Shown: positions 1-64,000 of the stretch, one piece after another
How positions within the stretch are numbered: the first letter of the stretch is position 1
How the letters are laid out: each line of letters starts with the position of its first letter
From: Acidobacteriales bacterium 59-55
Lineage (GTDB): Bacteria; Acidobacteriota; Terriglobia; Terriglobales; Acidobacteriaceae
Direction of reading: 5' to 3'
Length of the DNA: 64,000 nucleotides
Assembly (NCBI GenBank): GCA_001897435.1
Contig: MKSV01000006.1
Span: forward strand, 1 to 64,000
The notes under the pieces: generated by a model
Seen by the model: the letters and a program-made list of their open reading frames with translations, nothing else
What the model was told of the DNA's origin: nothing
Database searches by the model: none
Program-made: the position numbers and the translations under genes

Positions 1-28
1 GCACCCGAGTTGTAGAGGCGAGGAAGAA

Positions 29-62
29 CCCATGTCCGAAAATCCGGACATGGGGCACCCGG
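29..62. repeat. Family A intergenic hairpin repeat, copy 1
   Basis: A short inverted repeat (arms CATGTCCG / CGGACATG around AAAT) is followed by the tail GGGGCACCCGG. The same tail, behind a different stem sequence, recurs at 2685, 4803 and 7989. The window itself opens with GCACCCGAG, which looks like the end of a further copy cut by the window edge. The copy lies just upstream of asd and is not part of a gene. Confidence 0.6.
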
Positions 63-114
63 ATTGGTGCCCGGTGTGACGGTTTTGGCTGCGTCGCGTT
101 ATTCTGGAAGGTAT

Positions 115-1224
115 ATGGAACGGCGCAAAGTCGGAATTCTGGGCGCTACCGGCATGGTCGGTCAGCGGTTTATTCAATTATTGAGCAATCATCCGTGGTT
201 TGAGATTGCGTGGCTGGCTGCGAGCGATCGCAGCGCGGGCAAAACCTATGGCGAAGCCTGCCGCTGGAAGCTGGAGACTCCGCTGCCTGCGAATATTGCG
301 GCCATGACGATTCAGCCCAATGTGCCCGAGGGCACGGTAGGGGAGCTGCCGAAGATTATCTTTGCGGCGCTCGACGCCGACGTGGCGCGGGAGCTGGAGC
401 CGAAGTTCGCCGCCGCGGGCTGCGCGGTGATCTCGAACTCGAGCGCGTTCCGCATGGTGGCGGACGTGCCGCTGGTGATTCCCGAGGTCAATGCCGACCA
501 TCTGGCGCTGATTGAGGCGCAGAGCACCCGTAAAGAGAATGGCGGCAACGGCGGCTATATCGTCACGAATCCGAATTGCAGCACCATCGGCCTGGTGCTG
601 GCGCTGAAGCCGCTCGCCGACCGCTTTGGGATTGAGAGCGTCTTTGTGACGACGATGCAGGCGGTGAGCGGCGCGGGCTATCCCGGCGTGCCTTCGCTGG
701 ACATCCTGGGCAACGTGGTTCCCTTCATCAAGAACGAAGAAGAGAAGATGGAGGAGGAGGCCAGCAAGCTGCTGGGCCGCCTGAGCGGGGCGAAGATTGA
801 GATGCTCGACGCGAAGGTGAGCGCGCACTGCAACCGGGTCGCGGTTGAGGACGGGCACACCGAATGCGTCAGCATAAAGCTGCGCACCAAGGCGACGCGC
901 GAGCAGATTCTGGCGGCGTGGAGCGAGTTTGAGCCGCTGCGGGGCAAGCACCTGCCGACGGCTCCGGCGCAGCCGGTGGAGTTCGACGGCGGCGCGGACA
1001 GGCCGCAGCCCCGGCTGGACCGGATGCGCGGCCGCGGCATGACGGCGACGGTGGGACGGCTGCGCGAGTGTTCCCTGCTGGACTGGAAGTTCGTGGTGCT
1101 GTCGCACAATACGATTCGCGGCGCGGCGGGAGCGGCGGTGCTGAACGCGGAGATTCTGGCGCTGCTGGGCAAGCTGGACAAGCTGGGGGTGGCTGCGACG
1201 CCGGCCGTGGCGGTGATGGCTTGA
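115..1224 (+). CDS. asd: aspartate-semialdehyde dehydrogenase
   Basis: Catalyses NADPH-dependent reduction of aspartyl-4-phosphate to aspartate semialdehyde, the branch point to lysine/DAP, threonine and methionine; cytosolic. The protein opens with the Rossmann motif GATGMVGQ and carries the active-site cysteine in NPNCSTIG (about C155). 369 aa is within the family range, and the sequence resembles the longer archaeal/fungal-like type rather than the E. coli type. The ORF track begins at a TTG at 64, but ATG at 115 (MERRKVGILG) puts the Rossmann strand at the N terminus as in homologues. The stop overlaps the proposed TTG start of lysC by 3 nt, so the two are probably translationally coupled. 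Confidence 0.95.
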   Translation: MERRKVGILGATGMVGQRFIQLLSNHPWFEIAWLAASDRSAGKTYGEACRWKLETPLPANIAAMTIQPNVPEGTVGELPKIIFAALDADVARELEPKFAAAGCAVISNSSAFRMVADVPLVIPEVNADHLALIEAQSTRKENGGNGGYIVTNPNCSTIGLVLALKPLADRFGIESVFVTTMQAVSGAGYPGVPSLDILGNVVPFIKNEEEKMEEEASKLLGRLSGAKIEMLDAKVSAHCNRVAVEDGHTECVSIKLRTKATREQILAAWSEFEPLRGKHLPTAPAQPVEFDGGADRPQPRLDRMRGRGMTATVGRLRECSLLDWKFVVLSHNTIRGAAGAAVLNAEILALLGKLDKLGVAATPAVAVMA

Positions 1225-2654
1225 GCACGGCACGGGAACAACTGGTCATCATGAAGTTCGGCGGCACCTCGGTTGAGGACGCCAAGGCGATGGAGCGGAC
1301 GGCGGCGATCGTTCGCGGACGGCGGGAGCGCGGGCTGGAGGTTGTGGTCGTCGTCTCGGCGATGGCGAAGGTGACCGACCAGTTGCTGGCCGCGGCTGCC
1401 GCTGCTGGACGCGACGACCGGGCGGGAGCTCTGGCCATCAGCGCACGGCTGCGCCACCGCCACATGGATACGCTGGCCGACCTGCTGGACGGCGGGCGCT
1501 TCGGGCAGTTGCAGCCGGTGATTCACCACGAGTTCGACGCGCTGGACGATCTGCTGCGCGGCATTGCGGCGGTGGGCGAGCTGACGGCACGGACGAGCGA
1601 CCTGGTGGTGAGCTTCGGCGAACGGCTGTCGAGCCGCATGGTCGCGGCGGCGTTCGAGCAGCGGGGCCTCGAAGGCGCGCACGTCGATGCGCGGACCTGC
1701 ATTGTGACCGACGCGCACTATGGCAAGGCGGCGCCGCAGGAGAGCGCCATCGAGGCGAGGCTGGCGGAGTTTGTGCTGCCGCTGGTCGAAGCGGGAAAGA
1801 CGCCGGTGATGGGCGGCTTTATCGCTTCGACGGCCGAAGGCATTACAACGACGCTGGGACGCGGCGGCAGCGACTACACGGCGGCGCTGGTGGGCGGCGG
1901 CATGCACGCCGGGGCCATCGAGATCTGGACCGACGTCAACGGCATTATGACGACCGACCCGCGCATCTGCCCGGACGCGCTGCGAGTGAAGACGATCAGC
2001 TTTGAAGAGGCGGCGGAGCTGGCCTACTTCGGCGCGAAGGTGCTGCACCCGGCGACGATTCTGCCGGCGGTGCAGAAGAGCATTCCGGTGTGGGTGCTGA
2101 ACTCGCGCAACGCGGAGAACGAAGGCACACGGATTACGGCGCTGGCTCCGAAGTGCGCCAGCCCGTTCAAGAGCATCGCGGCCAAGAAGCGGCTGACGAT
2201 CATCGACGTCGTGGCCAGCCGGATGCTGATGTCGCACGGCTATCTGAAGGCGGTCTTCGACGTCTTCGACAAGTACCAATGCGCCATCGACATGGTTTCG
2301 ACCAGCGAGGTGAGCATCTCGCTGACGGTGGACTCGAATGAGAAGCTTCCGGAGATCTGCGCGGAGCTGGGCAAGATCGCGGACGTGAAGTACGAGGGGC
2401 GCAAGGCGCTGGTGTGCCTGGTGGGCGAGGATATTCGCGGATACAGCGGGATTGCCGGACGGGTCTTCAGCGCGGTCAGCCATATTAACGTGCGCATGAT
2501 CTCGCAGGGAGCAAGCGAGATCAATATGAGCTTCATGATCGATGAGGAAGATGTCGAAGAGGCGGTGCGCAGCCTGCACAAGCAGTTCTTCGCCGATCCG
2601 GATGCGAGCGTCTTCGACGTGGCGGCGCGGGTTCCGGCCGCGGTGAAGGTTTAG
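1221..2654 (+). CDS. lysC: aspartate kinase
   Basis: Phosphorylates aspartate, the first step of the aspartate-family pathway. The N-terminal kinase domain starts with the MKFGGTSV signature and contains GRGGSDYTA and the EIWTDVNGI segment. Two C-terminal ACT domains follow from roughly residue 320, which usually carry feedback inhibition by lysine or threonine. At 477 aa it is the monofunctional type, with no fused homoserine dehydrogenase. Start choice: TTG at 1221 overlaps the asd stop (TTGA) and supplies the residues of the first beta-strand before MKFGG; ATG at 1251 would begin directly at MKFGG. The 1068 start in the ORF track only reads asd out of frame. Followed by a family A hairpin and dapB. 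Confidence 0.93.
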   Translation: MSTAREQLVIMKFGGTSVEDAKAMERTAAIVRGRRERGLEVVVVVSAMAKVTDQLLAAAAAAGRDDRAGALAISARLRHRHMDTLADLLDGGRFGQLQPVIHHEFDALDDLLRGIAAVGELTARTSDLVVSFGERLSSRMVAAAFEQRGLEGAHVDARTCIVTDAHYGKAAPQESAIEARLAEFVLPLVEAGKTPVMGGFIASTAEGITTTLGRGGSDYTAALVGGGMHAGAIEIWTDVNGIMTTDPRICPDALRVKTISFEEAAELAYFGAKVLHPATILPAVQKSIPVWVLNSRNAENEGTRITALAPKCASPFKSIAAKKRLTIIDVVASRMLMSHGYLKAVFDVFDKYQCAIDMVSTSEVSISLTVDSNEKLPEICAELGKIADVKYEGRKALVCLVGEDIRGYSGIAGRVFSAVSHINVRMISQGASEINMSFMIDEEDVEEAVRSLHKQFFADPDASVFDVAARVPAAVKV

Positions 2655-2684
2655 GGGAGGCTGGGTTTTCCTGGATTTTGCTCT

Positions 2685-2723
2685 CCCACCCATCGCAAAA
2701 GCGCGATGGATGGGGCACCCGGG
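2685..2723. repeat. Family A intergenic hairpin repeat, copy 2
   Basis: CCCACCCATCGC, a short loop, GCGATGGATGGG and then GCACCCGGG form a stem-loop with arms CCATCGC / GCGATGG. It lies between lysC and dapB, 31 nt after the lysC stop. Nearly the same 39-nt sequence occurs at 7989, and a variant at 4803. The ORF-track start for dapB at 2710 lies inside this repeat and is artificial. Confidence 0.75.
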
Positions 2724-2772
2724 CGATTGGGCGGGATCGATTGAATGGAAGACGCGCCAGGAAGGAAAGATC

Positions 2773-3459
2773 ATGCGGGTTCTGGTATTGGGACAGGGGA
2801 AGACCGGCAAGGTGGTCGCGGAGGTTGCGGCGGAACGCGGCCATAGCGTGCATGTGCTCGACGAGCACGAGAACATCCATGCGTCGGCGCTGACGCCGCC
2901 GTTTGTCGCGGGGTTCGATGTGATTATCGACTTCACCACACCGGAGGCCGCGGTGCAGAATATGCGCGCCTGCCTGGCGACCGGGGCGAAGATGGTGATC
3001 GGCACGACGGGATGGTACGACAAGCTGCCGGATATGCGCGCTCTGGCCGAGCGAAAAAGCGCGGGGCTGCTGTATGGGACGAACTACTCCATCGGCGTAC
3101 AGGTGATGCTGCAACTGGCGGCGAAGATGGGCGAGTCGCTGCGCAATGCGGGCTACCGGTTCTCGATTGAAGAGACGCACCACGTGACCAAGCTGGACTC
3201 TCCGAGCGGGACGGCGATTACGCTGGCCTCAGTCGTCGAGGCGGCTTCGGGCTATCAGAAGGTTCCCATCGAGGCGAAGCGGGTGGGCGATGCCAAGGGG
3301 ACGCATGTGCTGGTGGCCGAGAGCGCCGCCGACAGGATCACGCTGACGCACGAAGCGTTCTCGCGGCGCGGGTTTGCCGAGGGCGCGGTGCGAGCGGCGG
3401 AGTGGCTATGCTCGCGCACAGGCTGCTACGACTTTCAGAGTATCTGTCAGCAGATGTAG
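2773..3459 (+). CDS. dapB: 4-hydroxy-tetrahydrodipicolinate reductase
   Basis: Reduces hydroxy-tetrahydrodipicolinate with NAD(P)H in the DAP/lysine pathway. The N terminus carries a dinucleotide motif (GQGKTGKVV). The family signature EETHHVTKLDSPSGTA contains the catalytic His and Lys. The CxTGAT-like turn is represented by GTTGWYDK, as expected. At 228 aa it is about 40 residues shorter than E. coli DapB (273 aa), mainly through a compact N-terminal half. ATG 2773 is preceded by AGGAAGGAAAG, a good ribosome binding site; the upstream extension in the ORF track translates the family A repeat. Confidence 0.92.
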   Translation: MRVLVLGQGKTGKVVAEVAAERGHSVHVLDEHENIHASALTPPFVAGFDVIIDFTTPEAAVQNMRACLATGAKMVIGTTGWYDKLPDMRALAERKSAGLLYGTNYSIGVQVMLQLAAKMGESLRNAGYRFSIEETHHVTKLDSPSGTAITLASVVEAASGYQKVPIEAKRVGDAKGTHVLVAESAADRITLTHEAFSRRGFAEGAVRAAEWLCSRTGCYDFQSICQQM

Positions 3460-3495
3460 CTTCGGATTTGGTTTCCGAATGGAATGGGGATAGGC

Positions 3496-4761
3496 ATGAG
3501 CACGATGGACGTAGCGGCGGCGAAGTTTGCGGATTTGACCTTTGAAGACAAGCTGGACCGGCTGGCCGAGGTTGCCGTCCGGGTAGGGCTGGGACTGCGC
3601 GCGGGGCAGGAGCTGATCATGTCCGCGCCGATGGAGGCGCTGCCGCTGGTGCGGCGGATTACAGAGCACGCCTATAAGGCCGGGGCTTTGCTGGTGACTA
3701 CGCTCTACGGCGACGATCCGACGACGCTGGCGCGGTTTGCCTATGCTCCGGAGGCAAGCTTCGACTACGCTCCGAAGTGGCTGCAGGACGGGATCGCCGA
3801 GGGGTTCAGGAACGGCGCGGCGCGGCTGGCGATTGCGGGTACGAATCCGGCGCTGCTGGCGAAGCAGGATCCGGCGAAGGTGGCCCGGGCGAATGTCGCG
3901 GCGTCGAAGGCGGGCAAGCCGGCGATGGAGTTGATTACACGCCATACCATCAACTGGACGATTGTGGCCTTTGCGACGCCGGAGTGGGCGAAGCTGGTGT
4001 TTCCGAACGACCGCGAGGATGTGGCCGTGGCGAAGCTGTGGGAGGCGATCTTCGTCGCCTCGCGCGTGGATGCGGACGATCCCGTGGCGGCGTGGCAGGA
4101 GCATGGAGCGCGGCTGAAGCAGCGCGTCGAGCTGCTGAATGCGAAGCGATTTTCGGCGCTGCACTTCGAGGGGCCGGGGACGGATCTGACGGTCGGGCTG
4201 GCGGACGATCATCTATGGGCCGGCGGGGGAACGACGGCGGGCAACGGAGTTTATTGCCAGCCGAATATTCCGACCGAGGAGTGCTTTACGACTCCGCATA
4301 AGGATCGCGTGAACGGAACGGTGCGGGCGTCGAAGCCGCTCTCGCACCAGGGAACGCTGATCGAGAATATTGCGGTGCGGTTCGAGGGTGGCAGGATCGT
4401 CGAAGCGACGGCGACGGCGGGCGAGGACGTGCTCAACCGGCTGATCAGCACGGACGACGGCGCGCGGCGGCTGGGCGAGGTGGCGCTGGTGCCGCACTCT
4501 TCTCCGATTGCGCAGAGCGGCGTGCTGTTCTGGAATACGCTGTTCGACGAGAACGCGGCCAGCCACATTGCGCTGGGGCAGGCGTACTCGACGTGCCTGA
4601 TCGGCGGCGAGAAGATGGCCGCAGAGGAGCTGGCGAAGCTGGGCGCGAATGCCAGCCTGATTCACGTGGACTGGATGATCGGCTCGGGCGAGATGGACGT
4701 GGACGGCGTGGCCGCCGATGGGACCTCGGAGCCGCTGATGCGGAAGGGCGAGTGGGTGTAG
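3496..4761 (+). CDS. M29 family aminopeptidase (aminopeptidase T/AmpS type)
   Basis: Metal-dependent cytosolic aminopeptidase of family M29. Likely metal-ligand segments are visible in the C-terminal half: the Glu of NIPTEECF, the His of SHIALGQAY, and the His and Asp of HVDWMIGSGEMDVDG. 421 aa is typical for the family. ATG 3496 is chosen because GGGGATA lies just upstream; the alternative ATG at 3484 would add MGIG. It sits inside the lysine operon between dapB and dapA and runs in the same direction. No lysine-specific role is evident; peptide recycling is the ordinary expectation. Confidence 0.88.
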   Translation: MSTMDVAAAKFADLTFEDKLDRLAEVAVRVGLGLRAGQELIMSAPMEALPLVRRITEHAYKAGALLVTTLYGDDPTTLARFAYAPEASFDYAPKWLQDGIAEGFRNGAARLAIAGTNPALLAKQDPAKVARANVAASKAGKPAMELITRHTINWTIVAFATPEWAKLVFPNDREDVAVAKLWEAIFVASRVDADDPVAAWQEHGARLKQRVELLNAKRFSALHFEGPGTDLTVGLADDHLWAGGGTTAGNGVYCQPNIPTEECFTTPHKDRVNGTVRASKPLSHQGTLIENIAVRFEGGRIVEATATAGEDVLNRLISTDDGARRLGEVALVPHSSPIAQSGVLFWNTLFDENAASHIALGQAYSTCLIGGEKMAAEELAKLGANASLIHVDWMIGSGEMDVDGVAADGTSEPLMRKGEWV

Positions 4762-4802
4762 CGGGTGATTGAGTCTCCTTCGGGGCGGGAGAGATTCCGC
4801 TT

Positions 4803-4840
4803 CCCACCCATCGCAAATTGCGCGATGAGTGGGGCACCCT
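4803..4840. repeat. Family A intergenic hairpin repeat, copy 3
   Basis: CCCACCCATCGCAAATTGCGCGATGAGTGG followed by the GGGCACCC tail. The stem is ATCGC(A) / (T)GCGAT with small changes from copies 2 and 4. It lies in the 236-nt gap between the M29 aminopeptidase and dapA and is followed 30 nt later by a family B repeat. Confidence 0.7.
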
Positions 4841-4870
4841 GGCGGTTGGGGAACACACAAGGAAGAACAA

Positions 4871-4922
4871 AGGCGAAATACAGGGGTCTCTCCACTGCGG
4901 GCCTTCGGTCGAGATGACGTGC
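4871..4922. repeat. Family B dispersed repeat, copy 1
   Basis: The sequence AGGCGAAATACAGGGGTCTC continues through TCCACTGCG and ends TTCGGTCGAGATGACGTGC. The same ends and internal core recur at 5971, 8082, 15988, 23419 and, diverged, 62287. Here it lies between the aminopeptidase and dapA. Read backwards it yields the spurious peptide VISTE.. that inflates several ORF-track entries. Confidence 0.8.
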
Positions 4923-4997
4923 ATTGGGTTGCTCCGATGGGGATAGCGTCTTGCGCAAAGCAAGCACAATCTAAGACAAGGTAAACTGACAACCATT

Positions 4998-5918
4998 ATG
5001 GAACTGATGGGATGTGGAACGGCGCTGGTGACTCCTTTTCGCAAGGACGGCAGTGTGGACGAGCCCGCGCTGCACGCGCTGGTGAGCTGGCAGATCGAGA
5101 ACGGGATTGATTTTCTGGTTCCCTGCGGAACGACGGGCGAGGCCTCGACGCTGACCGAGACGGAGTGGCTGCGCGTGGTCGAGGCGGTGGTAGGCACGGT
5201 GGCCGGGCGGGTTCCGGTGTTCGCGGGGTGCTCGCATAATTCGACGCGCGAAGCGGTGATACGCGTACAGAAGCTGGCGCAGGTGCAGGGGCTGACCGGC
5301 ATCCTGTCGGCGAATCCGTACTACAACCGGCCGGGGCAGGAGGGCCAGTACCGGCACTTCCGCGCGATCGCCGAGGCGGTGGACCTGCCGATCCTGCTCT
5401 ACAACATTCCTTCGCGGACGGGCACGAATCTGGAGCCGGCGACGGTGCTGCGGCTGGCGGAGCTGCCGAACGTGATCGGCATCAAGGAATCGAGCGGGAA
5501 TCTGGCGCAGGTGACGGAGCTGCTGACGACGGCACCGCGCAGCTTCAAGATCTTCTCCGGCGACGACGGGCTGGCGCTGCCGATCCTGGCGCTGGGCGGA
5601 GCGGGCCTGGTGTCGGTGGCATCGAATGTGATTCCGGGGCAGATGGGCCGCATGGTGCGGTCGGCGCTCGAGAACGACTGGGTGGGGGCGCGGCGGATCA
5701 ACCGGCAGTTCTTTCGGCTGATGCAGGCGCACTTCTGGGAGGCGAATCCGGCTCCGGTGAAGGCTGTGCTCTCGATGATCGGGCGGGGCGAGGATGTGTT
5801 GCGGCTGCCCATGGTTCCGGTTTCGGCGGCGACGCGACGCAAGTTGGAGTGTATTGTGGGAGAGCTTGGTATGCTGGCAGGCGTCCCCAGCACCGGGGAA
5901 GATCTGCGGATGTTCTAG
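4998..5918 (+). CDS. dapA: 4-hydroxy-tetrahydrodipicolinate synthase
   Basis: Condenses pyruvate with aspartate semialdehyde, the committed DAP-pathway step. (beta/alpha)8 barrel of the DHDPS/NAL family. The Schiff-base lysine is in VIGIKESSGN (K163), the catalytic tyrosine region is NPYYNRPGQEG, and the GTTGEAST loop near residue 45 binds the pyruvate carboxylate. 306 aa is slightly longer than E. coli DapA (292). ATG 4998 begins MELMGCGTALVTPF, aligned with family N termini. It is separated from the upstream aminopeptidase by two repeats, so it may have its own promoter, though I cannot point to one confidently. Confidence 0.95.
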   Translation: MELMGCGTALVTPFRKDGSVDEPALHALVSWQIENGIDFLVPCGTTGEASTLTETEWLRVVEAVVGTVAGRVPVFAGCSHNSTREAVIRVQKLAQVQGLTGILSANPYYNRPGQEGQYRHFRAIAEAVDLPILLYNIPSRTGTNLEPATVLRLAELPNVIGIKESSGNLAQVTELLTTAPRSFKIFSGDDGLALPILALGGAGLVSVASNVIPGQMGRMVRSALENDWVGARRINRQFFRLMQAHFWEANPAPVKAVLSMIGRGEDVLRLPMVPVSAATRRKLECIVGELGMLAGVPSTGEDLRMF

Positions 5919-5970
5919 GCTACGGGACGGGTGAAGCGTATGGGCAGCAAGAACGGATGGCGCAGGGACA

Positions 5971-6040
5971 AAGGCGAAATACAGGGGTCTCTCCGCTGCG
6001 CCGTGCGATAAAGCCGCGCGGCTTCGGTCGAGATGACGTT
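5971..6040. repeat. Family B dispersed repeat, copy 2 (long centre)
   Basis: Same ends as the other family B copies (AAGGCGAAATACAGGGGTC to GGTCGAGATGACGT), but the centre is enlarged by an extra GC-rich segment containing CCGCGCGG. It lies between dapA and dapD. Confidence 0.75.
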
Positions 6041-6083
6041 TCCTGGTGGCTTTTTTATAGATCGACGTGAAAGAGGGTGAACC

Positions 6084-6935
6084 GTGAATCAAGAAGGAAC
6101 ATTGCAGGAACGGGTGGAGTACTGGTTCGAGCAGGGCAAGGCCGCGATGGGAGTTCGCAAGGCCGAGACGACCTTTTTTGAACTGCGGGGCGGTCTGGAA
6201 TCGGGCGAACTGCGCGCGGCGGAGCCGGATGACTCGGAGCTGGGATGGCATGTGAATCCCTGGGTGAAGCGAGGCATCCTGCTGGGGTTCCGGCTGGGAT
6301 CGCTGAAGCAGATGGGATCGAATCACGGGCTCTCGTTCGTGGACAAGTCGACCTTTCCGGCGCGGCACTTCATCGAATCGGATGGCGTTCGCATCGTGCC
6401 GGGCGGATCCAGTGTGCGGTCCGGCGCCTTTCTCTGCAAGGGCGTGGTGGTGATGCCGCCTGCCTATATTAATGTCGGCGCCTATGTCGCCGAGTGCACC
6501 ATGGTGGACTCTCATGCGCTGGTGGGAAGCTGCGCGCAGATCGGCAAGCGCGTGCACCTGAGCGCGGCGGCGCAGATCGGCGGCGTGCTGGAGCCGGTCA
6601 ACGCCAGCCCGGTCATCATCGAAGACGATGTGCTGGTGGGCGGAAATACCGGGGTGTACGAAGGCACCATCGTGCGCAAGGGCGCGGTGCTGGCGGCGGG
6701 GACGGTGCTGACCCGGGGCACGCCGGTCTACGACCTGGTGCGGGGCGAGGTCTATAAAGCCACGGCGGAGAGGCCGCTGGTGATCCCCGAAGGCGCGGTC
6801 GTGGTGCCGGGTTCGCGCGCGGTCAACAAAGGAAAAGGGCAGGAGTGGGGGCTCAGCGTGGCCGCGCCGGTGATCGTGAAGTACAGGGACGAAAAGACGG
6901 AGCTGTCGCTGGTGCTGGAGGATCTTCTGCGGTAA
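6084..6935 (+). CDS. dapD: 2,3,4,5-tetrahydropyridine-2,6-dicarboxylate N-succinyltransferase
   Basis: Transfers succinyl from succinyl-CoA to tetrahydrodipicolinate, so this organism probably uses the succinylase branch of the DAP pathway. The N-terminal helical domain is followed by a left-handed beta-helix with hexapeptide repeats (for example in YINVGAYVAECTMVDSHALVGSCAQIGKRVHLSAAAQIGG). 283 aa matches the family. The start is GTG at 6084, with GAGGGTGA just upstream. It is the last recognisable lysine gene of the cluster; dapE and dapF are not in the window. Confidence 0.94.
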   Translation: MNQEGTLQERVEYWFEQGKAAMGVRKAETTFFELRGGLESGELRAAEPDDSELGWHVNPWVKRGILLGFRLGSLKQMGSNHGLSFVDKSTFPARHFIESDGVRIVPGGSSVRSGAFLCKGVVVMPPAYINVGAYVAECTMVDSHALVGSCAQIGKRVHLSAAAQIGGVLEPVNASPVIIEDDVLVGGNTGVYEGTIVRKGAVLAAGTVLTRGTPVYDLVRGEVYKATAERPLVIPEGAVVVPGSRAVNKGKGQEWGLSVAAPVIVKYRDEKTELSLVLEDLLR

Positions 6936-6980
6936 AAGCACGGCGCGTGGCTGTTGGTTCTCTTTCGGAGGCGGGCTTGC

Positions 6981-7023
6981 GGGTTCGAGCGAAACGCAGA
7001 TTCCCTTCGGGAATGACAAGCCA
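6981..7023. repeat. Family C dispersed repeat, copy 1
   Basis: TTCGAGCGAAACGCAGATTC followed by CCTTCGGGAATGACAAGCCAAG, containing the small hairpin ATTCCC-TTC-GGGAAT. Related copies are at 19719 and 23286. It lies in the convergent gap between dapD and panE. Confidence 0.7.
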
Positions 7024-7047
7024 AGAGGGTTAGCTAGTTAGCTGCCG

Positions 7048-7938
7048 TTACCCGGCCATCGCCTCCAGCAGGGCGACGGCCATCTGGTTGCAGGGCGTGG
7101 GGATGCCGTGCTTCTTTCCCAGGCGCACGATGACGCCGTTGCGGGCGTCGATCTCCATGGGGCGGCCTGCAGCGCGGTCGGCGTGCAGCGAGTTGACGCC
7201 GTCGACGGGAGCGGCGCGGTAGGTACGGAGAACGGCCTCGGCGACGTCGCTGTCGAGATGCGCGCCTTCGGCCCGGCCTACGGCGGCACACTCACGAACA
7301 ATCTGGAGTGCGGTTTCGCCCACGGCCTCGTTGCGCATGACGCCAGCGGGCTGGAGGAGCAGCGACGAGAGCACGCCGGCGGCGTTGTGGCAGAGCTTGC
7401 GCCAGGCGACGCTGGTGAAGTCGGGCACGACGGTGGCGTCTGCCGGGGTTCCGGCGAAGAGCGCGGCGAAAGACCGGCCCAGATCGTTGTCCGGTGCGGT
7501 CAGGTGCATAGGACCGCGCTGGCGAACCAGCTCGGGCATCTGCCGTTCGGCGGGGCAGTTGACGACGACGGGGAGGATGGAATCGAGCGGCACATAGGGG
7601 GCGAAGCGCTCGCGGTGTTCGACACCGTTCTGCAGCACCGCCACCGGGGCTCCTGTCGTTCCCGGATTCCCGGCCGCGCGGAGCCGATCGAACCACTTTG
7701 CCGCGCCCGCCGCGTCGTAGGCCTTGGTGGCGACGATGACCCAGTCGACCGCGGAGACGCTGGCCGGATCGGTGGCGATGGCGGCTTCGACATGCACCTC
7801 GCCGTCCGGTGTCTCGACGGTGAGGCCGGCGAGGGGGCGGCGAACACACAGGATCAGCTCGTGCCTCCCGGCCTGCTGCAACAGCGCGGCGATGACGCCG
7901 CCGATTGCTCCTGCTCCGATGATTGCGATGCGGGCCAT
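7048..7938 (-). CDS. panE: 2-dehydropantoate 2-reductase
   Basis: NADPH-dependent ketopantoate reductase of pantothenate/CoA synthesis. The N terminus has the Rossmann motif GAGAIGG; the catalytic lysine region is SVAWRKLCHNAAG, followed by the ApbA C-terminal helical domain. 296 aa is normal. ATG 7938 is preceded on the - strand by GAAGGAGACTCA, a strong ribosome binding site; the ORF-track start at 8022 lies in a family A repeat. As with all ApbA-family proteins, a different 2-oxo acid substrate is possible. Convergent with dapD. Confidence 0.85.
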   Translation of the reverse strand: MARIAIIGAGAIGGVIAALLQQAGRHELILCVRRPLAGLTVETPDGEVHVEAAIATDPASVSAVDWVIVATKAYDAAGAAKWFDRLRAAGNPGTTGAPVAVLQNGVEHRERFAPYVPLDSILPVVVNCPAERQMPELVRQRGPMHLTAPDNDLGRSFAALFAGTPADATVVPDFTSVAWRKLCHNAAGVLSSLLLQPAGVMRNEAVGETALQIVRECAAVGRAEGAHLDSDVAEAVLRTYRAAPVDGVNSLHADRAAGRPMEIDARNGVIVRLGKKHGIPTPCNQMAVALLEAMAG

Positions 7939-7988
7939 TGAGTCTCCTTCGACTTTGGTGCGGTTTTCTCCCGGGATGCGGTTACTTT

Positions 7989-8027
7989 CCCACCCATCGC
8001 AAAATCGCGATGGATGGGGCACCCGGG
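7989..8027. repeat. Family A intergenic hairpin repeat, copy 4
   Basis: CCCACCCATCGC-AAAAT-CGCGATGGATGGGG-CACCCGGG. Almost identical to copy 2, including flanking bases, although it lies 5.3 kb away, upstream of panE instead of between lysC and dapB. Confidence 0.75.
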
Positions 8028-8081
8028 CGGTTGTTCCTTGTCTGAAAGCTGCCCGGAGAGTGTGCGGCTACGATGGTGATC

Positions 8082-8160
8082 AATACAGGGGTCTCTCCAC
8101 TCCGCTTCGCTCCGGTCGAGATGACGTAAGTTTCGAGTTGCCCCGGTCGAGATAACGTTA
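8082..8160. repeat. Family B dispersed repeat, copy 3, with repeated tail
   Basis: AATACAGGGGTCTCTCCACT to GGTCGAGATGACG, followed 31 nt later by a second partial tail GGTCGAGATAACGTT. It lies between panE and the receiver-domain gene. Confidence 0.75.
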
Positions 8161-8186
8161 GGGGGATACCTTTAAAATGTACGTTC

Positions 8187-8636
8187 TTACGAGGCTGCGG
8201 TGAGCATCGCGGCGCTGTTGGCCGGTTGCAGGACGAAGGCTTTCTTCGGGCCGCGCTTGCGGGCGACGAGGACGCGGATGCGCTCGATCATCTCGGCGGC
8301 GGAGCAGGCTCCCTTGGGCAGGAAGACATCGGCGGAGCAGGCGCGGTCGAAGGAGTTGACGGTGCCGGAGACGATCATAGCCGGCAGCGCGGGGTGAAGC
8401 TGCTTGGCGCGGCGGACGAGTTCGTTGCCGTCCATGCGGGGCATCAGAAGATCGCAGAGAAGAAGGTCGAGCGAGCCGGGGGCCGACTGTTGCACGATGT
8501 CGAGCGCCTGTTGCGCGCTGCTGACGGAGATGACGCGGTAGCCGCGGGTTTCGAGCAGGAAGGTGCGGACAGAGAGTACTTGTTCGTTGTCGTCGACACA
8601 GAGGATCGTCTTCTTGGGGCGCATGCGGTCTCTCAT
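8187..8636 (-). CDS. single-domain response regulator (receiver protein)
   Basis: A stand-alone CheY-like receiver of about 149 aa. Acidic pocket D15/D16 in ILCVDDNEQ, phospho-acceptor D62 in LLLCDLLMPRMDG, switch Ser/Thr in MIVSGT, and the conserved Lys in FLPKGA. A short C-terminal tail of about 20 residues carries no output domain. No histidine kinase is adjacent. The start is uncertain: ATG 8636 (MRDRM..) or ATG 8624 (MRPKK..); the ORF-track extension to 8849 reads low-complexity upstream DNA. Confidence 0.85.
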   Translation of the reverse strand: MRDRMRPKKTILCVDDNEQVLSVRTFLLETRGYRVISVSSAQQALDIVQQSAPGSLDLLLCDLLMPRMDGNELVRRAKQLHPALPAMIVSGTVNSFDRACSADVFLPKGACSAAEMIERIRVLVARKRGPKKAFVLQPANSAAMLTAAS

Positions 8637-9441
8637 TCTGCCGGAGGCCACGGGTAGGGTGGCGCGGCGGATAGGCCGGAGCCGAGGGGCCTGCTGGTTT
8701 GCAGGCACTCCGGTCCGGAGGGTTGAACGTTCCCCGTGGTCCGGCGCATGCTCCGGAGCGTAGTGGGGCCGGCTGTTCCCTCGCTTCAAAAGAACAGCAG
8801 GCGCGAGCGACGAGGCTCTCCTGTCTGCTTCCGGAGGAAACAGTGCCACCAGTCTGGCAAACGATGCCGCCGGACCATGGGGTGCGAGAGAGGCCGTGTG
8901 CGCAGGTTGCCACGCGACTCCGCGAGCGCGAAGATGTGACTGGCCGCGAGTGCAGCGAAGTCGAAGCCGGACGAACCGGGTTCGGCCTCGCTGCGTTTGC
9001 GGGCAGCGACGGACGCGGGGGGAGGCGCGACTGCGGGCAGTCGGGACCTTCTCTCAACTCAAATTGTCAGAAAACCAGGCGAAAGCAACTTCAGTTTGTC
9101 GACGGCGGCGGCGCACTTTCGATGCGAAGCTGTCGTCAACGCTTGCCAAGAGTACGAAGCCTGACCGGTCTTGGCAACGGCGAAATTCGGGCGAAGACAG
9201 GCGAGATTTGCGCTTGCGCATCCACCGCGGCTCGCAAACCTGCGTGGATAGGGGGGATTGATGTTACAGTCCTGTTGAAATCGGGTGCATCCCGGCTGGA
9301 AAAGGCGTCCCGTTGCAGCGGGAATGGTGCGGCTGGCGACAAACTTTTCAGACGCTTGCCGGAACTTCGCCGGCTTCCCCTGCCCCGCGAGCGGACGGCG
9401 ATGGATCGCGCTGGGCGATTGGGGTTTGAATGATGTTTGTT
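8637..9441. other. long non-coding gap upstream of the suf operon
   Basis: About 800 nt with no convincing gene. The overlapping ORFs on both strands are rich in Arg/Gly/Ser and have no recognisable domain. The only structure I see is an inverted repeat, TTGCCAAGA (9143-9151) with TCTTGGCAA (9169-9177), 17 nt apart. The promoter of the receiver gene presumably lies at the left end. Confidence 0.5.
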
Positions 9442-9485
9442 TTGTCAGAGAACTGTCATAGATTTGTCACAGAATTGTCACAGGT
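9442..9485 (+). promoter_or_regulatory. four tandem 11-bp Pho-box-like units
   Basis: TTGTCAGAGAA, CTGTCATAGAT, TTGTCACAGAA, TTGTCACAGGT follow each other with an exact 11-nt period. This fits the PhoB box layout (7-bp YTGTCAN plus a 4-bp AT-rich spacer, as direct repeats) known from proteobacteria. It ends 4 nt before a possible -35 element of the suf operon. Binding by a PhoB/PhoP-type regulator is inference. Confidence 0.6.
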
Positions 9486-9488
9486 GGG

Positions 9489-9518
9489 TTGAATTCACCA
9501 GGTTTTCCGTGCTACATT
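9489..9518 (+). promoter_or_regulatory. candidate sigma-70-type promoter of the suf operon
   Basis: TTGAAT (9489-9494) and TACATT (9513-9518) are separated by 18 nt, about 70 nt upstream of the Rrf2 regulator start. The assignment is by eye only. Confidence 0.4.
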
Positions 9519-9532
9519 GAAACCATACGAAA

Positions 9533-9566
9533 TTAGTGCTGATTAACGCTCTTTTTAGTACTGATT
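9533..9566 (+). promoter_or_regulatory. direct-repeat operator candidate at the suf promoter
   Basis: TTAGTGCTGATT (9533-9544) and TTAGTACTGATT (9555-9566) match in 11 of 12 positions and start 22 nt apart, two helical turns. They lie just downstream of the predicted transcription start, a place suited to repression by the Rrf2 protein encoded next. Confidence 0.45.
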
Positions 9567-9587
9567 CGAGAGAGGAGAGAAAGTCGC

Positions 9588-10067
9588 ATGTTCAGGCTGA
9601 ACAAGTTGACCGACTATGCTCTCGTCGTGATGCAGTATGTAGCCGGCCACCCGGAGGAGCCTCTGCACACGGCCCGGAGTCTGGCGGCGGCAACCCTGCT
9701 TCCGGTGCCAACCGTGGTGAAGCTGCTTAAAGAGTTGCAGGATCACGGGTTACTGGTCTCCTATCGGGGCGTCAAAGGTGGCTATGCACCATCGCGGCCG
9801 CCCTCGCAGATCACCGTCGCGCAGATCGTCGAGGCGATTGAGGGTTCGATCGGCTTTACCGAGTGCGCTACCGCCCCCGGCCGCTGCACGCTTGAAGGCA
9901 AGTGCCGGGTGCAGGACAACTCCCATATTATCGGACGCACGCTCCAACGCGCTCTGGGAAACATCAAACTTTCAGACCTTACGGCTGAACTTGCGGAGGA
10001 AGCCCGCCCTCCCCGTAAGAGCAACCTCGTTACCTCCATCACCATGAGTCCAGGGAGAGTTCAATGA
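9588..10067 (+). CDS. Rrf2-family Fe-S-sensing regulator of the suf operon
   Basis: Winged-helix Rrf2 protein (159 aa), first gene of the suf operon and probably its autoregulated controller. The HTH is at residues about 28-55 ([24 protein letters not shown]), followed by a wing with VKGGY. Three cysteines, C93, C100 and C106 (C-x6-C-x5-C), occupy the position of the IscR cluster ligands (C-x5-C-x5-C), and H113 could be the fourth ligand. It best resembles the SUF-system regulator subgroup located beside suf genes. ATG 9588 follows GAGAGGAGAGAAAG. The stop overlaps the sufB start (ATGA). Confidence 0.9.
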
Positions 10068-11521
10068 CAGCTACAAACACGATTGAAGAATTTGCCAACC
10101 AGGAATACAAGTGGGGCTTCGTCACCGATGTGGAAGAAGACCGCATTCCTCGCGGGCTGAACGAGGACATTATTCGCCTGATCTCGGCCAAGAAGGAAGA
10201 GCCGGAGTTCATGCTGGAGTGGCGGCTGCGCGCCTTTCGACACTGGATGACGCTGGTGAAGGCGGACGCCGAGCCGAAGTGGGCCCATGTGACCTTCCCC
10301 CAGATCGATTATCAGGACATCGTCTACTACTCCGCGCCGAAGAAGAAGGCGGGCGCCAAGAAGAGCCTGGATGAGGTCGATCCCGAAATTCTGGAGGCCT
10401 ACAGCAAGCTGGGCATCTCTCTGAACGAGCAGAAGCGGTTGCAGGGTGTCGCCGTGGACGCGGTCTTCGACAGCGTCTCGGTCGCGACCACCTTCAAGGC
10501 CAAGCTGGCCAAGGAAGGCATTATCTTCTGTTCCTTCTCCGATGCGGTGAAGGAGCATCCCGAGCTGGTGAAGAAGTACCTGGGCACGGTGGTTCCCTAC
10601 AGCGACAACTTTTACGCAGCTCTGAACGCCGCGGTCTTCAGCGACGGCTCGTTCGTCTACATGCCGAAGGGCGTGCGCTGCCCGATGGAGCTTTCGACCT
10701 ACTTCCGCATCAATGCGGCCGACACCGGCCAGTTCGAGCGCACGCTGATCATCGCCGACGAGGGCAGCCAGGTGAGCTACCTGGAAGGCTGCACGGCCCC
10801 GGCACGCGACGAGAACCAGTTGCACGCGGCAGTGGTGGAACTGGTGGCGCTCGACAACGCCCAGATCAAGTACTCGACGGTGCAGAACTGGTATCCCGGC
10901 GACAAGAATGGCGTCGGCGGCATCTACAACCTGGTGACCAAGCGCGGCAAGTGCGCCGGCGCGAACTCACGGATCTCGTGGACGCAGGTGGAGACGGGCA
11001 GCTCGATTACATGGAAGTATCCGAGCTGCATCCTGGTGGGCGATAACTCGGTCGGCGAGTTCTACTCGGTGGCCTTGTCGAACAACTACCAGCAGGCCGA
11101 TACCGGCACCAAGATGATCCACATCGGCAAGAACACGCGCAGCACCATCGTATCGAAGGGAATCTCGGCCGGGCACGGACAGAATACCTATCGCGGCGGC
11201 GTGAAGATCATGAAGAACGCCACCGGAGCGCGCAACTATACGCAGTGCGACTCGCTGCTGATCGGCGACCAGTGCGGCGCGCATACCTTCCCCTACATCG
11301 AGGTGCGCAACTCAAGCGCCCGCATGGAACACGAGGCTTCGACCTCGAAGGTGGACGAGGACCAGATCTTCTACTTCCGCCAGCGCGGCCTGTCGGCCGA
11401 AGAGGCCGTGTCCATGATTATTAACGGATTTTGCAAACAGGTCTTCCGCGAGCTTCCCATGGAGTTCGCCGTGGAGGCACAGAAGTTGCTCAGTGTCAGT
11501 CTTGAAGGGAGCGTTGGATAA
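10064..11521 (+). CDS. sufB: Fe-S cluster assembly scaffold protein SufB
   Basis: Scaffold subunit of the SufBCD complex on which nascent Fe-S clusters form; cytosolic. 485 aa, typical of SufB. The beta-helical core includes segments such as [17 protein letters not shown]-like sequence (here [14 protein letters not shown]) and the C-terminal [19 protein letters not shown] motif shared with SufD. The start overlaps the Rrf2 stop by 4 nt and the stop is 2 nt before sufC, showing tight co-translation. Confidence 0.97.
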
Positions 11522-11523
11522 AT

Positions 11524-12288
<765 letters not shown>

Positions 12289-12296
12289 GGAGACCC

Positions 12297-13688
12297 ATGA
12301 GCACAATGACACAGACTTCAGGAGCCGGGACCTATCTCGACGCATTCAGCGAGCTGGAGCAGCGCGGCTCCAAACAGCCGGAGTGGCTGCGCTCGCTGCG
12401 GCAGGAGGCTTTCGCCAGCTTCTGCGACACGGGATTTCCCACCATCAAGGACGAGGCTTGGCGCTTCACCAGCGTCGCGCCCATCTCGCAGACCGTCTTC
12501 AGTCTTCCCGAAGCGGGGCCGTCGGGAGTGACCCGGGCAGAGGTCGAGGCGTTCCGCATCGACGGCACCGCCTGCTCGCTGGTCTTCGTCAACGGCCGCT
12601 TCGCGCCTGAGTTGTCGGATCAGCCGAAGCTCGCCGCCGGCGTTCACGCAGGCAGCCTGGGCGAGGCTCTTGCCGGCGATACCGGTGCGCTCGAGCTGCA
12701 ACTGGGCCTGAAGCTGGCCCTGCAGAACGATGCCTTCAGCAGCCTCAACACCGCCTTCATCGAAGACGGCGCCTGCATCCGCATCGCTCGCGGCACGGTT
12801 CTCGAAGCGCCGATTCATCTGCTCTTTCTCTCGACCGGAGCGGAAGAACCGCTGATGTTCCATCATCGCAACCTGATCGTCGCGGAGGCAAACACGCAGG
12901 TCGGCATCGTCGAAGAGCATATCTCGCTGGCCGACGGCGTTACGTTCTCGAACGTGGTCACCGAGTTGATCGCGGCGGAGAACGCCGTGGCCTCGCACTA
13001 CATGATCGAGCGGAAGAACCGGCAGTCGTTCCACGTGGCCACGCTGCGCATTCAGCAGGAGCGGAGCGCCAACGTCAGCTCGCACTCGTTTCTGCTGGGC
13101 GGCGCGCTGGTGCGCAACAACGTCCATCCCGTCTTTGCCGGGGAGGGCGGCGAGTGCCTGATCAACGGTCTGTTTATCGGCGAGGACCGGCAGCACCTGG
13201 ACAACTACATGCTTGTCGAGCACGCCAGCCCGCGCTGCAACAGCCACCAGTACTACAACGGCATCCTGAACGACCACGCGCACGGCGTCTTCCATGGCCG
13301 CATCATCGTGCACAAGGACGCGCAGAAGACCGACTCCAAGCAGACCAATCGCAACCTTCTGCTGTCAGATGACGCGCAGATCGACACCAAGCCGCAACTG
13401 GAGATCTACGCCGACGACGTGAAGTGCACGCACGGCGCGACGATCGGACAGATGGACGACAATGCGCTGTTCTACCTGCGCTCACGCGGTCTCGACGAGA
13501 ATGCCGCGCGCAGCCTGCTGCTGTTCGCCTTCGCGGGCGAGTGTACCGGACGCATCAAGCCCGGCCCTGTGCGCGCCCACATCGAGAAGCTCGTTCGGCG
13601 AGCCCTTCCCAAGATCATCGCGAACGGCGAGGCCGGGGATGGAGGCGAACGGGAGGACAAAGGAAGGAACTGGGAGGAGGTGGGATGA
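12297..13688 (+). CDS. sufD: Fe-S cluster assembly protein SufD
   Basis: Second scaffold-like subunit of SufBCD, needed for iron acquisition by the complex. 463 aa; the C-terminal half shares the beta-helix fold and the TKPQLEIYADDVKCTHGATIG motif with SufB, while the N terminus is divergent, as normal for SufD. ATG 12297 follows AAGGAGACCC. Its last codons overlap the sufS start in the form ATGA. Confidence 0.95.
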   Translation: MSTMTQTSGAGTYLDAFSELEQRGSKQPEWLRSLRQEAFASFCDTGFPTIKDEAWRFTSVAPISQTVFSLPEAGPSGVTRAEVEAFRIDGTACSLVFVNGRFAPELSDQPKLAAGVHAGSLGEALAGDTGALELQLGLKLALQNDAFSSLNTAFIEDGACIRIARGTVLEAPIHLLFLSTGAEEPLMFHHRNLIVAEANTQVGIVEEHISLADGVTFSNVVTELIAAENAVASHYMIERKNRQSFHVATLRIQQERSANVSSHSFLLGGALVRNNVHPVFAGEGGECLINGLFIGEDRQHLDNYMLVEHASPRCNSHQYYNGILNDHAHGVFHGRIIVHKDAQKTDSKQTNRNLLLSDDAQIDTKPQLEIYADDVKCTHGATIGQMDDNALFYLRSRGLDENAARSLLLFAFAGECTGRIKPGPVRAHIEKLVRRALPKIIANGEAGDGGEREDKGRNWEEVG

Positions 13689-14944
13689 GCACGACCCTGA
13701 CAGCATTCCGCACCAGCACATCGAGCGGCTTCGATATTGAACGTGTCCGCGCGGACTTTCCGATCCTCGAACAGCGGGTTCACGACCTGCCGCTCGTCTA
13801 TCTGGACAACGCCGCGACGACGCAGAAGCCGCGCGCGGTCATCGACGCCATCTCCAACTACTACCTCTCGTACAACGCGAACATCCACCGCGGCGTGCAC
13901 CAACTCTCGCAGTCGGCTACCGATGCCTACGAGGCTGCGCGCAAGAGCGTGCAGACGTTTCTGAATGCGGAGGATGCGAAAGAGATTATCTTCGTTCGCG
14001 GCGCGACCGAGGCCATCAATCTGGTCGCGCAGAGCTATGGCCGTCAGCATGTGAACTCCGGCGACGAGATCATCGTGACCGCGATGGAGCACCACTCGAA
14101 CATCGTGCCCTGGCAGATGCTGTGCGAAGAGAAGGGCGCGCATCTGCGCGTGGCTCCCATCAACGACGCGGGCGAACTTCTGCTCGACGAGTTCGAGGCA
14201 ATGCTGAATGCGAAGACGAAGCTGGTCGCCGTCGTGCACACGTCGAACGTGCTGGGCACGGTGAACCCGGTTCGCCGCATCGTCGAGATGGCCCACACCA
14301 AGGGCATTCCGGTGCTCCTCGACGGAGCGCAGGCGGTTCCCCATGGAGGAGTCGACGTCCGCGCGCTCGACTGCGACTTCTATGCCTTCTCCGGCCACAA
14401 GATCTATGGGCCAACGGGAATCGGCATTCTGTACGGCAAGCGGGCGCTGCTCGAAGCCATGCCTCCTTACCAGGGCGGCGGCGACATGATCCGCTCGGTC
14501 ACGTTCGAGAAGACGATCTACAACCAGCTTCCCTATAAGTTCGAAGCGGGTACACCGGACATCGCCGGGGTCGTCGGCCTCGGCGCGGCTATCGAGTATG
14601 TCAATGGAATCGGCCTGAGCGATATCGTCGCGCACGAGGAAGACCTGCTGGCGTACGGCACCGAGGCGCTCGGCGCGATCCCCGGTCTGACGCTGATCGG
14701 GACGGCGAAGGAGAAGGTCAGCGTGCTCTCGTTTGTACTCGAGGGGATTCACCCGCACGACATCGGCACGATTCTGGACCGGCAGGGCATCGCGATCCGC
14801 ACCGGCCACCACTGCGCCCAGCCGCTGATGCAGCGCTTCGGCATTCCGGCGACAGCGCGCGCCTCGCTCGCCGTCTACAACACCGCGCAGGAGATCGATG
14901 CTCTGGTCGCGGGTATTCACAAGGTCAAGGAGGTCTTCGCCTGA
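13685..14944 (+). CDS. sufS: cysteine desulfurase SufS
   Basis: PLP enzyme that removes sulfur from cysteine and passes it to SufU. 419 aa. PLP lysine K239 in SGHKIYGPTG; catalytic cysteine C377 in RTGHHCAQPLM, the group II (SufS/CsdA) context. ATG 13685 overlaps the sufD stop; the ORF-track start at 13424 reads sufD out of frame. The stop codon overlaps the sufU start (TGATG). Confidence 0.96.
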   Translation: MSTTLTAFRTSTSSGFDIERVRADFPILEQRVHDLPLVYLDNAATTQKPRAVIDAISNYYLSYNANIHRGVHQLSQSATDAYEAARKSVQTFLNAEDAKEIIFVRGATEAINLVAQSYGRQHVNSGDEIIVTAMEHHSNIVPWQMLCEEKGAHLRVAPINDAGELLLDEFEAMLNAKTKLVAVVHTSNVLGTVNPVRRIVEMAHTKGIPVLLDGAQAVPHGGVDVRALDCDFYAFSGHKIYGPTGIGILYGKRALLEAMPPYQGGGDMIRSVTFEKTIYNQLPYKFEAGTPDIAGVVGLGAAIEYVNGIGLSDIVAHEEDLLAYGTEALGAIPGLTLIGTAKEKVSVLSFVLEGIHPHDIGTILDRQGIAIRTGHHCAQPLMQRFGIPATARASLAVYNTAQEIDALVAGIHKVKEVFA

Positions 14945-15399
14945 TGTCGGAACTACAGGACCTCTACCAGGAAGTGATTCTGGAGCACAGCAAGCACCCG
15001 CGCAACTTTCGCGGCATGGAGAATGCGAACCTGCAGGCCGAGGGCTATAACCCGCTCTGCGGCGATCACTACACCATCTTCCTCGAAGTCGAAGACGGCA
15101 TCATCCGCGACATCTCATTTCAGGGAGCGGGATGCGCCATCTCCAAGGCCTCGGCGTCGATGATGAGCCAGATTCTGAAGAACGGGACGACGGCTGAAGC
15201 CGAGGAGTTGTTCGAGAAGTTCCACCAGGCGGTGACGGGAAAAGAGTCGGGCAAGGAGCCGGATGCCGTCGGCAGCCTGGGCAAGCTCGAAGCCTTCGCC
15301 GGCGTCGCCGCGTTCCCGACTCGGATTAAATGCGCCACGCTGGCATGGCATACGCTGCACGCCGCGCTCAAGGGCGATCAGGTCGTTTCGACGGAATAG
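14944..15399 (+). CDS. sufU: sulfur transfer protein SufU
   Basis: Zn-containing sulfur acceptor that activates SufS, 151 aa. The three ligand cysteines are in NPLCGD, GAGCAISKAS and RIKCATLAWHT, with the conserved Asp after the first. The insertion of about 20 residues before the third cysteine distinguishes SufU from IscU, so this is the Gram-positive-type helper rather than an IscU scaffold. No sufE or sufA is present. Overlaps sufS by one base. Confidence 0.93.
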   Translation: MSELQDLYQEVILEHSKHPRNFRGMENANLQAEGYNPLCGDHYTIFLEVEDGIIRDISFQGAGCAISKASASMMSQILKNGTTAEAEELFEKFHQAVTGKESGKEPDAVGSLGKLEAFAGVAAFPTRIKCATLAWHTLHAALKGDQVVSTE

Positions 15400-15439
15400 C
15401 CTCTGGCGACGCGGTTGAGATTTAAGAAGGAGAAAGAAA

Positions 15440-15970
15440 ATGGCAAGTCAGGTAGTGCCGCTTACACGCGATTGCCGGGCGACGGAGATCCCCAGCGGAT
15501 CGGTTCACATTCTCGCCGCAGGCACGCCGGTCTTCATCACGCAGAGCCTTGGAGGCAGCTTTACCGTCTCGAACGGATACGGGCAGCTTATGCGCATCGA
15601 CGCCCGCGACGCCGACGCCCTGGGCATGGGGGGAGCCATTCCCGCGTCGGCCGCTACCGAGTTCAGCGAAAAGCTGGTATGGGATGAGCTCAAGACCGTC
15701 TACGATCCGGAGATTCCGGTGAACATCGTCGATCTCGGGCTCGTTTACGCGCTCACCATCACCGAACTCGAGGGCAACCACAACATTCACATCGTCATGT
15801 CGATGACAGCTCCCGGCTGCGGCATGGGAGACGTGATCCGTACCGATGTCGAGGAGAAGCTCGGCCCACTGCCCACGGTCAAAGAGGTCAAGGTCGAGAT
15901 CGTCTTCGATCCGCCGTGGCATCAGGGGCTGATGTCCGAAGCGACGCGGCTGCAACTGGGATTGGATTAA
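15440..15970 (+). CDS. sufT: Fe-S assembly protein SufT (MIP18/DUF59 family)
   Basis: Auxiliary maturation factor for Fe-S proteins. The C-terminal MIP18 domain (residues about 75-170) has VYDPEIPVNIVDLGLVY and the conserved cysteine in TAPGCGMGD; an N-terminal extension of about 70 residues is characteristic of SufT. Its position as last gene of the suf operon, 40 nt after sufU, supports the call. ATG 15440 follows GAAGGAGAAAGAAA. A family B repeat follows the stop. Confidence 0.92.
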   Translation: MASQVVPLTRDCRATEIPSGSVHILAAGTPVFITQSLGGSFTVSNGYGQLMRIDARDADALGMGGAIPASAATEFSEKLVWDELKTVYDPEIPVNIVDLGLVYALTITELEGNHNIHIVMSMTAPGCGMGDVIRTDVEEKLGPLPTVKEVKVEIVFDPPWHQGLMSEATRLQLGLD

Positions 15971-15987
15971 GGGTCCAGAGATTCGAA

Positions 15988-16091
15988 AGGCGAGATACAG
16001 GGGTCTCTCCACTACGCTGCGCTTCGGTCGAGATGACGTGCTTTTGTGGTGATTCGGTCGAGATAACGTGCGATGGTGGTGATTCGGTCGA
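15988..16091. repeat. Family B dispersed repeat, copy 4, with tandem tail repeats
   Basis: The full element spans 15988-16041 (AGGCGAGATACAGGGGTCTC to GGTCGAGATGACGTGC). Its last part, TTCGGTCGAGATAACGTGC, is then repeated at 16053 and begins a third time at 16083 (TTCGGTCGA), an exact 30-nt period. It lies between sufT and the glutamine amidotransferase. Confidence 0.8.
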
Positions 16092-16121
16092 TGCCTTCCA
16101 AATAGAATTGTGACTATCACG

Positions 16122-16820
16122 ATGAAGACTGCGTTCGCTATTCGCCACGTTCATTTCGAGGACCTTGGAACACTCGAACCGCTGCTTCGCCAGCGCGGGT
16201 ATGAGGTTCGATACCATGACGTCGGCCTTGACGATTTTAATTCTGTGGATGCGGAGTCGCCCAGTTTGATCGTCGTTCTCGGCGCTCCGATCGGGGCTTA
16301 TGACGAAGCCGCCTATCCCTTTCTGACCGATGAACTTAATTTAATCCGCGAGCGCCTTGCCGCCCGCCGCCCACTGCTGGGCATCTGCCTTGGAGCCCAG
16401 TTGATGGCGCGCGCGCTCGGTGCGGCGGTCGCTCCGATGGGGCACAAGGAGATCGGCTTCTCGCCGCTGACGCTGACGGCCGCAGGGAAGGATTCCCCGC
16501 TGGCTGCGCTGGTTGACGACCAGCCGGTGCTGCACTGGCATGGCGACCAGTTCGCGATTCCAGATGGTCTGGAGAGTCTGGCTACCACGCCTCTGTGCCC
16601 GCATCAGGCGTTTGCCGTGGGAGAGTATGCGCTTGGCCTGCAGTTCCATCTCGAAGCCGACACTCGACGCATCGAGCAGTGGCTGGTCGGTCATGCCGGC
16701 GAGCTAGCACAGGCGGGAGTCGATCCGGTCGCGCTTCGCGCCGCGGCCCAGGCCTGCGGGCCGCGCCTGGAGGCCGCCTCCCAGGCCGTCTTCGCTGCGT
16801 GGCTCGATCGAATTGAGTAA
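16122..16820 (+). CDS. class I glutamine amidotransferase-like protein
   Basis: A stand-alone GATase domain of 232 aa resembling GuaA-type amidotransferase domains. Nucleophile cysteine in LLGICLGAQLMA, catalytic His in YALGLQFHLEAD, with Glu two residues later completing the triad. No synthase domain is fused and none is adjacent, so the ammonia acceptor is unknown; such proteins are commonly annotated as glutamine amidotransferase or GMP synthase-like. ATG 16122 is preferred over the in-frame GTG at 16110; neither has a clear ribosome binding site. Confidence 0.85.
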   Translation: MKTAFAIRHVHFEDLGTLEPLLRQRGYEVRYHDVGLDDFNSVDAESPSLIVVLGAPIGAYDEAAYPFLTDELNLIRERLAARRPLLGICLGAQLMARALGAAVAPMGHKEIGFSPLTLTAAGKDSPLAALVDDQPVLHWHGDQFAIPDGLESLATTPLCPHQAFAVGEYALGLQFHLEADTRRIEQWLVGHAGELAQAGVDPVALRAAAQACGPRLEAASQAVFAAWLDRIE

Positions 16821-16881
16821 CCTGCTCGAAAGATTTAACGATTTAGTTTTGAGTCTTTATTGATTTTCGTTGTTCCGGCAG

Positions 16882-16907
16882 GATAAATTGTCCTTGCGAA
16901 ATTTATC
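16882..16907 (+). promoter_or_regulatory. inverted repeat in the GH3 leader
   Basis: GATAAATT (16882-16889) and AATTTATC (16900-16907) form 8-nt arms with a 10-nt spacer, ending 23 nt upstream of the GH3 start. It could be an operator or an mRNA hairpin; no regulator is assigned. Confidence 0.4.
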
Positions 16908-16930
16908 TCCCTGAAAGCGGATGGAAGATC

Positions 16931-19606
16931 ATGCCTCGAAAGACTGTTTCTCTATACGCAATGATACTTGCAGTAGCCTCAATGACGCTGTGGAGCCCGG
17001 CGTCTTTTGCGCAGACGGCGCAACCCTACATGGACTCGTCGCTGCCGGTTGCAAAGCGGGTCGACGACCTCGTCGGACGGATGACGCTCGAAGAGAAAGT
17101 CTCGCAGATGCAGAACCACTCGGTCGCGATTCCGCGGCTCGGTGTGCCGGAGTACGACTGGTGGAGCGAGGGTCTGCACGGCATCGCGCGCTCGGGCTAC
17201 GCGACCGTCTTTCCGCAGGCGATCGGGCTGGCCGCGACCTGGGACGTTCCCCTGATGCACACCGTCGCCACGACCATCTCGACCGAGGCCCGCGCCAAGC
17301 ACCAGGAGGCGCTGCGGCATAACAATCACAGCATCTACTTCGGGCTCGATCTCTGGTCGCCCAACATTAATATCTTTCGCGATCCGCGCTGGGGACGCGG
17401 GCAGGAGACCTATGGCGAAGATCCCTTTCTGACCTCGCGGCTGGGCGTGGCGTTTGTAAAGGGCCTGCAGGGTGACGATCCGCACTACTACAAGACCATC
17501 GCCACGCCCAAGCACTTTGCCGTGCACTCGGGGCCGGAGAACACGCGGCACTCGGCCAACATCGATGTCTCGCCGCACGATCTCGAAGACACGTACCTTC
17601 CCGCCTTCCGCGCGACCGTGAAAGAGGGCAAGGCGGGCAGCGTGATGTGCGCCTATAACGCCATCGACGGGCAGCCCGCCTGCGCGAATACCTATCTGCT
17701 GTCGGACACGCTGAGGAAGACCTGGGGCTTCAAGGGCTATGTGACCTCGGATTGCGGGGCAATCGCCGACGTGACCGTGGGACACAAGTTCGCGCCCGAC
17801 ATGGCGCATGCGGCAGCCGTCTCGGTGAAGGCGGGGACAGATACAAGCTGCGGAAAAGGGTATGCCAGCCTGACCGAGGCGGTACACGAGGGTCTGATCT
17901 CGGAGGCGGAGATCGACCAGTCGGTGCGGCGGCTGTTTACGGCGAGATTTGAACTGGGGATGTTCGATCCGGCGTCGAAGGTGGCCTATGCGCGGATACC
18001 GTTCTCGGAGGACGACTCGGCCGCGCACCGCGAACTGTCGCGGGTGGTGGCGGAGAAGTCGATGGTGCTCTTGAAGAACGACGGCGTTCTGCCGCTGAAG
18101 AAGAGCGTGAAGACGATTGCGGTGATCGGGCCGAACGCCGCCGCGCTGGCCGCGATTGAAGGAAACTATAACGCCGTGCCATCGCATCCGGTGCTGCCGC
18201 TGGCAGGGATGGAAGCGAAGTTCGGCAGGCAGGCGAAGATCGTGTACGCGCAGGGCGCACCGTATGTGTCGGAGCTGCCTCTGCCGGTGCCGCGGACGCT
18301 GCTGCATCCGGCGAAAGGGAGCGCCGCCTTCGGGCTGAAGGGCGAGTACTTCGACAATATCGATTTCGCCGGCAAGCCCGCCGTCACGCGTGTTGACCAG
18401 CAGGTGGACTTCGACTGGAACGCGGCGGCTCCTGTGCCCGGAGTGAAGGCGGAGGCCTTTGGCGTGCGCTGGACGGGGACGATTACGCCGCCCGTGCCGG
18501 GCAAGTACGAGTTCACCTTCCGCATGGCGCACTGCTATCCGTGCCGCGACGCGGAGATGCTGCGCGTGTATCTGGACGGCAAGCAGGTCTCGGAACAAGC
18601 CGTCGCGGCGAAGGAGTCGCGGGCCAGCGGGATGGAGCCGTTCGAGATGGACCTGAGCGACGGCAAGGCGCATGACCTGAAGATCGAGTACACGCACCAT
18701 GCGCCGCTGTTCGGCGCGGGGATCTCGTTGAACTGGCGGCCGCCGGTCGAGGCGGCTCGGGCCGAGGCGGTGAAGGCGGCGAAGCAGGCCGATGTCGTCG
18801 TGGCGTTTGTCGGGCTTTCACCGGAGCTTGAGGGCGAAGAGATGCCGGTGCACGTCGAGGGCTTCGACGGCGGCGACCGCACCGAGATCGAGCTGCCCGC
18901 GGTGCAGAAGGAGATGCTGGAGGCGGTCGCCGCGACGGGCAAGCCGGTGATCGTTGTGCTGATGAACGGCAGCGCCCTGGCGGTCGACTGGGCGAAGGAT
19001 CATGCGGCAGCGGTGCTGGAGGCATGGTATCCGGGCGAGGAGGGCGGCGCGGCGATTGCCGACACGCTGGCGGGCGACAACAATCCCGCGGGGCGGCTGC
19101 CGATTACGTTCTATACCGGCACCAAGGAACTGCCTCCGTTTGACGACTACTCCATGGCGAAGCGGACCTATCGCTACTTCACGGGATCGACGCTGTGGGG
19201 CTTTGGATACGGGCTGAGCTACACGAAGTTCAAGTGGAACGATGTGAAGCTGTCGGCGGAGAAGCTGGCCGCGGGCGAGCCGCTGACGATCGACGCTGAA
19301 GTCGAGAATTCGGGCACGGCGAAGGGCGATGCGGTGTCGGAGGTCTATCTGAAGGCGCCGGCCTCGGCGACGACTCCGATCCACGCGCTGGTCGGCTTTG
19401 TAAGGACTCCGCTGAACGGCCATGAGAAGCAGCGGGTGCATGTGGTGATCGATCCTCGCAGCCTGAGCACGGTGGCCGCCGACGGCACTCGCAGCATCGA
19501 AGCCGGGGAGTATTCGGTCTTTATCGGCGGCGCGCAGCCGGGGGCGGATGAGGGCGGCGTGACGAAGCGGTTCACGATTACAGGCAAAAAAGAACTGCCC
19601 CGGTGA
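16931..19606 (+). CDS. secreted GH3 glycoside hydrolase with PA14 domain
   Basis: Glycoside hydrolase family 3 beta-glycosidase (beta-glucosidase or beta-xylosidase) of 891 aa, exported by a Sec signal peptide cleaved after SFAQ. GH3 N-terminal TIM barrel at residues about 40-340, with KHFAVHSGPE and the nucleophile D274 in GYVTSDCGAI. The C-terminal alpha/beta sandwich is interrupted by a PA14 domain at about 465-600 (FGLKGEYFDNIDF .. VRWTGTITPP), and a fibronectin-like domain closes the protein. PA14 inserts usually shape the substrate pocket. Substrate cannot be fixed from sequence; the close PE/W residues DWWSEGLHG are frequent in xylosidase-type members. Confidence 0.9.
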   Translation: MPRKTVSLYAMILAVASMTLWSPASFAQTAQPYMDSSLPVAKRVDDLVGRMTLEEKVSQMQNHSVAIPRLGVPEYDWWSEGLHGIARSGYATVFPQAIGLAATWDVPLMHTVATTISTEARAKHQEALRHNNHSIYFGLDLWSPNINIFRDPRWGRGQETYGEDPFLTSRLGVAFVKGLQGDDPHYYKTIATPKHFAVHSGPENTRHSANIDVSPHDLEDTYLPAFRATVKEGKAGSVMCAYNAIDGQPACANTYLLSDTLRKTWGFKGYVTSDCGAIADVTVGHKFAPDMAHAAAVSVKAGTDTSCGKGYASLTEAVHEGLISEAEIDQSVRRLFTARFELGMFDPASKVAYARIPFSEDDSAAHRELSRVVAEKSMVLLKNDGVLPLKKSVKTIAVIGPNAAALAAIEGNYNAVPSHPVLPLAGMEAKFGRQAKIVYAQGAPYVSELPLPVPRTLLHPAKGSAAFGLKGEYFDNIDFAGKPAVTRVDQQVDFDWNAAAPVPGVKAEAFGVRWTGTITPPVPGKYEFTFRMAHCYPCRDAEMLRVYLDGKQVSEQAVAAKESRASGMEPFEMDLSDGKAHDLKIEYTHHAPLFGAGISLNWRPPVEAARAEAVKAAKQADVVVAFVGLSPELEGEEMPVHVEGFDGGDRTEIELPAVQKEMLEAVAATGKPVIVVLMNGSALAVDWAKDHAAAVLEAWYPGEEGGAAIADTLAGDNNPAGRLPITFYTGTKELPPFDDYSMAKRTYRYFTGSTLWGFGYGLSYTKFKWNDVKLSAEKLAAGEPLTIDAEVENSGTAKGDAVSEVYLKAPASATTPIHALVGFVRTPLNGHEKQRVHVVIDPRSLSTVAADGTRSIEAGEYSVFIGGAQPGADEGGVTKRFTITGKKELPR

Positions 19607-19718
19607 GGGTTTGCCCGGTACGGTTGGAGTGCAGGCCTCCGGCTTCGGGGGCCTGTGCTGTTTTATGGCGGGGCTGAGATTTAGAGCGGTTCTTCTCCGG
19701 CCAGATGTAGTATTTGGT

Positions 19719-19765
19719 GATTCGAGCGAAACGCGGATTCCCTTCGGGAATGACAAACTAAGAAA
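19719..19765. repeat. Family C dispersed repeat, copy 2
   Basis: GATTCGAGCGAAACGCGGATTC then CCTTCGGGAATGACAAACTAAG; one base differs from copy 1 in the shared core. Confidence 0.7.
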
Positions 19766-19864
19766 GCTACACCTGAGAGAGAATGACTCTAAGTCTCTGA
19801 AGATTCTCTCAGCGGCTAAACAGGCTGCGGAAAAATTCCGGAGGCACTGAAGAACCGTACCTCA

Positions 19865-19998
19865 GGGGCTAAAGCCCCACGGCAAACAAAACACTTTCGA
19901 CACGGCTGAAGCCGTGTCCTTAACAAAACCGGCGTTTCCCGCGGTCTGTGAAGCCGCATGGCTGGCCAGTCGCTTACGGCACGGTTGAGCCGTGCCGT
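19865..19998. repeat. cluster of three short palindromes
   Basis: GGGGCTAAAGCCCC (19865-19878), GACACGGCTGAAGCCGTGTC (19899-19918) and ACGGCACGG-TTGAG-CCGTGCCGT (19976-19998) are three hairpin-forming sequences in 134 nt. All have an AGCC/GGCT-type inner arm and are separated by low-complexity spacer. They are not positioned as terminators with T-runs. Confidence 0.7.
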
Positions 19999-20176
19999 TA
20001 ACAGAGCCTGAGTTAATCAGAGGTTCCTTCGAGCACAATCTTTTGAGGTAGAGGGAGATGCTTATTTTTCCTTGCGCGGGTTATAGGTAGAATCCTCTAC
20101 GGAAGACTTGTGCGCCCGGCTCGGTCGTGAACCGTTAGCGGTGACGTAAAAGCGATCCAATAGAGGAGACCTACTG

Positions 20177-21678
<1,502 letters not shown>

Positions 21679-21682
<4 letters not shown>

Positions 21683-23247
21683 GCGCACGGTCTGAAGCAC
21701 TGCAAGATTTATGCAATCAGAGCAAGCCGTGGGATGTGCTTGTGATCGGCGGCGGGGCCAGCGGTCTGGGCGCGGCGGTCGAGGCTGCTTCGCGAGGCTA
21801 TCGCACGGCGCTGGTGGAGCGATTCGATTTTGCCAAGGGGACATCGAGCCGCAGCACCAAGCTGGTGCATGGCGGCGTTCGCTATCTTGAACAGTTCAAC
21901 ATCACGCTGGTGCTGGACGCGCTGCGGGAGCGCGGGCACATGCTGCGCAATGCGCCGCACCTGGTCCACAACCTCGAGTTAGTGGTGCCGGCGTTCGATT
22001 ACTTCTCGCTTCCCTACTATGGCTTCGGGCTGAAGGTTTATGAACGCATGTCGGGAAGGCTCTCGCTGGGGGCCTCGAAGCTGCTGTCGCGCGAGCGGAC
22101 GACGGCGATGCTGCCGGGAATCGCGGCGGCGGGACTTCGCGGCGGCATCCTGTATCACGATGGCCAGTTCGACGATGCGCGCTACGCGATCTCCCTGCTG
22201 CGGACGTTTCAGGATCTGGGGGGAACGGCGGTCAATTATGTGGAGGCGACCGGGCTGCTGAAGAGCGGCGGAAAGACGGCGGGGATCGCGGCGCGCGACT
22301 GCGAAGAGGATGCGCGATTCGATGTACAGGCCAAGGCCGTCGTGAACGCCAGCGGCGTCTTCACGGAAGAGATTCTGGCCATGGACGGAGTGGCGGCAGA
22401 GTCGCTGCTGGCAGTCAGTCAAGGGACGCACTTTGTGCTGCCGCATTCGTTTTTACCGGGCAGCGCGGCGCTGATGATTCCGAAGACGGCGGACGGGCGC
22501 GTGCTGTTCGCCATACCGTGGCATGAATCGACGATTGTAGGGACGACGGATGTGGCGGTGGATCGAGCGTCCGCTGAGCCGCGCTCTCTCGCCGCGGAGA
22601 GAAGCTTCCTGTTCGAGCACATTGCGCGCTACTTTGGACGAAGACCGGGGGGCGACGAGATTCTAAGCGTGTGGTCGGGACTGCGGCCGCTGGTCCGCGA
22701 CGGCGGCAGCAAGACGTCGAAGCTGTCGCGCGACCACAAGGTTCTGGTCTCGCAATCGGGGCTGGTGACGGTGACCGGCGGCAAATGGACCACGTATCGG
22801 CGCATGGGCGAAGATACGATCAATCACGCTGCCGAAGTGGGCGGGATGGCGAAGGCGACCTCGCGGACGCTCGACCTGAAGCTGCATGGATGGACCGAGG
22901 GCTCGGCGAAGATGGCTGAGTCCGATCGGGTGTACGGGGCCGACCTGCCGCTGGTTCAACGACTCTCGGAAGAGGATGCCGAGCTGGATCGACTGCTGCA
23001 TCCGCGACTTCCCTACCGGATGCGCGAGGTGGTGTGGGCAGCACGGCAGGAGATGGCGCGGACGGTCGAGGATGTGCTGGCGCGACGAACACGGGCGCTG
23101 TTTCTCGATGCGCGCGCTGCGATGGAGGCGGCTCCGGCGGTGGCCGCTTTGCTGGCGAAGGAGTTGGGGAGGAGCGATGCGTGGAGGGAGCGCAACCTGC
23201 AAGAATTTCTGGATCTGGCACAGGGGTACGTCTATCAGGGCGAGTAG
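21679..23247 (+). CDS. glpD: glycerol-3-phosphate dehydrogenase (FAD, respiratory)
   Basis: Membrane-associated flavoenzyme that oxidises glycerol-3-phosphate to DHAP and feeds electrons to quinone. 522 aa; FAD-binding motif [21 protein letters not shown] at residues about 20-40, the family segment [19 protein letters not shown], and [15 protein letters not shown] in the C-terminal part. The start is a TTG that overlaps the glpK stop by 3 nt; no better in-frame start exists nearby. Confidence 0.95.
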
Positions 23248-23285
23248 GTGGAGGTTCTGATTAGAATAGATTTGCTGTTGGTGTA

Positions 23286-23326
23286 GAGAAAGGCAACCGC
23301 AGATTCACTTCGGGAATGACAAACAA
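23286..23326. repeat. Family C dispersed repeat, copy 3
   Basis: AGAAAGGCAACCGCAGATTC then ACTTCGGGAATGACAAACAAG. It is more diverged than copies 1 and 2: the GAGCGAAACG part is altered and the hairpin arm has a mismatch. Confidence 0.6.
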
Positions 23327-23418
23327 GGGGCTCGGCAGGCTCTACACCAACTGCTACTTTGCTCCACAGCTAGAGATTCATTTCATGGATGGCAGAAGTC
23401 TTTGCCCTATCCAACGAA

Positions 23419-23502
23419 AGGCAAATACAGGGGTCTCTCCACTGCGCTGCGCTTCGGTCGAGATGACGTGCGTTTGTGATGCTGCAGTCGAGATGACGTG
23501 CG
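23419..23502. repeat. Family B dispersed repeat, copy 5, with repeated tail
   Basis: AGGCAAATACAGGGGTCTCT to CGGTCGAGATGACGTGCG, followed exactly 30 nt later by a second tail CAGTCGAGATGACGTGCG. The 30-nt tail period is the same as in copy 4. Confidence 0.8.
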
Positions 23503-23558
23503 TTGTGGGGAGCGAGATACCTGCTCCGTTGACTCACGGAACTACTTGGAATCTCCGC

Positions 23559-24347
23559 TCAACGCGCGGACGTGGGCAGGAAGGTACGGCCGCACCAGGT
23601 ACTGGTGGCTGCGCCGCCGACGACGCCGCCCAGCAGCGGGCCGGCGATCGGCACCCACCAGTAGTTGCCGGGCGACGGGAAGGCGGAGCTTCCCCAGCCC
23701 GTCACAAAGCAGAAGAGCCTGGGGCCGAAGTCACGGGCCGGGTTGATGGCCCACGCCTCCAGATAGCCCATGGACGCGCCGATCAGAGCGACCAGCAGGC
23801 CGATCATGAGCGCGCCGGAGTTCGCTCCGGGTGCCATCTCGTTATACGACTCGGTGATGGCGAAGATGCCGAAGATGAGAAACGCGGTAAGAACGATCTG
23901 GTCGCCGAAGGCGTGCATGGGGGTGATGGCCAGCCCCGGATGCGTAAAGAAGACTCCGGCAGCACCGCCGGCGGCGCGGGTAAGGTGCGAGACCTCGTTG
24001 AAGTGGTTGATGACCGGGGAGTACAACATGTAGACCAGCGACGCTCCCAGCACGGCGCCGACAACCTGGGCGATGCAGTATGGAATCACCTTGGCCCACG
24101 CGAACTTTCTGTACATCGCCAGCGCCAGCGTGACCGCCGGATTCGCATGAGTTCCCGAGACAGAGCCGGTCGCGTAGATGGCGATGGTCACCGCCAGACC
24201 CCATGCGATGCAGACGCCCCAGTAGGCTCCCTGATAAGGGCTGGGCGAGTAGAGGGTGTACATGGCGGCCACGGAGTCGCCAAACGCAATGATGATGAAG
24301 ACGGCGATCGCCTCTGAGATCAGTTCCCCTATATATTGTCGACTCAT
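23559..24347 (-). CDS. glpF: aquaglyceroporin / glycerol facilitator
   Basis: MIP-family channel of 262 aa with six predicted membrane helices, probably admitting glycerol across the inner membrane. The two NPA boxes are GTHANPAVTLA and AINPARDFGPR; the Asp following the second NPA-Arg is typical of glycerol-conducting members. ATG 24347 (MSRQYIGEL) is preceded by GGAGAAGG. It converges on glpKD and lies 45 nt downstream of the ROK regulator on the same strand, suggesting a regulator-channel operon. Confidence 0.92.
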   Translation of the reverse strand: MSRQYIGELISEAIAVFIIIAFGDSVAAMYTLYSPSPYQGAYWGVCIAWGLAVTIAIYATGSVSGTHANPAVTLALAMYRKFAWAKVIPYCIAQVVGAVLGASLVYMLYSPVINHFNEVSHLTRAAGGAAGVFFTHPGLAITPMHAFGDQIVLTAFLIFGIFAITESYNEMAPGANSGALMIGLLVALIGASMGYLEAWAINPARDFGPRLFCFVTGWGSSAFPSPGNYWWVPIAGPLLGGVVGGAATSTWCGRTFLPTSAR

Positions 24348-24392
24348 CGTTGGTGCCTTCTCCAGCATTGGGTGTACGTGCAAGGTCGTTTT

Positions 24393-25550
24393 TTATACAG
24401 CGCCTTCACTGAGGACAAGGGCGACGGCGCTGCGCAGGCGGGCGGCGTTGCCGTCGTAGGCGGGGCGAAGGATTGGTGACTTCGACGGGGAGTGCTTTCT
24501 CAACTCGGCCTCGACGATGGGGCCGAAGGTGTGCCAGCCGGCGGTGATGTCGCCGACGACGACAATTTCGTTGGGCGCGAGAGCGGAAGCGATCATGCGA
24601 ATACCGCGGCCCAGTTGCAGCGCCATCTTTTCGAGCGCGGCGATCGCCTTTTTATCTCCGCCCTGCGCCAGCTTCAACAAGGCATCGAAGCTGACTGCGG
24701 GAGCGGACGGGGCGAGATCGCTGTAATAGCGCAGAGCAGCACGGTTGGAGGCGAGCGTCTCCCAGCAGCCGTGATTGCCGCAGGCGCAGAGCGGACCCTC
24801 GGGATCGATCTGGACATGGCCGAACTCGCCGGCCATGCCGTTGGCGCCGCGCAGAAGCTGGCCGTTGGTGAAGATGCCGGTGCCGATTCCTTCGGAGACG
24901 TTGACGACGACGAGATCGTGCATGCTGTCGCTGTCGCCGAACCAGACCTCTGAGAGCGCGCAGGCGTTGGCTACGTTGTCCATCTCCACGCGCAGGCCGG
25001 TCGCGCGGTGGATGCGGGACTTGATGCCGAGCACAGGCCAGTTGAGGTTGGGCGCGAAGATGAGCTTCTGCATGCGCAGGTCGGCGCGGCCGGGAAGGCA
25101 GATGCCGATGCCGTCGAAGGATTTATCTTTGTGCGCCGCGATGAGCTTGCGGATGCCGGAGACGATCGCCGGGAGCGCTTTTACCGCGTCGTGCGGAAGA
25201 ACGATCACGTTCTGCGCGATGATCTTGCCACCGAGATCGGCGACGGCAACCGTCGTCTGCGCGGGATGGATATCAAGCGCGATGACGGCGCGCTGGTCGT
25301 TGAGCTTGATGAGCGTAGGGCGGCGGCCGCGAGGAAGGCGGCCGGTTGCGCCCTCGAGAATCCAGCGCTCGGAGATCAGTTCTTCGACGATGAGCGAAAC
25401 CGTGCTGCGCTGGAGGCCGGAGAGGCGGGCGAGGTCGGCCCGGGAGACGGAAGGGCGCGAGCGGATCAGATTAAAGAGGAGATTTCGGTTGATTTGCCTC
25501 GGAGTTTTATTGGAGGCGGTCTGTTTTCCTGCGAAGATGAAACGTTGCAT
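24393..25550 (-). CDS. ROK-family transcriptional regulator
   Basis: 385-aa NagC/Mlc-type repressor. An N-terminal winged HTH (residues about 20-75; SVSRADLARLSGLQRSTVSLIVEEL) is fused to a ROK sugar-binding domain. The ROK zinc motif is complete: GHVQIDPEGPLCACGNHGCWE. The ROK ATP-site glycines are partly kept (ALDIHPAQTTVAVADLGG), so ligand binding without kinase activity is likely. The effector is unknown. Its position directly upstream of glpF and next to glpKD hints at control of glycerol uptake, but ROK regulators of sugar loci are more usual, and a carbohydrate island begins on its other side. Confidence 0.9.
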   Translation of the reverse strand: MQRFIFAGKQTASNKTPRQINRNLLFNLIRSRPSVSRADLARLSGLQRSTVSLIVEELISERWILEGATGRLPRGRRPTLIKLNDQRAVIALDIHPAQTTVAVADLGGKIIAQNVIVLPHDAVKALPAIVSGIRKLIAAHKDKSFDGIGICLPGRADLRMQKLIFAPNLNWPVLGIKSRIHRATGLRVEMDNVANACALSEVWFGDSDSMHDLVVVNVSEGIGTGIFTNGQLLRGANGMAGEFGHVQIDPEGPLCACGNHGCWETLASNRAALRYYSDLAPSAPAVSFDALLKLAQGGDKKAIAALEKMALQLGRGIRMIASALAPNEIVVVGDITAGWHTFGPIVEAELRKHSPSKSPILRPAYDGNAARLRSAVALVLSEGAV

Positions 25551-25732
25551 AAGTAGGTTTGCTTCCGCTCGGAGTCCGGCGCTTTAACCGGAGACCTGTC
25601 CCCTTCACAGTGAATCGGCAAGCCAAATTGTAATGCAGCCTTTATATCATTGGAATTCCGAATTTATCGCCGCGGCGCGATGGAATTGTAGCCCGGTGAC
25701 AGCGGCGGCTGCCGATGCAGACAACATCGGTT

Positions 25733-25757
25733 GGGGGAGAGGTGCTTCCTCTCCCCC
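25733..25757. terminator. GC-rich hairpin downstream of the isomerase-like gene
   Basis: GGGGGAGAGG-TGCTT-CCTCTCCCCC is a perfect 10-bp stem with a 5-nt loop. It lies 41 nt beyond the stop of the - strand gene ending at 25798 and upstream of the ROK gene. There is no T-run, so it could be an mRNA 3' stabiliser instead of an intrinsic terminator. Confidence 0.5.
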
Positions 25758-25797
25758 TGACTAATTCCTGACAGCTTCCCGCGCGATGCGCGCACTC

Positions 25798-26760
25798 TTA
25801 CAGAGCGCCAGCCCCTTGCAGCGCCTTCTTCATGCCCGCCCAACTGATGCGGGTCGACTCTTCATGTGTCGGCGCGCCGTGCCAATGCGTCTCAAGGCTC
25901 ACAGCTCCGTGGTAGCCGATGTTCTTGAGGGCGCGGAACTGCGCGGTCCAGTCGATGTAGCCCTTGTCGACCGGCGACCAGACGATCTTTCCGTCAGGTC
26001 CCTTGATGGCGTTCTTGACGTGGCAGTGATAGATGCGCTGCTTGGGCAGCAGATTCCATCCCGTGGGGAAGGCATCGAGTTCGCCGCGCATGACGGCGTT
26101 GCCGGGATCCCAGTTCAAGCCGAAATGAGGGGTGGTCACCGCGGAGAGAACTCGCGCCGCTTCAGGAGCGGTCGCGGTGTTGCAGGCGAACTCATTCTCG
26201 ATGACGAGACGAAGGCCATTCTTGCCGCAGGTCGCCGCTGCCTCTTTCAGCTTGTCGTCGATGGCGGCGCGGTAGGGCTTCGGGTCGTCCAGACGCCAGA
26301 AGTCGAAGCAGCGAATCTTATCGGTCTTGAATCGCTTGGAAAGCTCCACGTACTTTGCGAGGAGATCGTTCTGCTGCTTGAAGGTCTCGTCGGCGCCGAA
26401 GTCGTGCCTGGAACCGTGGGAGGACTTGGGAGCGCCGGGCCAATCGACCTTGAAGAGCGGGCTGGCCATGTCGGTGACGCGGAGGCTGTATTTGGCGAGA
26501 ATCTTCTGCGCATCGGCGAGCTGGGCGTCGGTCAGATCGTGCATGCCCTTGCCCCACATGGAGCGAAGCTCGACCCAGTGCAGGCCGAACTCCTTGGCGA
26601 TGACCGAGCAGGCATGGTCGAAGTCCGGCGAGATCTCGTCGCTGATGACGCCAACTCTGAACGGCGATTTTGCCGCCATGGCGAAGAGCGGCTTCGCCGC
26701 ACAGGCCGCGGCAACGCTGCCTGCTCCGGCCAGAAAATTACGTCGCGAAAAAACTTCCAT
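25798..26760 (-). CDS. Tat-exported xylose isomerase-like TIM-barrel protein (sugar phosphate isomerase/epimerase family)
   Basis: 320 aa. The N terminus SRRNFLAGAGSVAAACAAKPLFA is a twin-arginine signal, so the protein acts outside the cytoplasm. The AP-endonuclease-2/xylose isomerase-like barrel has likely metal ligands Glu in VIENEFAC, Asp in LNWDPGNAV, His in YHCHVKNA and Glu in SLETHWHG. Members of this family include epimerases, isomerases and, more recently, keto-glycoside lyases, so the reaction is open. ATG 26760 follows AGAGGAAC; the longer ORF-track start gives no Tat signal at the N terminus. It is downstream of the first TonB receptor, separated by a hairpin. Confidence 0.85.
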   Translation of the reverse strand: MEVFSRRNFLAGAGSVAAACAAKPLFAMAAKSPFRVGVISDEISPDFDHACSVIAKEFGLHWVELRSMWGKGMHDLTDAQLADAQKILAKYSLRVTDMASPLFKVDWPGAPKSSHGSRHDFGADETFKQQNDLLAKYVELSKRFKTDKIRCFDFWRLDDPKPYRAAIDDKLKEAAATCGKNGLRLVIENEFACNTATAPEAARVLSAVTTPHFGLNWDPGNAVMRGELDAFPTGWNLLPKQRIYHCHVKNAIKGPDGKIVWSPVDKGYIDWTAQFRALKNIGYHGAVSLETHWHGAPTHEESTRISWAGMKKALQGAGAL

Positions 26761-26821
26761 TTTCTTGTTCCTCTTTATGTTCTGACTCGATTCGAATCCA
26801 TTTCGTTTGCGAGGCTCGAAA

Positions 26822-26854
26822 GTGGCGACCACTCCAGGCCGGAATGGTCGCCAC
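26822..26854 (-). terminator. hairpin between TonB receptor 1 and the isomerase-like gene
   Basis: GTGGCGACCA (26822-26831) pairs perfectly with TGGTCGCCAC (26845-26854), and the loop adds TCC/GGA pairing. It begins 25 nt beyond the receptor stop and is followed in the - direction by TTTCG. It is probably a terminator or attenuator that lowers read-through into the downstream gene. Confidence 0.6.
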
Positions 26855-26878
26855 GATCACTCTACCAAGAAGCAGGCG

Positions 26879-29800
26879 CTAGAACGTGATCTTGCCGGCC
26901 AACTCCATCACGCGGTTTCCGTTTGCTCCACCATTCGCGCCGTCAATGTGGCCGAAGTTCGAGTTCGTGATGCTGCTGCTCGGATTGCCGAACTGAGGCG
27001 TGTTGGTAATGCTGAACGCTTCCGCGCGGAATTCCAGGTTGACGCGCTCGGTCAAGGGGAACTGCTTCCGGGCCGAAGCATCGAGATTGAAGAATCCAGG
27101 CCCGATGAAAGAGAGCAGGCCCGTATTTCCAAGCGCGGCGGTCGTCGGCTGGCTGAAGACCGAGGTATCGAACCATGCCTTCGAATCGCCGATTCCCTTC
27201 AGCTTGTGAAACTTCCCATCGATGTTTGCAACCTGCGTATTGCTCGGAGCATTCAAGCTGGCACCGCTGGCGGTTACCGAGAAAGGCGTTCCAGTCTCAA
27301 GCGAGAGAACACCGCTGACCTGCCATCCTCCAGCGACCCACTTCCCTACACCGGTATTCAGCCACTTCTTCCCCTTGCCGAACGGAAGCTGGTAGATGAA
27401 GCTCTGCACGAAGGTGTGCGTGCGATCGTTGCTGAGGCGAGAGTAGTTGCGGGAGAAGTCGAGGTATATGCTGGTGCCGCCGACGCCCGAGCCGCTCGAT
27501 GTCGAATAGCCCATTCCCTTCTGGTAGGTGTAGGCACTCGTGGCGGAGAGCCCATTGGTGAAGCGATGGTCCAGCTTTACCTGAAGCGAGTGGTAGCTTG
27601 AGCCCGCCTGTTTAAAGACCGTGCTCGATGCGGTTCTGCCGAAGGCAGTGTATTCCGGCTGCCCCTTTGCCCCGGCACCGGCTACGAAACCTGCGTTGAG
27701 ATTGTAGTTTTGCGCCAGTCCTACGCCTACATTGCCGACATAGGCGACATCGAGTACGAAGCCGGCGGGCAATGCGCGCTGCACCGCGGCGTTCCAGGAC
27801 TGCACATAGGGCGCCTTCCAGTTCAGGTTGATGACGTTGTACGCCTGCGGCGGCGCATCATGGATGATGCCATCCGGCGGGATGGGCGCAAGCAGGGGAG
27901 CAGGAAATCCTGCGGCCATGGATGCGGGCGTGCCATCCGGCTCCTGCGCCTGTGTATAGCTGCTCAAAGAATCGAACGAGTTATTTTGCTTGAGCGGATA
28001 GTTGGTGGCATAGGTGTTGAGGTTGTCGGGATAGGATTCGTAGCTCATCCCGTAGCCGGCGCGGACGACGGTCTTATCATCCAACCGGTAAGCGACGCCA
28101 AGACGAGGCGCAAAGTAGGTGAAGCGAGTCTTCATGCCGAGGTCCATCGGGTTTTTTCCAAGGCCCGCGATGATGAGCGTATTCGTGATGGGATCGTAGT
28201 TCGAGTAATCGCCCGCCCGGCGCGGTGTCGGCGGAACGTAAAGCTCCCATCGCAGTCCGTAGGTCAGCGTAAGTTTGGAGTTGGCCTGCCATGTATCCTG
28301 CGCGTAAGCGAAGACCTGCGACTCTCTCCACGAGGCATCCTGAACTCCGACGTCGCGGCCTACCTGGTTGGGAATGTCGAGGAGGAAGCTGGCGAAGTCG
28401 TTTGCCTGGCCGGTCTTGGGACCGCCCTTCAAGCCAGTCTGACCATCCCTGTATCGAAAAATGCCTCTTTGTCCGAAGACCTGCCCCTGCTGCAGATCGT
28501 CGCGGACTCGCCGCACCTCCGCTCCAAACTTGAGGCTGTGGTTGCCCTGAATTTTGGTCCAGTTGTTGACGAGATCGATGTTGGTCTCGCCCCGCACCCA
28601 GGGATAGGAAGCGCCGGTGCCAACGATAGGACTGGAGAAGCCTGCGATGTCGATGCCGGTAAGACCGCTCGTGGAAGGATCGACGTTCACGCCCGGAATC
28701 CCGATCGCCGCCGAAGCGTCCGACCCATAGTCATGCTGCTTGGCGATATTTTTGTAGTGATTCAAACCCAAGCGAACTTCGGTGAGCAACACCGGCGAGA
28801 AGACATGGGTATAGTTCGCGGCCGTGTTGTAAGCGGTCTGGGTGCCGTGCGCGCCATCGTGCGACGGTCCGCCAGCCAGGCCGAACAGAGCTTGCTGGTC
28901 CTGATCGACCTTCTGCCAGCTATACCGGACCGAGAGATGATCCTCTCCGCGAAGGTTCTGATCGGCCTTTACATCGAACGAATTCGTCTTCCGGATAAAG
29001 TGAGTCACACCCGTATAGTTGCTCGACAGACCTCCGCCGGGGACATTGGGCAGCGGGACCAGAGCCATGATCTTTTGTGCGATGGGGCTGATCCTCGCGG
29101 GGTCCATGACGTTCGCCCGCCCCATGTAGTTGAACTGGGTACGGCCGGTTCCATCAGAATTTCCGGTTGCCGGATCGTAGATATTGTTCGGAGCGGCGCT
29201 GAAGTCACCGTTACGGAAGGCTTCGGTAGGCACGGTGATCGTATTGAACTGCCCCTGATGATCGCTGACATGCAGGTAGTCGCCGAAGATAAACAGCTTG
29301 TCGCGAATGATCGGACCGCCGAGATTTCCGCCGTAGTAGTTATAAACGGTCACCGGATTCGGCCCGGTCTGGAAGTAGTCCTTGGCCTGTAGCGCGCTGA
29401 TGCGATTGAATTCATACGCCGCGCCGTGAAAGTCGTTGGTGCCTGACTTGAGGATGATGTCCGTCACGGCTCCGCCGACCCGTCCAAACTCTGCCTGGTA
29501 GTTCCCGGTTGAGACGCTGACACTCTGAATCGCTTCGCTGGGCGGAATGAGAACCTGCAGGAGTCCCGACCGTTCGTTGTCGTCTACGCCTTCGATCTCT
29601 GTGTTATTCGCAAGACGCGACTGGCCGTTGACCTCAGTAGAAAGTGAAGCGGCAGCATTGAAAAAAGTCGAATGCTGGAAATGCGGCTTGGTCGCGCCCG
29701 GAACCAGGGCAAGCAATCCCTGAAAGTTGCGATTCGTTCCGAGAGGAAGGTCCTCCGCCTGCTGCGAGGAGATATCGATTCCGACGTCCGCGCGGTCGGT

Positions 29801-30187
29801 CTTCAGAACATCCGGCGCCGAGGTGACGGTGACGCTCTCCGTCGCAGAGCCGAGCAGAAGCGTCACGTCCATGCGCACCGTGGTGTTAACAACGACCGCC
29901 ACATTCTCAACCTTGGCCGGTCTGAATCCAGTCTGCACCGCCGTGATCTCATACGTCCCCGGCTGAATCGCTTCAAAGTCATAGTTGCCGCTGTTGTTGG
30001 TCTGCATTGTCTTGCTGGCCCCGCTTCGGGTCTCCTTGATCGTTACCGTCGCACCGGGGACCGCGGCTTTGGTCTGATCCGTAACCGTTCCCAGCAGGTT
30101 TGCATTCACCGCCTGTCCAAGGGTAAAGGTCGAAGCGCTTACGAGCAGAAGAGCGGCGATACCGCCGAGAAATTTTTTAAAGGTCAC
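26879..30187 (-). CDS. Oar-like TonB-dependent receptor 1
   Basis: Outer-membrane active-transport protein of 1102 aa. A Sec signal peptide (to LGQA) is followed by a carboxypeptidase-regulatory beta-sandwich domain at residues about 28-115 (GTVTDQTKAAVPGATVTIKE), a TonB plug region at about 125-250 (LPLGTNRNFQGLLALVPG), and a long beta-barrel ending in the aromatic C terminus KITF. There is no SusD-like partner. The GTG start at 30187 has CTAGGAGACTC upstream. It is flanked on both sides by exported isomerase-like proteins, suggesting uptake of a sugar or glycoside they process. Regulation: a TTGAAACGTT element precedes it. Confidence 0.93.
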   Translation of the reverse strand: MTFKKFLGGIAALLLVSASTFTLGQAVNANLLGTVTDQTKAAVPGATVTIKETRSGASKTMQTNNSGNYDFEAIQPGTYEITAVQTGFRPAKVENVAVVVNTTVRMDVTLLLGSATESVTVTSAPDVLKTDRADVGIDISSQQAEDLPLGTNRNFQGLLALVPGATKPHFQHSTFFNAAASLSTEVNGQSRLANNTEIEGVDDNERSGLLQVLIPPSEAIQSVSVSTGNYQAEFGRVGGAVTDIILKSGTNDFHGAAYEFNRISALQAKDYFQTGPNPVTVYNYYGGNLGGPIIRDKLFIFGDYLHVSDHQGQFNTITVPTEAFRNGDFSAAPNNIYDPATGNSDGTGRTQFNYMGRANVMDPARISPIAQKIMALVPLPNVPGGGLSSNYTGVTHFIRKTNSFDVKADQNLRGEDHLSVRYSWQKVDQDQQALFGLAGGPSHDGAHGTQTAYNTAANYTHVFSPVLLTEVRLGLNHYKNIAKQHDYGSDASAAIGIPGVNVDPSTSGLTGIDIAGFSSPIVGTGASYPWVRGETNIDLVNNWTKIQGNHSLKFGAEVRRVRDDLQQGQVFGQRGIFRYRDGQTGLKGGPKTGQANDFASFLLDIPNQVGRDVGVQDASWRESQVFAYAQDTWQANSKLTLTYGLRWELYVPPTPRRAGDYSNYDPITNTLIIAGLGKNPMDLGMKTRFTYFAPRLGVAYRLDDKTVVRAGYGMSYESYPDNLNTYATNYPLKQNNSFDSLSSYTQAQEPDGTPASMAAGFPAPLLAPIPPDGIIHDAPPQAYNVINLNWKAPYVQSWNAAVQRALPAGFVLDVAYVGNVGVGLAQNYNLNAGFVAGAGAKGQPEYTAFGRTASSTVFKQAGSSYHSLQVKLDHRFTNGLSATSAYTYQKGMGYSTSSGSGVGGTSIYLDFSRNYSRLSNDRTHTFVQSFIYQLPFGKGKKWLNTGVGKWVAGGWQVSGVLSLETGTPFSVTASGASLNAPSNTQVANIDGKFHKLKGIGDSKAWFDTSVFSQPTTAALGNTGLLSFIGPGFFNLDASARKQFPLTERVNLEFRAEAFSITNTPQFGNPSSSITNSNFGHIDGANGGANGNRVMELAGKITF

Positions 30188-30298
30188 GAGAGTCTCCTAG
30201 AAGGTCCAGCAATGTAATCGAATACAAAACGGAGAGATGATTGTTTGAACAGCGAACGAAACTTTATCAGGTCCATTCCGTTAATAGCAACAAAAAAA

Positions 30299-30314
30299 GT
30301 TGAAACGTTATAGC
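30299..30314 (-). promoter_or_regulatory. operator-like element upstream of TonB receptor 1
   Basis: GTTGAAACGTTATAGC preceded by ACAAAAAAA. Nearly the same string, ACAAAAAAATTGAAACGCTT, occurs upstream of the CRTAC1 operon at 43128-43147. The AAACG core resembles LacI/GalR half sites. It lies in the 188-nt divergent gap between receptor 1 and the second isomerase-like gene. Confidence 0.4.
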
Positions 30315-30375
30315 TATTGCAACTCCATCGGATCGCACTGGACGAGCCCACGGGAGCGGAGGTACGATTCGCAAC

Positions 30376-31236
30376 ATGAATCCTTCCATGACACGTCGCA
30401 ACCTTCTCCGCGGAGGCGCGATGTTGAGCGCCTCGGCCTTTCTGTCCACCCCTGGCATCGCCGTTGCAGCCGACAAGAAACCGTCCGGGGCATCGCCGAT
30501 CCGGCTGGGCATCGCCAGTTACACCTTCAGAAAATTCGATGACGCACACCTGATTCAGTTCATGAAGGAACTAAAGACTCCGTATCTGAATCTGAAAGAC
30601 TTTCATCTCCCCATGACTCCGCTCGATCAGGTGAGCGTGCTCGCCGCCAAGTACAGAGCCGCCGGTCTGAAGCTGACAGCAGCAGGCACCATCACCTTTC
30701 GTGACGACAACGACGACGACATCCGCTCGAAGTTCGAGTACGTCAAGGCTGCCGGAATCCCTATGATCGTTGGCGCTCCGACTCACCAGGTGCTGCCGCG
30801 GCTGGAGAAGTTCGTCAAGCAGTACAACATCAAGGTGGCCATCCACAATCACGGTCCCGAGGATAAGAACTTCCCCTCGCCGCTCGACGTGCTGGCCGCG
30901 GTGAAGAACATGGACCCGCGCATCGGCTGCTGCATCGACGTGGGCCACACCATGCGCACTGGAACCGATCCCGTCGAAGCGATCCGCAAGGTCGGCAAGC
31001 GGGTGCTGGACATCCACATGAAAGACCTCTCCCAGGCCCTGGTGAAGGAGAGCCAGGTTGCCGTCGGCGACGGGCTCATGCCGGTACGCGGAATCTTCGA
31101 GGCGCTGATCGCGCTGAAATATCCCGGAGACGTCGATCTTGAATACGAGATCTTCGCCGACGATCCGATGCCGGGCGTCATCAAGAGCTTCGCCTATATG
31201 CGCGGCGTCCTTGCCGGCATGGGTTACAAGGGTTAA
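30376..31236 (+). CDS. exported xylose isomerase-like TIM-barrel protein (second copy)
   Basis: 286 aa, divergently transcribed from TonB receptor 1. Tat-type N terminus TRRNLLRGGAMLSASAFLS. Same superfamily as the protein at 25798 but clearly not a recent duplicate. Candidate ligand positions are IHNHGPED (His/Asn where the other protein has Glu), CIDVGHTM (Asp), LDIHMKDL (His) and DLEYEIF (Glu). The changed first ligand suggests a different substrate or chemistry. Possible epimerase, isomerase or keto-sugar lyase; no assignment is safe. Confidence 0.83.
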   Translation: MNPSMTRRNLLRGGAMLSASAFLSTPGIAVAADKKPSGASPIRLGIASYTFRKFDDAHLIQFMKELKTPYLNLKDFHLPMTPLDQVSVLAAKYRAAGLKLTAAGTITFRDDNDDDIRSKFEYVKAAGIPMIVGAPTHQVLPRLEKFVKQYNIKVAIHNHGPEDKNFPSPLDVLAAVKNMDPRIGCCIDVGHTMRTGTDPVEAIRKVGKRVLDIHMKDLSQALVKESQVAVGDGLMPVRGIFEALIALKYPGDVDLEYEIFADDPMPGVIKSFAYMRGVLAGMGYKG

Positions 31237-31264
31237 GCCGTTTCGCCGGCGGCACCAAAGCAGA

Positions 31265-31324
31265 TGCTCCCGCCTTATCCGACGTGTCGCGCATGAGCCG
31301 CGACGGACGAATAAGGCGGGAGCA
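31265..31324. terminator. long bidirectional hairpin between convergent genes
   Basis: TGCTCCCGCCTTAT (31265-31278) pairs perfectly with ATAAGGCGGGAGCA (31311-31324), 14 bp, and the interior folds again through GTCGCG/CGCGAC. It is placed 29 nt after the + strand isomerase-like gene and 33 nt before the end of the - strand GH27, so it probably stops transcription from both sides. Confidence 0.7.
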
Positions 31325-31356
31325 GCAACAAATTCCCACTTTCCAACAAGACATTT

Positions 31357-32544
31357 TTACTGCGATACCCGCAGAAGCAGGACGCCGTGTCCGGGAACCG
31401 TCACCTTGTAGGGTGAGCTGATGGTTCCGAGATCCTTGTGAAGCCACAGATCCTTTGCCTTCACCGCGCGGCTGAAGCCGAGCTTGCTGAAGTCGACCTC
31501 GGTGCTGAGCGGAGATGGGTGACGGTTGAAGACGGCAACCGCCTTCGAGCCATCGGCCAGCGAGCGCGTCCATATCTCGATCGGTCCCTCGGCGCTGGCG
31601 CGGTCGCCCTGCTTGCCTGCCGCATCCTGATCGATGGCGATGACATCGCGATTTGTCAAAATCGAAATCGTCTCGGGAGTCATCGTGCTCAAGTCGTTAC
31701 CCGCCAGCAGAGGCGCGGCGAGGATGGCCCACAGGCTCATGTGCGTGCGGTATTCCTCGGCGGTCATGCCTCCGTTACCGACCTCGAGCATGTCGGGATC
31801 GTTCCAGTGGCCGGGGCCGGCAAAGCGCGAGAGACCGGCCTGGCTGAAGCCGATCTGTTCCATGCGCGCGTAGTGGTCCGAGATATCTCCCGTGGTGCGC
31901 CATGAATTGCCGCCGACAGTTGTGCCCCATCGCCACACCGCATCGTTGCCGTATTGGCAGAGGCTGTACACGATGGGGCGGCCCGTGCTGCGCAGCGCAT
32001 CGCGCATCTTGATGTAGGAGTCGACCATGATCTTGTTGGCGGCCTCGGGTGTCGGCGCGTCCTTCATTACCGTGCGCAGGCCGCACAGATCGTACTTGAG
32101 ATAGTCGATGCCCCAGGCGGCGTAGGTGCGGGCATCCTGCAGTTCATGGCCGTAGCTGCCCTCGTACTTGGCGCAGGTCAGGGGACCGGGTGAAGAGTAG
32201 ATGCCCAGCTTGAGTCCCTTGCTGTGAACAAAGTCGGCGAGCGCCTTCATGTCGGGAAATTTACTGTTGGGCTGGATGTTTCCCTGCGCGTCGCGCTTGC
32301 CCTGCCAGGTGTCGTCGATGTTGATGTAGGTATAGCCCGCGGCCTTCATGCCGCTCGAAACCATGGCCTCGGCCTGGGCGCGAATAGTGGCGTCGTCGAC
32401 CTTGCCGTGAAAGTGGTTCCAACTGTTCCAGCCCATCGGAGGCCGAGCTGCGAGGCCATTCTGCTGCGCCGGCGCGATGCCGGGAGCGGCGAGGACAAGA
32501 GCGGCCAATGCAATACAGGCAAAACGCATTTGAGAGAGCGGCAT
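31357..32544 (-). CDS. secreted GH27 alpha-galactosidase
   Basis: Glycoside hydrolase family 27, 395 aa, with a Sec signal (FACIALAALVLAAPGIAPAQ). The family opening PPMGWNSWNHF is present. Nucleophile D152 in YLKYDLCG and acid/base D220 in SWRTTGDI are both conserved. The catalytic barrel is followed by a C-terminal beta-sandwich. Family members remove alpha-galactose, and some remove beta-L-arabinopyranose. ATG 32544 is preceded by AGGAGTTCC. It lies 116 nt downstream of GH51 on the same strand, probably co-transcribed. Confidence 0.92.
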   Translation of the reverse strand: MPLSQMRFACIALAALVLAAPGIAPAQQNGLAARPPMGWNSWNHFHGKVDDATIRAQAEAMVSSGMKAAGYTYINIDDTWQGKRDAQGNIQPNSKFPDMKALADFVHSKGLKLGIYSSPGPLTCAKYEGSYGHELQDARTYAAWGIDYLKYDLCGLRTVMKDAPTPEAANKIMVDSYIKMRDALRSTGRPIVYSLCQYGNDAVWRWGTTVGGNSWRTTGDISDHYARMEQIGFSQAGLSRFAGPGHWNDPDMLEVGNGGMTAEEYRTHMSLWAILAAPLLAGNDLSTMTPETISILTNRDVIAIDQDAAGKQGDRASAEGPIEIWTRSLADGSKAVAVFNRHPSPLSTEVDFSKLGFSRAVKAKDLWLHKDLGTISSPYKVTVPGHGVLLLRVSQ

Positions 32545-32660
32545 GTGTGGAACTCCTAAGAGAGACATCCGGTAAAAATTCGGCGGCGAGCGCCGTGAGC
32601 TTTATACATGAACGGCAGGGTAGATGCGAGCCGTCCCGGAAAAGGGTAAACAAGTAACGG

Positions 32661-34721
32661 CTACTGCATCGGAATCTCGATGACCGTTACGCTGGCGTTC
32701 GGGAACTTGTGGGTGAAGGCTCCGTGGACCGGGTCTGTCCGGGTTACGGGCTTCACCCGGTTCGGATCCTCTTCATCGTTCTCGGCCAGAATGCTGTCCG
32801 CGGCGAGCGTCGTCACCTTGGCACTCGTCCCCTTCACGCCGAGGTTAGCAAGATCGAAGCTGGCGGTCAGCGATCGCGTCAGATGGCGATTCACGCAGAA
32901 CAGAACCAGCGATTTGCCTCCTTCGGACTCGGCTGCCGTCACGTCGAGATAGGGAACATCGGTGATCTCGGGCAGGCGATTGACTCCATGCGTGACGGTG
33001 TATTCGGGCGAGTTCGACTTCACGTTGAGCAAGGTTCGCGGCTGCGCGTTTGCGTACTCGCGAAGCACCCAGTAGGCGGGCGCGCCGTAGACCTGACCGC
33101 GCTTCTTCCAGATGCCGCCGAACTCCATAATGCCGGTCATGTCGGAGATGGGAACGATGCCGGAGTCACGCACGATCATGTTGAGGAAGCCGCCCGCAAA
33201 CAGGGCGCCGCCCATGTTGGTGAAGTTCAGCCCCGTACGCGAACGGGAGATCATCAACCACTCGGTGAATGCCGTCTTGACATGGTCGCGGTGTGGGCTC
33301 TGCTGAATCTGGTCGTGGATGGCATGCATCTGCTTGCCTAATCCGATGGGGAGCGCGAGGCTCGCCATGGTGCGAAACTCCGCCGTGGAGTTGTGCATCT
33401 GCACGGCGTCGTTCACGACGAAGTGAGTCGAGAGGTAGTCGAACGTTCCCGGAGGGTTCGTCAACTGCGCGGCGTTCCAGTCGTGGAAGTGGTCTTCGTC
33501 GGCGCCGGTGGCGATCAGACGCGCGTGAGGATCGACCTTGCGTACTGCTTCGCTGACCTCACGCGTAACTGCTGCGACGCGGCCCAAGGTGGGATAGCCG
33601 ACCTGGAAGTCGCCCCAGAGTTCGTTACCCAACTCCCACAGCAGGCCGCCCTTGTGATCGGCCCAGTGCTGGTTGACATACTGCACCCACGCGGCCGCCT
33701 GCGCGGGTGTATCGGTGCCGAGGTTCAGCGCGATCTGCGGCTCGGCGTGAATGAGCTTGCAGAACTCCAGAAACTCGTCCGTGCCGAAGGTGTTGTACTC
33801 GGGAATTCCCCACGAGACATTCAGCCTGCCGATTCTCTTGTCGCGCGGACCGATGCCGTCTCTCCAGTCATACGCCGAGGTAAAGTTGCCGCCGAACCGG
33901 ATCAGCGGCGAGTGCAGATCGCGCGCCATGGCGATCTCGTCCGGGTCCATGCCATCGATGTTGTCGGCCGGCATCAGCGATGCCTGGTCCACCTCCACGC
34001 GGGCATCGTCCTTGAGCGCGATGACGAAATCCACCGGCTCCAGCGGAGCCACTTGGCCCTGCGTGAGCGCAAGCCGGAAGGTGTACTTCGTCCACTTCGT
34101 TGCAGACGCATCAAGATTCTGCGTCGCCAGCACGCGGCCTTCGTGATTGCGCGCGCGGAGAGAGACGGTGACCTGGGCCGGTCCGCGCACATGCTTCAGC
34201 CAGACGCTGCCGGTATAGGTGAGCTCGCGATGAACGGGCAGATAGACCCGCTGCCGGACGCCGACCTCTTTGTCAGGCAGTGACATGATCAGCAGCGAGC
34301 GGCTCGAGTTCGCCGCGTCTCCCCACACCGGCAGATAGCGATTTCCCTGTGCCTGGTCGAGCGGCTCCCACGGCAAGGGGATGCCGAGCTGCGATGCCCT
34401 CTCCAACTCGGGACGGGCGCGCAGCATGTTGGCGACGTTGCCGGCGCTCCACAGACCGCCCTCGAAGCTGGGATTCTCAAGCACGTCGGCCCACAGGCCG
34501 CCGTAGGTCGACTTGCCGATGGGTTCGAGAAAGCTGCCGAAGACGCTGGTTGGAATCGTCTGCGGAGTGGCAGGGCGAGTGATCTGCACTTCGATCGGCG
34601 CGTCGGAGATCGTGCCGCTTTCCGTAATCTGGGCCGGGAGAGGAAGGCTTGCCGCGAGAACGAATAGCCCTAGAGACAGAAGCTGCGCGGCGGATTTGGC
34701 ACGGGAAGATGAAAGATTCAC
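32661..34721 (-). CDS. secreted GH51-type alpha-L-arabinofuranosidase
   Basis: 686 aa with a signal peptide ending near LPLPAQ. An N-terminal carbohydrate-binding-like region (residues about 45-260, containing FLEPIGKSTYGGLWADVLENPSFEGG) precedes the GH51 barrel; acid/base E367 in WELGNELWG and nucleophile E487 in TAFTEWLM, then a C-terminal beta-sandwich. Releases L-arabinose side chains from arabinoxylan, arabinan or arabinogalactan. GTG start at 34721 with AAGGAGAC upstream. A LacI-type operator lies 28 nt before the start. Export to periplasm or outside is clear from the signal; intracellular GH51 enzymes usually lack one. Confidence 0.9.
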   Translation of the reverse strand: MNLSSSRAKSAAQLLSLGLFVLAASLPLPAQITESGTISDAPIEVQITRPATPQTIPTSVFGSFLEPIGKSTYGGLWADVLENPSFEGGLWSAGNVANMLRARPELERASQLGIPLPWEPLDQAQGNRYLPVWGDAANSSRSLLIMSLPDKEVGVRQRVYLPVHRELTYTGSVWLKHVRGPAQVTVSLRARNHEGRVLATQNLDASATKWTKYTFRLALTQGQVAPLEPVDFVIALKDDARVEVDQASLMPADNIDGMDPDEIAMARDLHSPLIRFGGNFTSAYDWRDGIGPRDKRIGRLNVSWGIPEYNTFGTDEFLEFCKLIHAEPQIALNLGTDTPAQAAAWVQYVNQHWADHKGGLLWELGNELWGDFQVGYPTLGRVAAVTREVSEAVRKVDPHARLIATGADEDHFHDWNAAQLTNPPGTFDYLSTHFVVNDAVQMHNSTAEFRTMASLALPIGLGKQMHAIHDQIQQSPHRDHVKTAFTEWLMISRSRTGLNFTNMGGALFAGGFLNMIVRDSGIVPISDMTGIMEFGGIWKKRGQVYGAPAYWVLREYANAQPRTLLNVKSNSPEYTVTHGVNRLPEITDVPYLDVTAAESEGGKSLVLFCVNRHLTRSLTASFDLANLGVKGTSAKVTTLAADSILAENDEEDPNRVKPVTRTDPVHGAFTHKFPNASVTVIEIPMQ

Positions 34722-34748
34722 GGAAGTAGTCTCCTTGCGGAAAGTCCA

Positions 34749-34767
34749 ATTGTAAACGCTTGCATAA
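34749..34767 (-). promoter_or_regulatory. LacI/GalR-type operator upstream of GH51
   Basis: ATTGTAAACGCTTGCATAA; on the - strand it reads TTATGCAAGCGTTTACAAT and fits the cre-like pattern TGNAANCGNTNNCA at every fixed position. It sits immediately upstream of the GH51-GH27 pair. Confidence 0.6.
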
Positions 34768-34836
34768 AGGTTTTACCTATAAATCAGCCCGAAATTTCCG
34801 CGCGTTTCGCATGCTGGACGGAGTCGATGATCTAAT

Positions 34837-35943
34837 TCATTGCATCGGCGCCGGCGCCATGTGCCTCGGTTGCAGGCTGACCGCAATTTTCATCTCAGCC
34901 TCCGCCTGATCCTTCTTGCCCATCCGCCCCAGCGTGAGTCCGTAGTAATAATGCGCAGGCTGATACTTCGGCGCGCTTGCCACGGCCCGGGCCAGATAGT
35001 CCTCGGCTTTGGCGTAGTCCTTTGCCCGATACGAGAGGATCCCCATTCCCGTCAGTGCACCTCCGTGCTTCGGGTCGCGCTCCAGGGCTTTGCGGAAGAG
35101 CGGCTCGGCCTCTGCATCGTGCTGCCCGTCCAGCGCAATCTGGCCAAGTTCGTAGTACGACTCCGTCTGCATCGGCTGAAGCGCGATCGAACGCTCGAAC
35201 TCCTCCTTTGCATCGGCGGTACGCAACTGCCTTTCGAGCAGGCGGCCCAGACCGTAGTGCGCCGAGGCGTCGCCGGGACGCGCCGCAAGATAGGCGCGGT
35301 AGTGGCGCTCGGCGGCGGCAGGCTGCTCCTGATCGGCCTCGACCCGCGCCAGCGCGTAGATGGCGGTGAGGTCGCCGGGCTTCAGAGCAAGCGCGGCATT
35401 CAACGCTTCGGCAGCAGGTTCGAGCAGATGCATTCCGTGCGCCTGAATGCCCAGATCGGTGAGCAGCGTGGGATCGTCGGGAAGGCTCTTGCGAGCGTGT
35501 TGCAGGCATTCAAGCGCCGCCTGCTGATTGCCGGCAGAGCGAGCCTGGAGCGCCAGCGCCGTAGCCGCTTGAAGCTCTCCTTTGCGAGCATCCGGGTCGC
35601 GCAGATTGGTGGCAAGCACCGTCTCAAAGCAGTCCATCGCCTCCGGATAGCGATGCTGCGCAAGCAGAATTGCTCCCAGCGCGTTATTGGCCACAGGAGA
35701 ATTGGGACTTACAGCGAGCGCATGTTTCAACAGCCGCTCGGCCTCAGCCGCATCCCCCTGACCGGCACGAATGCGGGCGAACTCGGTCAGCTCCTCGACA
35801 TCATCGGGATGAGCGGCGAGGTAAGTCCGGAGCTGCGCTGCCGTCTGCGGAGCCGGAGTCTGTCCGGCAGAGACGGCAGGCACCGCGGCAAACGCAAGCG
35901 CGAGCACAAGAGCGCGTCCGAAGCTGGTGAGAGGCTGGCTCAT
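34837..35943 (-). CDS. secreted TPR-repeat protein 2
   Basis: 368 aa. Sec signal peptide MSQPLTSFGRALVLALAFAAVPAVSAGQ, followed by about nine tetratricopeptide repeats filling the rest (for example EAERLLKHALAVSPNSPVANNALGAILLAQ and AEPLFRKALERDPKHGGALTGMG). No other domain, so it is a binding or scaffold protein in the periplasm or at the surface. It is directly downstream of TonB receptor 2. ATG 35943 gives an ideal signal peptide but has no ribosome binding site, because the receptor's terminator hairpin and T-run abut it; the alternative ATG at 36015 would read through the hairpin. Confidence 0.82.
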   Translation of the reverse strand: MSQPLTSFGRALVLALAFAAVPAVSAGQTPAPQTAAQLRTYLAAHPDDVEELTEFARIRAGQGDAAEAERLLKHALAVSPNSPVANNALGAILLAQHRYPEAMDCFETVLATNLRDPDARKGELQAATALALQARSAGNQQAALECLQHARKSLPDDPTLLTDLGIQAHGMHLLEPAAEALNAALALKPGDLTAIYALARVEADQEQPAAAERHYRAYLAARPGDASAHYGLGRLLERQLRTADAKEEFERSIALQPMQTESYYELGQIALDGQHDAEAEPLFRKALERDPKHGGALTGMGILSYRAKDYAKAEDYLARAVASAPKYQPAHYYYGLTLGRMGKKDQAEAEMKIAVSLQPRHMAPAPMQ

Positions 35944-35983
35944 AAAAAGAGGAGGGCAGGAGACCTTGCCGTCTCCCGCCCTC
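35944..35983 (-). terminator. intrinsic terminator after TonB receptor 2, abutting the TPR 2 start
   Basis: On the - strand GAGGGCGGGAGAC pairs with GTCTCCTGCCCTC (13 bp, one mismatch) around GGCAAG and is followed by CTCTTTTT and then at once by the ATG of the TPR gene. Confidence 0.65.
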
Positions 35984-36031
35984 TGAGGATAACTCCGCAA
36001 TAGCCCGGCGCTCATCTGTGCGCCGCGCCGG

Positions 36032-39000
36032 TTAGAACTGAATTCGCCCGGTCAACTGTATGTTCCTTGGTCCGTTGATCGTATTCGTCGGAACACCGAA
36101 GAAGCGGTCGTAGGGATTCATGTTTGGAGTCATGAAGACGTGGCGGTTGAAGGCGTTCAGCAACTCAACTTTGAAGGTGAACGTCACGTTTTCCGTGATG
36201 GGCGTCTTCTTGATGATGCTGAAATCCTCGTTGAAATATTTGAAGTTGCGAATCTCGCCGGTAACGCGCGGGATATTTCCAAAGAGGAAGCCGCCGTTAT
36301 CGCAGGTTTCGCAAGACTGATTTTCCGGGGTGATATGAACGGCACGATGAATGCGGTTGCTCGGTGTGTTTTGGTCGGTAAGGGCAGGCGCATTTTGCAG
36401 CGCGGCATACCCGGGGTTGTCCGAGTCTCCGTTGGGGTTCAACGGGATGGCCAAACCATTGAAGATCGAATCGACGTTCGGATCAGGCCCGGGAAGGCTA
36501 TTGCCGTTCTTCAACTCGCGGAAGGGATCGATCTTGCCATTTTTGAAAGCATTGCTGGCAAGGGACGTGCCCGGAATGCGTGTGAAGCTGATGCAGTTGT
36601 CCCAGCCGGGAATGCCGCTGGCGCAACCGAAACTGAACGGCTGGCCCGACTGATAGCGCTGCACGCCGCCTATCTCGAAGCCGCTGATGAGAGCACGCGC
36701 CAGAGGATTGCTGAAGTTGAGGAACCTCTTGTTCTTGCCGAAGGGAAGTTCATAAAGATAGCTGATGACAAAGGTGTGCGGGATGTCCTGATTAGAGAGC
36801 GACTTCTGACTCTTGGAATCGAAGGGATCCTGCTCCTGTTGAACACCGTTGGTCACGTTGATGATGGAATCGGCGTTGGTGATGGTCTTCGACCAGGTGT
36901 AGGAGGCCTGCATGTTCAGGCCCTGTGAGAAGCGCCGCTCCACGCTGGCGATCAGCGCTTCGTAGGAAGAGTGGCCGACATTCTGCAGGCAGCAGTCGGT
37001 CGCGATGTAGCCGTACTGCGGGAATGGGCGAAGCGCCTGCTGCACTCGGCCATTGAAGGGACCGTGGCCATTCTGTCCACTGTAGGGCAAGCTGATTCCA
37101 TTGGCCGCCAAATCGTAGCTCTGGAGAGCATCGCCACGCGCGAAGTTGGACTTCGGCATGTTATTGATGTTCTCTTCCTGCGACTTCAGGTGGGCGCCCG
37201 AATTGCCGATATAGCCGATGGTCAGGATCAGATCCTTGGCCAGTTCCTGCTGAACTTGCAGGTTCCATTGATTCAGCATTCCCGGTCGGCCATAGGACGC
37301 CTTGACGAAGTTTCCGAAGTGAACGGGCGAGTCCGCATTTCCATTGTCAAACTGGCCGGGGTCCAGGTTGATGCCAACCGTATACGCCGGCATTCCTCCA
37401 TCGATGACAAACGCCGGATCGAAGCCGTTGGAGCCGAACGCGGGATTGGCGGTATAACCCGTGCGGGTGTCGCCGCCGAAGTCGCTGTACTGTAGCGGCG
37501 CATACAGGATGGCGAAGCCGCCGCGAAAGACGGTCTTGCCCGCGCTGTTGCCCGGAGTGTACGCGAAGCCGATGCGTGGAGCGATGTCCTTGACCCAGGT
37601 ATCGGCCCAGCGCTTGTTGCAGTTGTCGCAGTTGGAGGCGAAGACCAGCGCTCCCGGCGTGCCGGTGTAGGGGTCGATAGCCGTCGTGCTGAAGTTGGAG
37701 GTATCGTTATACTTCTCTTTCCGCGGCCGGTCGACGCTGTACCGGATGCCCAGGTTCAGCACCAGATTGTTGGTCGCCTTCAAGTCGTCCTGAAAGAACC
37801 CGGCGTAGTAGTCCTGAATCCACTGTGCCTGGTGGAAGGGAACGCTTACGTTGGCAAAATCTCCCTGCCCGAGCAGCAGACTGGCGAATCCATTCCCGGT
37901 ACCTCGCTGAAAGTCGCCGATCTGGGTCGCCTTGGTTTGGGCATTCTGGAAGCTGAAGTTTCCATTGACGAGGCCATTGGCAATCGCCGAGTACTGCTGA
38001 TAACGATAGTCGATGCCGAACTTGAAGCTGTTGCGGCCCTTCTGCCAGCTGATCGAATCGTTAAGACGAATGCCGTTGTCGATGTTGTCGTCGTTCTGGT
38101 TGCGGCTGAGGTCGCTGTAACCCTGGACGACAAAGTGCGGCATGCCGGTGGTGATATTACCGATACCAAGCTGCTCCGCGTAGTTAACGTTGCCCGCGGA
38201 CTGGAACGAGCCGTTGATGGAGTTCGTGCGATTGGTGCCGATATTCAGGTGGTTCAGAATGTTTGGCGTGATGATGAAATCCCAGCCGCCGCGTCCGAAG
38301 TGCGTGATAAAGTCCTGCGTCTGCGTGATGTAGTCCTGCGGTCCGAGGAACGCGCGGTTGGTCGGATTCAACCGGAAGTTCTCGCGTGTGTTGTAGGAGC
38401 CGTAGATCTTGTTCCTGTCGTTGATTGCCTCATCGATACGCACCGTATAGGTCGTGTTGGTGATCGGCGAAGAGGTGGTCAGGGTGTAGTTATTGTTCAG
38501 CGCGCCATTGGTCGGTTCCGGATACAGCTTGGCAATATTCTGTCCGACTGTGCTGAAGCGGGCCTGCGGGATCACGTTGAAGTCCGCCGGGAAGGGTGAG
38601 GTCGCCGTGGCAGGCGCGGTTCCGAACGGGAGACGGCAGCGAACTCCACCCACAGTCTGCGTCGTCGAGGGGTCAAAGATCTCGCCATTGAAGATGGGCT
38701 TGCCGTCGCAGGGATTGATCTGGCCGGTTGCTCCGTTGACCAGTTGGTCCTGGAAATTTCCGGTGCGCTCCGCCATGGTCGGGACCGTGCTGGTCTGCGG
38801 ACCGCCGAGTGTCTGACGATACTGCTCCCACGCGAAGAAGAAGAAGGTTCTGTCCCTGCCGTTGTAGAGGTGAGGAATCACTACCGGGCCGCCAAAGCTG
38901 CCGCCGTAGTCGTTCTTCTTGTCCGGGGCGCGATTGAAGTCCTTTTCGTGCGGATCGCCGATGGATTGGTAGTAGGCCTTCTGGCCGTTGTTGAACCAGC

Positions 39001-39835
39001 TATTGGCGTTCAGCGCCTCGTTTTTGAAGATGTTGAAGACCGTGCCGTGGAAGGAGTTGGTGCCGCTCTTGGTGGCGAAGTTTTCGATACCGCCCGTGGT
39101 GCGGCCAAACTCAGCCGACGGAGTTGAGGTGGTGACCTTGAACTCGGAGATCGCTTCAACCGAAGGAGCGGTTTCGTCGAAAGACGAGCCGTTCTCCGTG
39201 CGGATGACCGAGGCGCCGTCCAGCAGAATCTCGTTGCCGAAGTTCTGGCCGCCGCCCAGCTTGTTGATGAAGATGCCGTTGCTGTTATTCGCCGAGCCCG
39301 GACCGGTAGTGCCGGGAACGAGGAAGATAAACGACTCGACCGCGCGCATCGCGCCGACGCCGCCGAGTGCGAGCGGAAGATCGACGATCTGCCGTGTGGT
39401 CACGGTTCCGCCCACTTCGGAGGATTGCGTCTCGATGGTGGGCGCGTTGGACTGGACGGTCACGGTCTCGCTCGCGCCGCCGACGTCCAGGGTGATATCG
39501 AAGGCGGTGACAGTTCCGATGCGGACCTCAACACCGGTATTGACCGTCTGCTTGAAGCCGGATGCAGTGGTGGTGATGGTGTAGCGCCCCAGTTGAATGG
39601 AGGGAAAGCGGTAGCTGCCGGCGCTGGTGGAGACAGTTTCGTAGGTGGAACCGGTCGCTTCGCTCTTGGCAACGATCTTCGCGTTGGGAACCTGCGCGCC
39701 GGTGGTGTCGAGAACGTTGCCGGAGATCGATCCCTGATTCGTCTGCGCGGCAGCCAGGCCGGCGAAGAGGAAGAGAAGCGCCACCACTGCGGCGCAGCCA
39801 AGACTGAAACGTTTCACTAAACTGGATGGGTTCAC
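36032..39835 (-). CDS. Oar-like TonB-dependent receptor 2
   Basis: Outer-membrane transporter of 1267 aa. Signal peptide LGCAAVVALLFLFAGLAAAQ; carboxypeptidase-regulatory domain at residues about 33-115 (GSISGNVLDTTGAQVPNAKIV); TonB plug to about 260; the remainder is a large beta-barrel ending GRIQF. GTG at 39835 is preferred to ATG 39877 because TTCGGAGGTCTT lies directly before it. It is followed by a terminator and a secreted TPR gene and preceded by a cre-like operator, a TPR gene and the CRTAC1 gene, all on the same strand. Likely imports an oligosaccharide made by the local hydrolases. Confidence 0.93.
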   Translation of the reverse strand: MNPSSLVKRFSLGCAAVVALLFLFAGLAAAQTNQGSISGNVLDTTGAQVPNAKIVAKSEATGSTYETVSTSAGSYRFPSIQLGRYTITTTASGFKQTVNTGVEVRIGTVTAFDITLDVGGASETVTVQSNAPTIETQSSEVGGTVTTRQIVDLPLALGGVGAMRAVESFIFLVPGTTGPGSANNSNGIFINKLGGGQNFGNEILLDGASVIRTENGSSFDETAPSVEAISEFKVTTSTPSAEFGRTTGGIENFATKSGTNSFHGTVFNIFKNEALNANSWFNNGQKAYYQSIGDPHEKDFNRAPDKKNDYGGSFGGPVVIPHLYNGRDRTFFFFAWEQYRQTLGGPQTSTVPTMAERTGNFQDQLVNGATGQINPCDGKPIFNGEIFDPSTTQTVGGVRCRLPFGTAPATATSPFPADFNVIPQARFSTVGQNIAKLYPEPTNGALNNNYTLTTSSPITNTTYTVRIDEAINDRNKIYGSYNTRENFRLNPTNRAFLGPQDYITQTQDFITHFGRGGWDFIITPNILNHLNIGTNRTNSINGSFQSAGNVNYAEQLGIGNITTGMPHFVVQGYSDLSRNQNDDNIDNGIRLNDSISWQKGRNSFKFGIDYRYQQYSAIANGLVNGNFSFQNAQTKATQIGDFQRGTGNGFASLLLGQGDFANVSVPFHQAQWIQDYYAGFFQDDLKATNNLVLNLGIRYSVDRPRKEKYNDTSNFSTTAIDPYTGTPGALVFASNCDNCNKRWADTWVKDIAPRIGFAYTPGNSAGKTVFRGGFAILYAPLQYSDFGGDTRTGYTANPAFGSNGFDPAFVIDGGMPAYTVGINLDPGQFDNGNADSPVHFGNFVKASYGRPGMLNQWNLQVQQELAKDLILTIGYIGNSGAHLKSQEENINNMPKSNFARGDALQSYDLAANGISLPYSGQNGHGPFNGRVQQALRPFPQYGYIATDCCLQNVGHSSYEALIASVERRFSQGLNMQASYTWSKTITNADSIINVTNGVQQEQDPFDSKSQKSLSNQDIPHTFVISYLYELPFGKNKRFLNFSNPLARALISGFEIGGVQRYQSGQPFSFGCASGIPGWDNCISFTRIPGTSLASNAFKNGKIDPFRELKNGNSLPGPDPNVDSIFNGLAIPLNPNGDSDNPGYAALQNAPALTDQNTPSNRIHRAVHITPENQSCETCDNGGFLFGNIPRVTGEIRNFKYFNEDFSIIKKTPITENVTFTFKVELLNAFNRHVFMTPNMNPYDRFFGVPTNTINGPRNIQLTGRIQF

Positions 39836-39962
39836 AAGACCTCCGAAAATTGCTGCTGTTCTTTTGCGTAATCGCATCTACCGAGTCATGCCGTACCGCA
39901 CCGTACTCAAGCTCGATGGAAATCTCTGTACCGGTGTCGATCTCTCTACTAGAGTCCGTCGA

Positions 39963-39978
39963 CTGTAAACGGTTACAG
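39963..39978 (-). promoter_or_regulatory. LacI/GalR-type operator upstream of TonB receptor 2
   Basis: CTGTAAACGGTTACAG, a near-perfect palindrome that fits TGNAANCGNTNNCA. It is 128 nt upstream of the chosen GTG, in the 260-nt gap behind TPR 1, and is therefore placed to control the receptor. Confidence 0.6.
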
Positions 39979-40095
39979 AATTTTGTTCCGAAACAAGTGT
40001 GAACCTGGTCTTACAGATATGTCAATCTTTAGTTTGAAATTTTACTCAACCCGTGAACCTTGCCGGTAACGACTCGCGATGCTGTTCCCCGCCGA

Positions 40096-41151
40096 CTACT
40101 TCGTCTCCGGGGTCGAGTGGGTGCCGTACAGCTTCGCGCTCAGATCCAGCTCTGACCGGGACTTTTCTTCAGATCCCAGGCGATGGTAGAGACGGCCTAG
40201 CTGATAGTGCAATCGCGGATTTTTGGGATCGAGGGCCACGGCCTGCTCCAGTTGCTCTCGCGCCTCCGGCAGGCGGTCGTCCTGCTGATAGGCCCGCGCC
40301 AGTTGCTCGCGGCACTTCGCGTCTTTGGGAGCGATTTTAATGGCCGACTCCAGCACGGCGACCGCCTCGGCGGTGCGGTTCTGCGAGATCAGCAGTGTGC
40401 CGTAATTCAGCAGCGGCTGCTCGCTCGGGTGCGCCGAGCTCCGTTGCGAAGTCACCGCCTCCTGATACACGCGGAGTGCATCGGGAATCCGGTTCTGCGC
40501 CTCGTAGGAGAGCCCCAGATTGTTCAGCGCCTTGACGTCGCCCGGCACAAGCGCCAGAACCCGGTCGAAGGCCTTCTCCGCCGCGACAAAGTTACCTTGA
40601 TTCATCTGCGAGCGCCCCAGGTCATACCAGACATCCGCGTTCTGCGGGTCTTCCTGGACAGCGCGTTCGAGCCAACGGATGGCATCGAGATAGTCATTGA
40701 GCAGAACATAGTCCAGCGCAACGATCCTCAGATCGTTCGCCGTCGGTCGCCGAATCGCCGCTGCCCTGGTAAAGACTTCGAGGGACTCCTTCGGCTTGTT
40801 CGCGCGTTGAAGCACGTAGCCCAGCAGATAGAGCGCGGGCGCCGAGCGCAGATCCTGCTCCAGATAGGATTTAACCGCATGTTCCGCTCCGGCGAGATCG
40901 CCGGCATTGGCGAGGCTCCTGCCCTCCATCAGAAGCGCATCCGCGGCCTGAGCCTCGGTCGCCTGCTCCTTCGCCGTGGAGGAAGCGGCAAAGAGCTTCG
41001 CCGCCTCTGCATAACGCTTCTCGGCATACGCCTGCTGTCCTTGCGCATAGAGCGAAGGCTGCTGCGCCGCTGCTATTCCGGCGATCCATACGGTCAGCAG
41101 AACAACGCCGAGCCATGCCGCACGTCTCGCATTGGCATTCGGCGTCTTCAT
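40096..41151 (-). CDS. secreted TPR-repeat protein 1
   Basis: 351 aa with a Sec signal peptide (AAWLGVVLLTVWIAGIAAAQ) and about eight TPR units from residue 35 to the end (for example NADVWYDLGRSQMNQGNFVAAEKAFDRVLALVPGDVKALNNLG). No lipobox is visible, so it is probably soluble. The start overlaps the CRTAC1 stop by 4 nt (ATGA), so the two products are made together and may form a complex. Confidence 0.87.
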   Translation of the reverse strand: MKTPNANARRAAWLGVVLLTVWIAGIAAAQQPSLYAQGQQAYAEKRYAEAAKLFAASSTAKEQATEAQAADALLMEGRSLANAGDLAGAEHAVKSYLEQDLRSAPALYLLGYVLQRANKPKESLEVFTRAAAIRRPTANDLRIVALDYVLLNDYLDAIRWLERAVQEDPQNADVWYDLGRSQMNQGNFVAAEKAFDRVLALVPGDVKALNNLGLSYEAQNRIPDALRVYQEAVTSQRSSAHPSEQPLLNYGTLLISQNRTAEAVAVLESAIKIAPKDAKCREQLARAYQQDDRLPEAREQLEQAVALDPKNPRLHYQLGRLYHRLGSEEKSRSELDLSAKLYGTHSTPETK

Positions 41152-42968
41152 CGCGCGGGTTTGCTCCCCGCAGCCGGAGGCGGAGTCTTGTCGGGCTCCT
41201 CGATCTTCATCACCCGGTCGCCCTGCACGTTATCGAGCGTTTGCACGATGCCGCTCGGCCAGCGAATTTCGATCGTCTTCGCCACCGCATCCGCGCCCAG
41301 GCCGAAGTGCGCCCGCTTGTCGCTTGCCGAAAGATAGCTCGACGCCGTGGTGACGGTCACGTATTGCGGCCCCTTCGTTGTCGTCAGTTTGATTTCGGCT
41401 CCGATGCCATCGCGATTGCTGCGATGCCCCACCAGCTCGATGGTCAGCCAATGATTCCGGGTCGCGGTCTCGTTATGGAGAATATGCGCCGGTCCGCCGT
41501 TGGTCGTGACTACAGCGTCGAGCCGGCCATCGTTATCGAGATCGCCGATGGCCATGCCCCGTCCCACCCACGGCTCCGCGAAGACCTTGCCCGACTCCTT
41601 GGAGACATCGACAAACCCCTTGCCGGTGTTTCGCACCAGCAGCATCGGCTCCTTGTAGTGAAGCTGCGGATAATTCTGCTCGATCGTGTCGAGATCGTGT
41701 CCCTGCGCGACCAGCAGGTCCTTCCAGCCGTCGTTGTCATAGTCGAGAAAGCGTATGCCCCAGCCGGAGTGCAGCAGCGTAATCGCGGCCAGGCCGGAGA
41801 CATAGCTCTCGTAGTTAAAGCTGCCGTCGCCGTTATTGCGATAGAGCGCATACTTCTGGTTGGCCAGATCGGTGATGACGAGGTCCGGCAGGCCATCGTT
41901 GTTATAGTCTTCGAAGTCGATTCCCATTCCCGCAAAGGTGCGGCCGTCGCCATCGACTGCCATCTCCGCCATCAGCCCCATCTCCTCGAACGTGCCGTCG
42001 CCCTTGTTGAGATAGAGAAACTCAAGCATCGAATCGTTTGCCACCGCCACATCGATCTTGCCGTCGCGGTTGAAGTCCGCGATGGCGAGGCCAAGTCCCT
42101 TGCCCGGAACGCCCATGCCAATCTTGTTGGCGACCTCGGTGAAGTGCCCGTTGCCGTCGTTGTGATAGACCAGCGCCGAGACTGCGGGAAAGGTATCGGG
42201 ATGGCAGTAGGCGCGATAGCCCTCGCGATGCTCGCCGCACCAGATGTCGTTGAAGTCCCACTTCATGTAGCGCAGCACGATCAGGTCGAGCAGACCGTCG
42301 TTGTCGAGGTCGACCCACGCCGCGCTCGTCGACCACCCGCTGCCGCCGGTGCCCGACTTCTCCGTCACATCGGTAAAGGTCCCGTTGCCGTTGTTGTGAT
42401 AGAGCCGGTTGCCGCCGTATGCGGTGACGTACAGATCCTCGTAGCCGTCATTGTCGTAGTCCCCCACGGCGACGCCCATGCCGTAGCCGACTCCCTGCAA
42501 TCCGGCATGCACGGTCACGTCCTCGAAGGTGCCGTCCATTTTCTGGTGGTAGAGCCGGTTCCAGTCCTTCTCGCTCTTCTTCTCGGGGATCGTGCCCAGG
42601 GCGGTCGGGTCGGCCAGCGGCGCGCCATTCACAAAGAAGATGTCGAGCCGGCCGTCGTTGTCGTAGTCGAAGAGCGCGACCCCGGACCCCATCGTCTCGA
42701 TCAGATATTTCTTCGAGGTGTGCGAGGCGACTCCGGTGAAGTCCACTCCGCTCGCCGCTGTTGTATCCACAAAATTTCCCGGCACGATTCCGGCAGACGT
42801 GGCGGGCGAGGGAGCAGGATTGGCGGTCGTCTGTCCGGGCAAACCGGCCGGAAGCATGAGGGCACAGACGACCAATGCCCCGGCGCGCGGGAGACTTCCG
42901 GCGCGCCATAATTTTCCGCTGCTTAATCTCGCCGCGCCATCCCGCTTCCGTTCAACCCGCATCCTCAC
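41148..42968 (-). CDS. CRTAC1-family FG-GAP/VCBS protein with ASPIC/UnbV domain
   Basis: 606 aa, signal peptide ending near LPGQ. At least seven FG-GAP/VCBS repeats with calcium-binding DxDxDG loops (DYDNDGRLDIFF, DYDNDGYEDLYV, DLDNDGLLDLIV, DFNRDGKIDVAV, DYNNDGLPDLVI, DYDNDGWKDLLV, DLDNDGRLDAVV), enough for one beta-propeller. An ASPIC/UnbV domain closes the protein (NHWLTIELVGHRSNRDGIGAEI). Such propellers bind ligands or other surface proteins; no enzymatic motif is seen. Starts: GTG 42968, or ATG 42962 two codons later. First gene of the CRTAC1-TPR operon. Confidence 0.9.
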   Translation of the reverse strand: MRMRVERKRDGAARLSSGKLWRAGSLPRAGALVVCALMLPAGLPGQTTANPAPSPATSAGIVPGNFVDTTAASGVDFTGVASHTSKKYLIETMGSGVALFDYDNDGRLDIFFVNGAPLADPTALGTIPEKKSEKDWNRLYHQKMDGTFEDVTVHAGLQGVGYGMGVAVGDYDNDGYEDLYVTAYGGNRLYHNNGNGTFTDVTEKSGTGGSGWSTSAAWVDLDNDGLLDLIVLRYMKWDFNDIWCGEHREGYRAYCHPDTFPAVSALVYHNDGNGHFTEVANKIGMGVPGKGLGLAIADFNRDGKIDVAVANDSMLEFLYLNKGDGTFEEMGLMAEMAVDGDGRTFAGMGIDFEDYNNDGLPDLVITDLANQKYALYRNNGDGSFNYESYVSGLAAITLLHSGWGIRFLDYDNDGWKDLLVAQGHDLDTIEQNYPQLHYKEPMLLVRNTGKGFVDVSKESGKVFAEPWVGRGMAIGDLDNDGRLDAVVTTNGGPAHILHNETATRNHWLTIELVGHRSNRDGIGAEIKLTTTKGPQYVTVTTASSYLSASDKRAHFGLGADAVAKTIEIRWPSGIVQTLDNVQGDRVMKIEEPDKTPPPAAGSKPAR

Positions 42969-43134
42969 GCTGCTTCCCCAGCCGCCATGCCTTGCTCTGC
43001 CATCGTCGGATTCTCACCGGCTGCGCTTCTGACGACAACGATACAAGTTTTCATTGCATGAGACTACAGACGCGGACGTGACTCATCGCAGAGCACGCCA
43101 TGCATCCCGCCTGCTTCCGGTTGCAGACAAAAAA

Positions 43135-43150
43135 ATTGAAACGCTTGACT
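43135..43150 (-). promoter_or_regulatory. operator-like element facing the CRTAC1 operon
   Basis: ATTGAAACGCTTGACT, preceded by ACAAAAAA. The core AAACGCTT equals that of the GH51 operator, but the outer bases differ from the cre pattern. The A-tract plus TTGAAACG is shared with 30292-30307. Confidence 0.45.
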
Positions 43151-43227
43151 ACGGAAATAAACTCCGAATCCCCTGCAAAGACGGGCGGCGAAACATCGGT
43201 TTAATGCGCATCCCTCATATCTCCCCA

Positions 43228-43244
43228 ATGTAAACGATTGCAGT
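43228..43244 (+). promoter_or_regulatory. LacI/GalR-type operator upstream of the GH5-like gene
   Basis: AATGTAAACGATTGCAGTT fits TGNAANCGNTNNCA at every fixed position and lies 61 nt before the ATG of the GH5-like gene. Confidence 0.6.
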
Positions 43245-43305
43245 TTTGTTATATCGTGATGCATGGCGTCACGTCGCCAAAAACACCCGTTCGAGGTCCC
43301 CACCG

Positions 43306-44442
43306 ATGAAACTCAAGTTTGCCGCCGTACTCTGCCTTGCCGTTCTCGAAGCGGCCACCGCCTTTGCCCAGCCCCGCTCCCGCTGGTCCGAGCAGCAGGC
43401 TAACGCCTGGTACGCAAAGCAGCCGTGGCTGGTCGGCGCAAACTACGTTCCCTCCGACGCCATCAACGAGCTGGAGATGTTTCAGGCCGCCACCTTCAAT
43501 CCCGCGCTGAACGACAAAGAGCTTGGCATGGCCGAGTCCATCGGGATGAACACCATGCGCGTCTTCCTTCAGGACCAGCTCTGGCAGCAGGACCCCGAAG
43601 GCTTCAAGAAGCGCCTCGACACTTTTCTCGACATCGCCGCCAAGCACCACATCAAGCCTCTGCTCGTCCTGTTCGACTCCTGCTGGGAGACCGATCCGCA
43701 CCTCGGCCCACAGCACCCGCCCATTCCCGGCGTCCACAACTCCGGCTGGGTGCAGAGCCCGGGCAAGCGTGAGTTGATGGACCGCTCCTACGAGCCGAAG
43801 CTCGAAGCCTACGTCAAGGGCGTCGTCGGAGCCTTCGCCAACGACGACCGCGTGCTCGGCTGGGATATCTGGAACGAGCCCGACAACCGTGGTGGAGACG
43901 TAGAAGAGGACGTTCCCGCCAAGGTCAAGCGCGTCGATGAACTTCTGCCCAAGGCCTTTGCCTGGGCGCGCTCGGCGAATCCATCGCAGCCCCTGACCAG
44001 CGGCGTCTGGACTGGCGATTGGTCGAATCCCGCCAAAGAGAGCGCCACTACCAAGATTCAGCTTGCCGAGTCTGACGTGATCTCCTTCCACAACTACGGC
44101 TGGCCCGAGGAGTTCGAAGCCCGCATCAAGGAGCTTCAGCCTCATCACCGCCCCATCCTGTGCACCGAGTACATGGCGCGCGGCAACGGGAGCACCTTCG
44201 ACGGCTCGCTGCCCATCGCGAAGAAGTACAACGTCGCCGCCATCAACTGGGGGCTGGTTGCCGGTAAGACGCAGACTTACCTGCCGTGGGATTCCTGGAA
44301 GCGCCCTTATGTGCTGATTCAGCCGACCATATGGTTCCACGAGGTCTTCCGCCAGGACGACACTCCGTATCGTCAGCACGAGGTCGATCTCATCCGCCAG
44401 CTCACCGGACGCGGTACGCCTTCTGCTGCACCGCAAAAATAA
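43306..44442 (+). CDS. secreted GH5-like (clan A) glycoside hydrolase
   Basis: 378 aa with a Sec signal (KLKFAAVLCLAVLEAATAFAQ). TIM-barrel hydrolase of the cellulase superfamily; acid/base E191 in GWDIWNEPDN and nucleophile E288 in ILCTEYMARG, at the expected strand-4 and strand-7 spacing. I cannot place it in a GH5 subfamily, so substrate (mannan, xylan, glucan, galactan) is open. ATG 43306 is used because the ORF-track start has no signal peptide at its N terminus. Followed 59 nt later by the DUF4965 gene on the same strand. Confidence 0.85.
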   Translation: MKLKFAAVLCLAVLEAATAFAQPRSRWSEQQANAWYAKQPWLVGANYVPSDAINELEMFQAATFNPALNDKELGMAESIGMNTMRVFLQDQLWQQDPEGFKKRLDTFLDIAAKHHIKPLLVLFDSCWETDPHLGPQHPPIPGVHNSGWVQSPGKRELMDRSYEPKLEAYVKGVVGAFANDDRVLGWDIWNEPDNRGGDVEEDVPAKVKRVDELLPKAFAWARSANPSQPLTSGVWTGDWSNPAKESATTKIQLAESDVISFHNYGWPEEFEARIKELQPHHRPILCTEYMARGNGSTFDGSLPIAKKYNVAAINWGLVAGKTQTYLPWDSWKRPYVLIQPTIWFHEVFRQDDTPYRQHEVDLIRQLTGRGTPSAAPQK

Positions 44443-44501
44443 TAGAACCGTGCGCTGAACCATCGCCGCGTCACCAGAACCGTTAATACCGGAGATCCTT
44501 G

Positions 44502-46595
44502 ATGTTTATCGCTGCCTTTCGCCGTTCGCTTCTCTTCTCGCTTATCGCCGTAGCTCCTATGCTGGGCCAGCAGGCCACCCAACAGGTAGAGCGGCCACCG
44601 GCCACGCCGCTCATCACCCACGATCCCTACTTCAGCATCTGGTCCAACACCGACAAGCTGACCGACTCGCCTACCCGCCACTGGACGGGCCACCCCCAGC
44701 CGCTCGCCGGGCTGGTGCGCGTCGACGGCAAGCCCTTCCGCATCATGGGCGGCGAGCCGCGCAATGTGCCCGCGATGGAGCAGACCTCGCTGAAGCTCAC
44801 GCCGCTGCACACGCGCTACAGCTTTGCCGGAGCGGGCGTCGAGATCGACCTCGCCTTCTTCACCCCGGCCTTCCTCGACGACATGGATCTGCTCTCCCGT
44901 CCGGTGACCTATCTCACCTGGACGGCGCACTCGACCGACGGCGCGCAGCACGATGTCTCCGTCTTCCTCGGCGCCAGCCCGGAGATCGCCGTCAGCATGA
45001 CCGGACAGCAGGTCGTCTTCTCGCGCAACCATACGGCATCGACCTCGGTGCTCTCGGTCGGCACCCGCGATCAGGCCGTGCTCAATCGATCCGGCGATGA
45101 CCTGCGCATCGACTGGGGCTACTTCCACATCGCCGTACCCAACAACGAGACGGCGAAGACCGCCATCAGCGAACACCCCGACCGCGACTTCGCCGGCGAT
45201 GGCACGCTGCCCGCGGCCGACACCATGGACGGCCCCGTCGCAGCGAACCGTCGCGCGCCGCAACTGGCCGTCGTTCTTCCGCTCGGCTCCGTCGGCTCCG
45301 CGCCGGTATCGAAGCATGTGCTGGTCAGCTACACCCAGGACTACTCCATCCAGATGTTCCAGCAGAACCTGCGGCCCTACTGGCAGCGCAACAACAAGCC
45401 TGTCGCCACGATGCTCGACGAGGCCGAGCATGACTACGCTACGCTCGACGCCCGCGGCGACACCTTCGACAAGCAGTTGAGTGCCGATCTGACCCGCGCC
45501 GGTGGAGAGCACTATGCCTGGATCTGCACGCTCGCCTATCGGCAGTCCATCGCCGCGCACAAGCTGGTCGCCGACGCCGACGGCAACCCCCTGCTCTTCG
45601 CCAAGGAGAACTTCTCGAACGGCGACATGGCTACGGTCGACGTGCTCTATCCCTCCTCTCCGCTCTTTCTCTTCTTCAACCCGAAGCTGCTGGAGGCGCA
45701 GTTGCTGCCCGTGCTCCGGTACGCCGCCATGCCCAACCGCTGGCGCTTCCCCTTCGCTCCGCATGACCTTGGCCAGTATCCGCTGGCCAACGGGCAGGAG
45801 TACGGCGGCGGCGAGAAGACCGAAGAGAACCAGATGCCGGTCGAAGAGTCCGGCAACATGCTGATCCTCGCCGACGCGCTCGCCCGCGCCGAAGGCAACG
45901 CCGCGCTTGCCCAGCGCTTCTGGCCGCAACTGACGCAGTGGGCTGAGTACCTGCGCGAGAAGGGACTCGATCCCGAGAACCAGCTCTCCACCGACGACTT
46001 CGCCGGCCACCTCGCGCACAACGCCAACCTCTCCATCAAGGCCATCGACGCCCTCGCCGCCTACGCCGACCTGGCGAAGCTGCTCGGCCACGACGCCGAA
46101 GCGAAGCAGTACAGCGCCACGGCAAAAGGCATGGCGGAGAAGTGGATCGGCATGGCGAAGGACGGCGACCACTACAAGCTCGCCTTCAACAGCCCCGGCA
46201 CCTGGAGCCAGAAGTACAACCTGGTATGGGACAAGGTGCTCGACTACAACCTCTTTCCCAAATCCGTCCGCGACACCGAGATCGCCTTCTACCAGACCAA
46301 GCTGAACACCTACGGCCTTCCGCTCGACAGCCGCAAGGACTACACCAAGCTCGACTGGGAGATCTGGACGGCTACGCTGGCGGACACGCCCGCCGCATTC
46401 AAGGCGCTGATCGATCCTGTCTATCGCTGGACCAACGAGACCACCTCCCGCGTCCCGCTCACGGACTGGTACGACACCAAGACCGGCAAGCAGGTCGGCT
46501 TCCAGGCCCGCAGCGTCGTCGGCGGCGTCTTCATCAAGGCGCTCTCCGACAAGTCGCTCGCAGAGAAGTGGCGCGGCAAGAGCGCGTCAAAATAA
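44502..46595 (+). CDS. secreted glutaminase A-like protein (DUF4965/DUF5127/DUF1793)
   Basis: 697 aa with a signal peptide ending near APMLGQ. It matches the architecture of fungal GtaA-type glutaminases and bacterial relatives: an N-terminal beta-sandwich (PLITHDPYFSIWSNTDKLTDSPTRHWTG), then an (alpha/alpha)-barrel-like region with AWICTLAYRQSIAAHKL and EESGNMLILADALARAEGN. In soil bacteria such proteins commonly sit in sugar-degradation loci and their (alpha/alpha)6 fold resembles glycosidases, so glutaminase activity is not certain here. ATG 44502 follows GGAGATCC. A strong hairpin terminates the gene. Confidence 0.82.
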   Translation: MFIAAFRRSLLFSLIAVAPMLGQQATQQVERPPATPLITHDPYFSIWSNTDKLTDSPTRHWTGHPQPLAGLVRVDGKPFRIMGGEPRNVPAMEQTSLKLTPLHTRYSFAGAGVEIDLAFFTPAFLDDMDLLSRPVTYLTWTAHSTDGAQHDVSVFLGASPEIAVSMTGQQVVFSRNHTASTSVLSVGTRDQAVLNRSGDDLRIDWGYFHIAVPNNETAKTAISEHPDRDFAGDGTLPAADTMDGPVAANRRAPQLAVVLPLGSVGSAPVSKHVLVSYTQDYSIQMFQQNLRPYWQRNNKPVATMLDEAEHDYATLDARGDTFDKQLSADLTRAGGEHYAWICTLAYRQSIAAHKLVADADGNPLLFAKENFSNGDMATVDVLYPSSPLFLFFNPKLLEAQLLPVLRYAAMPNRWRFPFAPHDLGQYPLANGQEYGGGEKTEENQMPVEESGNMLILADALARAEGNAALAQRFWPQLTQWAEYLREKGLDPENQLSTDDFAGHLAHNANLSIKAIDALAAYADLAKLLGHDAEAKQYSATAKGMAEKWIGMAKDGDHYKLAFNSPGTWSQKYNLVWDKVLDYNLFPKSVRDTEIAFYQTKLNTYGLPLDSRKDYTKLDWEIWTATLADTPAAFKALIDPVYRWTNETTSRVPLTDWYDTKTGKQVGFQARSVVGGVFIKALSDKSLAEKWRGKSASK

Positions 46596-46609
46596 ATCCG
46601 CTTTTAGTC

Positions 46610-46643
46610 AACAGCGGCGCGGCTTCGGTCGCGCCGTTCTGTT
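46610..46643. terminator. UUCG-loop terminator between DUF4965 and GH79 genes
   Basis: CGGCGCGGC-TTCG-GTCGCGCCG is a 9-bp stem with one wobble pair, extended by ACAG/CTGT and followed by TTCTGTTT. The two genes converge here, so it may act in both directions. Confidence 0.65.
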
Positions 46644-46661
46644 TGCGCGAGGCTCAAATTC

Positions 46662-48092
46662 CTAAATCGTCAGCATCACGATCGCCGCGCTTCCCGGCGG
46701 CACCACGATGCGCGCTCCAGCCGCATCCACCCGCAACGACTCATGCTGCGCTGCCTTCCAGTTCCCATCACCGCCGACGGCAGCGCCGCCCAGTGTCACA
46801 CCGGTGCTGCTCTCAAGCGATGGTGCGGCGAGCCGCAGCGCCGCTGCCTTTGCGATGCGCCCACGGCATCGGAGAGCGACCGCAGCGCCGCGCGTCCTGT
46901 CTTTATTGATGAGCGTTACAGCCACCTGCTTGACGTCGGCGACGGCGTACGCGCTGAGATTCAGATCGCCTGTCTGCGCTTCGACTGCCAGCCGCTCTCC
47001 GCGGCCCGCCCGCGAAAAGGCGAGCATGCCGTAGTACTCCGGCCTCGCCGTATAGTTTCCATGCTCGTCGTCGCCGATCGGCGAGTAGGCGCTGATGACC
47101 CCAAGCTGGTTGACGCCGGTCTCGATATTGACGCCGGCAGCGCCGTGCGACGCGAGAACAAACATGTAGTCCAGCACCCACAGCGCCGCGCCGAAGGTGC
47201 CGCTCACTCCCGGCCTGCCGCCGCCTGAAAACGAGTTGGTCTCGCAGATGCGATACGGAACCCCGACACTCTGCGACAGCTCTTGCAGCGTCTCCAGCAT
47301 GGAGATCAGCCTCGGGTCAGTATGGAAGAGCATCTCCAGAGAACTCTTCGGATTCTGCCCGCCGCGATAGTAATGCTCGGTCAGCAGCTTCAGGTCATGG
47401 CCCTCCGCGGCGGCGAAGCGGCTCACCCACTCGGTGCGGAAGGCGGCGTCCGGCCCGGCGAACGGCGCATGCGGCAGCTTCGCTCGAATGGCAGCCTTGT
47501 AGCGGCGATACTCGGCGAGATAGTCGTCGAAGGCATAGGGATCTTTCCTGTGTCCCTCGTGCGTGAACAGGTCGACCTCGTTGCCGATCTCGAGCGCCAG
47601 CAGCTTTGCCTTCGCCGCCGCACTGACCGCCTCGGCCTCGGCCACCGCCTCGCTCATCCGGTCCTGCCCGAGATTGAGCCCCCAAATAAGTTGCCAGCCT
47701 GTCGCGTCGAGAAACGTTCCCAGCTCCCGCAGCGACTCCCGGTTGACGACGGTCGCCTTTGGAGAGGAGACCGCCTTGCCCTTCTCCGAGTACGCGGCGT
47801 AGTCCGACGTATTGCCGCCGACACGGATCACGCCCGCCGCGCCCAGCGTCTTCACCATCTGCGCATAGACGCGGTTGGTCGCGCTCAACAGCCCGGGCCT
47901 CGCCACCGAGGAGATCTCATACCCCAGGCCGATGAAGTCGCGCGGAATCGAGCCCAGCACCTTGTCCTCATCGACCGTGACTGTAACTGACTGCTCGTTG
48001 CTCGCCGAGACCGTCAGCGGAAACAAAAGCCTCTCCGCCACGGCAGCGCCGACGCCGGATGCCGCATAGCCCAGCAGTTTTCTGCGATTCAT
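46662..48092 (-). CDS. exported GH79 beta-glucuronidase-type glycosidase
   Basis: 476 aa. N terminus NRRKLLGYAASGVGAAVAERLL is a twin-arginine-like signal. GH79 TIM barrel followed by a C-terminal beta-sandwich. Acid/base E172 in LEIGNEVDLF and nucleophile E284 in YRICETNSFSGG lie almost where they do in the structurally known Acidobacterium capsulatum GH79 beta-glucuronidase (E173, E287 as I recall). Family members cleave glucuronic or 4-O-methyl-glucuronic acid from arabinogalactan proteins or related glycans. ATG 48092 follows GTGAGGAG; GTG 48107 is the ORF-track start. Confidence 0.88.
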   Translation of the reverse strand: MNRRKLLGYAASGVGAAVAERLLFPLTVSASNEQSVTVTVDEDKVLGSIPRDFIGLGYEISSVARPGLLSATNRVYAQMVKTLGAAGVIRVGGNTSDYAAYSEKGKAVSSPKATVVNRESLRELGTFLDATGWQLIWGLNLGQDRMSEAVAEAEAVSAAAKAKLLALEIGNEVDLFTHEGHRKDPYAFDDYLAEYRRYKAAIRAKLPHAPFAGPDAAFRTEWVSRFAAAEGHDLKLLTEHYYRGGQNPKSSLEMLFHTDPRLISMLETLQELSQSVGVPYRICETNSFSGGGRPGVSGTFGAALWVLDYMFVLASHGAAGVNIETGVNQLGVISAYSPIGDDEHGNYTARPEYYGMLAFSRAGRGERLAVEAQTGDLNLSAYAVADVKQVAVTLINKDRTRGAAVALRCRGRIAKAAALRLAAPSLESSTGVTLGGAAVGGDGNWKAAQHESLRVDAAGARIVVPPGSAAIVMLTI

Positions 48093-48203
48093 AGAATGAC
48101 TCCTCACGATACCTTCAAAAGCTTACAGCCCCGGCAAAACGGTCGCAGGCCGCACCCATCCTGCCGCGAATGCTTATGATGGTTAACGAGGATCGAATCG
48201 ATT

Positions 48204-48773
48204 ATGTCCAGAACCGAATCAGCCATGGTGGAATTGGGAACGGAAGCACCCGCCTTCGAGCTGCCCGATGTCGTGACGGGAAAGGCGGTTGGCCGCGACG
48301 ACGCCGCCAAGAATGGCCTCCTCGTCATGTTCATCTGCGTCCATTGCCCCTACGTGCAGTATGTGGAGCAGCAACTGGCCCAGATCGGCCGCGACTACGA
48401 GGGCAGGCTCGGCATCGTCGCCATCTCCTCCAACGACACCATCGCCTATCCTGACGACGGCCCCGAAGAGATGAAGGCGCAGGCCCAACGCCTCGGCTTC
48501 CGCTTCCCCTATCTCTTCGATGAGAGCCAGGAGGTCGCCCACGCCTACAACGCGGCCTGCACGCCTGACTTATTTCTTTTCGACGCTTCCATGAAGCTCG
48601 TCTATCGCGGACAACTCGACGACAGCCGCCCTCGCCGCCGCGACCTGGGCAACGATATTCCGGTCACCGGAAAGGACCTGCGCCGCGCCATCGACGACGT
48701 TCTTGCAGGCAGGCAACCGGACACCAACCAGCGCAATAGCATTGGCTGCAACATCAAATGGCGCGAAGCCTGA
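48204..48773 (+). CDS. thioredoxin-fold protein (AhpC/TSA-like redoxin)
   Basis: 189 aa, no signal peptide, so cytosolic. Thioredoxin-like fold with GTEAPAFELPDVVTGKAV at the N terminus and a CVHC redox motif (FICVHCPYVQYV), followed by the cis-Pro region ACTPDLFLFD and a strand YRGQLDD. This matches the acidobacterial/cyanobacterial thioredoxin family proteins of about 190 aa with a conserved C-terminal GCNIKW. Probably a thiol-disulfide oxidoreductase or peroxidase-like protein; the partner is unknown. ATG 48204 could be replaced by ATG 48225. Confidence 0.85.
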   Translation: MSRTESAMVELGTEAPAFELPDVVTGKAVGRDDAAKNGLLVMFICVHCPYVQYVEQQLAQIGRDYEGRLGIVAISSNDTIAYPDDGPEEMKAQAQRLGFRFPYLFDESQEVAHAYNAACTPDLFLFDASMKLVYRGQLDDSRPRRRDLGNDIPVTGKDLRRAIDDVLAGRQPDTNQRNSIGCNIKWREA

Positions 48774-48811
48774 CGAACAGGCGCGATGCCTAACAATCAG
48801 AAAGAGGAACC

Positions 48812-49456
48812 ATGAAGGAAGTGCTCGATCAGTTGAAGGCGGGAGTCCGCCGGTTTCAGGCAGAGGTCTATCCCCGTAATGCGGAGATGTACCAGAGAGC
48901 GGCCAGCGAGCCGCAGGAGCCGCACACATTTTTCATCGCCTGCGCCGACTCCCGCATTGAACCCGAGATCATCACCCAGACCAGGGCGGGCGAGCTCTTC
49001 GTGCTGCGCAACATCGGCAACATGATTCCGGCCTACGGAGAGATGATGGGCGGCGTCAGCGCCGTGGTCGAATACGCCGTCAGTCTGGTCAAGGTCAAAC
49101 ACATCGTCGTCTGCGGCCACGCCGACTGCGGTGCAATGAAGGGCCTGCTGGCGCCCGAAAGCGTTGCTCCGCTGCCAGCCGTGAAGAACTGGCTTACCAA
49201 TGCGGCTGCCGCGTTGTGCGTGGCCGAAGCCCTCGGAGAGAAGCATCAGGGAGCGCCAGTCGAATTCATACGCCGTCTCACGGAGCAGAACGTTCGGCTG
49301 CAGATCCAGCATCTGCGTACCCATCCCTCGGTGGCCGCGGCCATGGCCCGCGAAGAGCTGACCATCTCCGGCTGGGTCTACGAGATCGGCACCGGCGAGG
49401 TACGGATTTCCGAAGACGGTACCGGAGAGTTTGTGCCAGTCGGCAAATCGGCGTAG
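48812..49456 (+). CDS. beta-class carbonic anhydrase
   Basis: Interconverts CO2 and bicarbonate; cytosolic. 214 aa. Zinc ligands C44 in ACADSRIEPE, H103 and C106 in VVCGHADCGAMKG, with the D46-R48 dyad intact. Close to the Can/CynT type. ATG 48812 is preceded by AAAGAGGAACC. It follows the redoxin gene by 38 nt. Confidence 0.95.
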   Translation: MKEVLDQLKAGVRRFQAEVYPRNAEMYQRAASEPQEPHTFFIACADSRIEPEIITQTRAGELFVLRNIGNMIPAYGEMMGGVSAVVEYAVSLVKVKHIVVCGHADCGAMKGLLAPESVAPLPAVKNWLTNAAAALCVAEALGEKHQGAPVEFIRRLTEQNVRLQIQHLRTHPSVAAAMAREELTISGWVYEIGTGEVRISEDGTGEFVPVGKSA

Positions 49457-49490
49457 GCAGGCACCGGAAAAAGACGATCCCGGCCTGTCT

Positions 49491-49763
49491 CTATTGCGCC
49501 AAAGGAATCGAACTGCTGCTGTCTGAGCCGTGCAGCTTGACGATCTTGTTGTAGATCCCGATCAGCAGGAAAGGGGCGGCCCATTGCCCGACAAAAAGCG
49601 CGGAATGAGACTTCTTCGCCAGCGACAACCCGAGCGACAAGCCCATCGAGGCCAGCGCCATCCCTAGATAGATACTGGAGGGCACCTGGGCCGTGCACTT
49701 CTCCATGGCTGCGGTGATCTGATCTTCCTGTACTTCTCCTTTTGTTACGCGGTAATCGGTCAT
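49491..49763 (-). CDS. small membrane protein of unknown function
   Basis: 90 aa with two predicted membrane segments (IYLGMALASMGLSLGLSLA and ALFVGQWAAPFLLIGIYNKIV) and charged ends. No recognised motif. ATG 49763 (MTDYRVTKGEV) follows AAGGAGATT at proper spacing, which supports it as a real gene. Convergent with the carbonic anhydrase, and codirectional with corA, which lies upstream on the same strand. Confidence 0.75.
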   Translation of the reverse strand: MTDYRVTKGEVQEDQITAAMEKCTAQVPSSIYLGMALASMGLSLGLSLAKKSHSALFVGQWAAPFLLIGIYNKIVKLHGSDSSSSIPLAQ

Positions 49764-49871
49764 ATACGAAAATCTCCTTGGCAATCCTGCGACGTGTCTG
49801 TTTTAAGAGATGCCGAAATCCGGCTTCGCGAATACCCTCTGCGCCTGTGCGATTGATTTTTTCGCCGTCCG

Positions 49872-50732
49872 CTAGAGCCAGCGGAGCTTGCGCAGAACCG
49901 CCAGCAGCAACGCGGTACAGAGCACGGTCATCCCGCCGACATACAGCCCGCCGTTCGGAGACGACTCGAAGGGCAGACCCTTGAGGTTCATGCCATAGAT
50001 GCCCGAGATGGCGATGACGGGCAGCGCGATCGTGCCTACCACCGTCAGCACCTTCATCACCTCGTTGGTGCGGTTGGCGACGCTCGAAAGATAGATATCC
50101 AGCGTGTTGTTCAGCAGATCGCGCTGGGTCTCGACCGAATCGAGCAGCCGAACGATATGGTCGTAGATGTCGCGAATATAGGGCTGGTATTCGGCGTCGA
50201 CGACCGACCCCGGATCGCGCTGCAGGCGGAGCGAGGCGTCGCGCGTGTTGACCAGCACCCGGCGCAGGTCGATCAGCTCCCGCTTGAGCGCAAAGACGCT
50301 TTGCAGAATCTCGGGCGACGGCGAGTCGATCACCTTGTCTTCGAGGTCGTCCATGCGGTCGTCAAACTGGTCGATGGCCGGGAAGTAGAGGTCGACGATG
50401 GTGTCGAGGACGAGGTAGAGCAGCCGGGCGGGGTTGTCGTCGGAGCCGTCCCGGCGCGCCCGCGCCAGCGCCTCGGCGGAGGCCGGACAATCGGGCTCCG
50501 CGATGGTGATGAAGAAATCCTTCCCGGCAAAGATGTCGATGGTGGTAAAGACCGGCTCGCCGTTCAGATGGACAGGCCGGAAGACCGCAAACGTGTACGA
50601 CGGCGTCGTGTCCACCTTGACGCTTTCATGTTCGCTGCGGCAGTCCTCGATGTGCAGGGGATGGAGGTGGTACTGCGCGGCCAGTTCGTCGAGGCGCGGA
50701 TCGTTGGCGGATTCGAGTTCATACCACGGCAT
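49872..50732 (-). CDS. corA: CorA-type divalent metal ion transporter
   Basis: Inner-membrane Mg2+/Co2+ channel subunit of 286 aa. N-terminal cytoplasmic alpha/beta domain, long stalk helices (residues about 130-220), then two C-terminal membrane segments with the signature YGMNLKGLPFE (GMN motif) between them, and a short basic tail. ATG 50732 (MPWYELES) follows TTGAAGGAGCC; the ORF-track start adds ten residues. Ion preference among CorA proteins cannot be read from the sequence. Confidence 0.92.
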   Translation of the reverse strand: MPWYELESANDPRLDELAAQYHLHPLHIEDCRSEHESVKVDTTPSYTFAVFRPVHLNGEPVFTTIDIFAGKDFFITIAEPDCPASAEALARARRDGSDDNPARLLYLVLDTIVDLYFPAIDQFDDRMDDLEDKVIDSPSPEILQSVFALKRELIDLRRVLVNTRDASLRLQRDPGSVVDAEYQPYIRDIYDHIVRLLDSVETQRDLLNNTLDIYLSSVANRTNEVMKVLTVVGTIALPVIAISGIYGMNLKGLPFESSPNGGLYVGGMTVLCTALLLAVLRKLRWL

Positions 50733-50797
50733 GGACGGCTCCTTCAACGCAGAAAAACGCAACGCAGAAAACGAGGGCGATCCGGCGGCAGAGCCGG

Positions 50798-51502
50798 TTA
50801 ACCTCGCCCATTCTCGATATGCGTAATCTCACCGTCGCGCATGTGCAGAATCCGGTCGGCAATCTGCGCGGCCTCGTCATTGTGGGTAATCATCAGCACG
50901 GTCTGCTTCAACTCGCGGCTCGACTTGCGCAGCATCCCAAGGACCGCATCCGAATTTTTGGTGTCGAGGTTGCCCGTAGGCTCATCGGCTAACACAATCG
51001 CAGGCCGCGTAATCAGAGCTCGCGCAATGGCGATGCGTTGCTGTTCTCCGCCGGACAGTTCGTTCGGGCGATGATCGAGACGGCCTTCGATGCCCAGCAT
51101 CTGCGTGAGCTGATTGAGCAGCGGCTTGTCCAACTCCTTTTTAGTCGCGGAGCCGAGATTGGCAATGTCGTGCGCGATCTCGATGTTGCCCATGGCCGAG
51201 AGTGTAGGCAGAAGGTTGAAGCGCTGGAAGACGAAGCCGATCTTGGCTCGCCGCATGCGGGTGCGCTCGCCGTCGTCGAGCGTCGCAAAATCTGTCCCAT
51301 CGATGCAGACCGATCCGCTGGTCGCATGGGTCAGTCCGCCAAGAATATAAAAGAGCGTCGATTTGCCCGATCCCGACGGCCCGACGATGGAGACGAACTC
51401 GCCCGGCTCGACGGAGAAGCTGACCTTGCGCAGCGCCGTGACTGCGAGTTTTCCTGAGCGGTAGGTTTTGACGAGATCCTGCGCGAGAATGATGGGAGCC
51501 AT
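50798..51502 (-). CDS. ABC transporter ATP-binding protein (LolD/MacB type)
   Basis: 234-aa ATPase. Walker A GPSGSGKST (residues about 41-49), Q-loop FVFQRFNLLPTLSAMGNIE, signature LSGGEQQRIAIARAL, Walker B AIVLADEPTGNLD. The NLLPTL and GNLDT segments are typical of the MacB/LolD/FtsE group, which work with FtsX-fold permeases for lipoprotein release, peptide efflux or envelope stress. No permease gene is adjacent in the window, so the partner is encoded elsewhere. Confidence 0.92.
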   Translation of the reverse strand: MAPIILAQDLVKTYRSGKLAVTALRKVSFSVEPGEFVSIVGPSGSGKSTLFYILGGLTHATSGSVCIDGTDFATLDDGERTRMRRAKIGFVFQRFNLLPTLSAMGNIEIAHDIANLGSATKKELDKPLLNQLTQMLGIEGRLDHRPNELSGGEQQRIAIARALITRPAIVLADEPTGNLDTKNSDAVLGMLRKSSRELKQTVLMITHNDEAAQIADRILHMRDGEITHIENGRG

Positions 51503-51540
51503 GTTGTTACCTTGAAGTTTACCGTGAGTGGGGTCTGGGA

Positions 51541-52149
51541 ATGAATCTTCGGGAGTTTCTGCTCTTCGTTCTGGCCGGCTGGACCGTGATCGGCGTGGCC
51601 GGCGTCGCGATATCGCTCCGGCGGCAGGAACGCTCGAAGGCGCTCAGAAACTCCCTCTGGATCATCGCCGTCTGGGCCATCTATATGGCGGTGCTGCTCT
51701 GGTCTTCGCGGGCGCAGCCGCAGAAGGTCGTCGCCCTCGGCCAGGACCAGTGCTTCGACGAGATGTGCTTCGCCGTTACCGGGGCGCAGGACGTGCCGGG
51801 AGCGGCCGGCGACGGCATCCGCTTGGTGCGCGTCTCCGTCCGCATCTCGAACCGCAGCAAGGAAAAGACACAGAGCGACAACCTGATCCGGGCCTATCTC
51901 GTCGATGGTCAGGGCCGCCAATGGGCGGAATCGGCTGCGGTCTCCGGTGTGCGGCTGACGGCGCGGCTGGCCGCGGGAGGCTCGGCGGTAAGCCAGATGG
52001 TCTTCAAGGTGCCGCGTGACAACGACGGACTCGCCCTGGTGTTCACCCACGGGCACGGATGGCCGGGCGCTCTGGTGATCGGCGACTCGGACAGCCTCTG
52101 GCATCGCCGAACCATCGTCAGGCTGGGCATCGTCCGGCTGGGCATGTAG
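51541..52149 (+). CDS. membrane protein with extracytoplasmic beta-sandwich, unknown function
   Basis: 202 aa. Two N-terminal membrane segments (LLFVLAGWTVIGVAGVAISL and LWIIAVWAIYMAVLLWS) are followed by a soluble domain of about 140 residues whose strand pattern (IRLVRVSVRISNRSKEKTQSDNLIRAYLVDGQGRQW .. GSAVSQMVFKVP) resembles DUF4352-like immunoglobulin folds. Divergent from the ABC ATPase gene and 38 nt from it. Function unknown. Confidence 0.75.
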   Translation: MNLREFLLFVLAGWTVIGVAGVAISLRRQERSKALRNSLWIIAVWAIYMAVLLWSSRAQPQKVVALGQDQCFDEMCFAVTGAQDVPGAAGDGIRLVRVSVRISNRSKEKTQSDNLIRAYLVDGQGRQWAESAAVSGVRLTARLAAGGSAVSQMVFKVPRDNDGLALVFTHGHGWPGALVIGDSDSLWHRRTIVRLGIVRLGM

Positions 52150-52155
52150 AGCCGG

Positions 52156-52521
52156 TCACGCCGGGGTCGTTCCCGTCGTCAGCAGCGATTGGAGGGTGAT
52201 CTCTTCGAGGAAGCTGATCTCCAGCCGGATGGTCACCACCTGCCCCAGGTCCGTCGCTGTAGTCAGATTTTTGCGGCAGTTGCAAAGATTGGTCAGCCCC
52301 AGGTGGCCGGAGCGCGTCAGTTCGAGGCCGGAGGATACGATAGAGGTGTAGAGGTCGAGGATTGAGCGCAGCTGGATCTCCAGGCGAATCTCGGTCATGC
52401 TCGGCGAGAGCGACCGCCGGCACAGCACCCAGCCTCCACAGTCGGCGAGCGCCGAGGTAAGGTTGGGAAGCAGCCCCTGCCGCTCTTCGTAGCTGAAGCT
52501 CTGTATATCGAGGAGTTGCAT
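52156..52521 (-). CDS. small conserved-looking hypothetical protein
   Basis: 121 aa, cytosolic, with no recognised domain. It contains four cysteines, including a CNC motif in GLTNLCNCRKN and two in ADCGGWVLCRRS, and a regular alpha/beta pattern, so it could bind metal. Its stop faces the stop of the preceding + strand gene with 6 nt between. Normal codon use and the lack of a competing gene support it as real. The ribosome binding site is weak (GGTGG). Confidence 0.6.
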   Translation of the reverse strand: MQLLDIQSFSYEERQGLLPNLTSALADCGGWVLCRRSLSPSMTEIRLEIQLRSILDLYTSIVSSGLELTRSGHLGLTNLCNCRKNLTTATDLGQVVTIRLEISFLEEITLQSLLTTGTTPA

Positions 52522-52751
52522 GCGGTCGTCTGGCCACCCGCGGCGGGAAGTTTCTGCCGTTAGGCTTTTTATCGGAGGGGATCGCCGGATGCGTGACCGC
52601 CGCCGCGCACGGTGGTCACGTGACAGCGGAGAGTTCCTATGGTGCTGAAAGCCGATCTCTCCGGGTTACCGATTTACCGCCATCGGCGAATCGGGCGCGT
52701 TTGGCGAAGAAAATTGTCCGATTTTGCGAATTTTTGAAAGAGGCACTCCGA

Positions 52752-53129
52752 ATGGTTCTGGGGCTGGGAACGGATTTGATCGAGATCGCTCGGATACAGC
52801 AGAGCCTCGACCGCTTTGGCGAACGATTTCTGCAAAGGATATTTACCCCGGGTGAGATCGCCTATTGCCGCCGCAAAAAGCACGCGGCCGAGAGCTTTGC
52901 CGCCCGTTTTGCGGCGAAAGAAGCTGCCGCCAAGGCCCTGGGCACGGGCATCAGCCGCGGCATCGGCTGGCAGGAGATCGAGGTCCGGCGCAACCCCGGC
53001 GAGCGCCCCACCCTGCACCTCAGCGGACGCGCCCAGGAGCGCGCCGCAGCCATGGGAATCCGCAACTTGCAGTTGAGTCTGACCCATAGCCGGGATGTTG
53101 CCATGGCGGTCGTCGTCGCGGAGGATTGA
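52752..53129 (+). CDS. acpS: holo-[acyl-carrier-protein] synthase
   Basis: Transfers phosphopantetheine from CoA to ACP. 125 aa, typical AcpS length. Mg2+/CoA motifs GLGTDLIEIARI at the N terminus and ARFAAKEAAAKALGTG in the middle; C-terminal LSLTHSRDVAMAVVV. ATG 52752 aligns with the family; the 53 additional upstream residues in the ORF track have no family counterpart. Confidence 0.95.
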   Translation: MVLGLGTDLIEIARIQQSLDRFGERFLQRIFTPGEIAYCRRKKHAAESFAARFAAKEAAAKALGTGISRGIGWQEIEVRRNPGERPTLHLSGRAQERAAAMGIRNLQLSLTHSRDVAMAVVVAED

Positions 53130-53330
53130 AACGCAGAGAATTGAAACCCCGGACCGTTTTCGCGCATCCATTGAAAGCATGCCCCTTATGCAGTTGAAAG
53201 CGTTGACGGAGAACGAAGACCGGCGGCAGAGAAGTTTGTGAGGATCGCTCCCCCTGCTGATGTATCCTCTCATTGACCGGATACCTGCTGTCCGCGTCCG
53301 CATTCCGCCGGAGAGATTTCAAGGAGAACT

Positions 53331-54416
53331 ATGCCCAGCCAGCAGGAGGTCAAATGGTCGCAATTGAAGGTTGGCGTGATTGTGCTGGTCGCCTCGGTGG
53401 TTCTGGTGACGCTGCTCTTTCTGATGACCAGCGCCTCGGGGCTAGGCCTCTTTTCTCATAAGCTGACAGTTATCACCTACTTTGAGAACTCCGCCGGATT
53501 GAAAGAAGGCGCCGCAGTCAATCTTCAGGGCGTTACCATCGGCACGGTCAAGAGCATCACTGTCGTCAACACGCCCGACCGCAAGCTGACCCCGGTCAAG
53601 GTCATCCTGAAGCTCAATGAAAAGTATGCATCGAGCCTGAGGAAGGACTCCAAGGCTTCTCTGACCACGGTCGGCGTTCTGGGCGACACCATCATCGACA
53701 TCAACAGCCAGTTCGCCGTCGGGCCTCCGCTCAAGGACGGCGACGAGTTGAAGACGCTGGAGACGCCCAGCATTACCGACGTCGTCAAGGCCAGCCAGGG
53801 CACCATCGAGAGCGTGAACGTGCTTCTCTCGAAGATGAATACGATCGTCGACAACCTGCAATCGGGACAGGGATCGGTCGGGCAGTTCATCAACAATCCC
53901 GAGCTGTACAACAAGGCCAACGCAGCGGTCAATGAGCTGCTGATCCTCGAAAAGAACATCAATGCGGGCAAGGGCTCCATCGGCAAGCTGATGACCGACG
54001 ATACCCTGTACAACCGGATGAACAACACCGTTGGCCGGATGGAGAGCATCGCCAATGCGCTCGACAATGGCAAGGGCACGGCGGGAATGCTCCTCAAGGA
54101 CGATTCGCTCTATAAGAACCTGAACTCGACGCTGGCTCATGCCAACTCGATCATGGCGGACGCCGACGCGGGCAAAGGCGGTCTCGGCCTGATGCTGAAG
54201 GATCCGAAGTTCAGAAACGACCTGAGCCACACGCTGAGCCAGATCAATACACTGGTCTCGGGCATCAACAGCGGCAAGGGAACCCTGGGCAAGCTGACCA
54301 ACGATGACGAAGCCTACACCAACGTGAACAAGCTGCTGACCGCCAGCACCGACCTGGTGACGACCATCCGCAAGGATCCCAAGAAATACCTTACGATTCG
54401 CATGAGGATCTTCTAG
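53331..54416 (+). CDS. MlaD-family MCE protein with five 34-residue repeats
   Basis: 361 aa. One N-terminal membrane helix (VGVIVLVASVVLVTLLFLM) anchors a periplasmic MCE domain at residues about 45-135 (VITYFENSAGLKEGAAVNLQGVTIGTVKSI), which in homologues forms a lipid-transport ring. Residues 177-346 are five consecutive repeats of exactly 34 aa, consensus xxGKGxxGxLxxDDxLYxxxNxTxxxxxxIxxxx. The MlaE permease and MlaF ATPase are not adjacent. ATG 53331 follows CAAGGAGAACT. A terminator follows the gene. Confidence 0.9.
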   Translation: MPSQQEVKWSQLKVGVIVLVASVVLVTLLFLMTSASGLGLFSHKLTVITYFENSAGLKEGAAVNLQGVTIGTVKSITVVNTPDRKLTPVKVILKLNEKYASSLRKDSKASLTTVGVLGDTIIDINSQFAVGPPLKDGDELKTLETPSITDVVKASQGTIESVNVLLSKMNTIVDNLQSGQGSVGQFINNPELYNKANAAVNELLILEKNINAGKGSIGKLMTDDTLYNRMNNTVGRMESIANALDNGKGTAGMLLKDDSLYKNLNSTLAHANSIMADADAGKGGLGLMLKDPKFRNDLSHTLSQINTLVSGINSGKGTLGKLTNDDEAYTNVNKLLTASTDLVTTIRKDPKKYLTIRMRIF

Positions 54417-54504
54417 TGCGTCCGTACGCGAGACGCGAGCGCCCGGTTGCCTGTCCTGCACCTCTGATTCAACTTCGTCCGGCGGCTTGAACGCGGCTTT
54501 TTTT

Positions 54505-54527
54505 AGGCGCTTGACGCGCCTGTTTTT
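54505..54527 (+). terminator. intrinsic terminator after the MlaD gene
   Basis: AGGCGC-TTGAC-GCGCCT followed by GTTTTT. It lies between the MlaD-type gene and the M13 peptidase, whose start is 20 nt beyond. Confidence 0.6.
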
Positions 54528-54546
54528 CTATTCCTTCAGGAGAGCC

Positions 54547-56637
54547 ATGATCTTTAAATCGCCCGCTTCCCTTATTTTTAAATCCGTCGCTTCCCTTCTG
54601 GCATTGAGCGGCGCCCTGTGCCTCGGCCAAGCCCCTGCTTCTGCTGCGGATGCGGGCCTCGCGCCCAAGGCGGAGCCGGCGAAGCCGATCAGCTTCGACC
54701 TCACCGCGATCGACAAGACTGCCGATCCCTGCACGGATTTCTACCAGTACGCCTGCGGCAACTGGAAGAAGGACAACCCGATTCCGCCCGACCAGACGCG
54801 CTGGGGGCGGTTCAACCAGTTGGCGGAGCGCAATAACTATCTTCTTTACCAGGACCTCAAGGCCGCCGCCGATGCGCCCACGACGCCTCTGCAGAAGAAG
54901 TACGGCGATTTCTTCGCCGCCTGCATGGACGTCGATCTGGCCAACCGTCTCGGAGCGAAGCCGATCGAGCCCGCGCTCCGGACCATCGCCGCATGGGACG
55001 ACCGAAGGACGCTGGCCACGCTGCTGGGCACGATGGAGAAAGATTACGCCGTCGGATTTTTCTTCAACTTCGGCTCCGAGCAGGACCAGAAGGACTCGAC
55101 CAAGCAGATCGGCGCGGTCGATCAGGGCGGCCTGGGCCTGCCGGACCGCGACTACTACCTGAATCAGGACGACCGCTCGAAGACGATTCGCGCCGAGTAC
55201 CTCGCGCATGTGACGAAGATGTTCAAACTGCTCGGCGACACTCCCGAACAGGCGAACACAGAGGCGAACAATGTAATGACGGTGGAGACAGCGCTGGCCA
55301 AGGGGTCGATGTCTCGCGTCGATCGCCGCAACCCGGCCAATGTCTACCATGTGATGACGATTGCGCAGTTGCAGAAGATGACGCCGGACTTCGACTGGAA
55401 GGTTTATCTCTGGGCCAAGCGGGAGGGCCATCTGGCCACGGCCAACGTCGTCTCGCCCGGCTTCTTCAAGGCGATGCAGCAGCAGATCGGCTCTGACAGC
55501 ATCGACGCTCTGAAGAGCTACATGCGCTGGCACACCGTCCATCGCTTTGCGACCAGCCTGAGCCAGCCCTTTGTCGAGGAGAACTTCAACTTCTACGGCG
55601 CGACCCTGACCGGGCAGAAGGAGATCACGCCGCGCTGGAAGCGCTGCACCGCCGCCACCGACCGCGCGCTGGGCGAAGCCGTCGGGCAGGACTGGGTGGC
55701 GAAGAACTTTCCGCCCGCGGCCAAGGACAACATGGACAAGCTCGTCCATGCGCTCGAGGCCGCGCTCGGGCAGGACATCCAGCACCTGGACTGGATGAGC
55801 GAGGCCACCAAGGCCGAGGCGCAGAAGAAGCTCGCCGCCTTCCGCAACAAGATCGGCTATCCCGACAAGTGGCGCGACTACAGCGCGCTTACCGTCAAGC
55901 GCAATGACCCGGTCGGCAACGTGCAGCATGCCGCCGCCTTCCTCGACCGGCACGACCTCGACAAGATCGGCAAGCCGGTCGACGAGAAGGAGTGGGACAT
56001 GACGCCGCCGACCGTCAACGCCTACTACAACCCCGCGATGAACGACATCAACTTCCCTGCCGGAATCCTGCAACCGCCGTTCTACGACTTCAAGATCGAT
56101 CCAGCGGTCAACTTCGGCGGCATCGGCGTTGTCATCGGCCACGAGATGACGCATGGCTTCGACGACCAGGGCAGCCAGTACGACGCCCAGGGCAACGTGC
56201 GCAGTTGGTGGACCCCCGAGGACAGGAAGAAGTTCGACGAGCGCACCGAGTGCGAGGTCAAGCAGTACAGCAACTTCGAGGTGGCGCCCGGCCAGAAGCT
56301 GGACGGCCGCCTGACGCTGGGCGAGAATACTGCCGACAACGGCGGCCTGCGCATCGCCTACGCCGCGCTGATGAGCACGCTTGCCGAGGAGAACAAGTCG
56401 GTGACGGACAAGATCGACGGCTACACCCCTGCCCAGCGCTACTTCATCTCCTGGGGGCAGGTCTGGTGCGAGAACACCCGCGAGCAGGCTGCACGGCTGC
56501 GCGCCAAGACCGATCCGCACTCGAGCGGGCAGTGGCGCGTCAACGGAACGGTCGAGAACTTCGACGAGTTCGGCAAGGCGTTCGGCTGTAAAGTAGGCCA
56601 GCCCATGATGCCGGCAAACAGTTGCCGGGTCTGGTAA
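54547..56637 (+). CDS. pepO: M13 family zinc metallopeptidase (PepO/neprilysin type)
   Basis: 696 aa. A signal peptide (SLIFKSVASLLALSGALCLGQAPASA) sends it out of the cytoplasm. N-terminal M13 domain begins PCTDFYQYACGNWKK. Zinc site HEMTH (H532-H536) in VIGHEMTHGFDDQG, third ligand in LGENTADNGGL, and the typical C-terminal end CRVW. Cleaves oligopeptides. ATG 54547 follows TTCAGGAGAGCC; the ORF-track start adds 20 residues that are partly read from the terminator. Confidence 0.95.
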   Translation: MIFKSPASLIFKSVASLLALSGALCLGQAPASAADAGLAPKAEPAKPISFDLTAIDKTADPCTDFYQYACGNWKKDNPIPPDQTRWGRFNQLAERNNYLLYQDLKAAADAPTTPLQKKYGDFFAACMDVDLANRLGAKPIEPALRTIAAWDDRRTLATLLGTMEKDYAVGFFFNFGSEQDQKDSTKQIGAVDQGGLGLPDRDYYLNQDDRSKTIRAEYLAHVTKMFKLLGDTPEQANTEANNVMTVETALAKGSMSRVDRRNPANVYHVMTIAQLQKMTPDFDWKVYLWAKREGHLATANVVSPGFFKAMQQQIGSDSIDALKSYMRWHTVHRFATSLSQPFVEENFNFYGATLTGQKEITPRWKRCTAATDRALGEAVGQDWVAKNFPPAAKDNMDKLVHALEAALGQDIQHLDWMSEATKAEAQKKLAAFRNKIGYPDKWRDYSALTVKRNDPVGNVQHAAAFLDRHDLDKIGKPVDEKEWDMTPPTVNAYYNPAMNDINFPAGILQPPFYDFKIDPAVNFGGIGVVIGHEMTHGFDDQGSQYDAQGNVRSWWTPEDRKKFDERTECEVKQYSNFEVAPGQKLDGRLTLGENTADNGGLRIAYAALMSTLAEENKSVTDKIDGYTPAQRYFISWGQVWCENTREQAARLRAKTDPHSSGQWRVNGTVENFDEFGKAFGCKVGQPMMPANSCRVW

Positions 56638-56656
56638 ATCGAGTAACGGCAATCGC

Positions 56657-56684
56657 AGGTCCGGGCTCAGGCCCGGGCCTTTTT
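56657..56684 (+). terminator. intrinsic terminator after pepO
   Basis: AGGTCCGGGC-TCAG-GCCCGGGCCT is a 10-bp stem with one wobble pair, followed by TTTT. It lies 20 nt after the pepO stop. Confidence 0.8.
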
Positions 56685-56873
56685 GCCGGCCGAATTGCTG
56701 GCCTTTGGGTAACCATCGGCTGGTGACCGGAAAGTTCGGCGACGAATGCTGTCCGGGAAGTGGCATAAAGTCGCAACAGCTTCTACAATTGGCGAAGGAA
56801 TCGTATCCCTACAGAGTTGCTCGCGATAAAAAGGTGCTCGAAGTGTAGATCGCCGGCGAGGTTAAGGAAGCGC

Positions 56874-58154
56874 ATGAAGTTGAGCAGGATTGGCCGGGTT
56901 TCAATGGCCTTGGTAGTGTCCGCAGCGATGGGTCTGGGTATGACGGCGTGCGGTGGCGGCACCGTCGGTTTCTTGTGGGTTCTCGGCACGCAATATAACC
57001 AGATCGCCGGCTTCAAGATCGATAACTATACAGGCAATCTGAGAGAGATGCCTCACCAGCCGTTCACCTCCGGCGGAGCGAATCCCGTATCGCTCGTCAT
57101 CAAGCCGGGTGGCCGCTACCTCTATGTCGTCAACAAGGGCGTCACGGCAGCCGGTGGCAACACCTCGGGCGAGCAGAAGTGCGGCGCCAATGGCGCGGGC
57201 ATTGCGGAGTTCAGCATCGGCGGCGGCGGCGTGCTGACCTTCCAGCAGTGCTTCCAGTCGCAGGGGGCTTCTCCGGTCTGGGCGCAGATGAACAGTTCAG
57301 GCACCTTCCTCTATGTCCTCGACCAGTTCGCGCCCGGCACCGACTGCGACGCGCAGGCCCCGACCAACTGCCACGGAGATATCACCGTATTCTCCATCGC
57401 GGACGACACTGGCCGCCTGACGCTGGTTCCGAACCAGCAGGTCAAGAACGCGGACGGCACCCAGCTTACCTACTTCCCGGTCGGCAATACACCGACCATG
57501 ATGAAGATTGCGGGCACCGGCTGCCTGTTCACGCTCAATTCGGGCGACCAGACAATCTTCCCCTATAGCCTTGGCAGCGGCGGCCAGTTGAACCTGCCCA
57601 CCAATACGACCATCAACACCGGCGCGGGCCGGCTGACCTCGATCAACGCGGGCGGCAGCTATATCTACCTGACCGACGCGGCTCCTACCAGCGACAGTCC
57701 GGGCGGCAGGATTCTTCCCTTCACCGTCGGCACCGGTTGCGCGCTGAACACGCTGACGGGCGGGCCGGTCAACAACCTGCCGCAGACCTCGAACCCGGTC
57801 TATACCTTGATGGACACGAGCGGCCAGTACCTGTATGTGGCGAATCAGTCCACAACCAACTCGAACGCTCCTTCGTACAGCTCTATCTCGGCGTTCACCG
57901 TAGACAAGACCACGGGCAAGCTGCTTCCGGTTCCGGACACGAAGAACAATCCTTATCCGGTAGGTTCAGGCCCGGTATGCATGGTCGAAGACCCATCGAA
58001 TCAGTACCTCTACACGTCGAACTACGTGGATGGCACGGTGACCGGCAAGAATCTGGACAAGCGATCGGGCCAGCTCTCGAACCTGAGAAGAGGGGCGACG
58101 TTCACGGCAACAGGATTGTCAACATGCCTCGCGGTAAGCGGAAACGTTCAGTAG
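56874..58154 (+). CDS. lactonase-like beta-propeller lipoprotein, copy 1
   Basis: 426 aa. Lipoprotein signal with lipobox GMTAC (VVSAAMGLGMTACGGG). The rest is a YVTN/6-phosphogluconolactonase-like seven-bladed propeller with repeated GGRYLYVVN, SGTFLYVLD, SGQYLYVAN, NQYLYTSN strands. Probably anchored in a membrane facing the periplasm or outside. Lactonase activity is not implied, since most acidobacterial members are uncharacterised. ATG 56874 (MKLSRIGR) follows GTTAAGGAAGC. Confidence 0.85.
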   Translation: MKLSRIGRVSMALVVSAAMGLGMTACGGGTVGFLWVLGTQYNQIAGFKIDNYTGNLREMPHQPFTSGGANPVSLVIKPGGRYLYVVNKGVTAAGGNTSGEQKCGANGAGIAEFSIGGGGVLTFQQCFQSQGASPVWAQMNSSGTFLYVLDQFAPGTDCDAQAPTNCHGDITVFSIADDTGRLTLVPNQQVKNADGTQLTYFPVGNTPTMMKIAGTGCLFTLNSGDQTIFPYSLGSGGQLNLPTNTTINTGAGRLTSINAGGSYIYLTDAAPTSDSPGGRILPFTVGTGCALNTLTGGPVNNLPQTSNPVYTLMDTSGQYLYVANQSTTNSNAPSYSSISAFTVDKTTGKLLPVPDTKNNPYPVGSGPVCMVEDPSNQYLYTSNYVDGTVTGKNLDKRSGQLSNLRRGATFTATGLSTCLAVSGNVQ

Positions 58155-58261
58155 CTGGCAGGTTCGCAGCTAAAGACACAGGACAGGGCGTCCGCACGAG
58201 CCCTGATTATTTGACATAGCAGCAAGTGGGCGGAAATGATCTGTCCCGGAGCCAGGTAAGC

Positions 58262-59524
58262 ATGAAGTTGAATAACATAGGCCGCGGTGCACTGGCCTCG
58301 ATTTTGTCTCTCGCGATGGGGCTGGGCGTCACGGCGTGCAGCCGCAACTACACGTTGGCGTATGTCTACGTGACCACCTCACAGCCTCTTGCCGGGTCGT
58401 CGCTGGACGGCGGCATCAGCGCGTATGGCGTTGACTACCAATCGGGAGCTCTGATTCCGCTGGCCGACTCTCCCATTCCGGCGGGCAAGAATCCTGTCAC
58501 CCTGGTGGCGTCCCCGGCCAGCGCGAACGGCCAGTTCCTCTATGTGGTCAACCGTGACGACTCGACGGTGATGGAGTTCTCGATCGGCACCGACGGCAAG
58601 CTCTACCTGAAGAACACTTACAACACCACAGGAAGCCTTCCGGTGGCCGCGGCAATCGATGCCGCCGGCACCTTCCTCTACGTGGTCAATACCTATCAGA
58701 ACAACCTGCCGGACAACACGCAGTTGTATACGCCCGCCTCGCCGGGACCGGGTAGCGTCACCATCTTCAAGATCGCCGCAGACGGCAGCCTGACCGCGGC
58801 AGGAACGGTCAACGTGGGCAACAAGCCGGTCGGTATCGCGGCCAGCACACGCAACAACTACGTCTATGTGATCGATCAGGAGACCGAGGGCGGGGTCAAC
58901 CCCGTCGGCGTGGCGCTTGGCTACTCACAAGACCCGACGAGCGGCGCGCTGACGCCGACGACGGGCGGCACGGTGGTGCTGAACGGTGTTCCCATTGCCA
59001 ATGGTTATCCCGCAGGCACCAAGCCCAGCGCGATCGCCGAAGATCCCTCGGCACGCTTCGTCTATGTAACCGACCAGGATACGAATCAGCTTTACGGGTA
59101 CGTCACCGGCGGCAGCGGCGAACTGGTCACCATGACCAGCGGACCATACAGGACCGGCGTGCGACCGGTCGGCATTACCATCGACCCGCGCGGCAAATAT
59201 CTCTACGTGGCGAACTACAACGACAACAATATCAGTGCCTATGCCATCGATATCGCCACCGGCGCGCCTTCGGGAACGGTTGGATCCACGGCAACGCTGG
59301 TGGGAACTTCGCCGACCTGCATCGCTATCGAACCGGCTCTGGGCAAGTACCTGTACACATCGAACTACCTCGACGGAACGGTCTCGGGCGAGAAGCTCGA
59401 TGCGCACAACGGTGGATTGACCTCGGTGCAGAACACCCCCTTCCCCTCCTCCGGCCTGCCGACCTGCGCCGTGGCGGTGGCGAACGGTGCCTACGGCCAT
59501 CCCAACCAGATCATCAACCCCTAG
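58262..59524 (+). CDS. lactonase-like beta-propeller lipoprotein, copy 2
   Basis: 420 aa, tandem paralogue of the preceding gene, 107 nt downstream. The N termini correspond (MKLNNIGR versus MKLSRIGR, MGLGVTAC versus MGLGMTAC) and so do the last blades (YLYTSNYLDGTVSGEKLD versus YLYTSNYVDGTVTGKNLD), while the middle has diverged. Lipobox VTAC-S. Repeats NGQFLYVVN, AGTFLYVVN, RNNYVYVID, ARFVYVTD, GKYLYVAN. A terminator follows. Confidence 0.85.
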   Translation: MKLNNIGRGALASILSLAMGLGVTACSRNYTLAYVYVTTSQPLAGSSLDGGISAYGVDYQSGALIPLADSPIPAGKNPVTLVASPASANGQFLYVVNRDDSTVMEFSIGTDGKLYLKNTYNTTGSLPVAAAIDAAGTFLYVVNTYQNNLPDNTQLYTPASPGPGSVTIFKIAADGSLTAAGTVNVGNKPVGIAASTRNNYVYVIDQETEGGVNPVGVALGYSQDPTSGALTPTTGGTVVLNGVPIANGYPAGTKPSAIAEDPSARFVYVTDQDTNQLYGYVTGGSGELVTMTSGPYRTGVRPVGITIDPRGKYLYVANYNDNNISAYAIDIATGAPSGTVGSTATLVGTSPTCIAIEPALGKYLYTSNYLDGTVSGEKLDAHNGGLTSVQNTPFPSSGLPTCAVAVANGAYGHPNQIINP

Positions 59525-59565
59525 AACTCCGGCCTGCCAGCACTCCGGCTACCGGATTCGCAAGA

Positions 59566-59592
59566 AGCCCCGCTCCGGCGGGGCTTTTTTTG
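59566..59592 (+). terminator. intrinsic terminator after the propeller pair
   Basis: AGCCCCGC-TCCG-GCGGGGCT followed by TTTTTT: a perfect 8-bp stem with a T-run, 41 nt after the stop. Confidence 0.9.
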
Positions 59593-59654
59593 TTGCTCAC
59601 GGATAGCGTTTGGGTTTGGCCTGCTCGTCTGGTCCCGGCAGGCCAGCCTCGCGG

Positions 59655-60221
59655 CTAGCCCACGATCCCCGGCCCCACATACCGCATCTCGTACCGCGCA
59701 AACAGGGCCGCATCCATCTTTGGACCGTTCGGCACGGCGACCGCGCGAAAGAACTCCTCCATCTTTCCCGCGGGCGTGAATGTAATCAGCATCCTTGCAG
59801 GCTTCTCGCCGGTTCCCGCAAAGCAATGCGGAACCCTCCGCGGCCCCATCACGCTCTCTCCCGGCCCCACCACGGTCTCTTTGCCGCTCACACGGAACCG
59901 CACGTTTCCCTCCAGAACATAGAACCACTCGTCCTGATAGAGATGGAAGTGCTCCGGCGGCCCTCCCTTGCCCAGCCCTCGGTGCTCGATTGCAAACAGG
60001 CTGCCGCCCGACTCTTTCGCGCCCACCCGGAACAGGATCGTGGTGAAGCCCAGTGGATGATGCTCGTCGAAACGATCCTGCCCCTGGCCCACCACATGCG
60101 CTTCACCGCTCACGGGTTCTACACCGGAGGCTTCGCCTCCACTCTGTCCCAGTGCCAACCTCTCCAGCAGAGCTGCCGGAACCGCCGCGCCTGCCGCCTT
60201 CAAAAATGATCTACGCCTCAT
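59655..60221 (-). CDS. exported cupin-domain protein
   Basis: 188 aa. Tat-type N terminus RRRSFLKAAGAAVPAALLERLALG. A single cupin domain at residues about 60-150: metal-binding GGPPEHFHLYQDEWFYVLEGNVRF and second motif RVPHCFAG. The His-x-His and Glu of motif 1 and His of motif 2 are present, so it should bind a metal. Reaction unknown. ATG 60221 follows CAAGGAGGGAG. Confidence 0.85.
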   Translation of the reverse strand: MRRRSFLKAAGAAVPAALLERLALGQSGGEASGVEPVSGEAHVVGQGQDRFDEHHPLGFTTILFRVGAKESGGSLFAIEHRGLGKGGPPEHFHLYQDEWFYVLEGNVRFRVSGKETVVGPGESVMGPRRVPHCFAGTGEKPARMLITFTPAGKMEEFFRAVAVPNGPKMDAALFARYEMRYVGPGIVG

Positions 60222-60432
60222 CACGCACTCCCTCCTTGACTTCTCCGAAGCACAGAGTTGCTGCCGAAACGCATCCATCCTACTACGGAAGTTTTCGCAT
60301 GTTCAGGCTCCTGCCATTGGATTTTCGGGATAATGCCGATCGTCGATTCCTTCAAAGGTGCAAGATGCAGAACAGGCCCCGGCGGGATAGCGCGGGGCCT
60401 GTTCACTGTGTAGCGTTCCTTGTTTCAACCAG

Positions 60433-61992
60433 CTATGGCGTAGGCGGGGTTGGGAGCCGCCAGGCGTACATGACGCTGCCGGCGCTGGTCACCAGGTACT
60501 GGTGGCCGTCTAGCTCGTAGGTGATCGGCGAACTGGAGATACCCGATCCCCCATTCGCGTGCCAGAGCGTCTTGCCGTCGCTGGTATCGAGCGCGAGGAA
60601 GTTGCCGTAGGCATCGCCGGTGAAGGTGAGGCCAGAGGCCGTCGTCATGACGCCTGCGCTCGATCCCTGGCCGATCTCGTGGCTCCAGCGGATCTTTCCC
60701 GTCTTGTAGTCGATCGCTTCGATGACGCCCTTGCCCCACAGGCCGTAGTCCGCGCCGGCCCAGCCGTAGCTGCCGTCCGCGGGCTTGGCGAAGTAGAGGC
60801 TCCAACTGGGGTGGGCGCTGACGATGAAGAGGCCGGTCTTGGGATCGAAGCTGGGAGAGCGGAAGTTGGTGAGGCCCCCCTCGTCGGGCGCGATCAGGCG
60901 GCCATCGGGAGCCGGTTCCTTCGCGGGGTTGGGAATGGGCTGGCCCTTTTTGTCGAGGCCGGTCGCCCAGTTCACCGGGCCGAAGGGCACGGTCAGCAGG
61001 TTCTCGCCGGTGGTCCGGTCGAGGACGAAGAAGTAGCCATTGCGGGAGGCCTGCATCAGCATCTTGCGGGGCTTGCCGTTGAAGTCGGCGTCGACCAGCA
61101 CCGGGATCTCGACCGCGTCCCAGTCATGGGTATCGTGCGGCGAGGGCTGGAAGGCCCAGGCCAGTTTTCCGGTATCTGCGTGCAAGGCCACGATGCTGGC
61201 GGTGTAGAGATTGTCGCCGGGGCGCACCTTGCCGTTCAGCACCGGGGTGGGATTTCCCGTTCCCCAGTAGATGAGGTTCAACTCGGGGTCATAGGTTCCG
61301 GGCATCCAGGTGGTGCCGCCGGTGGCGATGTGCGGCGATCCGGCGGGCTCGGTTACATCCCACTGCCATTGCGTCTTTCCAGTCTCGGGATCGACGGCCT
61401 TGAGGAACATGGGAATGTTATCCAGGTCGCCGCCGACGCCGACGAGGACGTGGTTGCCGACGATCAACGGAGCTTCGGTGGCCCAGTAGCCCTTCGAGTG
61501 GTCGGCTATCTCGACGATCCACTGCACCTTGCCGGTCCTGCTGTCGAGCTTGACCAGATGCGCGTCGGGAGAGACGAAGTAGACCGAATCCTTATAGACG
61601 GCGACGCCGCGCTGGCCGATGTGGTCGCCGGTGTTGGGAGGATAGGTGTAGTGCCAGAGCTGATGGCCGGAGCGCGCGTCAACCGCCCAGATGTTATCGG
61701 GGAGGGTGAAGTACAGGATTCCATCGACCATCAGCGGCGAGGACTTGATGGTGGCAGTCTCGCGCGTCTGGAAGGCCCAGGCCAGGGTCAGGCCGTGCAC
61801 ATTCTCAGGAGTGATCTGGGTGAGGCTGCTGTGGCGCTTGCCGGTGTAGTCGCCATGATAGCTGGGCCAACTGTTGGCCGGGGGGTTGAGCAGCATGGCG
61901 TTGTCCACGCCTTGCGCCGCCAGCGGATAAGAGAACGAGATCGACAACGCAGCCGTCGCTGCAAAGAACAGGGCATTCTTCAAAAGCTTCAT
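60433..61992 (-). CDS. PQQ-dependent dehydrogenase, methanol/ethanol family-like
   Basis: 519 aa with a Sec signal (LLKNALFFAATAALSISFSYPLAAQ). Eight-bladed propeller with tryptophan-docking strands (QLWHYTYP, GKVQWIVE, GKLAWAFQPSPHDTHDWDAVE, GKIRWSHEIG, GKTLWHANGG). N-terminal SWPSYHGDYTGKRHSSLTQITPENVHGLTLAW is typical of quinoprotein alcohol dehydrogenases. The mature protein contains no cysteine, so the vicinal disulfide over PQQ is missing, and there is no cytochrome domain. Substrate unknown. ATG 61992 follows GAAAGGTT. Confidence 0.87.
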   Translation of the reverse strand: MKLLKNALFFAATAALSISFSYPLAAQGVDNAMLLNPPANSWPSYHGDYTGKRHSSLTQITPENVHGLTLAWAFQTRETATIKSSPLMVDGILYFTLPDNIWAVDARSGHQLWHYTYPPNTGDHIGQRGVAVYKDSVYFVSPDAHLVKLDSRTGKVQWIVEIADHSKGYWATEAPLIVGNHVLVGVGGDLDNIPMFLKAVDPETGKTQWQWDVTEPAGSPHIATGGTTWMPGTYDPELNLIYWGTGNPTPVLNGKVRPGDNLYTASIVALHADTGKLAWAFQPSPHDTHDWDAVEIPVLVDADFNGKPRKMLMQASRNGYFFVLDRTTGENLLTVPFGPVNWATGLDKKGQPIPNPAKEPAPDGRLIAPDEGGLTNFRSPSFDPKTGLFIVSAHPSWSLYFAKPADGSYGWAGADYGLWGKGVIEAIDYKTGKIRWSHEIGQGSSAGVMTTASGLTFTGDAYGNFLALDTSDGKTLWHANGGSGISSSPITYELDGHQYLVTSAGSVMYAWRLPTPPTP

Positions 61993-62404
61993 ACCGATCG
62001 GGAACCTTTCAAAATCAAGACATCGAGAGATATTTAATAGAAACGCCTGGACGATGCGGGTATCGAAAGGGGACTCGGTATTCACGCCGGAATCATCGGG
62101 GCCCATGCGGGGTGCATCTCCTTGTGCGCTGCGACAACAACCATCCTATACAGTCGGAACGGACTTGGGCCAGTCGCAGTCTCCGCTTCACTATACCCTC
62201 ATCTCGGACATTCGTAACAGTGTTGTGGGGCGAGAATGTGTCCAAAGGCCGGCCTGATTGTAGATTTTGATGGAAAAACGGGCGAAGGCAAGAAAATACG
62301 GCGTTCTCTCCACTACGCTCCGCTCCGATCGAGAGGACGTTTTGCGAGGAGGGCCGATTCTGAGAAGCGGACGTTGGTCGTCGATCGCCGGTGCAGCAGC
62401 GCGT
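61993..62404. other. intergenic gap between PQQ dehydrogenase and acyltransferase
   Basis: 412 nt. It holds a diverged family B copy and no credible gene; the overlapping short ORFs on the + strand encode low-complexity peptides. The left part presumably carries the PQQ dehydrogenase promoter, which I cannot place. Confidence 0.5.
62287..62340. repeat. Family B dispersed repeat, copy 6 (diverged)
   Basis: GGCAAGAAAATACGGCGTTC .. TCTCCACTACGCTCCGCTCC .. GATCGAGAGGACGT. Ends and core match the other copies with several substitutions. It is far from the others and is the only copy beyond 24 kb that I found. Confidence 0.6.
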
Positions 62405-63559
62405 TCAGGACGATGTGGCCGGAACCGCGCGGGGGCGGGTGGAGAGGCGGTTGAGGATCAGCCTGCGCGCCGGGTTCTCGACAAAGCGATAGGCAGCCAG
62501 CGAGAAGAGGACGACAAAGACATAGGAGAACCAGGGATCGAGGGCGGACAGGTGCAAGTGCGCCGAGAGATGGAACTTGCGGATCATGATCAGCACGTTG
62601 AAGTGCAGAAGGTAGAGGCAGTAACTGCTCTCGCCGACGATCAGCAAAGGACGGCAGGCGAAGACCGCCGAGACCGGATTGCTGCCGCTGAGGCCCAGCA
62701 CCAGCGCGGCGAAGAGCGGGATCAGAAGGCCTCCGTGCATCAGCAGGTAGGGAAAGTGATCGACGAAGCCGTAGAAGACCACAAGCAGGGCGGCTGAGCT
62801 GGCCGCGGCGATGGCGAAGCGCTGGCGCTCGGTGATGGAGAGCGCGTGCTGAAGCCTGCCGAGCACAACGCCGACCAGGAAGGTGCAGGTGTAGGGCAGC
62901 GGCGTGTACTTGAGGAAGCGGATCAGATAGGTGGAACTGTAGCGGGTGACCGGGCCGTCGAGATGGTCGGGGTTGAGCAGAAGATAGAGGCTGTGCGGGA
63001 TCATCCCGATGGCCCAGATGCCGAGCAGAATAGCGATGAGGCGTCCTGGCTTTCGGGGCCAGGGGATGCGGATCAGCCAGGGAAAGGCGACGTAAAGCAT
63101 GACCTCGCAGGAGAGCGTCCAGGCGACGGTGTTCCAGAAGGTGGCGAGATCGGGGCTCCAGCCCTGAAGCAGGAAGGGGGTGAGGACGACGCCCTTCCAG
63201 AAATCGGCGTGGCTGCGGACAGCCCACTCGTCTTCGAGCATCTTGACCGAGATGATGAGAGCGAAGAGGTAGATGGGATAGAGCCGGGCAAAGCGGGCGA
63301 CCCAGAAGTTGCGCTTGTTGAACGCCGCGCCGCGGTCGGCGTAGTTGTAGGTCAGGATATAGCCCGAGATGAGGAAGAAGACGCCCACGAAGACGTAGCC
63401 GTTGTCGACGAAGGGGTAGAGCAGGCCAAGGTGCGACGGCGTGAAGTGGAAGAGCACGATGCTCAGCGCCAGCAGGGTGCGGATGCCGGTCAGCGCCGGC
63501 AGGGGCGGCTTGCGAAGGGTGACGGCGGTGGCAGCGGCGGTAGTGGTGGCGACTGGCAA
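62405..63559 (-). CDS. acyltransferase-3 family membrane protein (OafA/YrhL-like)
   Basis: 384 aa with about ten membrane helices. N-terminal family motif LPALTGIRTLLALSIVLFHF contains the conserved Arg and catalytic-type His; VGVFFLISGYILTYNY and FWVARFARLYPIYLFAL follow. Members O-acylate cell-surface sugars, lipids or antibiotics. No polysaccharide genes are next to it, so the target is unknown. The start at 63559 gives a 12-residue Thr/Ala-rich N terminus before the family motif. Confidence 0.88.
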   Translation of the reverse strand: MPVATTTAAATAVTLRKPPLPALTGIRTLLALSIVLFHFTPSHLGLLYPFVDNGYVFVGVFFLISGYILTYNYADRGAAFNKRNFWVARFARLYPIYLFALIISVKMLEDEWAVRSHADFWKGVVLTPFLLQGWSPDLATFWNTVAWTLSCEVMLYVAFPWLIRIPWPRKPGRLIAILLGIWAIGMIPHSLYLLLNPDHLDGPVTRYSSTYLIRFLKYTPLPYTCTFLVGVVLGRLQHALSITERQRFAIAAASSAALLVVFYGFVDHFPYLLMHGGLLIPLFAALVLGLSGSNPVSAVFACRPLLIVGESSYCLYLLHFNVLIMIRKFHLSAHLHLSALDPWFSYVFVVLFSLAAYRFVENPARRLILNRLSTRPRAVPATSS

Positions 63560-63688
63560 GTGCGGATTTCCTGTTCCGTACTGATCGTTAAAGGTAGATG
63601 CTCCGCGGGGCGGAAGAGAAGGGTAGGCAGGGAAAATAGAGGCAGGCGCGGCGAAGCTCAGCGGGGCAAGGCATTTGCAAGCAGGCAG

Positions 63689-64000
63689 CTAGGCGGTCAC
63701 CAGCGAGCCGAGTTTCTCTCCGCTGACGACGCGGACGATGTTTCCCGGCTCTTTCATGCTGAACACCATCATGGGCATATTGTTGTCTTTGCAGAGAGAT
63801 ACGGCGGTGGTGTCCATGACGCGGAGGTTGAGGCGGAGGATGTCGTTGTAGGTGATCTGCTCGAACTTGGTGGCGTCGGGGCTGGTCTTGGGGTCGGCGG
63901 TGTAGATGCCGTCGACCGAAGTCGCCTTGAGCAAAATGTCGGCCTTGATCTCCATGGCGCGCAGGCTGGCGGCAGTGTCGGTGGAGAAGAAGGGATTGCC
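63689..64000 (-). CDS. pyrH: UMP kinase (3' part, truncated by the window edge)
   Basis: The last 103 codons of UMP kinase, which phosphorylates UMP to UDP. The reading frame is open to the window end and begins GNPFFSTDTAASLRAMEIKADILLKATSVDGIYTADP, the strongly conserved C-terminal half of bacterial PyrH, ending with MVFSMKEPGNIVRVVSGE. The ORF-track start at 63955 is an internal methionine. The 5' part lies beyond position 64000. Confidence 0.95.
   Translation of the reverse strand, partial: GNPFFSTDTAASLRAMEIKADILLKATSVDGIYTADPKTSPDATKFEQITYNDILRLNLRVMDTTAVSLCKDNNMPMMVFSMKEPGNIVRVVSGEKLGSLVTA

Follow-up and report, generated by a model that had tools for sequence, protein, structure and literature searches.

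Known control of suf operons by iron, oxidants and Fe-S status runs via regulators of the Rrf2, Fur or OxyR type. The sites of CreBC, KdpE and mycobacterial PhoP are OmpR-family direct repeats with a period of about 11 bp, as is the array described here upstream of a suf operon, and their core words (TTCAC, TTTACA and TCACAGC) differ from the core of this array. In the pho promoters of E. coli, the Pho box has the same strand orientation as the suf array. The E. coli Pho box, the site of PhoB, is composed of 11-bp direct repeats of CTGTCAT with a less conserved 4-bp segment (PMC2648988). In Myxococcus xanthus, suf is controlled by the Rrf2 regulator RisR at a palindrome over the suf promoter with half-sites 7 nt apart, and its induction by stress goes via RisR alone (PMC9973013).

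The window, that is the whole 64,000-nucleotide stretch of DNA analysed, comes from an acidobacterium-like genome and possesses a tandem array at 9442-9485. Direct reading of the sequence and a pattern scan identified four plus-strand units: TTGTCAgagaa (9442-9452), CTGTCAtagat (9453-9463), TTGTCAcagaa (9464-9474) and TTGTCAcagg (9475-9484). The TGTCA cores begin at 9443, 9454, 9465 and 9476, and the four YTGTCAN direct repeats with an exact period of 11 nt described in the earlier note were thus confirmed. The spacers also resemble one another (nAGAa). Allowing up to three mismatches, the four-unit pattern has a single match in the window and none in 100 dinucleotide shuffles. A search of the whole 4.92-Mb genome for three TGTCA units with no more than one mismatch gave the suf site alone. 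Three extra matches appeared in the genome at two mismatches, about the chance number as estimated from family controls. The sequence supports a PhoB/OmpR-family operator as the likely architecture of the array. Like the E. coli Pho box, it shows a TGTCA core, an 11-bp period and head-to-tail repeats upstream of a promoter; unlike that box, it has four units instead of two, precedes suf and is placed upstream of a -35 element rather than replacing it. A minus-strand promoter driven by the array was considered and rejected, as no TAnnnT was found at the spacing seen in relatives, just a weak 9/12 match; the closest minus-strand gene start is more than 500 nt away. A receiver-domain response regulator adjoins the suf promoter region (8187-8849, minus strand), and its family matches span the receiver domain only.

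The array ends at 9485, just before a plausible -35 element TTGAAT (9489-9494, plus strand), which is followed after an 18-nt spacer by a plausible -10 element TACATT (9513-9518, plus strand). Placement before a suf -35, the second claim of the earlier note, therefore held, with the qualification that this -35/-10 pair was missing from the output of a consensus promoter scan, so the assignment of the core promoter rests on position and on relatives. Family suf promoters show an equivalent -10 followed by a GTAC-N7-GTAC dyad, with a spacing similar to that of the RisR palindrome (PMC9973013). This common layout suggests that the core promoter and the Rrf2 operator are probably assigned correctly. 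The counterpart of the dyad here is ATACGAAATTAGTGC (9525-9539, plus strand), a probable SufR/Rrf2 operator. There is also the direct repeat TTAGTGCTGATT / TTAGTACTGATT with 22-nt spacing (9533-9566, plus strand), possibly a second SufR contact. The downstream genes, all on the plus strand, are those of a suf operon, as had been proposed. A SufR-like Rrf2 regulator (9588-10067; TIGR02944, above cut-off) comes first, followed by sufB (10064-11521), sufC (11524-12288), sufD (12297-13688), sufS (13685-14944), sufU (14944-15399) and sufT (15440-15970). The promoter, with its dyad at the -10/start and an Rrf2 gene opening the operon, resembles the RisR/SufR-type control of M. xanthus; it differs in the extra upstream array, which suggests a second input.

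Distribution of the suf genes in the genus was found to be very restricted. SufR was detected at E < 1e-30 in one of 62 genus genomes, namely this genome, and SufB in two of 60. G181, the second genus genome in which SufB matched well, was examined as a possible counterpart and set aside, since its Rrf2 gene is a different one and the array is missing. Among 30 family suf promoters, the array was present in this genome only; the SufR proteins of the 29 others are 44-78% identical. No array was seen either with 28 SufR relatives that are more remote and come from named genomes. The anticipated conservation of the array upstream of suf in relatives thus failed, with one of 30 family suf promoters carrying it and most of the genus lacking suf. 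As suf is nearly absent from the genus and the other family suf promoters have no array, conservation at suf is unusable in favour of the array. Such a distribution looks like acquisition or differential loss of the suf operon, though the GC content of the operon is ordinary (0.616 against 0.618 in the rest of the window). A plasmid was rejected as its source, the similarity being at the level of sufB only with no promoter in common. Since suf with this SufR hardly occurs in the genus, another system must supply Fe-S clusters in most congeners.

The genome possesses phoB-phoR-pstS-pstC-pstA-pstB-phoU. There are two phoU genes (L003 and L004; G000:C7:890071 and 1183774), one within the pst operon and one apart. 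The genus pstS promoters read TTCAC-N6-GTAAC-N6-GTAAC. The own pstS promoter, TTCATagatttGTAACctgtgaTTAAT, carries TTCAT-GTAAC-TTAAT and the own phoB promoter, GTCACagtaggTTAACctgacgGTAACaccgagGTTAC, carries GTCAC-TTAAC-GTAAC-GTTAC, both with an 11-nt period; the last unit of the phoB array overlaps the likely ribosome-binding site. The pho promoters therefore appear to carry a sister array, with the architecture seen at suf and a related unit. The earlier note had proposed a search for the same array upstream of the pst/phoU genes of this genome. Neither the pst nor the phoB promoter has it in its literal TGTCA form; both have related GTAAC-type units at the 11-nt period. Like these boxes of three to four units, the suf array has an 11-nt period, and its units 2-4 match the KTMAY pattern. 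Fourteen of 16 positions are alike between TTCATAGATTTGTAAC of the own pstS promoter and GTCATAGATTTGTCAC of suf, of which the spacer part is unconserved in the pst promoters of close relatives. Unlike E. coli, this genus uses GTAAC/TTCAC units in its pho promoters, and the third base of the core, mostly A in pho units (A in 28/28 aligned sites for the two inner pst units), is C in all four suf units.

A unit matrix was built by pooling 18 genus pst boxes with the own clade held out and was scanned over 1.264 Mb (26% of the genome). With three units, phoB occupied ranks 1-2, a peroxiredoxin site (C3:188681) rank 3, suf rank 4 (20.0) and pstS rank 5 (19.7), against a best reversed-sequence null score of 18.0. 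With four units, suf was third (21.3) behind overlapping phoB frames, the best null score being 17.2. A matrix made from the GTAAC units only (units 2-3) placed suf at rank 9-10, inside the null, with three units and at rank 4, level with the null, with four, and a position-specific matrix likewise did not favour suf. As the pooled matrix favours suf while the GTAAC-only matrix does not, PhoB is compatible with the site and not demonstrated. Exclusion of PhoB on the ground that pst boxes read GTAAC was considered and dropped, given the phoB promoter and the matrix scan. The description as Pho-box-like hence stands in part, upheld by the PhoB/OmpR-type architecture, the pho sister arrays and the pooled ranking and weakened by the GTAAC units of pst and the GTAAC-only matrix.

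Apart from suf, the best matrix site outside the pho genes is found about 100 nt ahead of the aligned start of a gene for a secreted PrxQ-like peroxiredoxin. A TGTMA-N6-TGTMA box with at most one mismatch was observed before this gene in 21 of 30 genus genomes, which are related to one another, against 0.34 expected from shuffles. The box is positioned about 90-120 nt before the peroxiredoxin match (L127-L156), and in some genomes part of the block runs into the end of the gene before it. Variation of the spacers while the TGTCAY and TGTAAA words stay suggests selection. A match at katA (C4:115099) was discarded as chance, as the matching letters are the last codons (CPKCQ-stop) of the Fur/PerR-like gene upstream.

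Analysis of a family sample revealed that three-unit TGTCA arrays form a real motif class, as 214 were found across 199 tabulated genomes against about 7 for a reversed-pattern control. The arrays examined are mostly at promoter-like positions, and many read TGACA-N6-TGACA-N6-TGACA on the gene strand followed about 20 nt further by TAnnnT. Among the genes near them are ribBA and those for B12-binding radical SAM proteins, cupredoxins, cytochromes c, TIGR03118 (PEP-CTERM-associated) proteins and nucleotidyltransferases. In ten genomes, one response-regulator gene is preceded at about 55-200 nt by an array that reads TGTCA on the strand of the gene, and many of the 20 best orthologues of this gene have at least two TGTCA-like units at -80 to -165. 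The encoded protein is PhoB/RpaB/MtrA-like, below the NCBIfam cut-offs shown. Counting it as present at a match of E < 1e-65 to a reference query (L122:2018-2752), arrays occur in 81 of 107 family genomes with the regulator and in 12 of 92 without it; the Fisher p of 7e-20 ignores kinship and is too optimistic because the relatedness of the genomes was uncorrected. The position of arrays before the regulator gene itself is evidence independent of this p-value. This uncharacterised response regulator (L122:2018-2752, minus strand; L055:1581-2354, plus strand; and orthologues) defines a family-wide regulon together with the TGTCA/TGACA 11-nt arrays. The TGTCA arrays of relatives go with this PhoB-like regulator and not with the pst genes.

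The regulator is present in several genomes of the same genus and is absent from this genome, being found among none of its ten Trans_reg_C proteins, of which PhoB is the nearest paralogue (35-41% identity). The own response regulators were also considered as autoregulated owners of the array and rejected, as none of the ten genes has an upstream TGTCA pair at up to one mismatch. The own TIGR03118 gene (1536-2792 of L106) retains a weak array of the relatives' type (L106:1501-1527) with the matching regulator missing. Two near-identical response regulators far apart in one contig (L213 and L214; G000:C7:405527 and 1550723) represent a recent duplication. Like the family arrays, the suf array shows the exact TGTCA word, an 11-nt period and at least three units. 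It differs in lacking the cognate regulator and in orientation, the apparent targets (B12 radical SAM, cupredoxin, cytochrome c, TIGR03118 and ribBA genes) having TGACA on the gene strand and the -10 about 20 nt on, whereas suf has TGTCA with the -10 32 nt on.

Taken with its promoter context, the sister arrays of the pho promoters, the pooled matrix ranking over 26% of the genome, the peroxiredoxin box and the tie of family arrays to a PhoB-like regulator, the array is rather probably an operator of a PhoB/OmpR-family regulator and an upstream activator site of suf. Against this reading stand the absence here of the regulator paired with TGTCA arrays in relatives, the GTAAC of the two inner pst units and the GTAAC-only matrix result, the lack of an orthologous array at any other suf operon read, and the difference from the relatives' targets in orientation and in distance to the -10. 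Within the operator reading, PhoB is the best single candidate in this genome, though a tentative one that falls short of even chances; otherwise the owner would be one of the other OmpR-type regulators of the genome. As a special case, the site may be a true Pho box through which PhoB activates suf under phosphate limitation, with the same tentative standing. The own phoB and pstS boxes with equal period and related unit, the rank of suf beside them in the pooled scan, and the fit to KTMAY with its 14/16 agreement point to this, but the C in all four suf units where inner pst units have A, the GTAAC-only result and the confinement of the array to this one suf promoter point away from it. No publication linking PhoB to suf was found either, in a searched literature outside which most subscription journals lay. 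Of the inputs suggested by the earlier note, another OmpR-family regulator is thus well supported, while phosphate limitation is possible and unproven.

An unlikely alternative is that the array is a relic without a cognate protein, either because suf came from a lineage with the TGTCA-array regulator or because the regulator was lost here. Presence of this regulator in congeners and not here, the near absence of suf from the genus and the weak array left at the own TIGR03118 gene agree with such a history. Maintenance is instead suggested by the four units, all intact in a promoter stretch rich in AT; neither the 29 other family promoters nor the 28 distant SufR relatives supplied a donor suf promoter with an array, and in GC the suf genes do not differ from the remaining window. 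Less probable still is the absence of any regulator, with the array arising by chance or by neutral tandem duplication of an 11-bp unit. Slippage would give spacers as alike as those observed, and selection has no orthologous array to show it, but the four-unit pattern never occurred in shuffles, the array is placed exactly upstream of the -35, and a regulatory motif found across the family shares its word and period. Least of all can a regulator outside the OmpR family be expected, such as a CarH-type B12 photoreceptor, whose operators consist of 11-bp direct repeats in tandem, three or four in number, and can take in the -35 (PMC9304148). Their consensus nnnnTnnACAn (PMC9304148) needs a T three bases before ACA, which none of the four units has on either strand, and the family arrays co-occur with an OmpR-family gene; a CarH operator was therefore rejected.

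On the operator reading, regulator monomers would bind head to tail on successive 11-bp turns, all on the same side of the helix and immediately before the suf -35, and may recruit RNA polymerase. With a start placed 7-8 nt after the -10, the array would span about -84 to -46. It would add an activating input to a promoter which has an Rrf2/SufR-type dyad just after the -10. It is conceivable, though rather doubtful, that a PhoB-family regulator, possibly PhoB, directly controls both suf and the secreted peroxiredoxin beside the usual SufR control. If true, phosphate or envelope stress would be wired into iron-sulfur and thiol defence, and such an input would couple Fe-S cluster assembly to the phosphate or envelope state of the cell. 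Beyond this locus, the comparison reveals an uncharacterised PhoB-like regulon that spans the family and has a clear binding word, along with a genus-wide peroxiredoxin box.

Follow-up and report, generated by a model that had tools for sequence, protein, structure and literature searches.

Acidobacteria are abundant users of soil polymers, and their genomes encode dozens of TonB-type receptors and no SusD. A locus of Acidobacteriales bacterium 59-55, contained in the 64,000-nucleotide stretch of DNA analyzed here (the window), raises the question of what takes the place of SusD. It combines an Oar-like TonB-type receptor with TPR proteins and a CRTAC1-type protein, a concrete three-part module that can be tested. 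The first-pass annotation of this stretch had proposed a SusD-less uptake system in which the TPR proteins, perhaps with the CRTAC1-type protein, serve as glycan-capturing lid or delivery partners.

As that annotation described, four genes with the named domains lie on the minus strand between positions 34837 and 42968. The CRTAC1 gene (41148..42968, minus strand; likely ATG at 42962) encodes an exported protein of 606 amino acids (aa) with the FG-GAP propeller and UnbV domain that mark the CRTAC1/ASPIC-UnbV family: seven FG-GAP (DxDxDG) repeats and a C-terminal UnbV/ASPIC domain. Pfam matches six FG-GAP_3 repeats and UnbV_ASPIC, and we counted seven DxDxDGxxD motifs in the propeller; judging from these motifs, the protein may bind Ca2+. 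Its nearest solved structure is human CRTAC1 (9etn; sequence match, E=5e-20). It differs from the family as known in being bacterial, in lying in a putative uptake locus and in being paired with TPR proteins or, among its paralogues, fused to them. The start of TPR1 (40096..41151, minus strand; 351 aa) does overlap the end of the CRTAC1 gene, by the 4 bp of an ATGA. The receptor (36032..39877, minus strand; 1281 aa) consists of a CarboxypepD_reg domain and an OMP_b-brl_4 barrel (838/838 positions, 571 bits); neither Plug nor TonB_dep_Rec was matched, and TonB_C genes exist in the genome. TPR2 (34837..36015, minus strand) has 392 aa, or 368 aa if its start is at 35943. Both TPR proteins have TPR as their Pfam match. 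A simple heuristic assigns SPI-type leaders to all four proteins, in keeping with the secretion claimed for the TPR pair. Genes were called with our own open reading frame and codon method, by which small genes may be missed.

The functional locus extends beyond these four genes, which are flanked on either side by glycosidase genes and operators. Downstream lie genes for a GH51-like alpha-L-arabinofuranosidase (32661..34721, minus strand), likely co-regulated and with homologues in L070 (62%) and L081 (54%), and for a GH27-type alpha-galactosidase identified by its Melibiase_2 domain (31357..32568, minus strand). On the other side, a GH5-like glycosidase gene (43306..44442, plus strand) diverges from the CRTAC1 gene. 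Homologues of it (65-66%) adjoin the CRTAC1 orthologue in L071 and, with one paralogue intervening, lie close to it in L073. In the window, the GH5-like gene is followed by a gene for a DUF4964/DUF5127/GtaA six-hairpin protein (44502..46595, plus strand), which has a 48% partial homologue in L081. A second Oar-like receptor gene (26879..30187, minus strand) has no CRTAC1 or TPR partner of its own.

A LacI-type palindrome, TGTAANCGNTTACA, occurs at three places: 87 bp 5' of the receptor ATG (39964..39977, TGTAACCGTTTACA), between the CRTAC1 (minus) and GH5-like (plus) genes (43229..43242) and 5' of the GH51-like gene (34751..34764). A weaker operator-like palindrome with two mismatches lies 5' of the second receptor gene (30213..30226). 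Across 4.92 Mb of genome, the strict pattern TGNAANCGNTTNCA is matched ten times; three of these matches fall within 8.5 kb here, versus 0.017 expected (P about 8e-7). CRTAC1 loci hold 5/10 of the strict sites (P about 4e-5), two of these five in the paralogous locus L060. The gap between TPR1 and the receptor spans 218 bp and contains a perfect palindrome; for this reason the genes probably form two transcription units, CRTAC1-TPR1 and receptor-TPR2, rather than one. Both units and the glycosidase genes likely belong to one regulon, and these operator-like sites suggest that a LacI-family protein probably controls it. The genome has 12 LacI genes, one of which adjoins the CRTAC1 gene of L055. 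Among relatives, similar intergenic sites were found only in L071, L073 and L078, and there were none in our sample of the phylum (described below). A cobalamin-riboswitch-like tail 5' of the CRTAC1 gene was rejected, having no Rfam match. CAZymes and sites for a sugar regulator, two features of PULs, are thus both present (GH51-, GH27- and GH5-like genes; LacI-type sites with presumed control), and no SusD lipoprotein, the mark of a SusCD-type PUL, lies beside the receptor.

That acidobacterial receptors lack SusD, as the annotation had held for most of them, proved correct: PF14322 was found in 0/149 Acidobacteriota genomes, with a positive Bacteroides control, and the SusD HMM had no match in the acidobacterial loci. 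We compared these loci with 56 Bacteroidota relatives that had enough upstream sequence. SusC-SusD lies directly 5' of the CRTAC1-type gene in 40/56 and within three genes in five more (45/56). The query behind these loci was a Bacteroidota CRTAC1-type protein, so the figures apply to a single CRTAC1 subfamily. A Hymenobacter locus, for example, reads LacI, GH127-type, SusC, SusD, CRTAC1. None of the Bacteroidota loci has a TPR gene neighboring the CRTAC1-type gene. SusC-SusD precedes the CRTAC1-type gene in 2/3 Gemmatimonadota loci and in 0/6 from Verrucomicrobia. Given the absence of SusD from the 149 genomes and the TPR-free SusC-SusD-CRTAC1 arrangement in Bacteroidota, the acidobacterial TPR gene occupies the SusD position (receptor-TPR-CRTAC1 versus SusC-SusD-CRTAC1). 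Of our new results this correspondence is the strongest, and no other supports a SusD-less uptake system better. Because TPR and propeller genes recur in the SusD slot, the locus is probably a SusD-less version of the Bacteroidota sugar-uptake operons. Like SusC/SusD PULs, it has a receptor with an N-terminal CarboxypepD_reg domain, CAZymes, regulators and a CRTAC1-type gene. Unlike them, acidobacterial loci lack SusD, have TPR in its slot and an OMP_b-brl_4 receptor, and encode TPR and CRTAC1 proteins that are mostly SPI/Tat types rather than lipoproteins.

The same genes recur elsewhere in this genome, which holds 13 UnbV genes in eight clusters and about 50-60 paralogues of the Oar-like receptor, all with the same domain architecture. 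Six of the eight CRTAC1 clusters lie no more than 6 kb from an OMP_b-brl_4 receptor (P=0.0006, permutation of listed gene coordinates), so this proximity is not due to chance. What sets the receptor studied here apart from most of its kind is its company: of 32 receptors that we examined, just 7 have a CRTAC1 gene no more than three genes away, all of them with TPR, and the remaining ~78% mostly lack TPR as well. TPR within two genes accompanies 7/7 receptors that have CRTAC1 and 3/25 that do not (Fisher 3.6e-5), although these enrichment statistics count related loci as independent. Two of the genome's own loci, L055 and L057, have the order receptor-TPR-CRTAC1; in L058-L061 the same genes are shuffled. 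The CRTAC1-linked receptors do not form a single clade; they are dispersed over the receptor tree, requiring six changes for seven receptors, the same as in shuffles, and the pairing has therefore been gained, lost or reshuffled several times. Elsewhere, at L056:6548-11236, a lone CRTAC1 gene adjoins a response regulator gene and one for a histidine kinase of the Reg_prop/Y_Y_Y type. In the related genome locus L083, a 988-aa gene similar in size to that kinase and a response regulator gene lie beside CRTAC1.

Among relatives, CRTAC1 orthologues with 68-76% identity are present in 15/60 family genomes. The near-syntenic L070 contains CRTAC1, TPR1 (inverted), receptor and TPR2, then GH43, CRTAC1 and GH51; TPR2 is 45% identical to the TPR protein that follows the receptor there. 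L074 and L081 have the same gene set in other orders, and in L069, L075 and L083 the CRTAC1 orthologue has no receptor or TPR partners. A PUL-like run, receptor-TPR-TPR-CRTAC1x3-GH5-GH51-GH51-LacI, is found in L084, which was reached via a less closely related CRTAC1 copy (58% identity). We also sampled 20 CRTAC1 loci across the phylum, picked by UnbV score alone: TPR accompanies 17, a receptor 8 and both 8, with the exact order receptor-TPR-CRTAC1 in 5 and no receptor within three genes in 12/20. Counted per gene, TPR makes up 24/86 genes near CRTAC1 versus 0/142 in the background. Neighboring genes in these loci include GH3, GH5, GH16, GH20, GH30, GH43 and a sulfatase with FGE. The exact order is also present on Granulicella pACIX901, and similar groupings are found on annotated Granulicella and Acidisarcina plasmids. 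What is conserved is the gene set, not the exact order; the set for which a conserved order had been anticipated recurs across the phylum, and the exact four-gene order appears only in L070, with TPR1 inverted. This single occurrence would fit a chance neighborhood of unrelated genes, but such an explanation is very improbable, being contradicted by all enrichment tests and by the retention of the gene set in L070, L074, L081 and L084.

If a TPR gene occupies the SusD slot, its product might be a true functional analogue of SusD, a subunit that binds glycan directly and closes the receptor as a lid. Besides the slot itself, several observations are consistent with this. SusD is built on TPR-like helices, according to a report on BT_3984 (PMC2954216). 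Two receptors with TPR and without CRTAC1 (L207 and L215) group as sisters with CRTAC1-linked receptors (100/99 support), and sequence similarity covaries most between TPR and receptor, weakly (Mantel r=0.25, versus 0.12 for TPR-CRTAC1; uncorrected for organism relatedness and biased by using the TPR nearest the receptor). The proteins themselves, however, do not resemble SusD. Modelled with AlphaFold from a single sequence each (pLDDT 78-79), TPR1 and TPR2 are plain TPR superhelices that have no SusD-like capture subdomain, and their top 50 PDB fold matches contain consensus TPRs, OGT, APC/C, BBSome and similar structures and no SusD. BLAST found no similarity between the TPR proteins and SusD; homology of TPR1 to SusD was accordingly rejected, and by neither sequence nor fold do the TPR proteins belong to SusD/RagB. 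Other TPR proteins of CRTAC1 loci are likewise pure TPR. By the leader heuristic, TPR1 and TPR2 have no lipobox or surface lipoprotein anchor, and lipoprotein-like leaders are found on 5/64 acidobacterial TPR proteins versus 40/57 SusDs and 67/110 Bacteroidota CRTAC1-type proteins. TPR2 contains no tryptophan. TPR also tracks CRTAC1 even where there is no receptor (17/20 versus 8/20) and, in the loci read, is fused to CRTAC1 (L054, L060, L099, L104 and L106) and never to receptors. We therefore regard a true SusD analogue as distinctly unlikely. The canonical superhelix, the missing SusD match and the rarity of lipoprotein-like leaders leave the proposed glycan-capturing lid unsupported, if possible in principle. 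The simplest reading is that the TPR proteins would act as scaffold or adaptor for CRTAC1, recruited to receptors, a role favored by the TPR-CRTAC1 fusions and by receptor-free TPR-CRTAC1 pairs.

The receptor-free pairs and fusions (L054, L080 and L102) also fit another explanation, in which TPR and CRTAC1 form a general pair, periplasmic or exported, for protein binding or maturation (chaperone, metal or redox related) and are found with receptors simply because both are abundant and co-regulated. The redoxin domain of the L060 fusion, the multihaem and other cytochrome neighbors of some CRTAC1 genes and the occurrence of CRTAC1 beside hydrazine-synthase-like genes (PMC12758564) point the same way. 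Against it stand the enrichment at receptors (P=0.0006), the recurring receptor-TPR-CRTAC1 order, the LacI-type operators common to these genes and the glycosidases, and SusC-SusD-CRTAC1 in Bacteroidota; on balance, we consider a purely general pair rather unlikely. With multihaem cytochromes next to some CRTAC1 and TPR genes and a redoxin domain in others, the two families do not serve glycan uptake alone.

The analysis shows which genes are present, their export signals and recurrence, the operator-like sites, the CAZyme/LacI surroundings, the absence of SusD and the cross-phylum slot match. On this basis we give about even chances to a PUL-type locus that takes up glycan without SusD, its TPR proteins serving as adaptor and its CRTAC1-type protein as an exported component that binds. 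Counting against this reading are the 12/20 phylum loci with no nearby receptor, the CRTAC1 orthologues of L069, L075 and L083, which stand without either partner, and the redox-related neighbors just mentioned. A LacI-family regulator would probably govern induction of the locus. GH51-, GH27- and GH5-like glycosidases, secreted or at the surface, would cut a polymer, probably an arabinose- or galactose-bearing plant polysaccharide or exopolysaccharide if the enzymes indicate the substrate, and the Oar-like TonB-type receptor (OMP_b-brl_4) would import the oligosaccharide, energized glycan transport being read from context. The Ca-propeller CRTAC1-type protein may be an exported ligand- or receptor-binding component, matching the third-gene position of SusC-SusD-CRTAC1 operons. 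Exported TPR proteins would mainly be the scaffold or adaptor that attaches CRTAC1, and perhaps also enzymes, to the receptor through predicted contacts. TPR and CRTAC1 might then jointly do the job of SusD and CRTAC1 in Bacteroidota. At the level of context (SusD absence, recurrence, CAZyme/LacI loci) the system first proposed is supported; its lid step is not. A bolder version, in which SusD was replaced lineage-specifically in Acidobacteriota by a capture/lid complex of OMP_b-brl_4 receptors made of the exported TPR superhelix and the CRTAC1 Ca-propeller, the latter shared with Bacteroidota SusC-SusD-CRTAC1 operons, seems to us quite doubtful.

SusD-less receptors also occur in Xanthomonas CUT loci, which are not known to have CRTAC1 or TPR partners. 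Proteobacterial TonB receptors for plant carbohydrates are the subject of the report on these loci (PMC1790865). Our search of the open-access literature found no paper linking CRTAC1/UnbV/FG-GAP/VCBS with SusD, TonB receptors or TPR partners, and no described function for the CRTAC1-type third PUL gene. This third gene, which follows SusC-SusD in many Bacteroidota operons, appears to be undescribed. In L117-L177, L182, L184 and L187, Bacteroidota SusC-SusD is very often followed by a CRTAC1/VCBS protein of ~1090 aa, mostly lipoprotein-like. Verrucomicrobial CRTAC1-type genes (L179-L181, L189, L192, L193, L195 and L196) have no SusC/SusD and, for the most part, no TPR with them, and two often lie in tandem.

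Several acidobacterial loci show further arrangements. L060:3121-6963 encodes a 1280-aa fusion of CRTAC1 propeller, UnbV, AhpC/TSA-redoxin domain and TPRs, and its gene and a receptor gene point away from each other with a LacI-type operator (7174) between them. In L090, L102 and L105, CRTAC1 genes adjoin multihaem or photosynthetic-reaction-centre-type cytochrome genes, which suggests that the family has a redox-linked setting as well. A tandem receptor-TPR-CRTAC1-TPR-CRTAC1-TPR-CRTAC1 array adjoins GH16 and GH20 genes in L113:4397-19899. Finally, 21/92 acidobacterial CRTAC1 proteins have a Tat-like twin-arginine leader by our heuristic (e.g., L084, L092 and L093), a hint that they may fold or load a cofactor before export.
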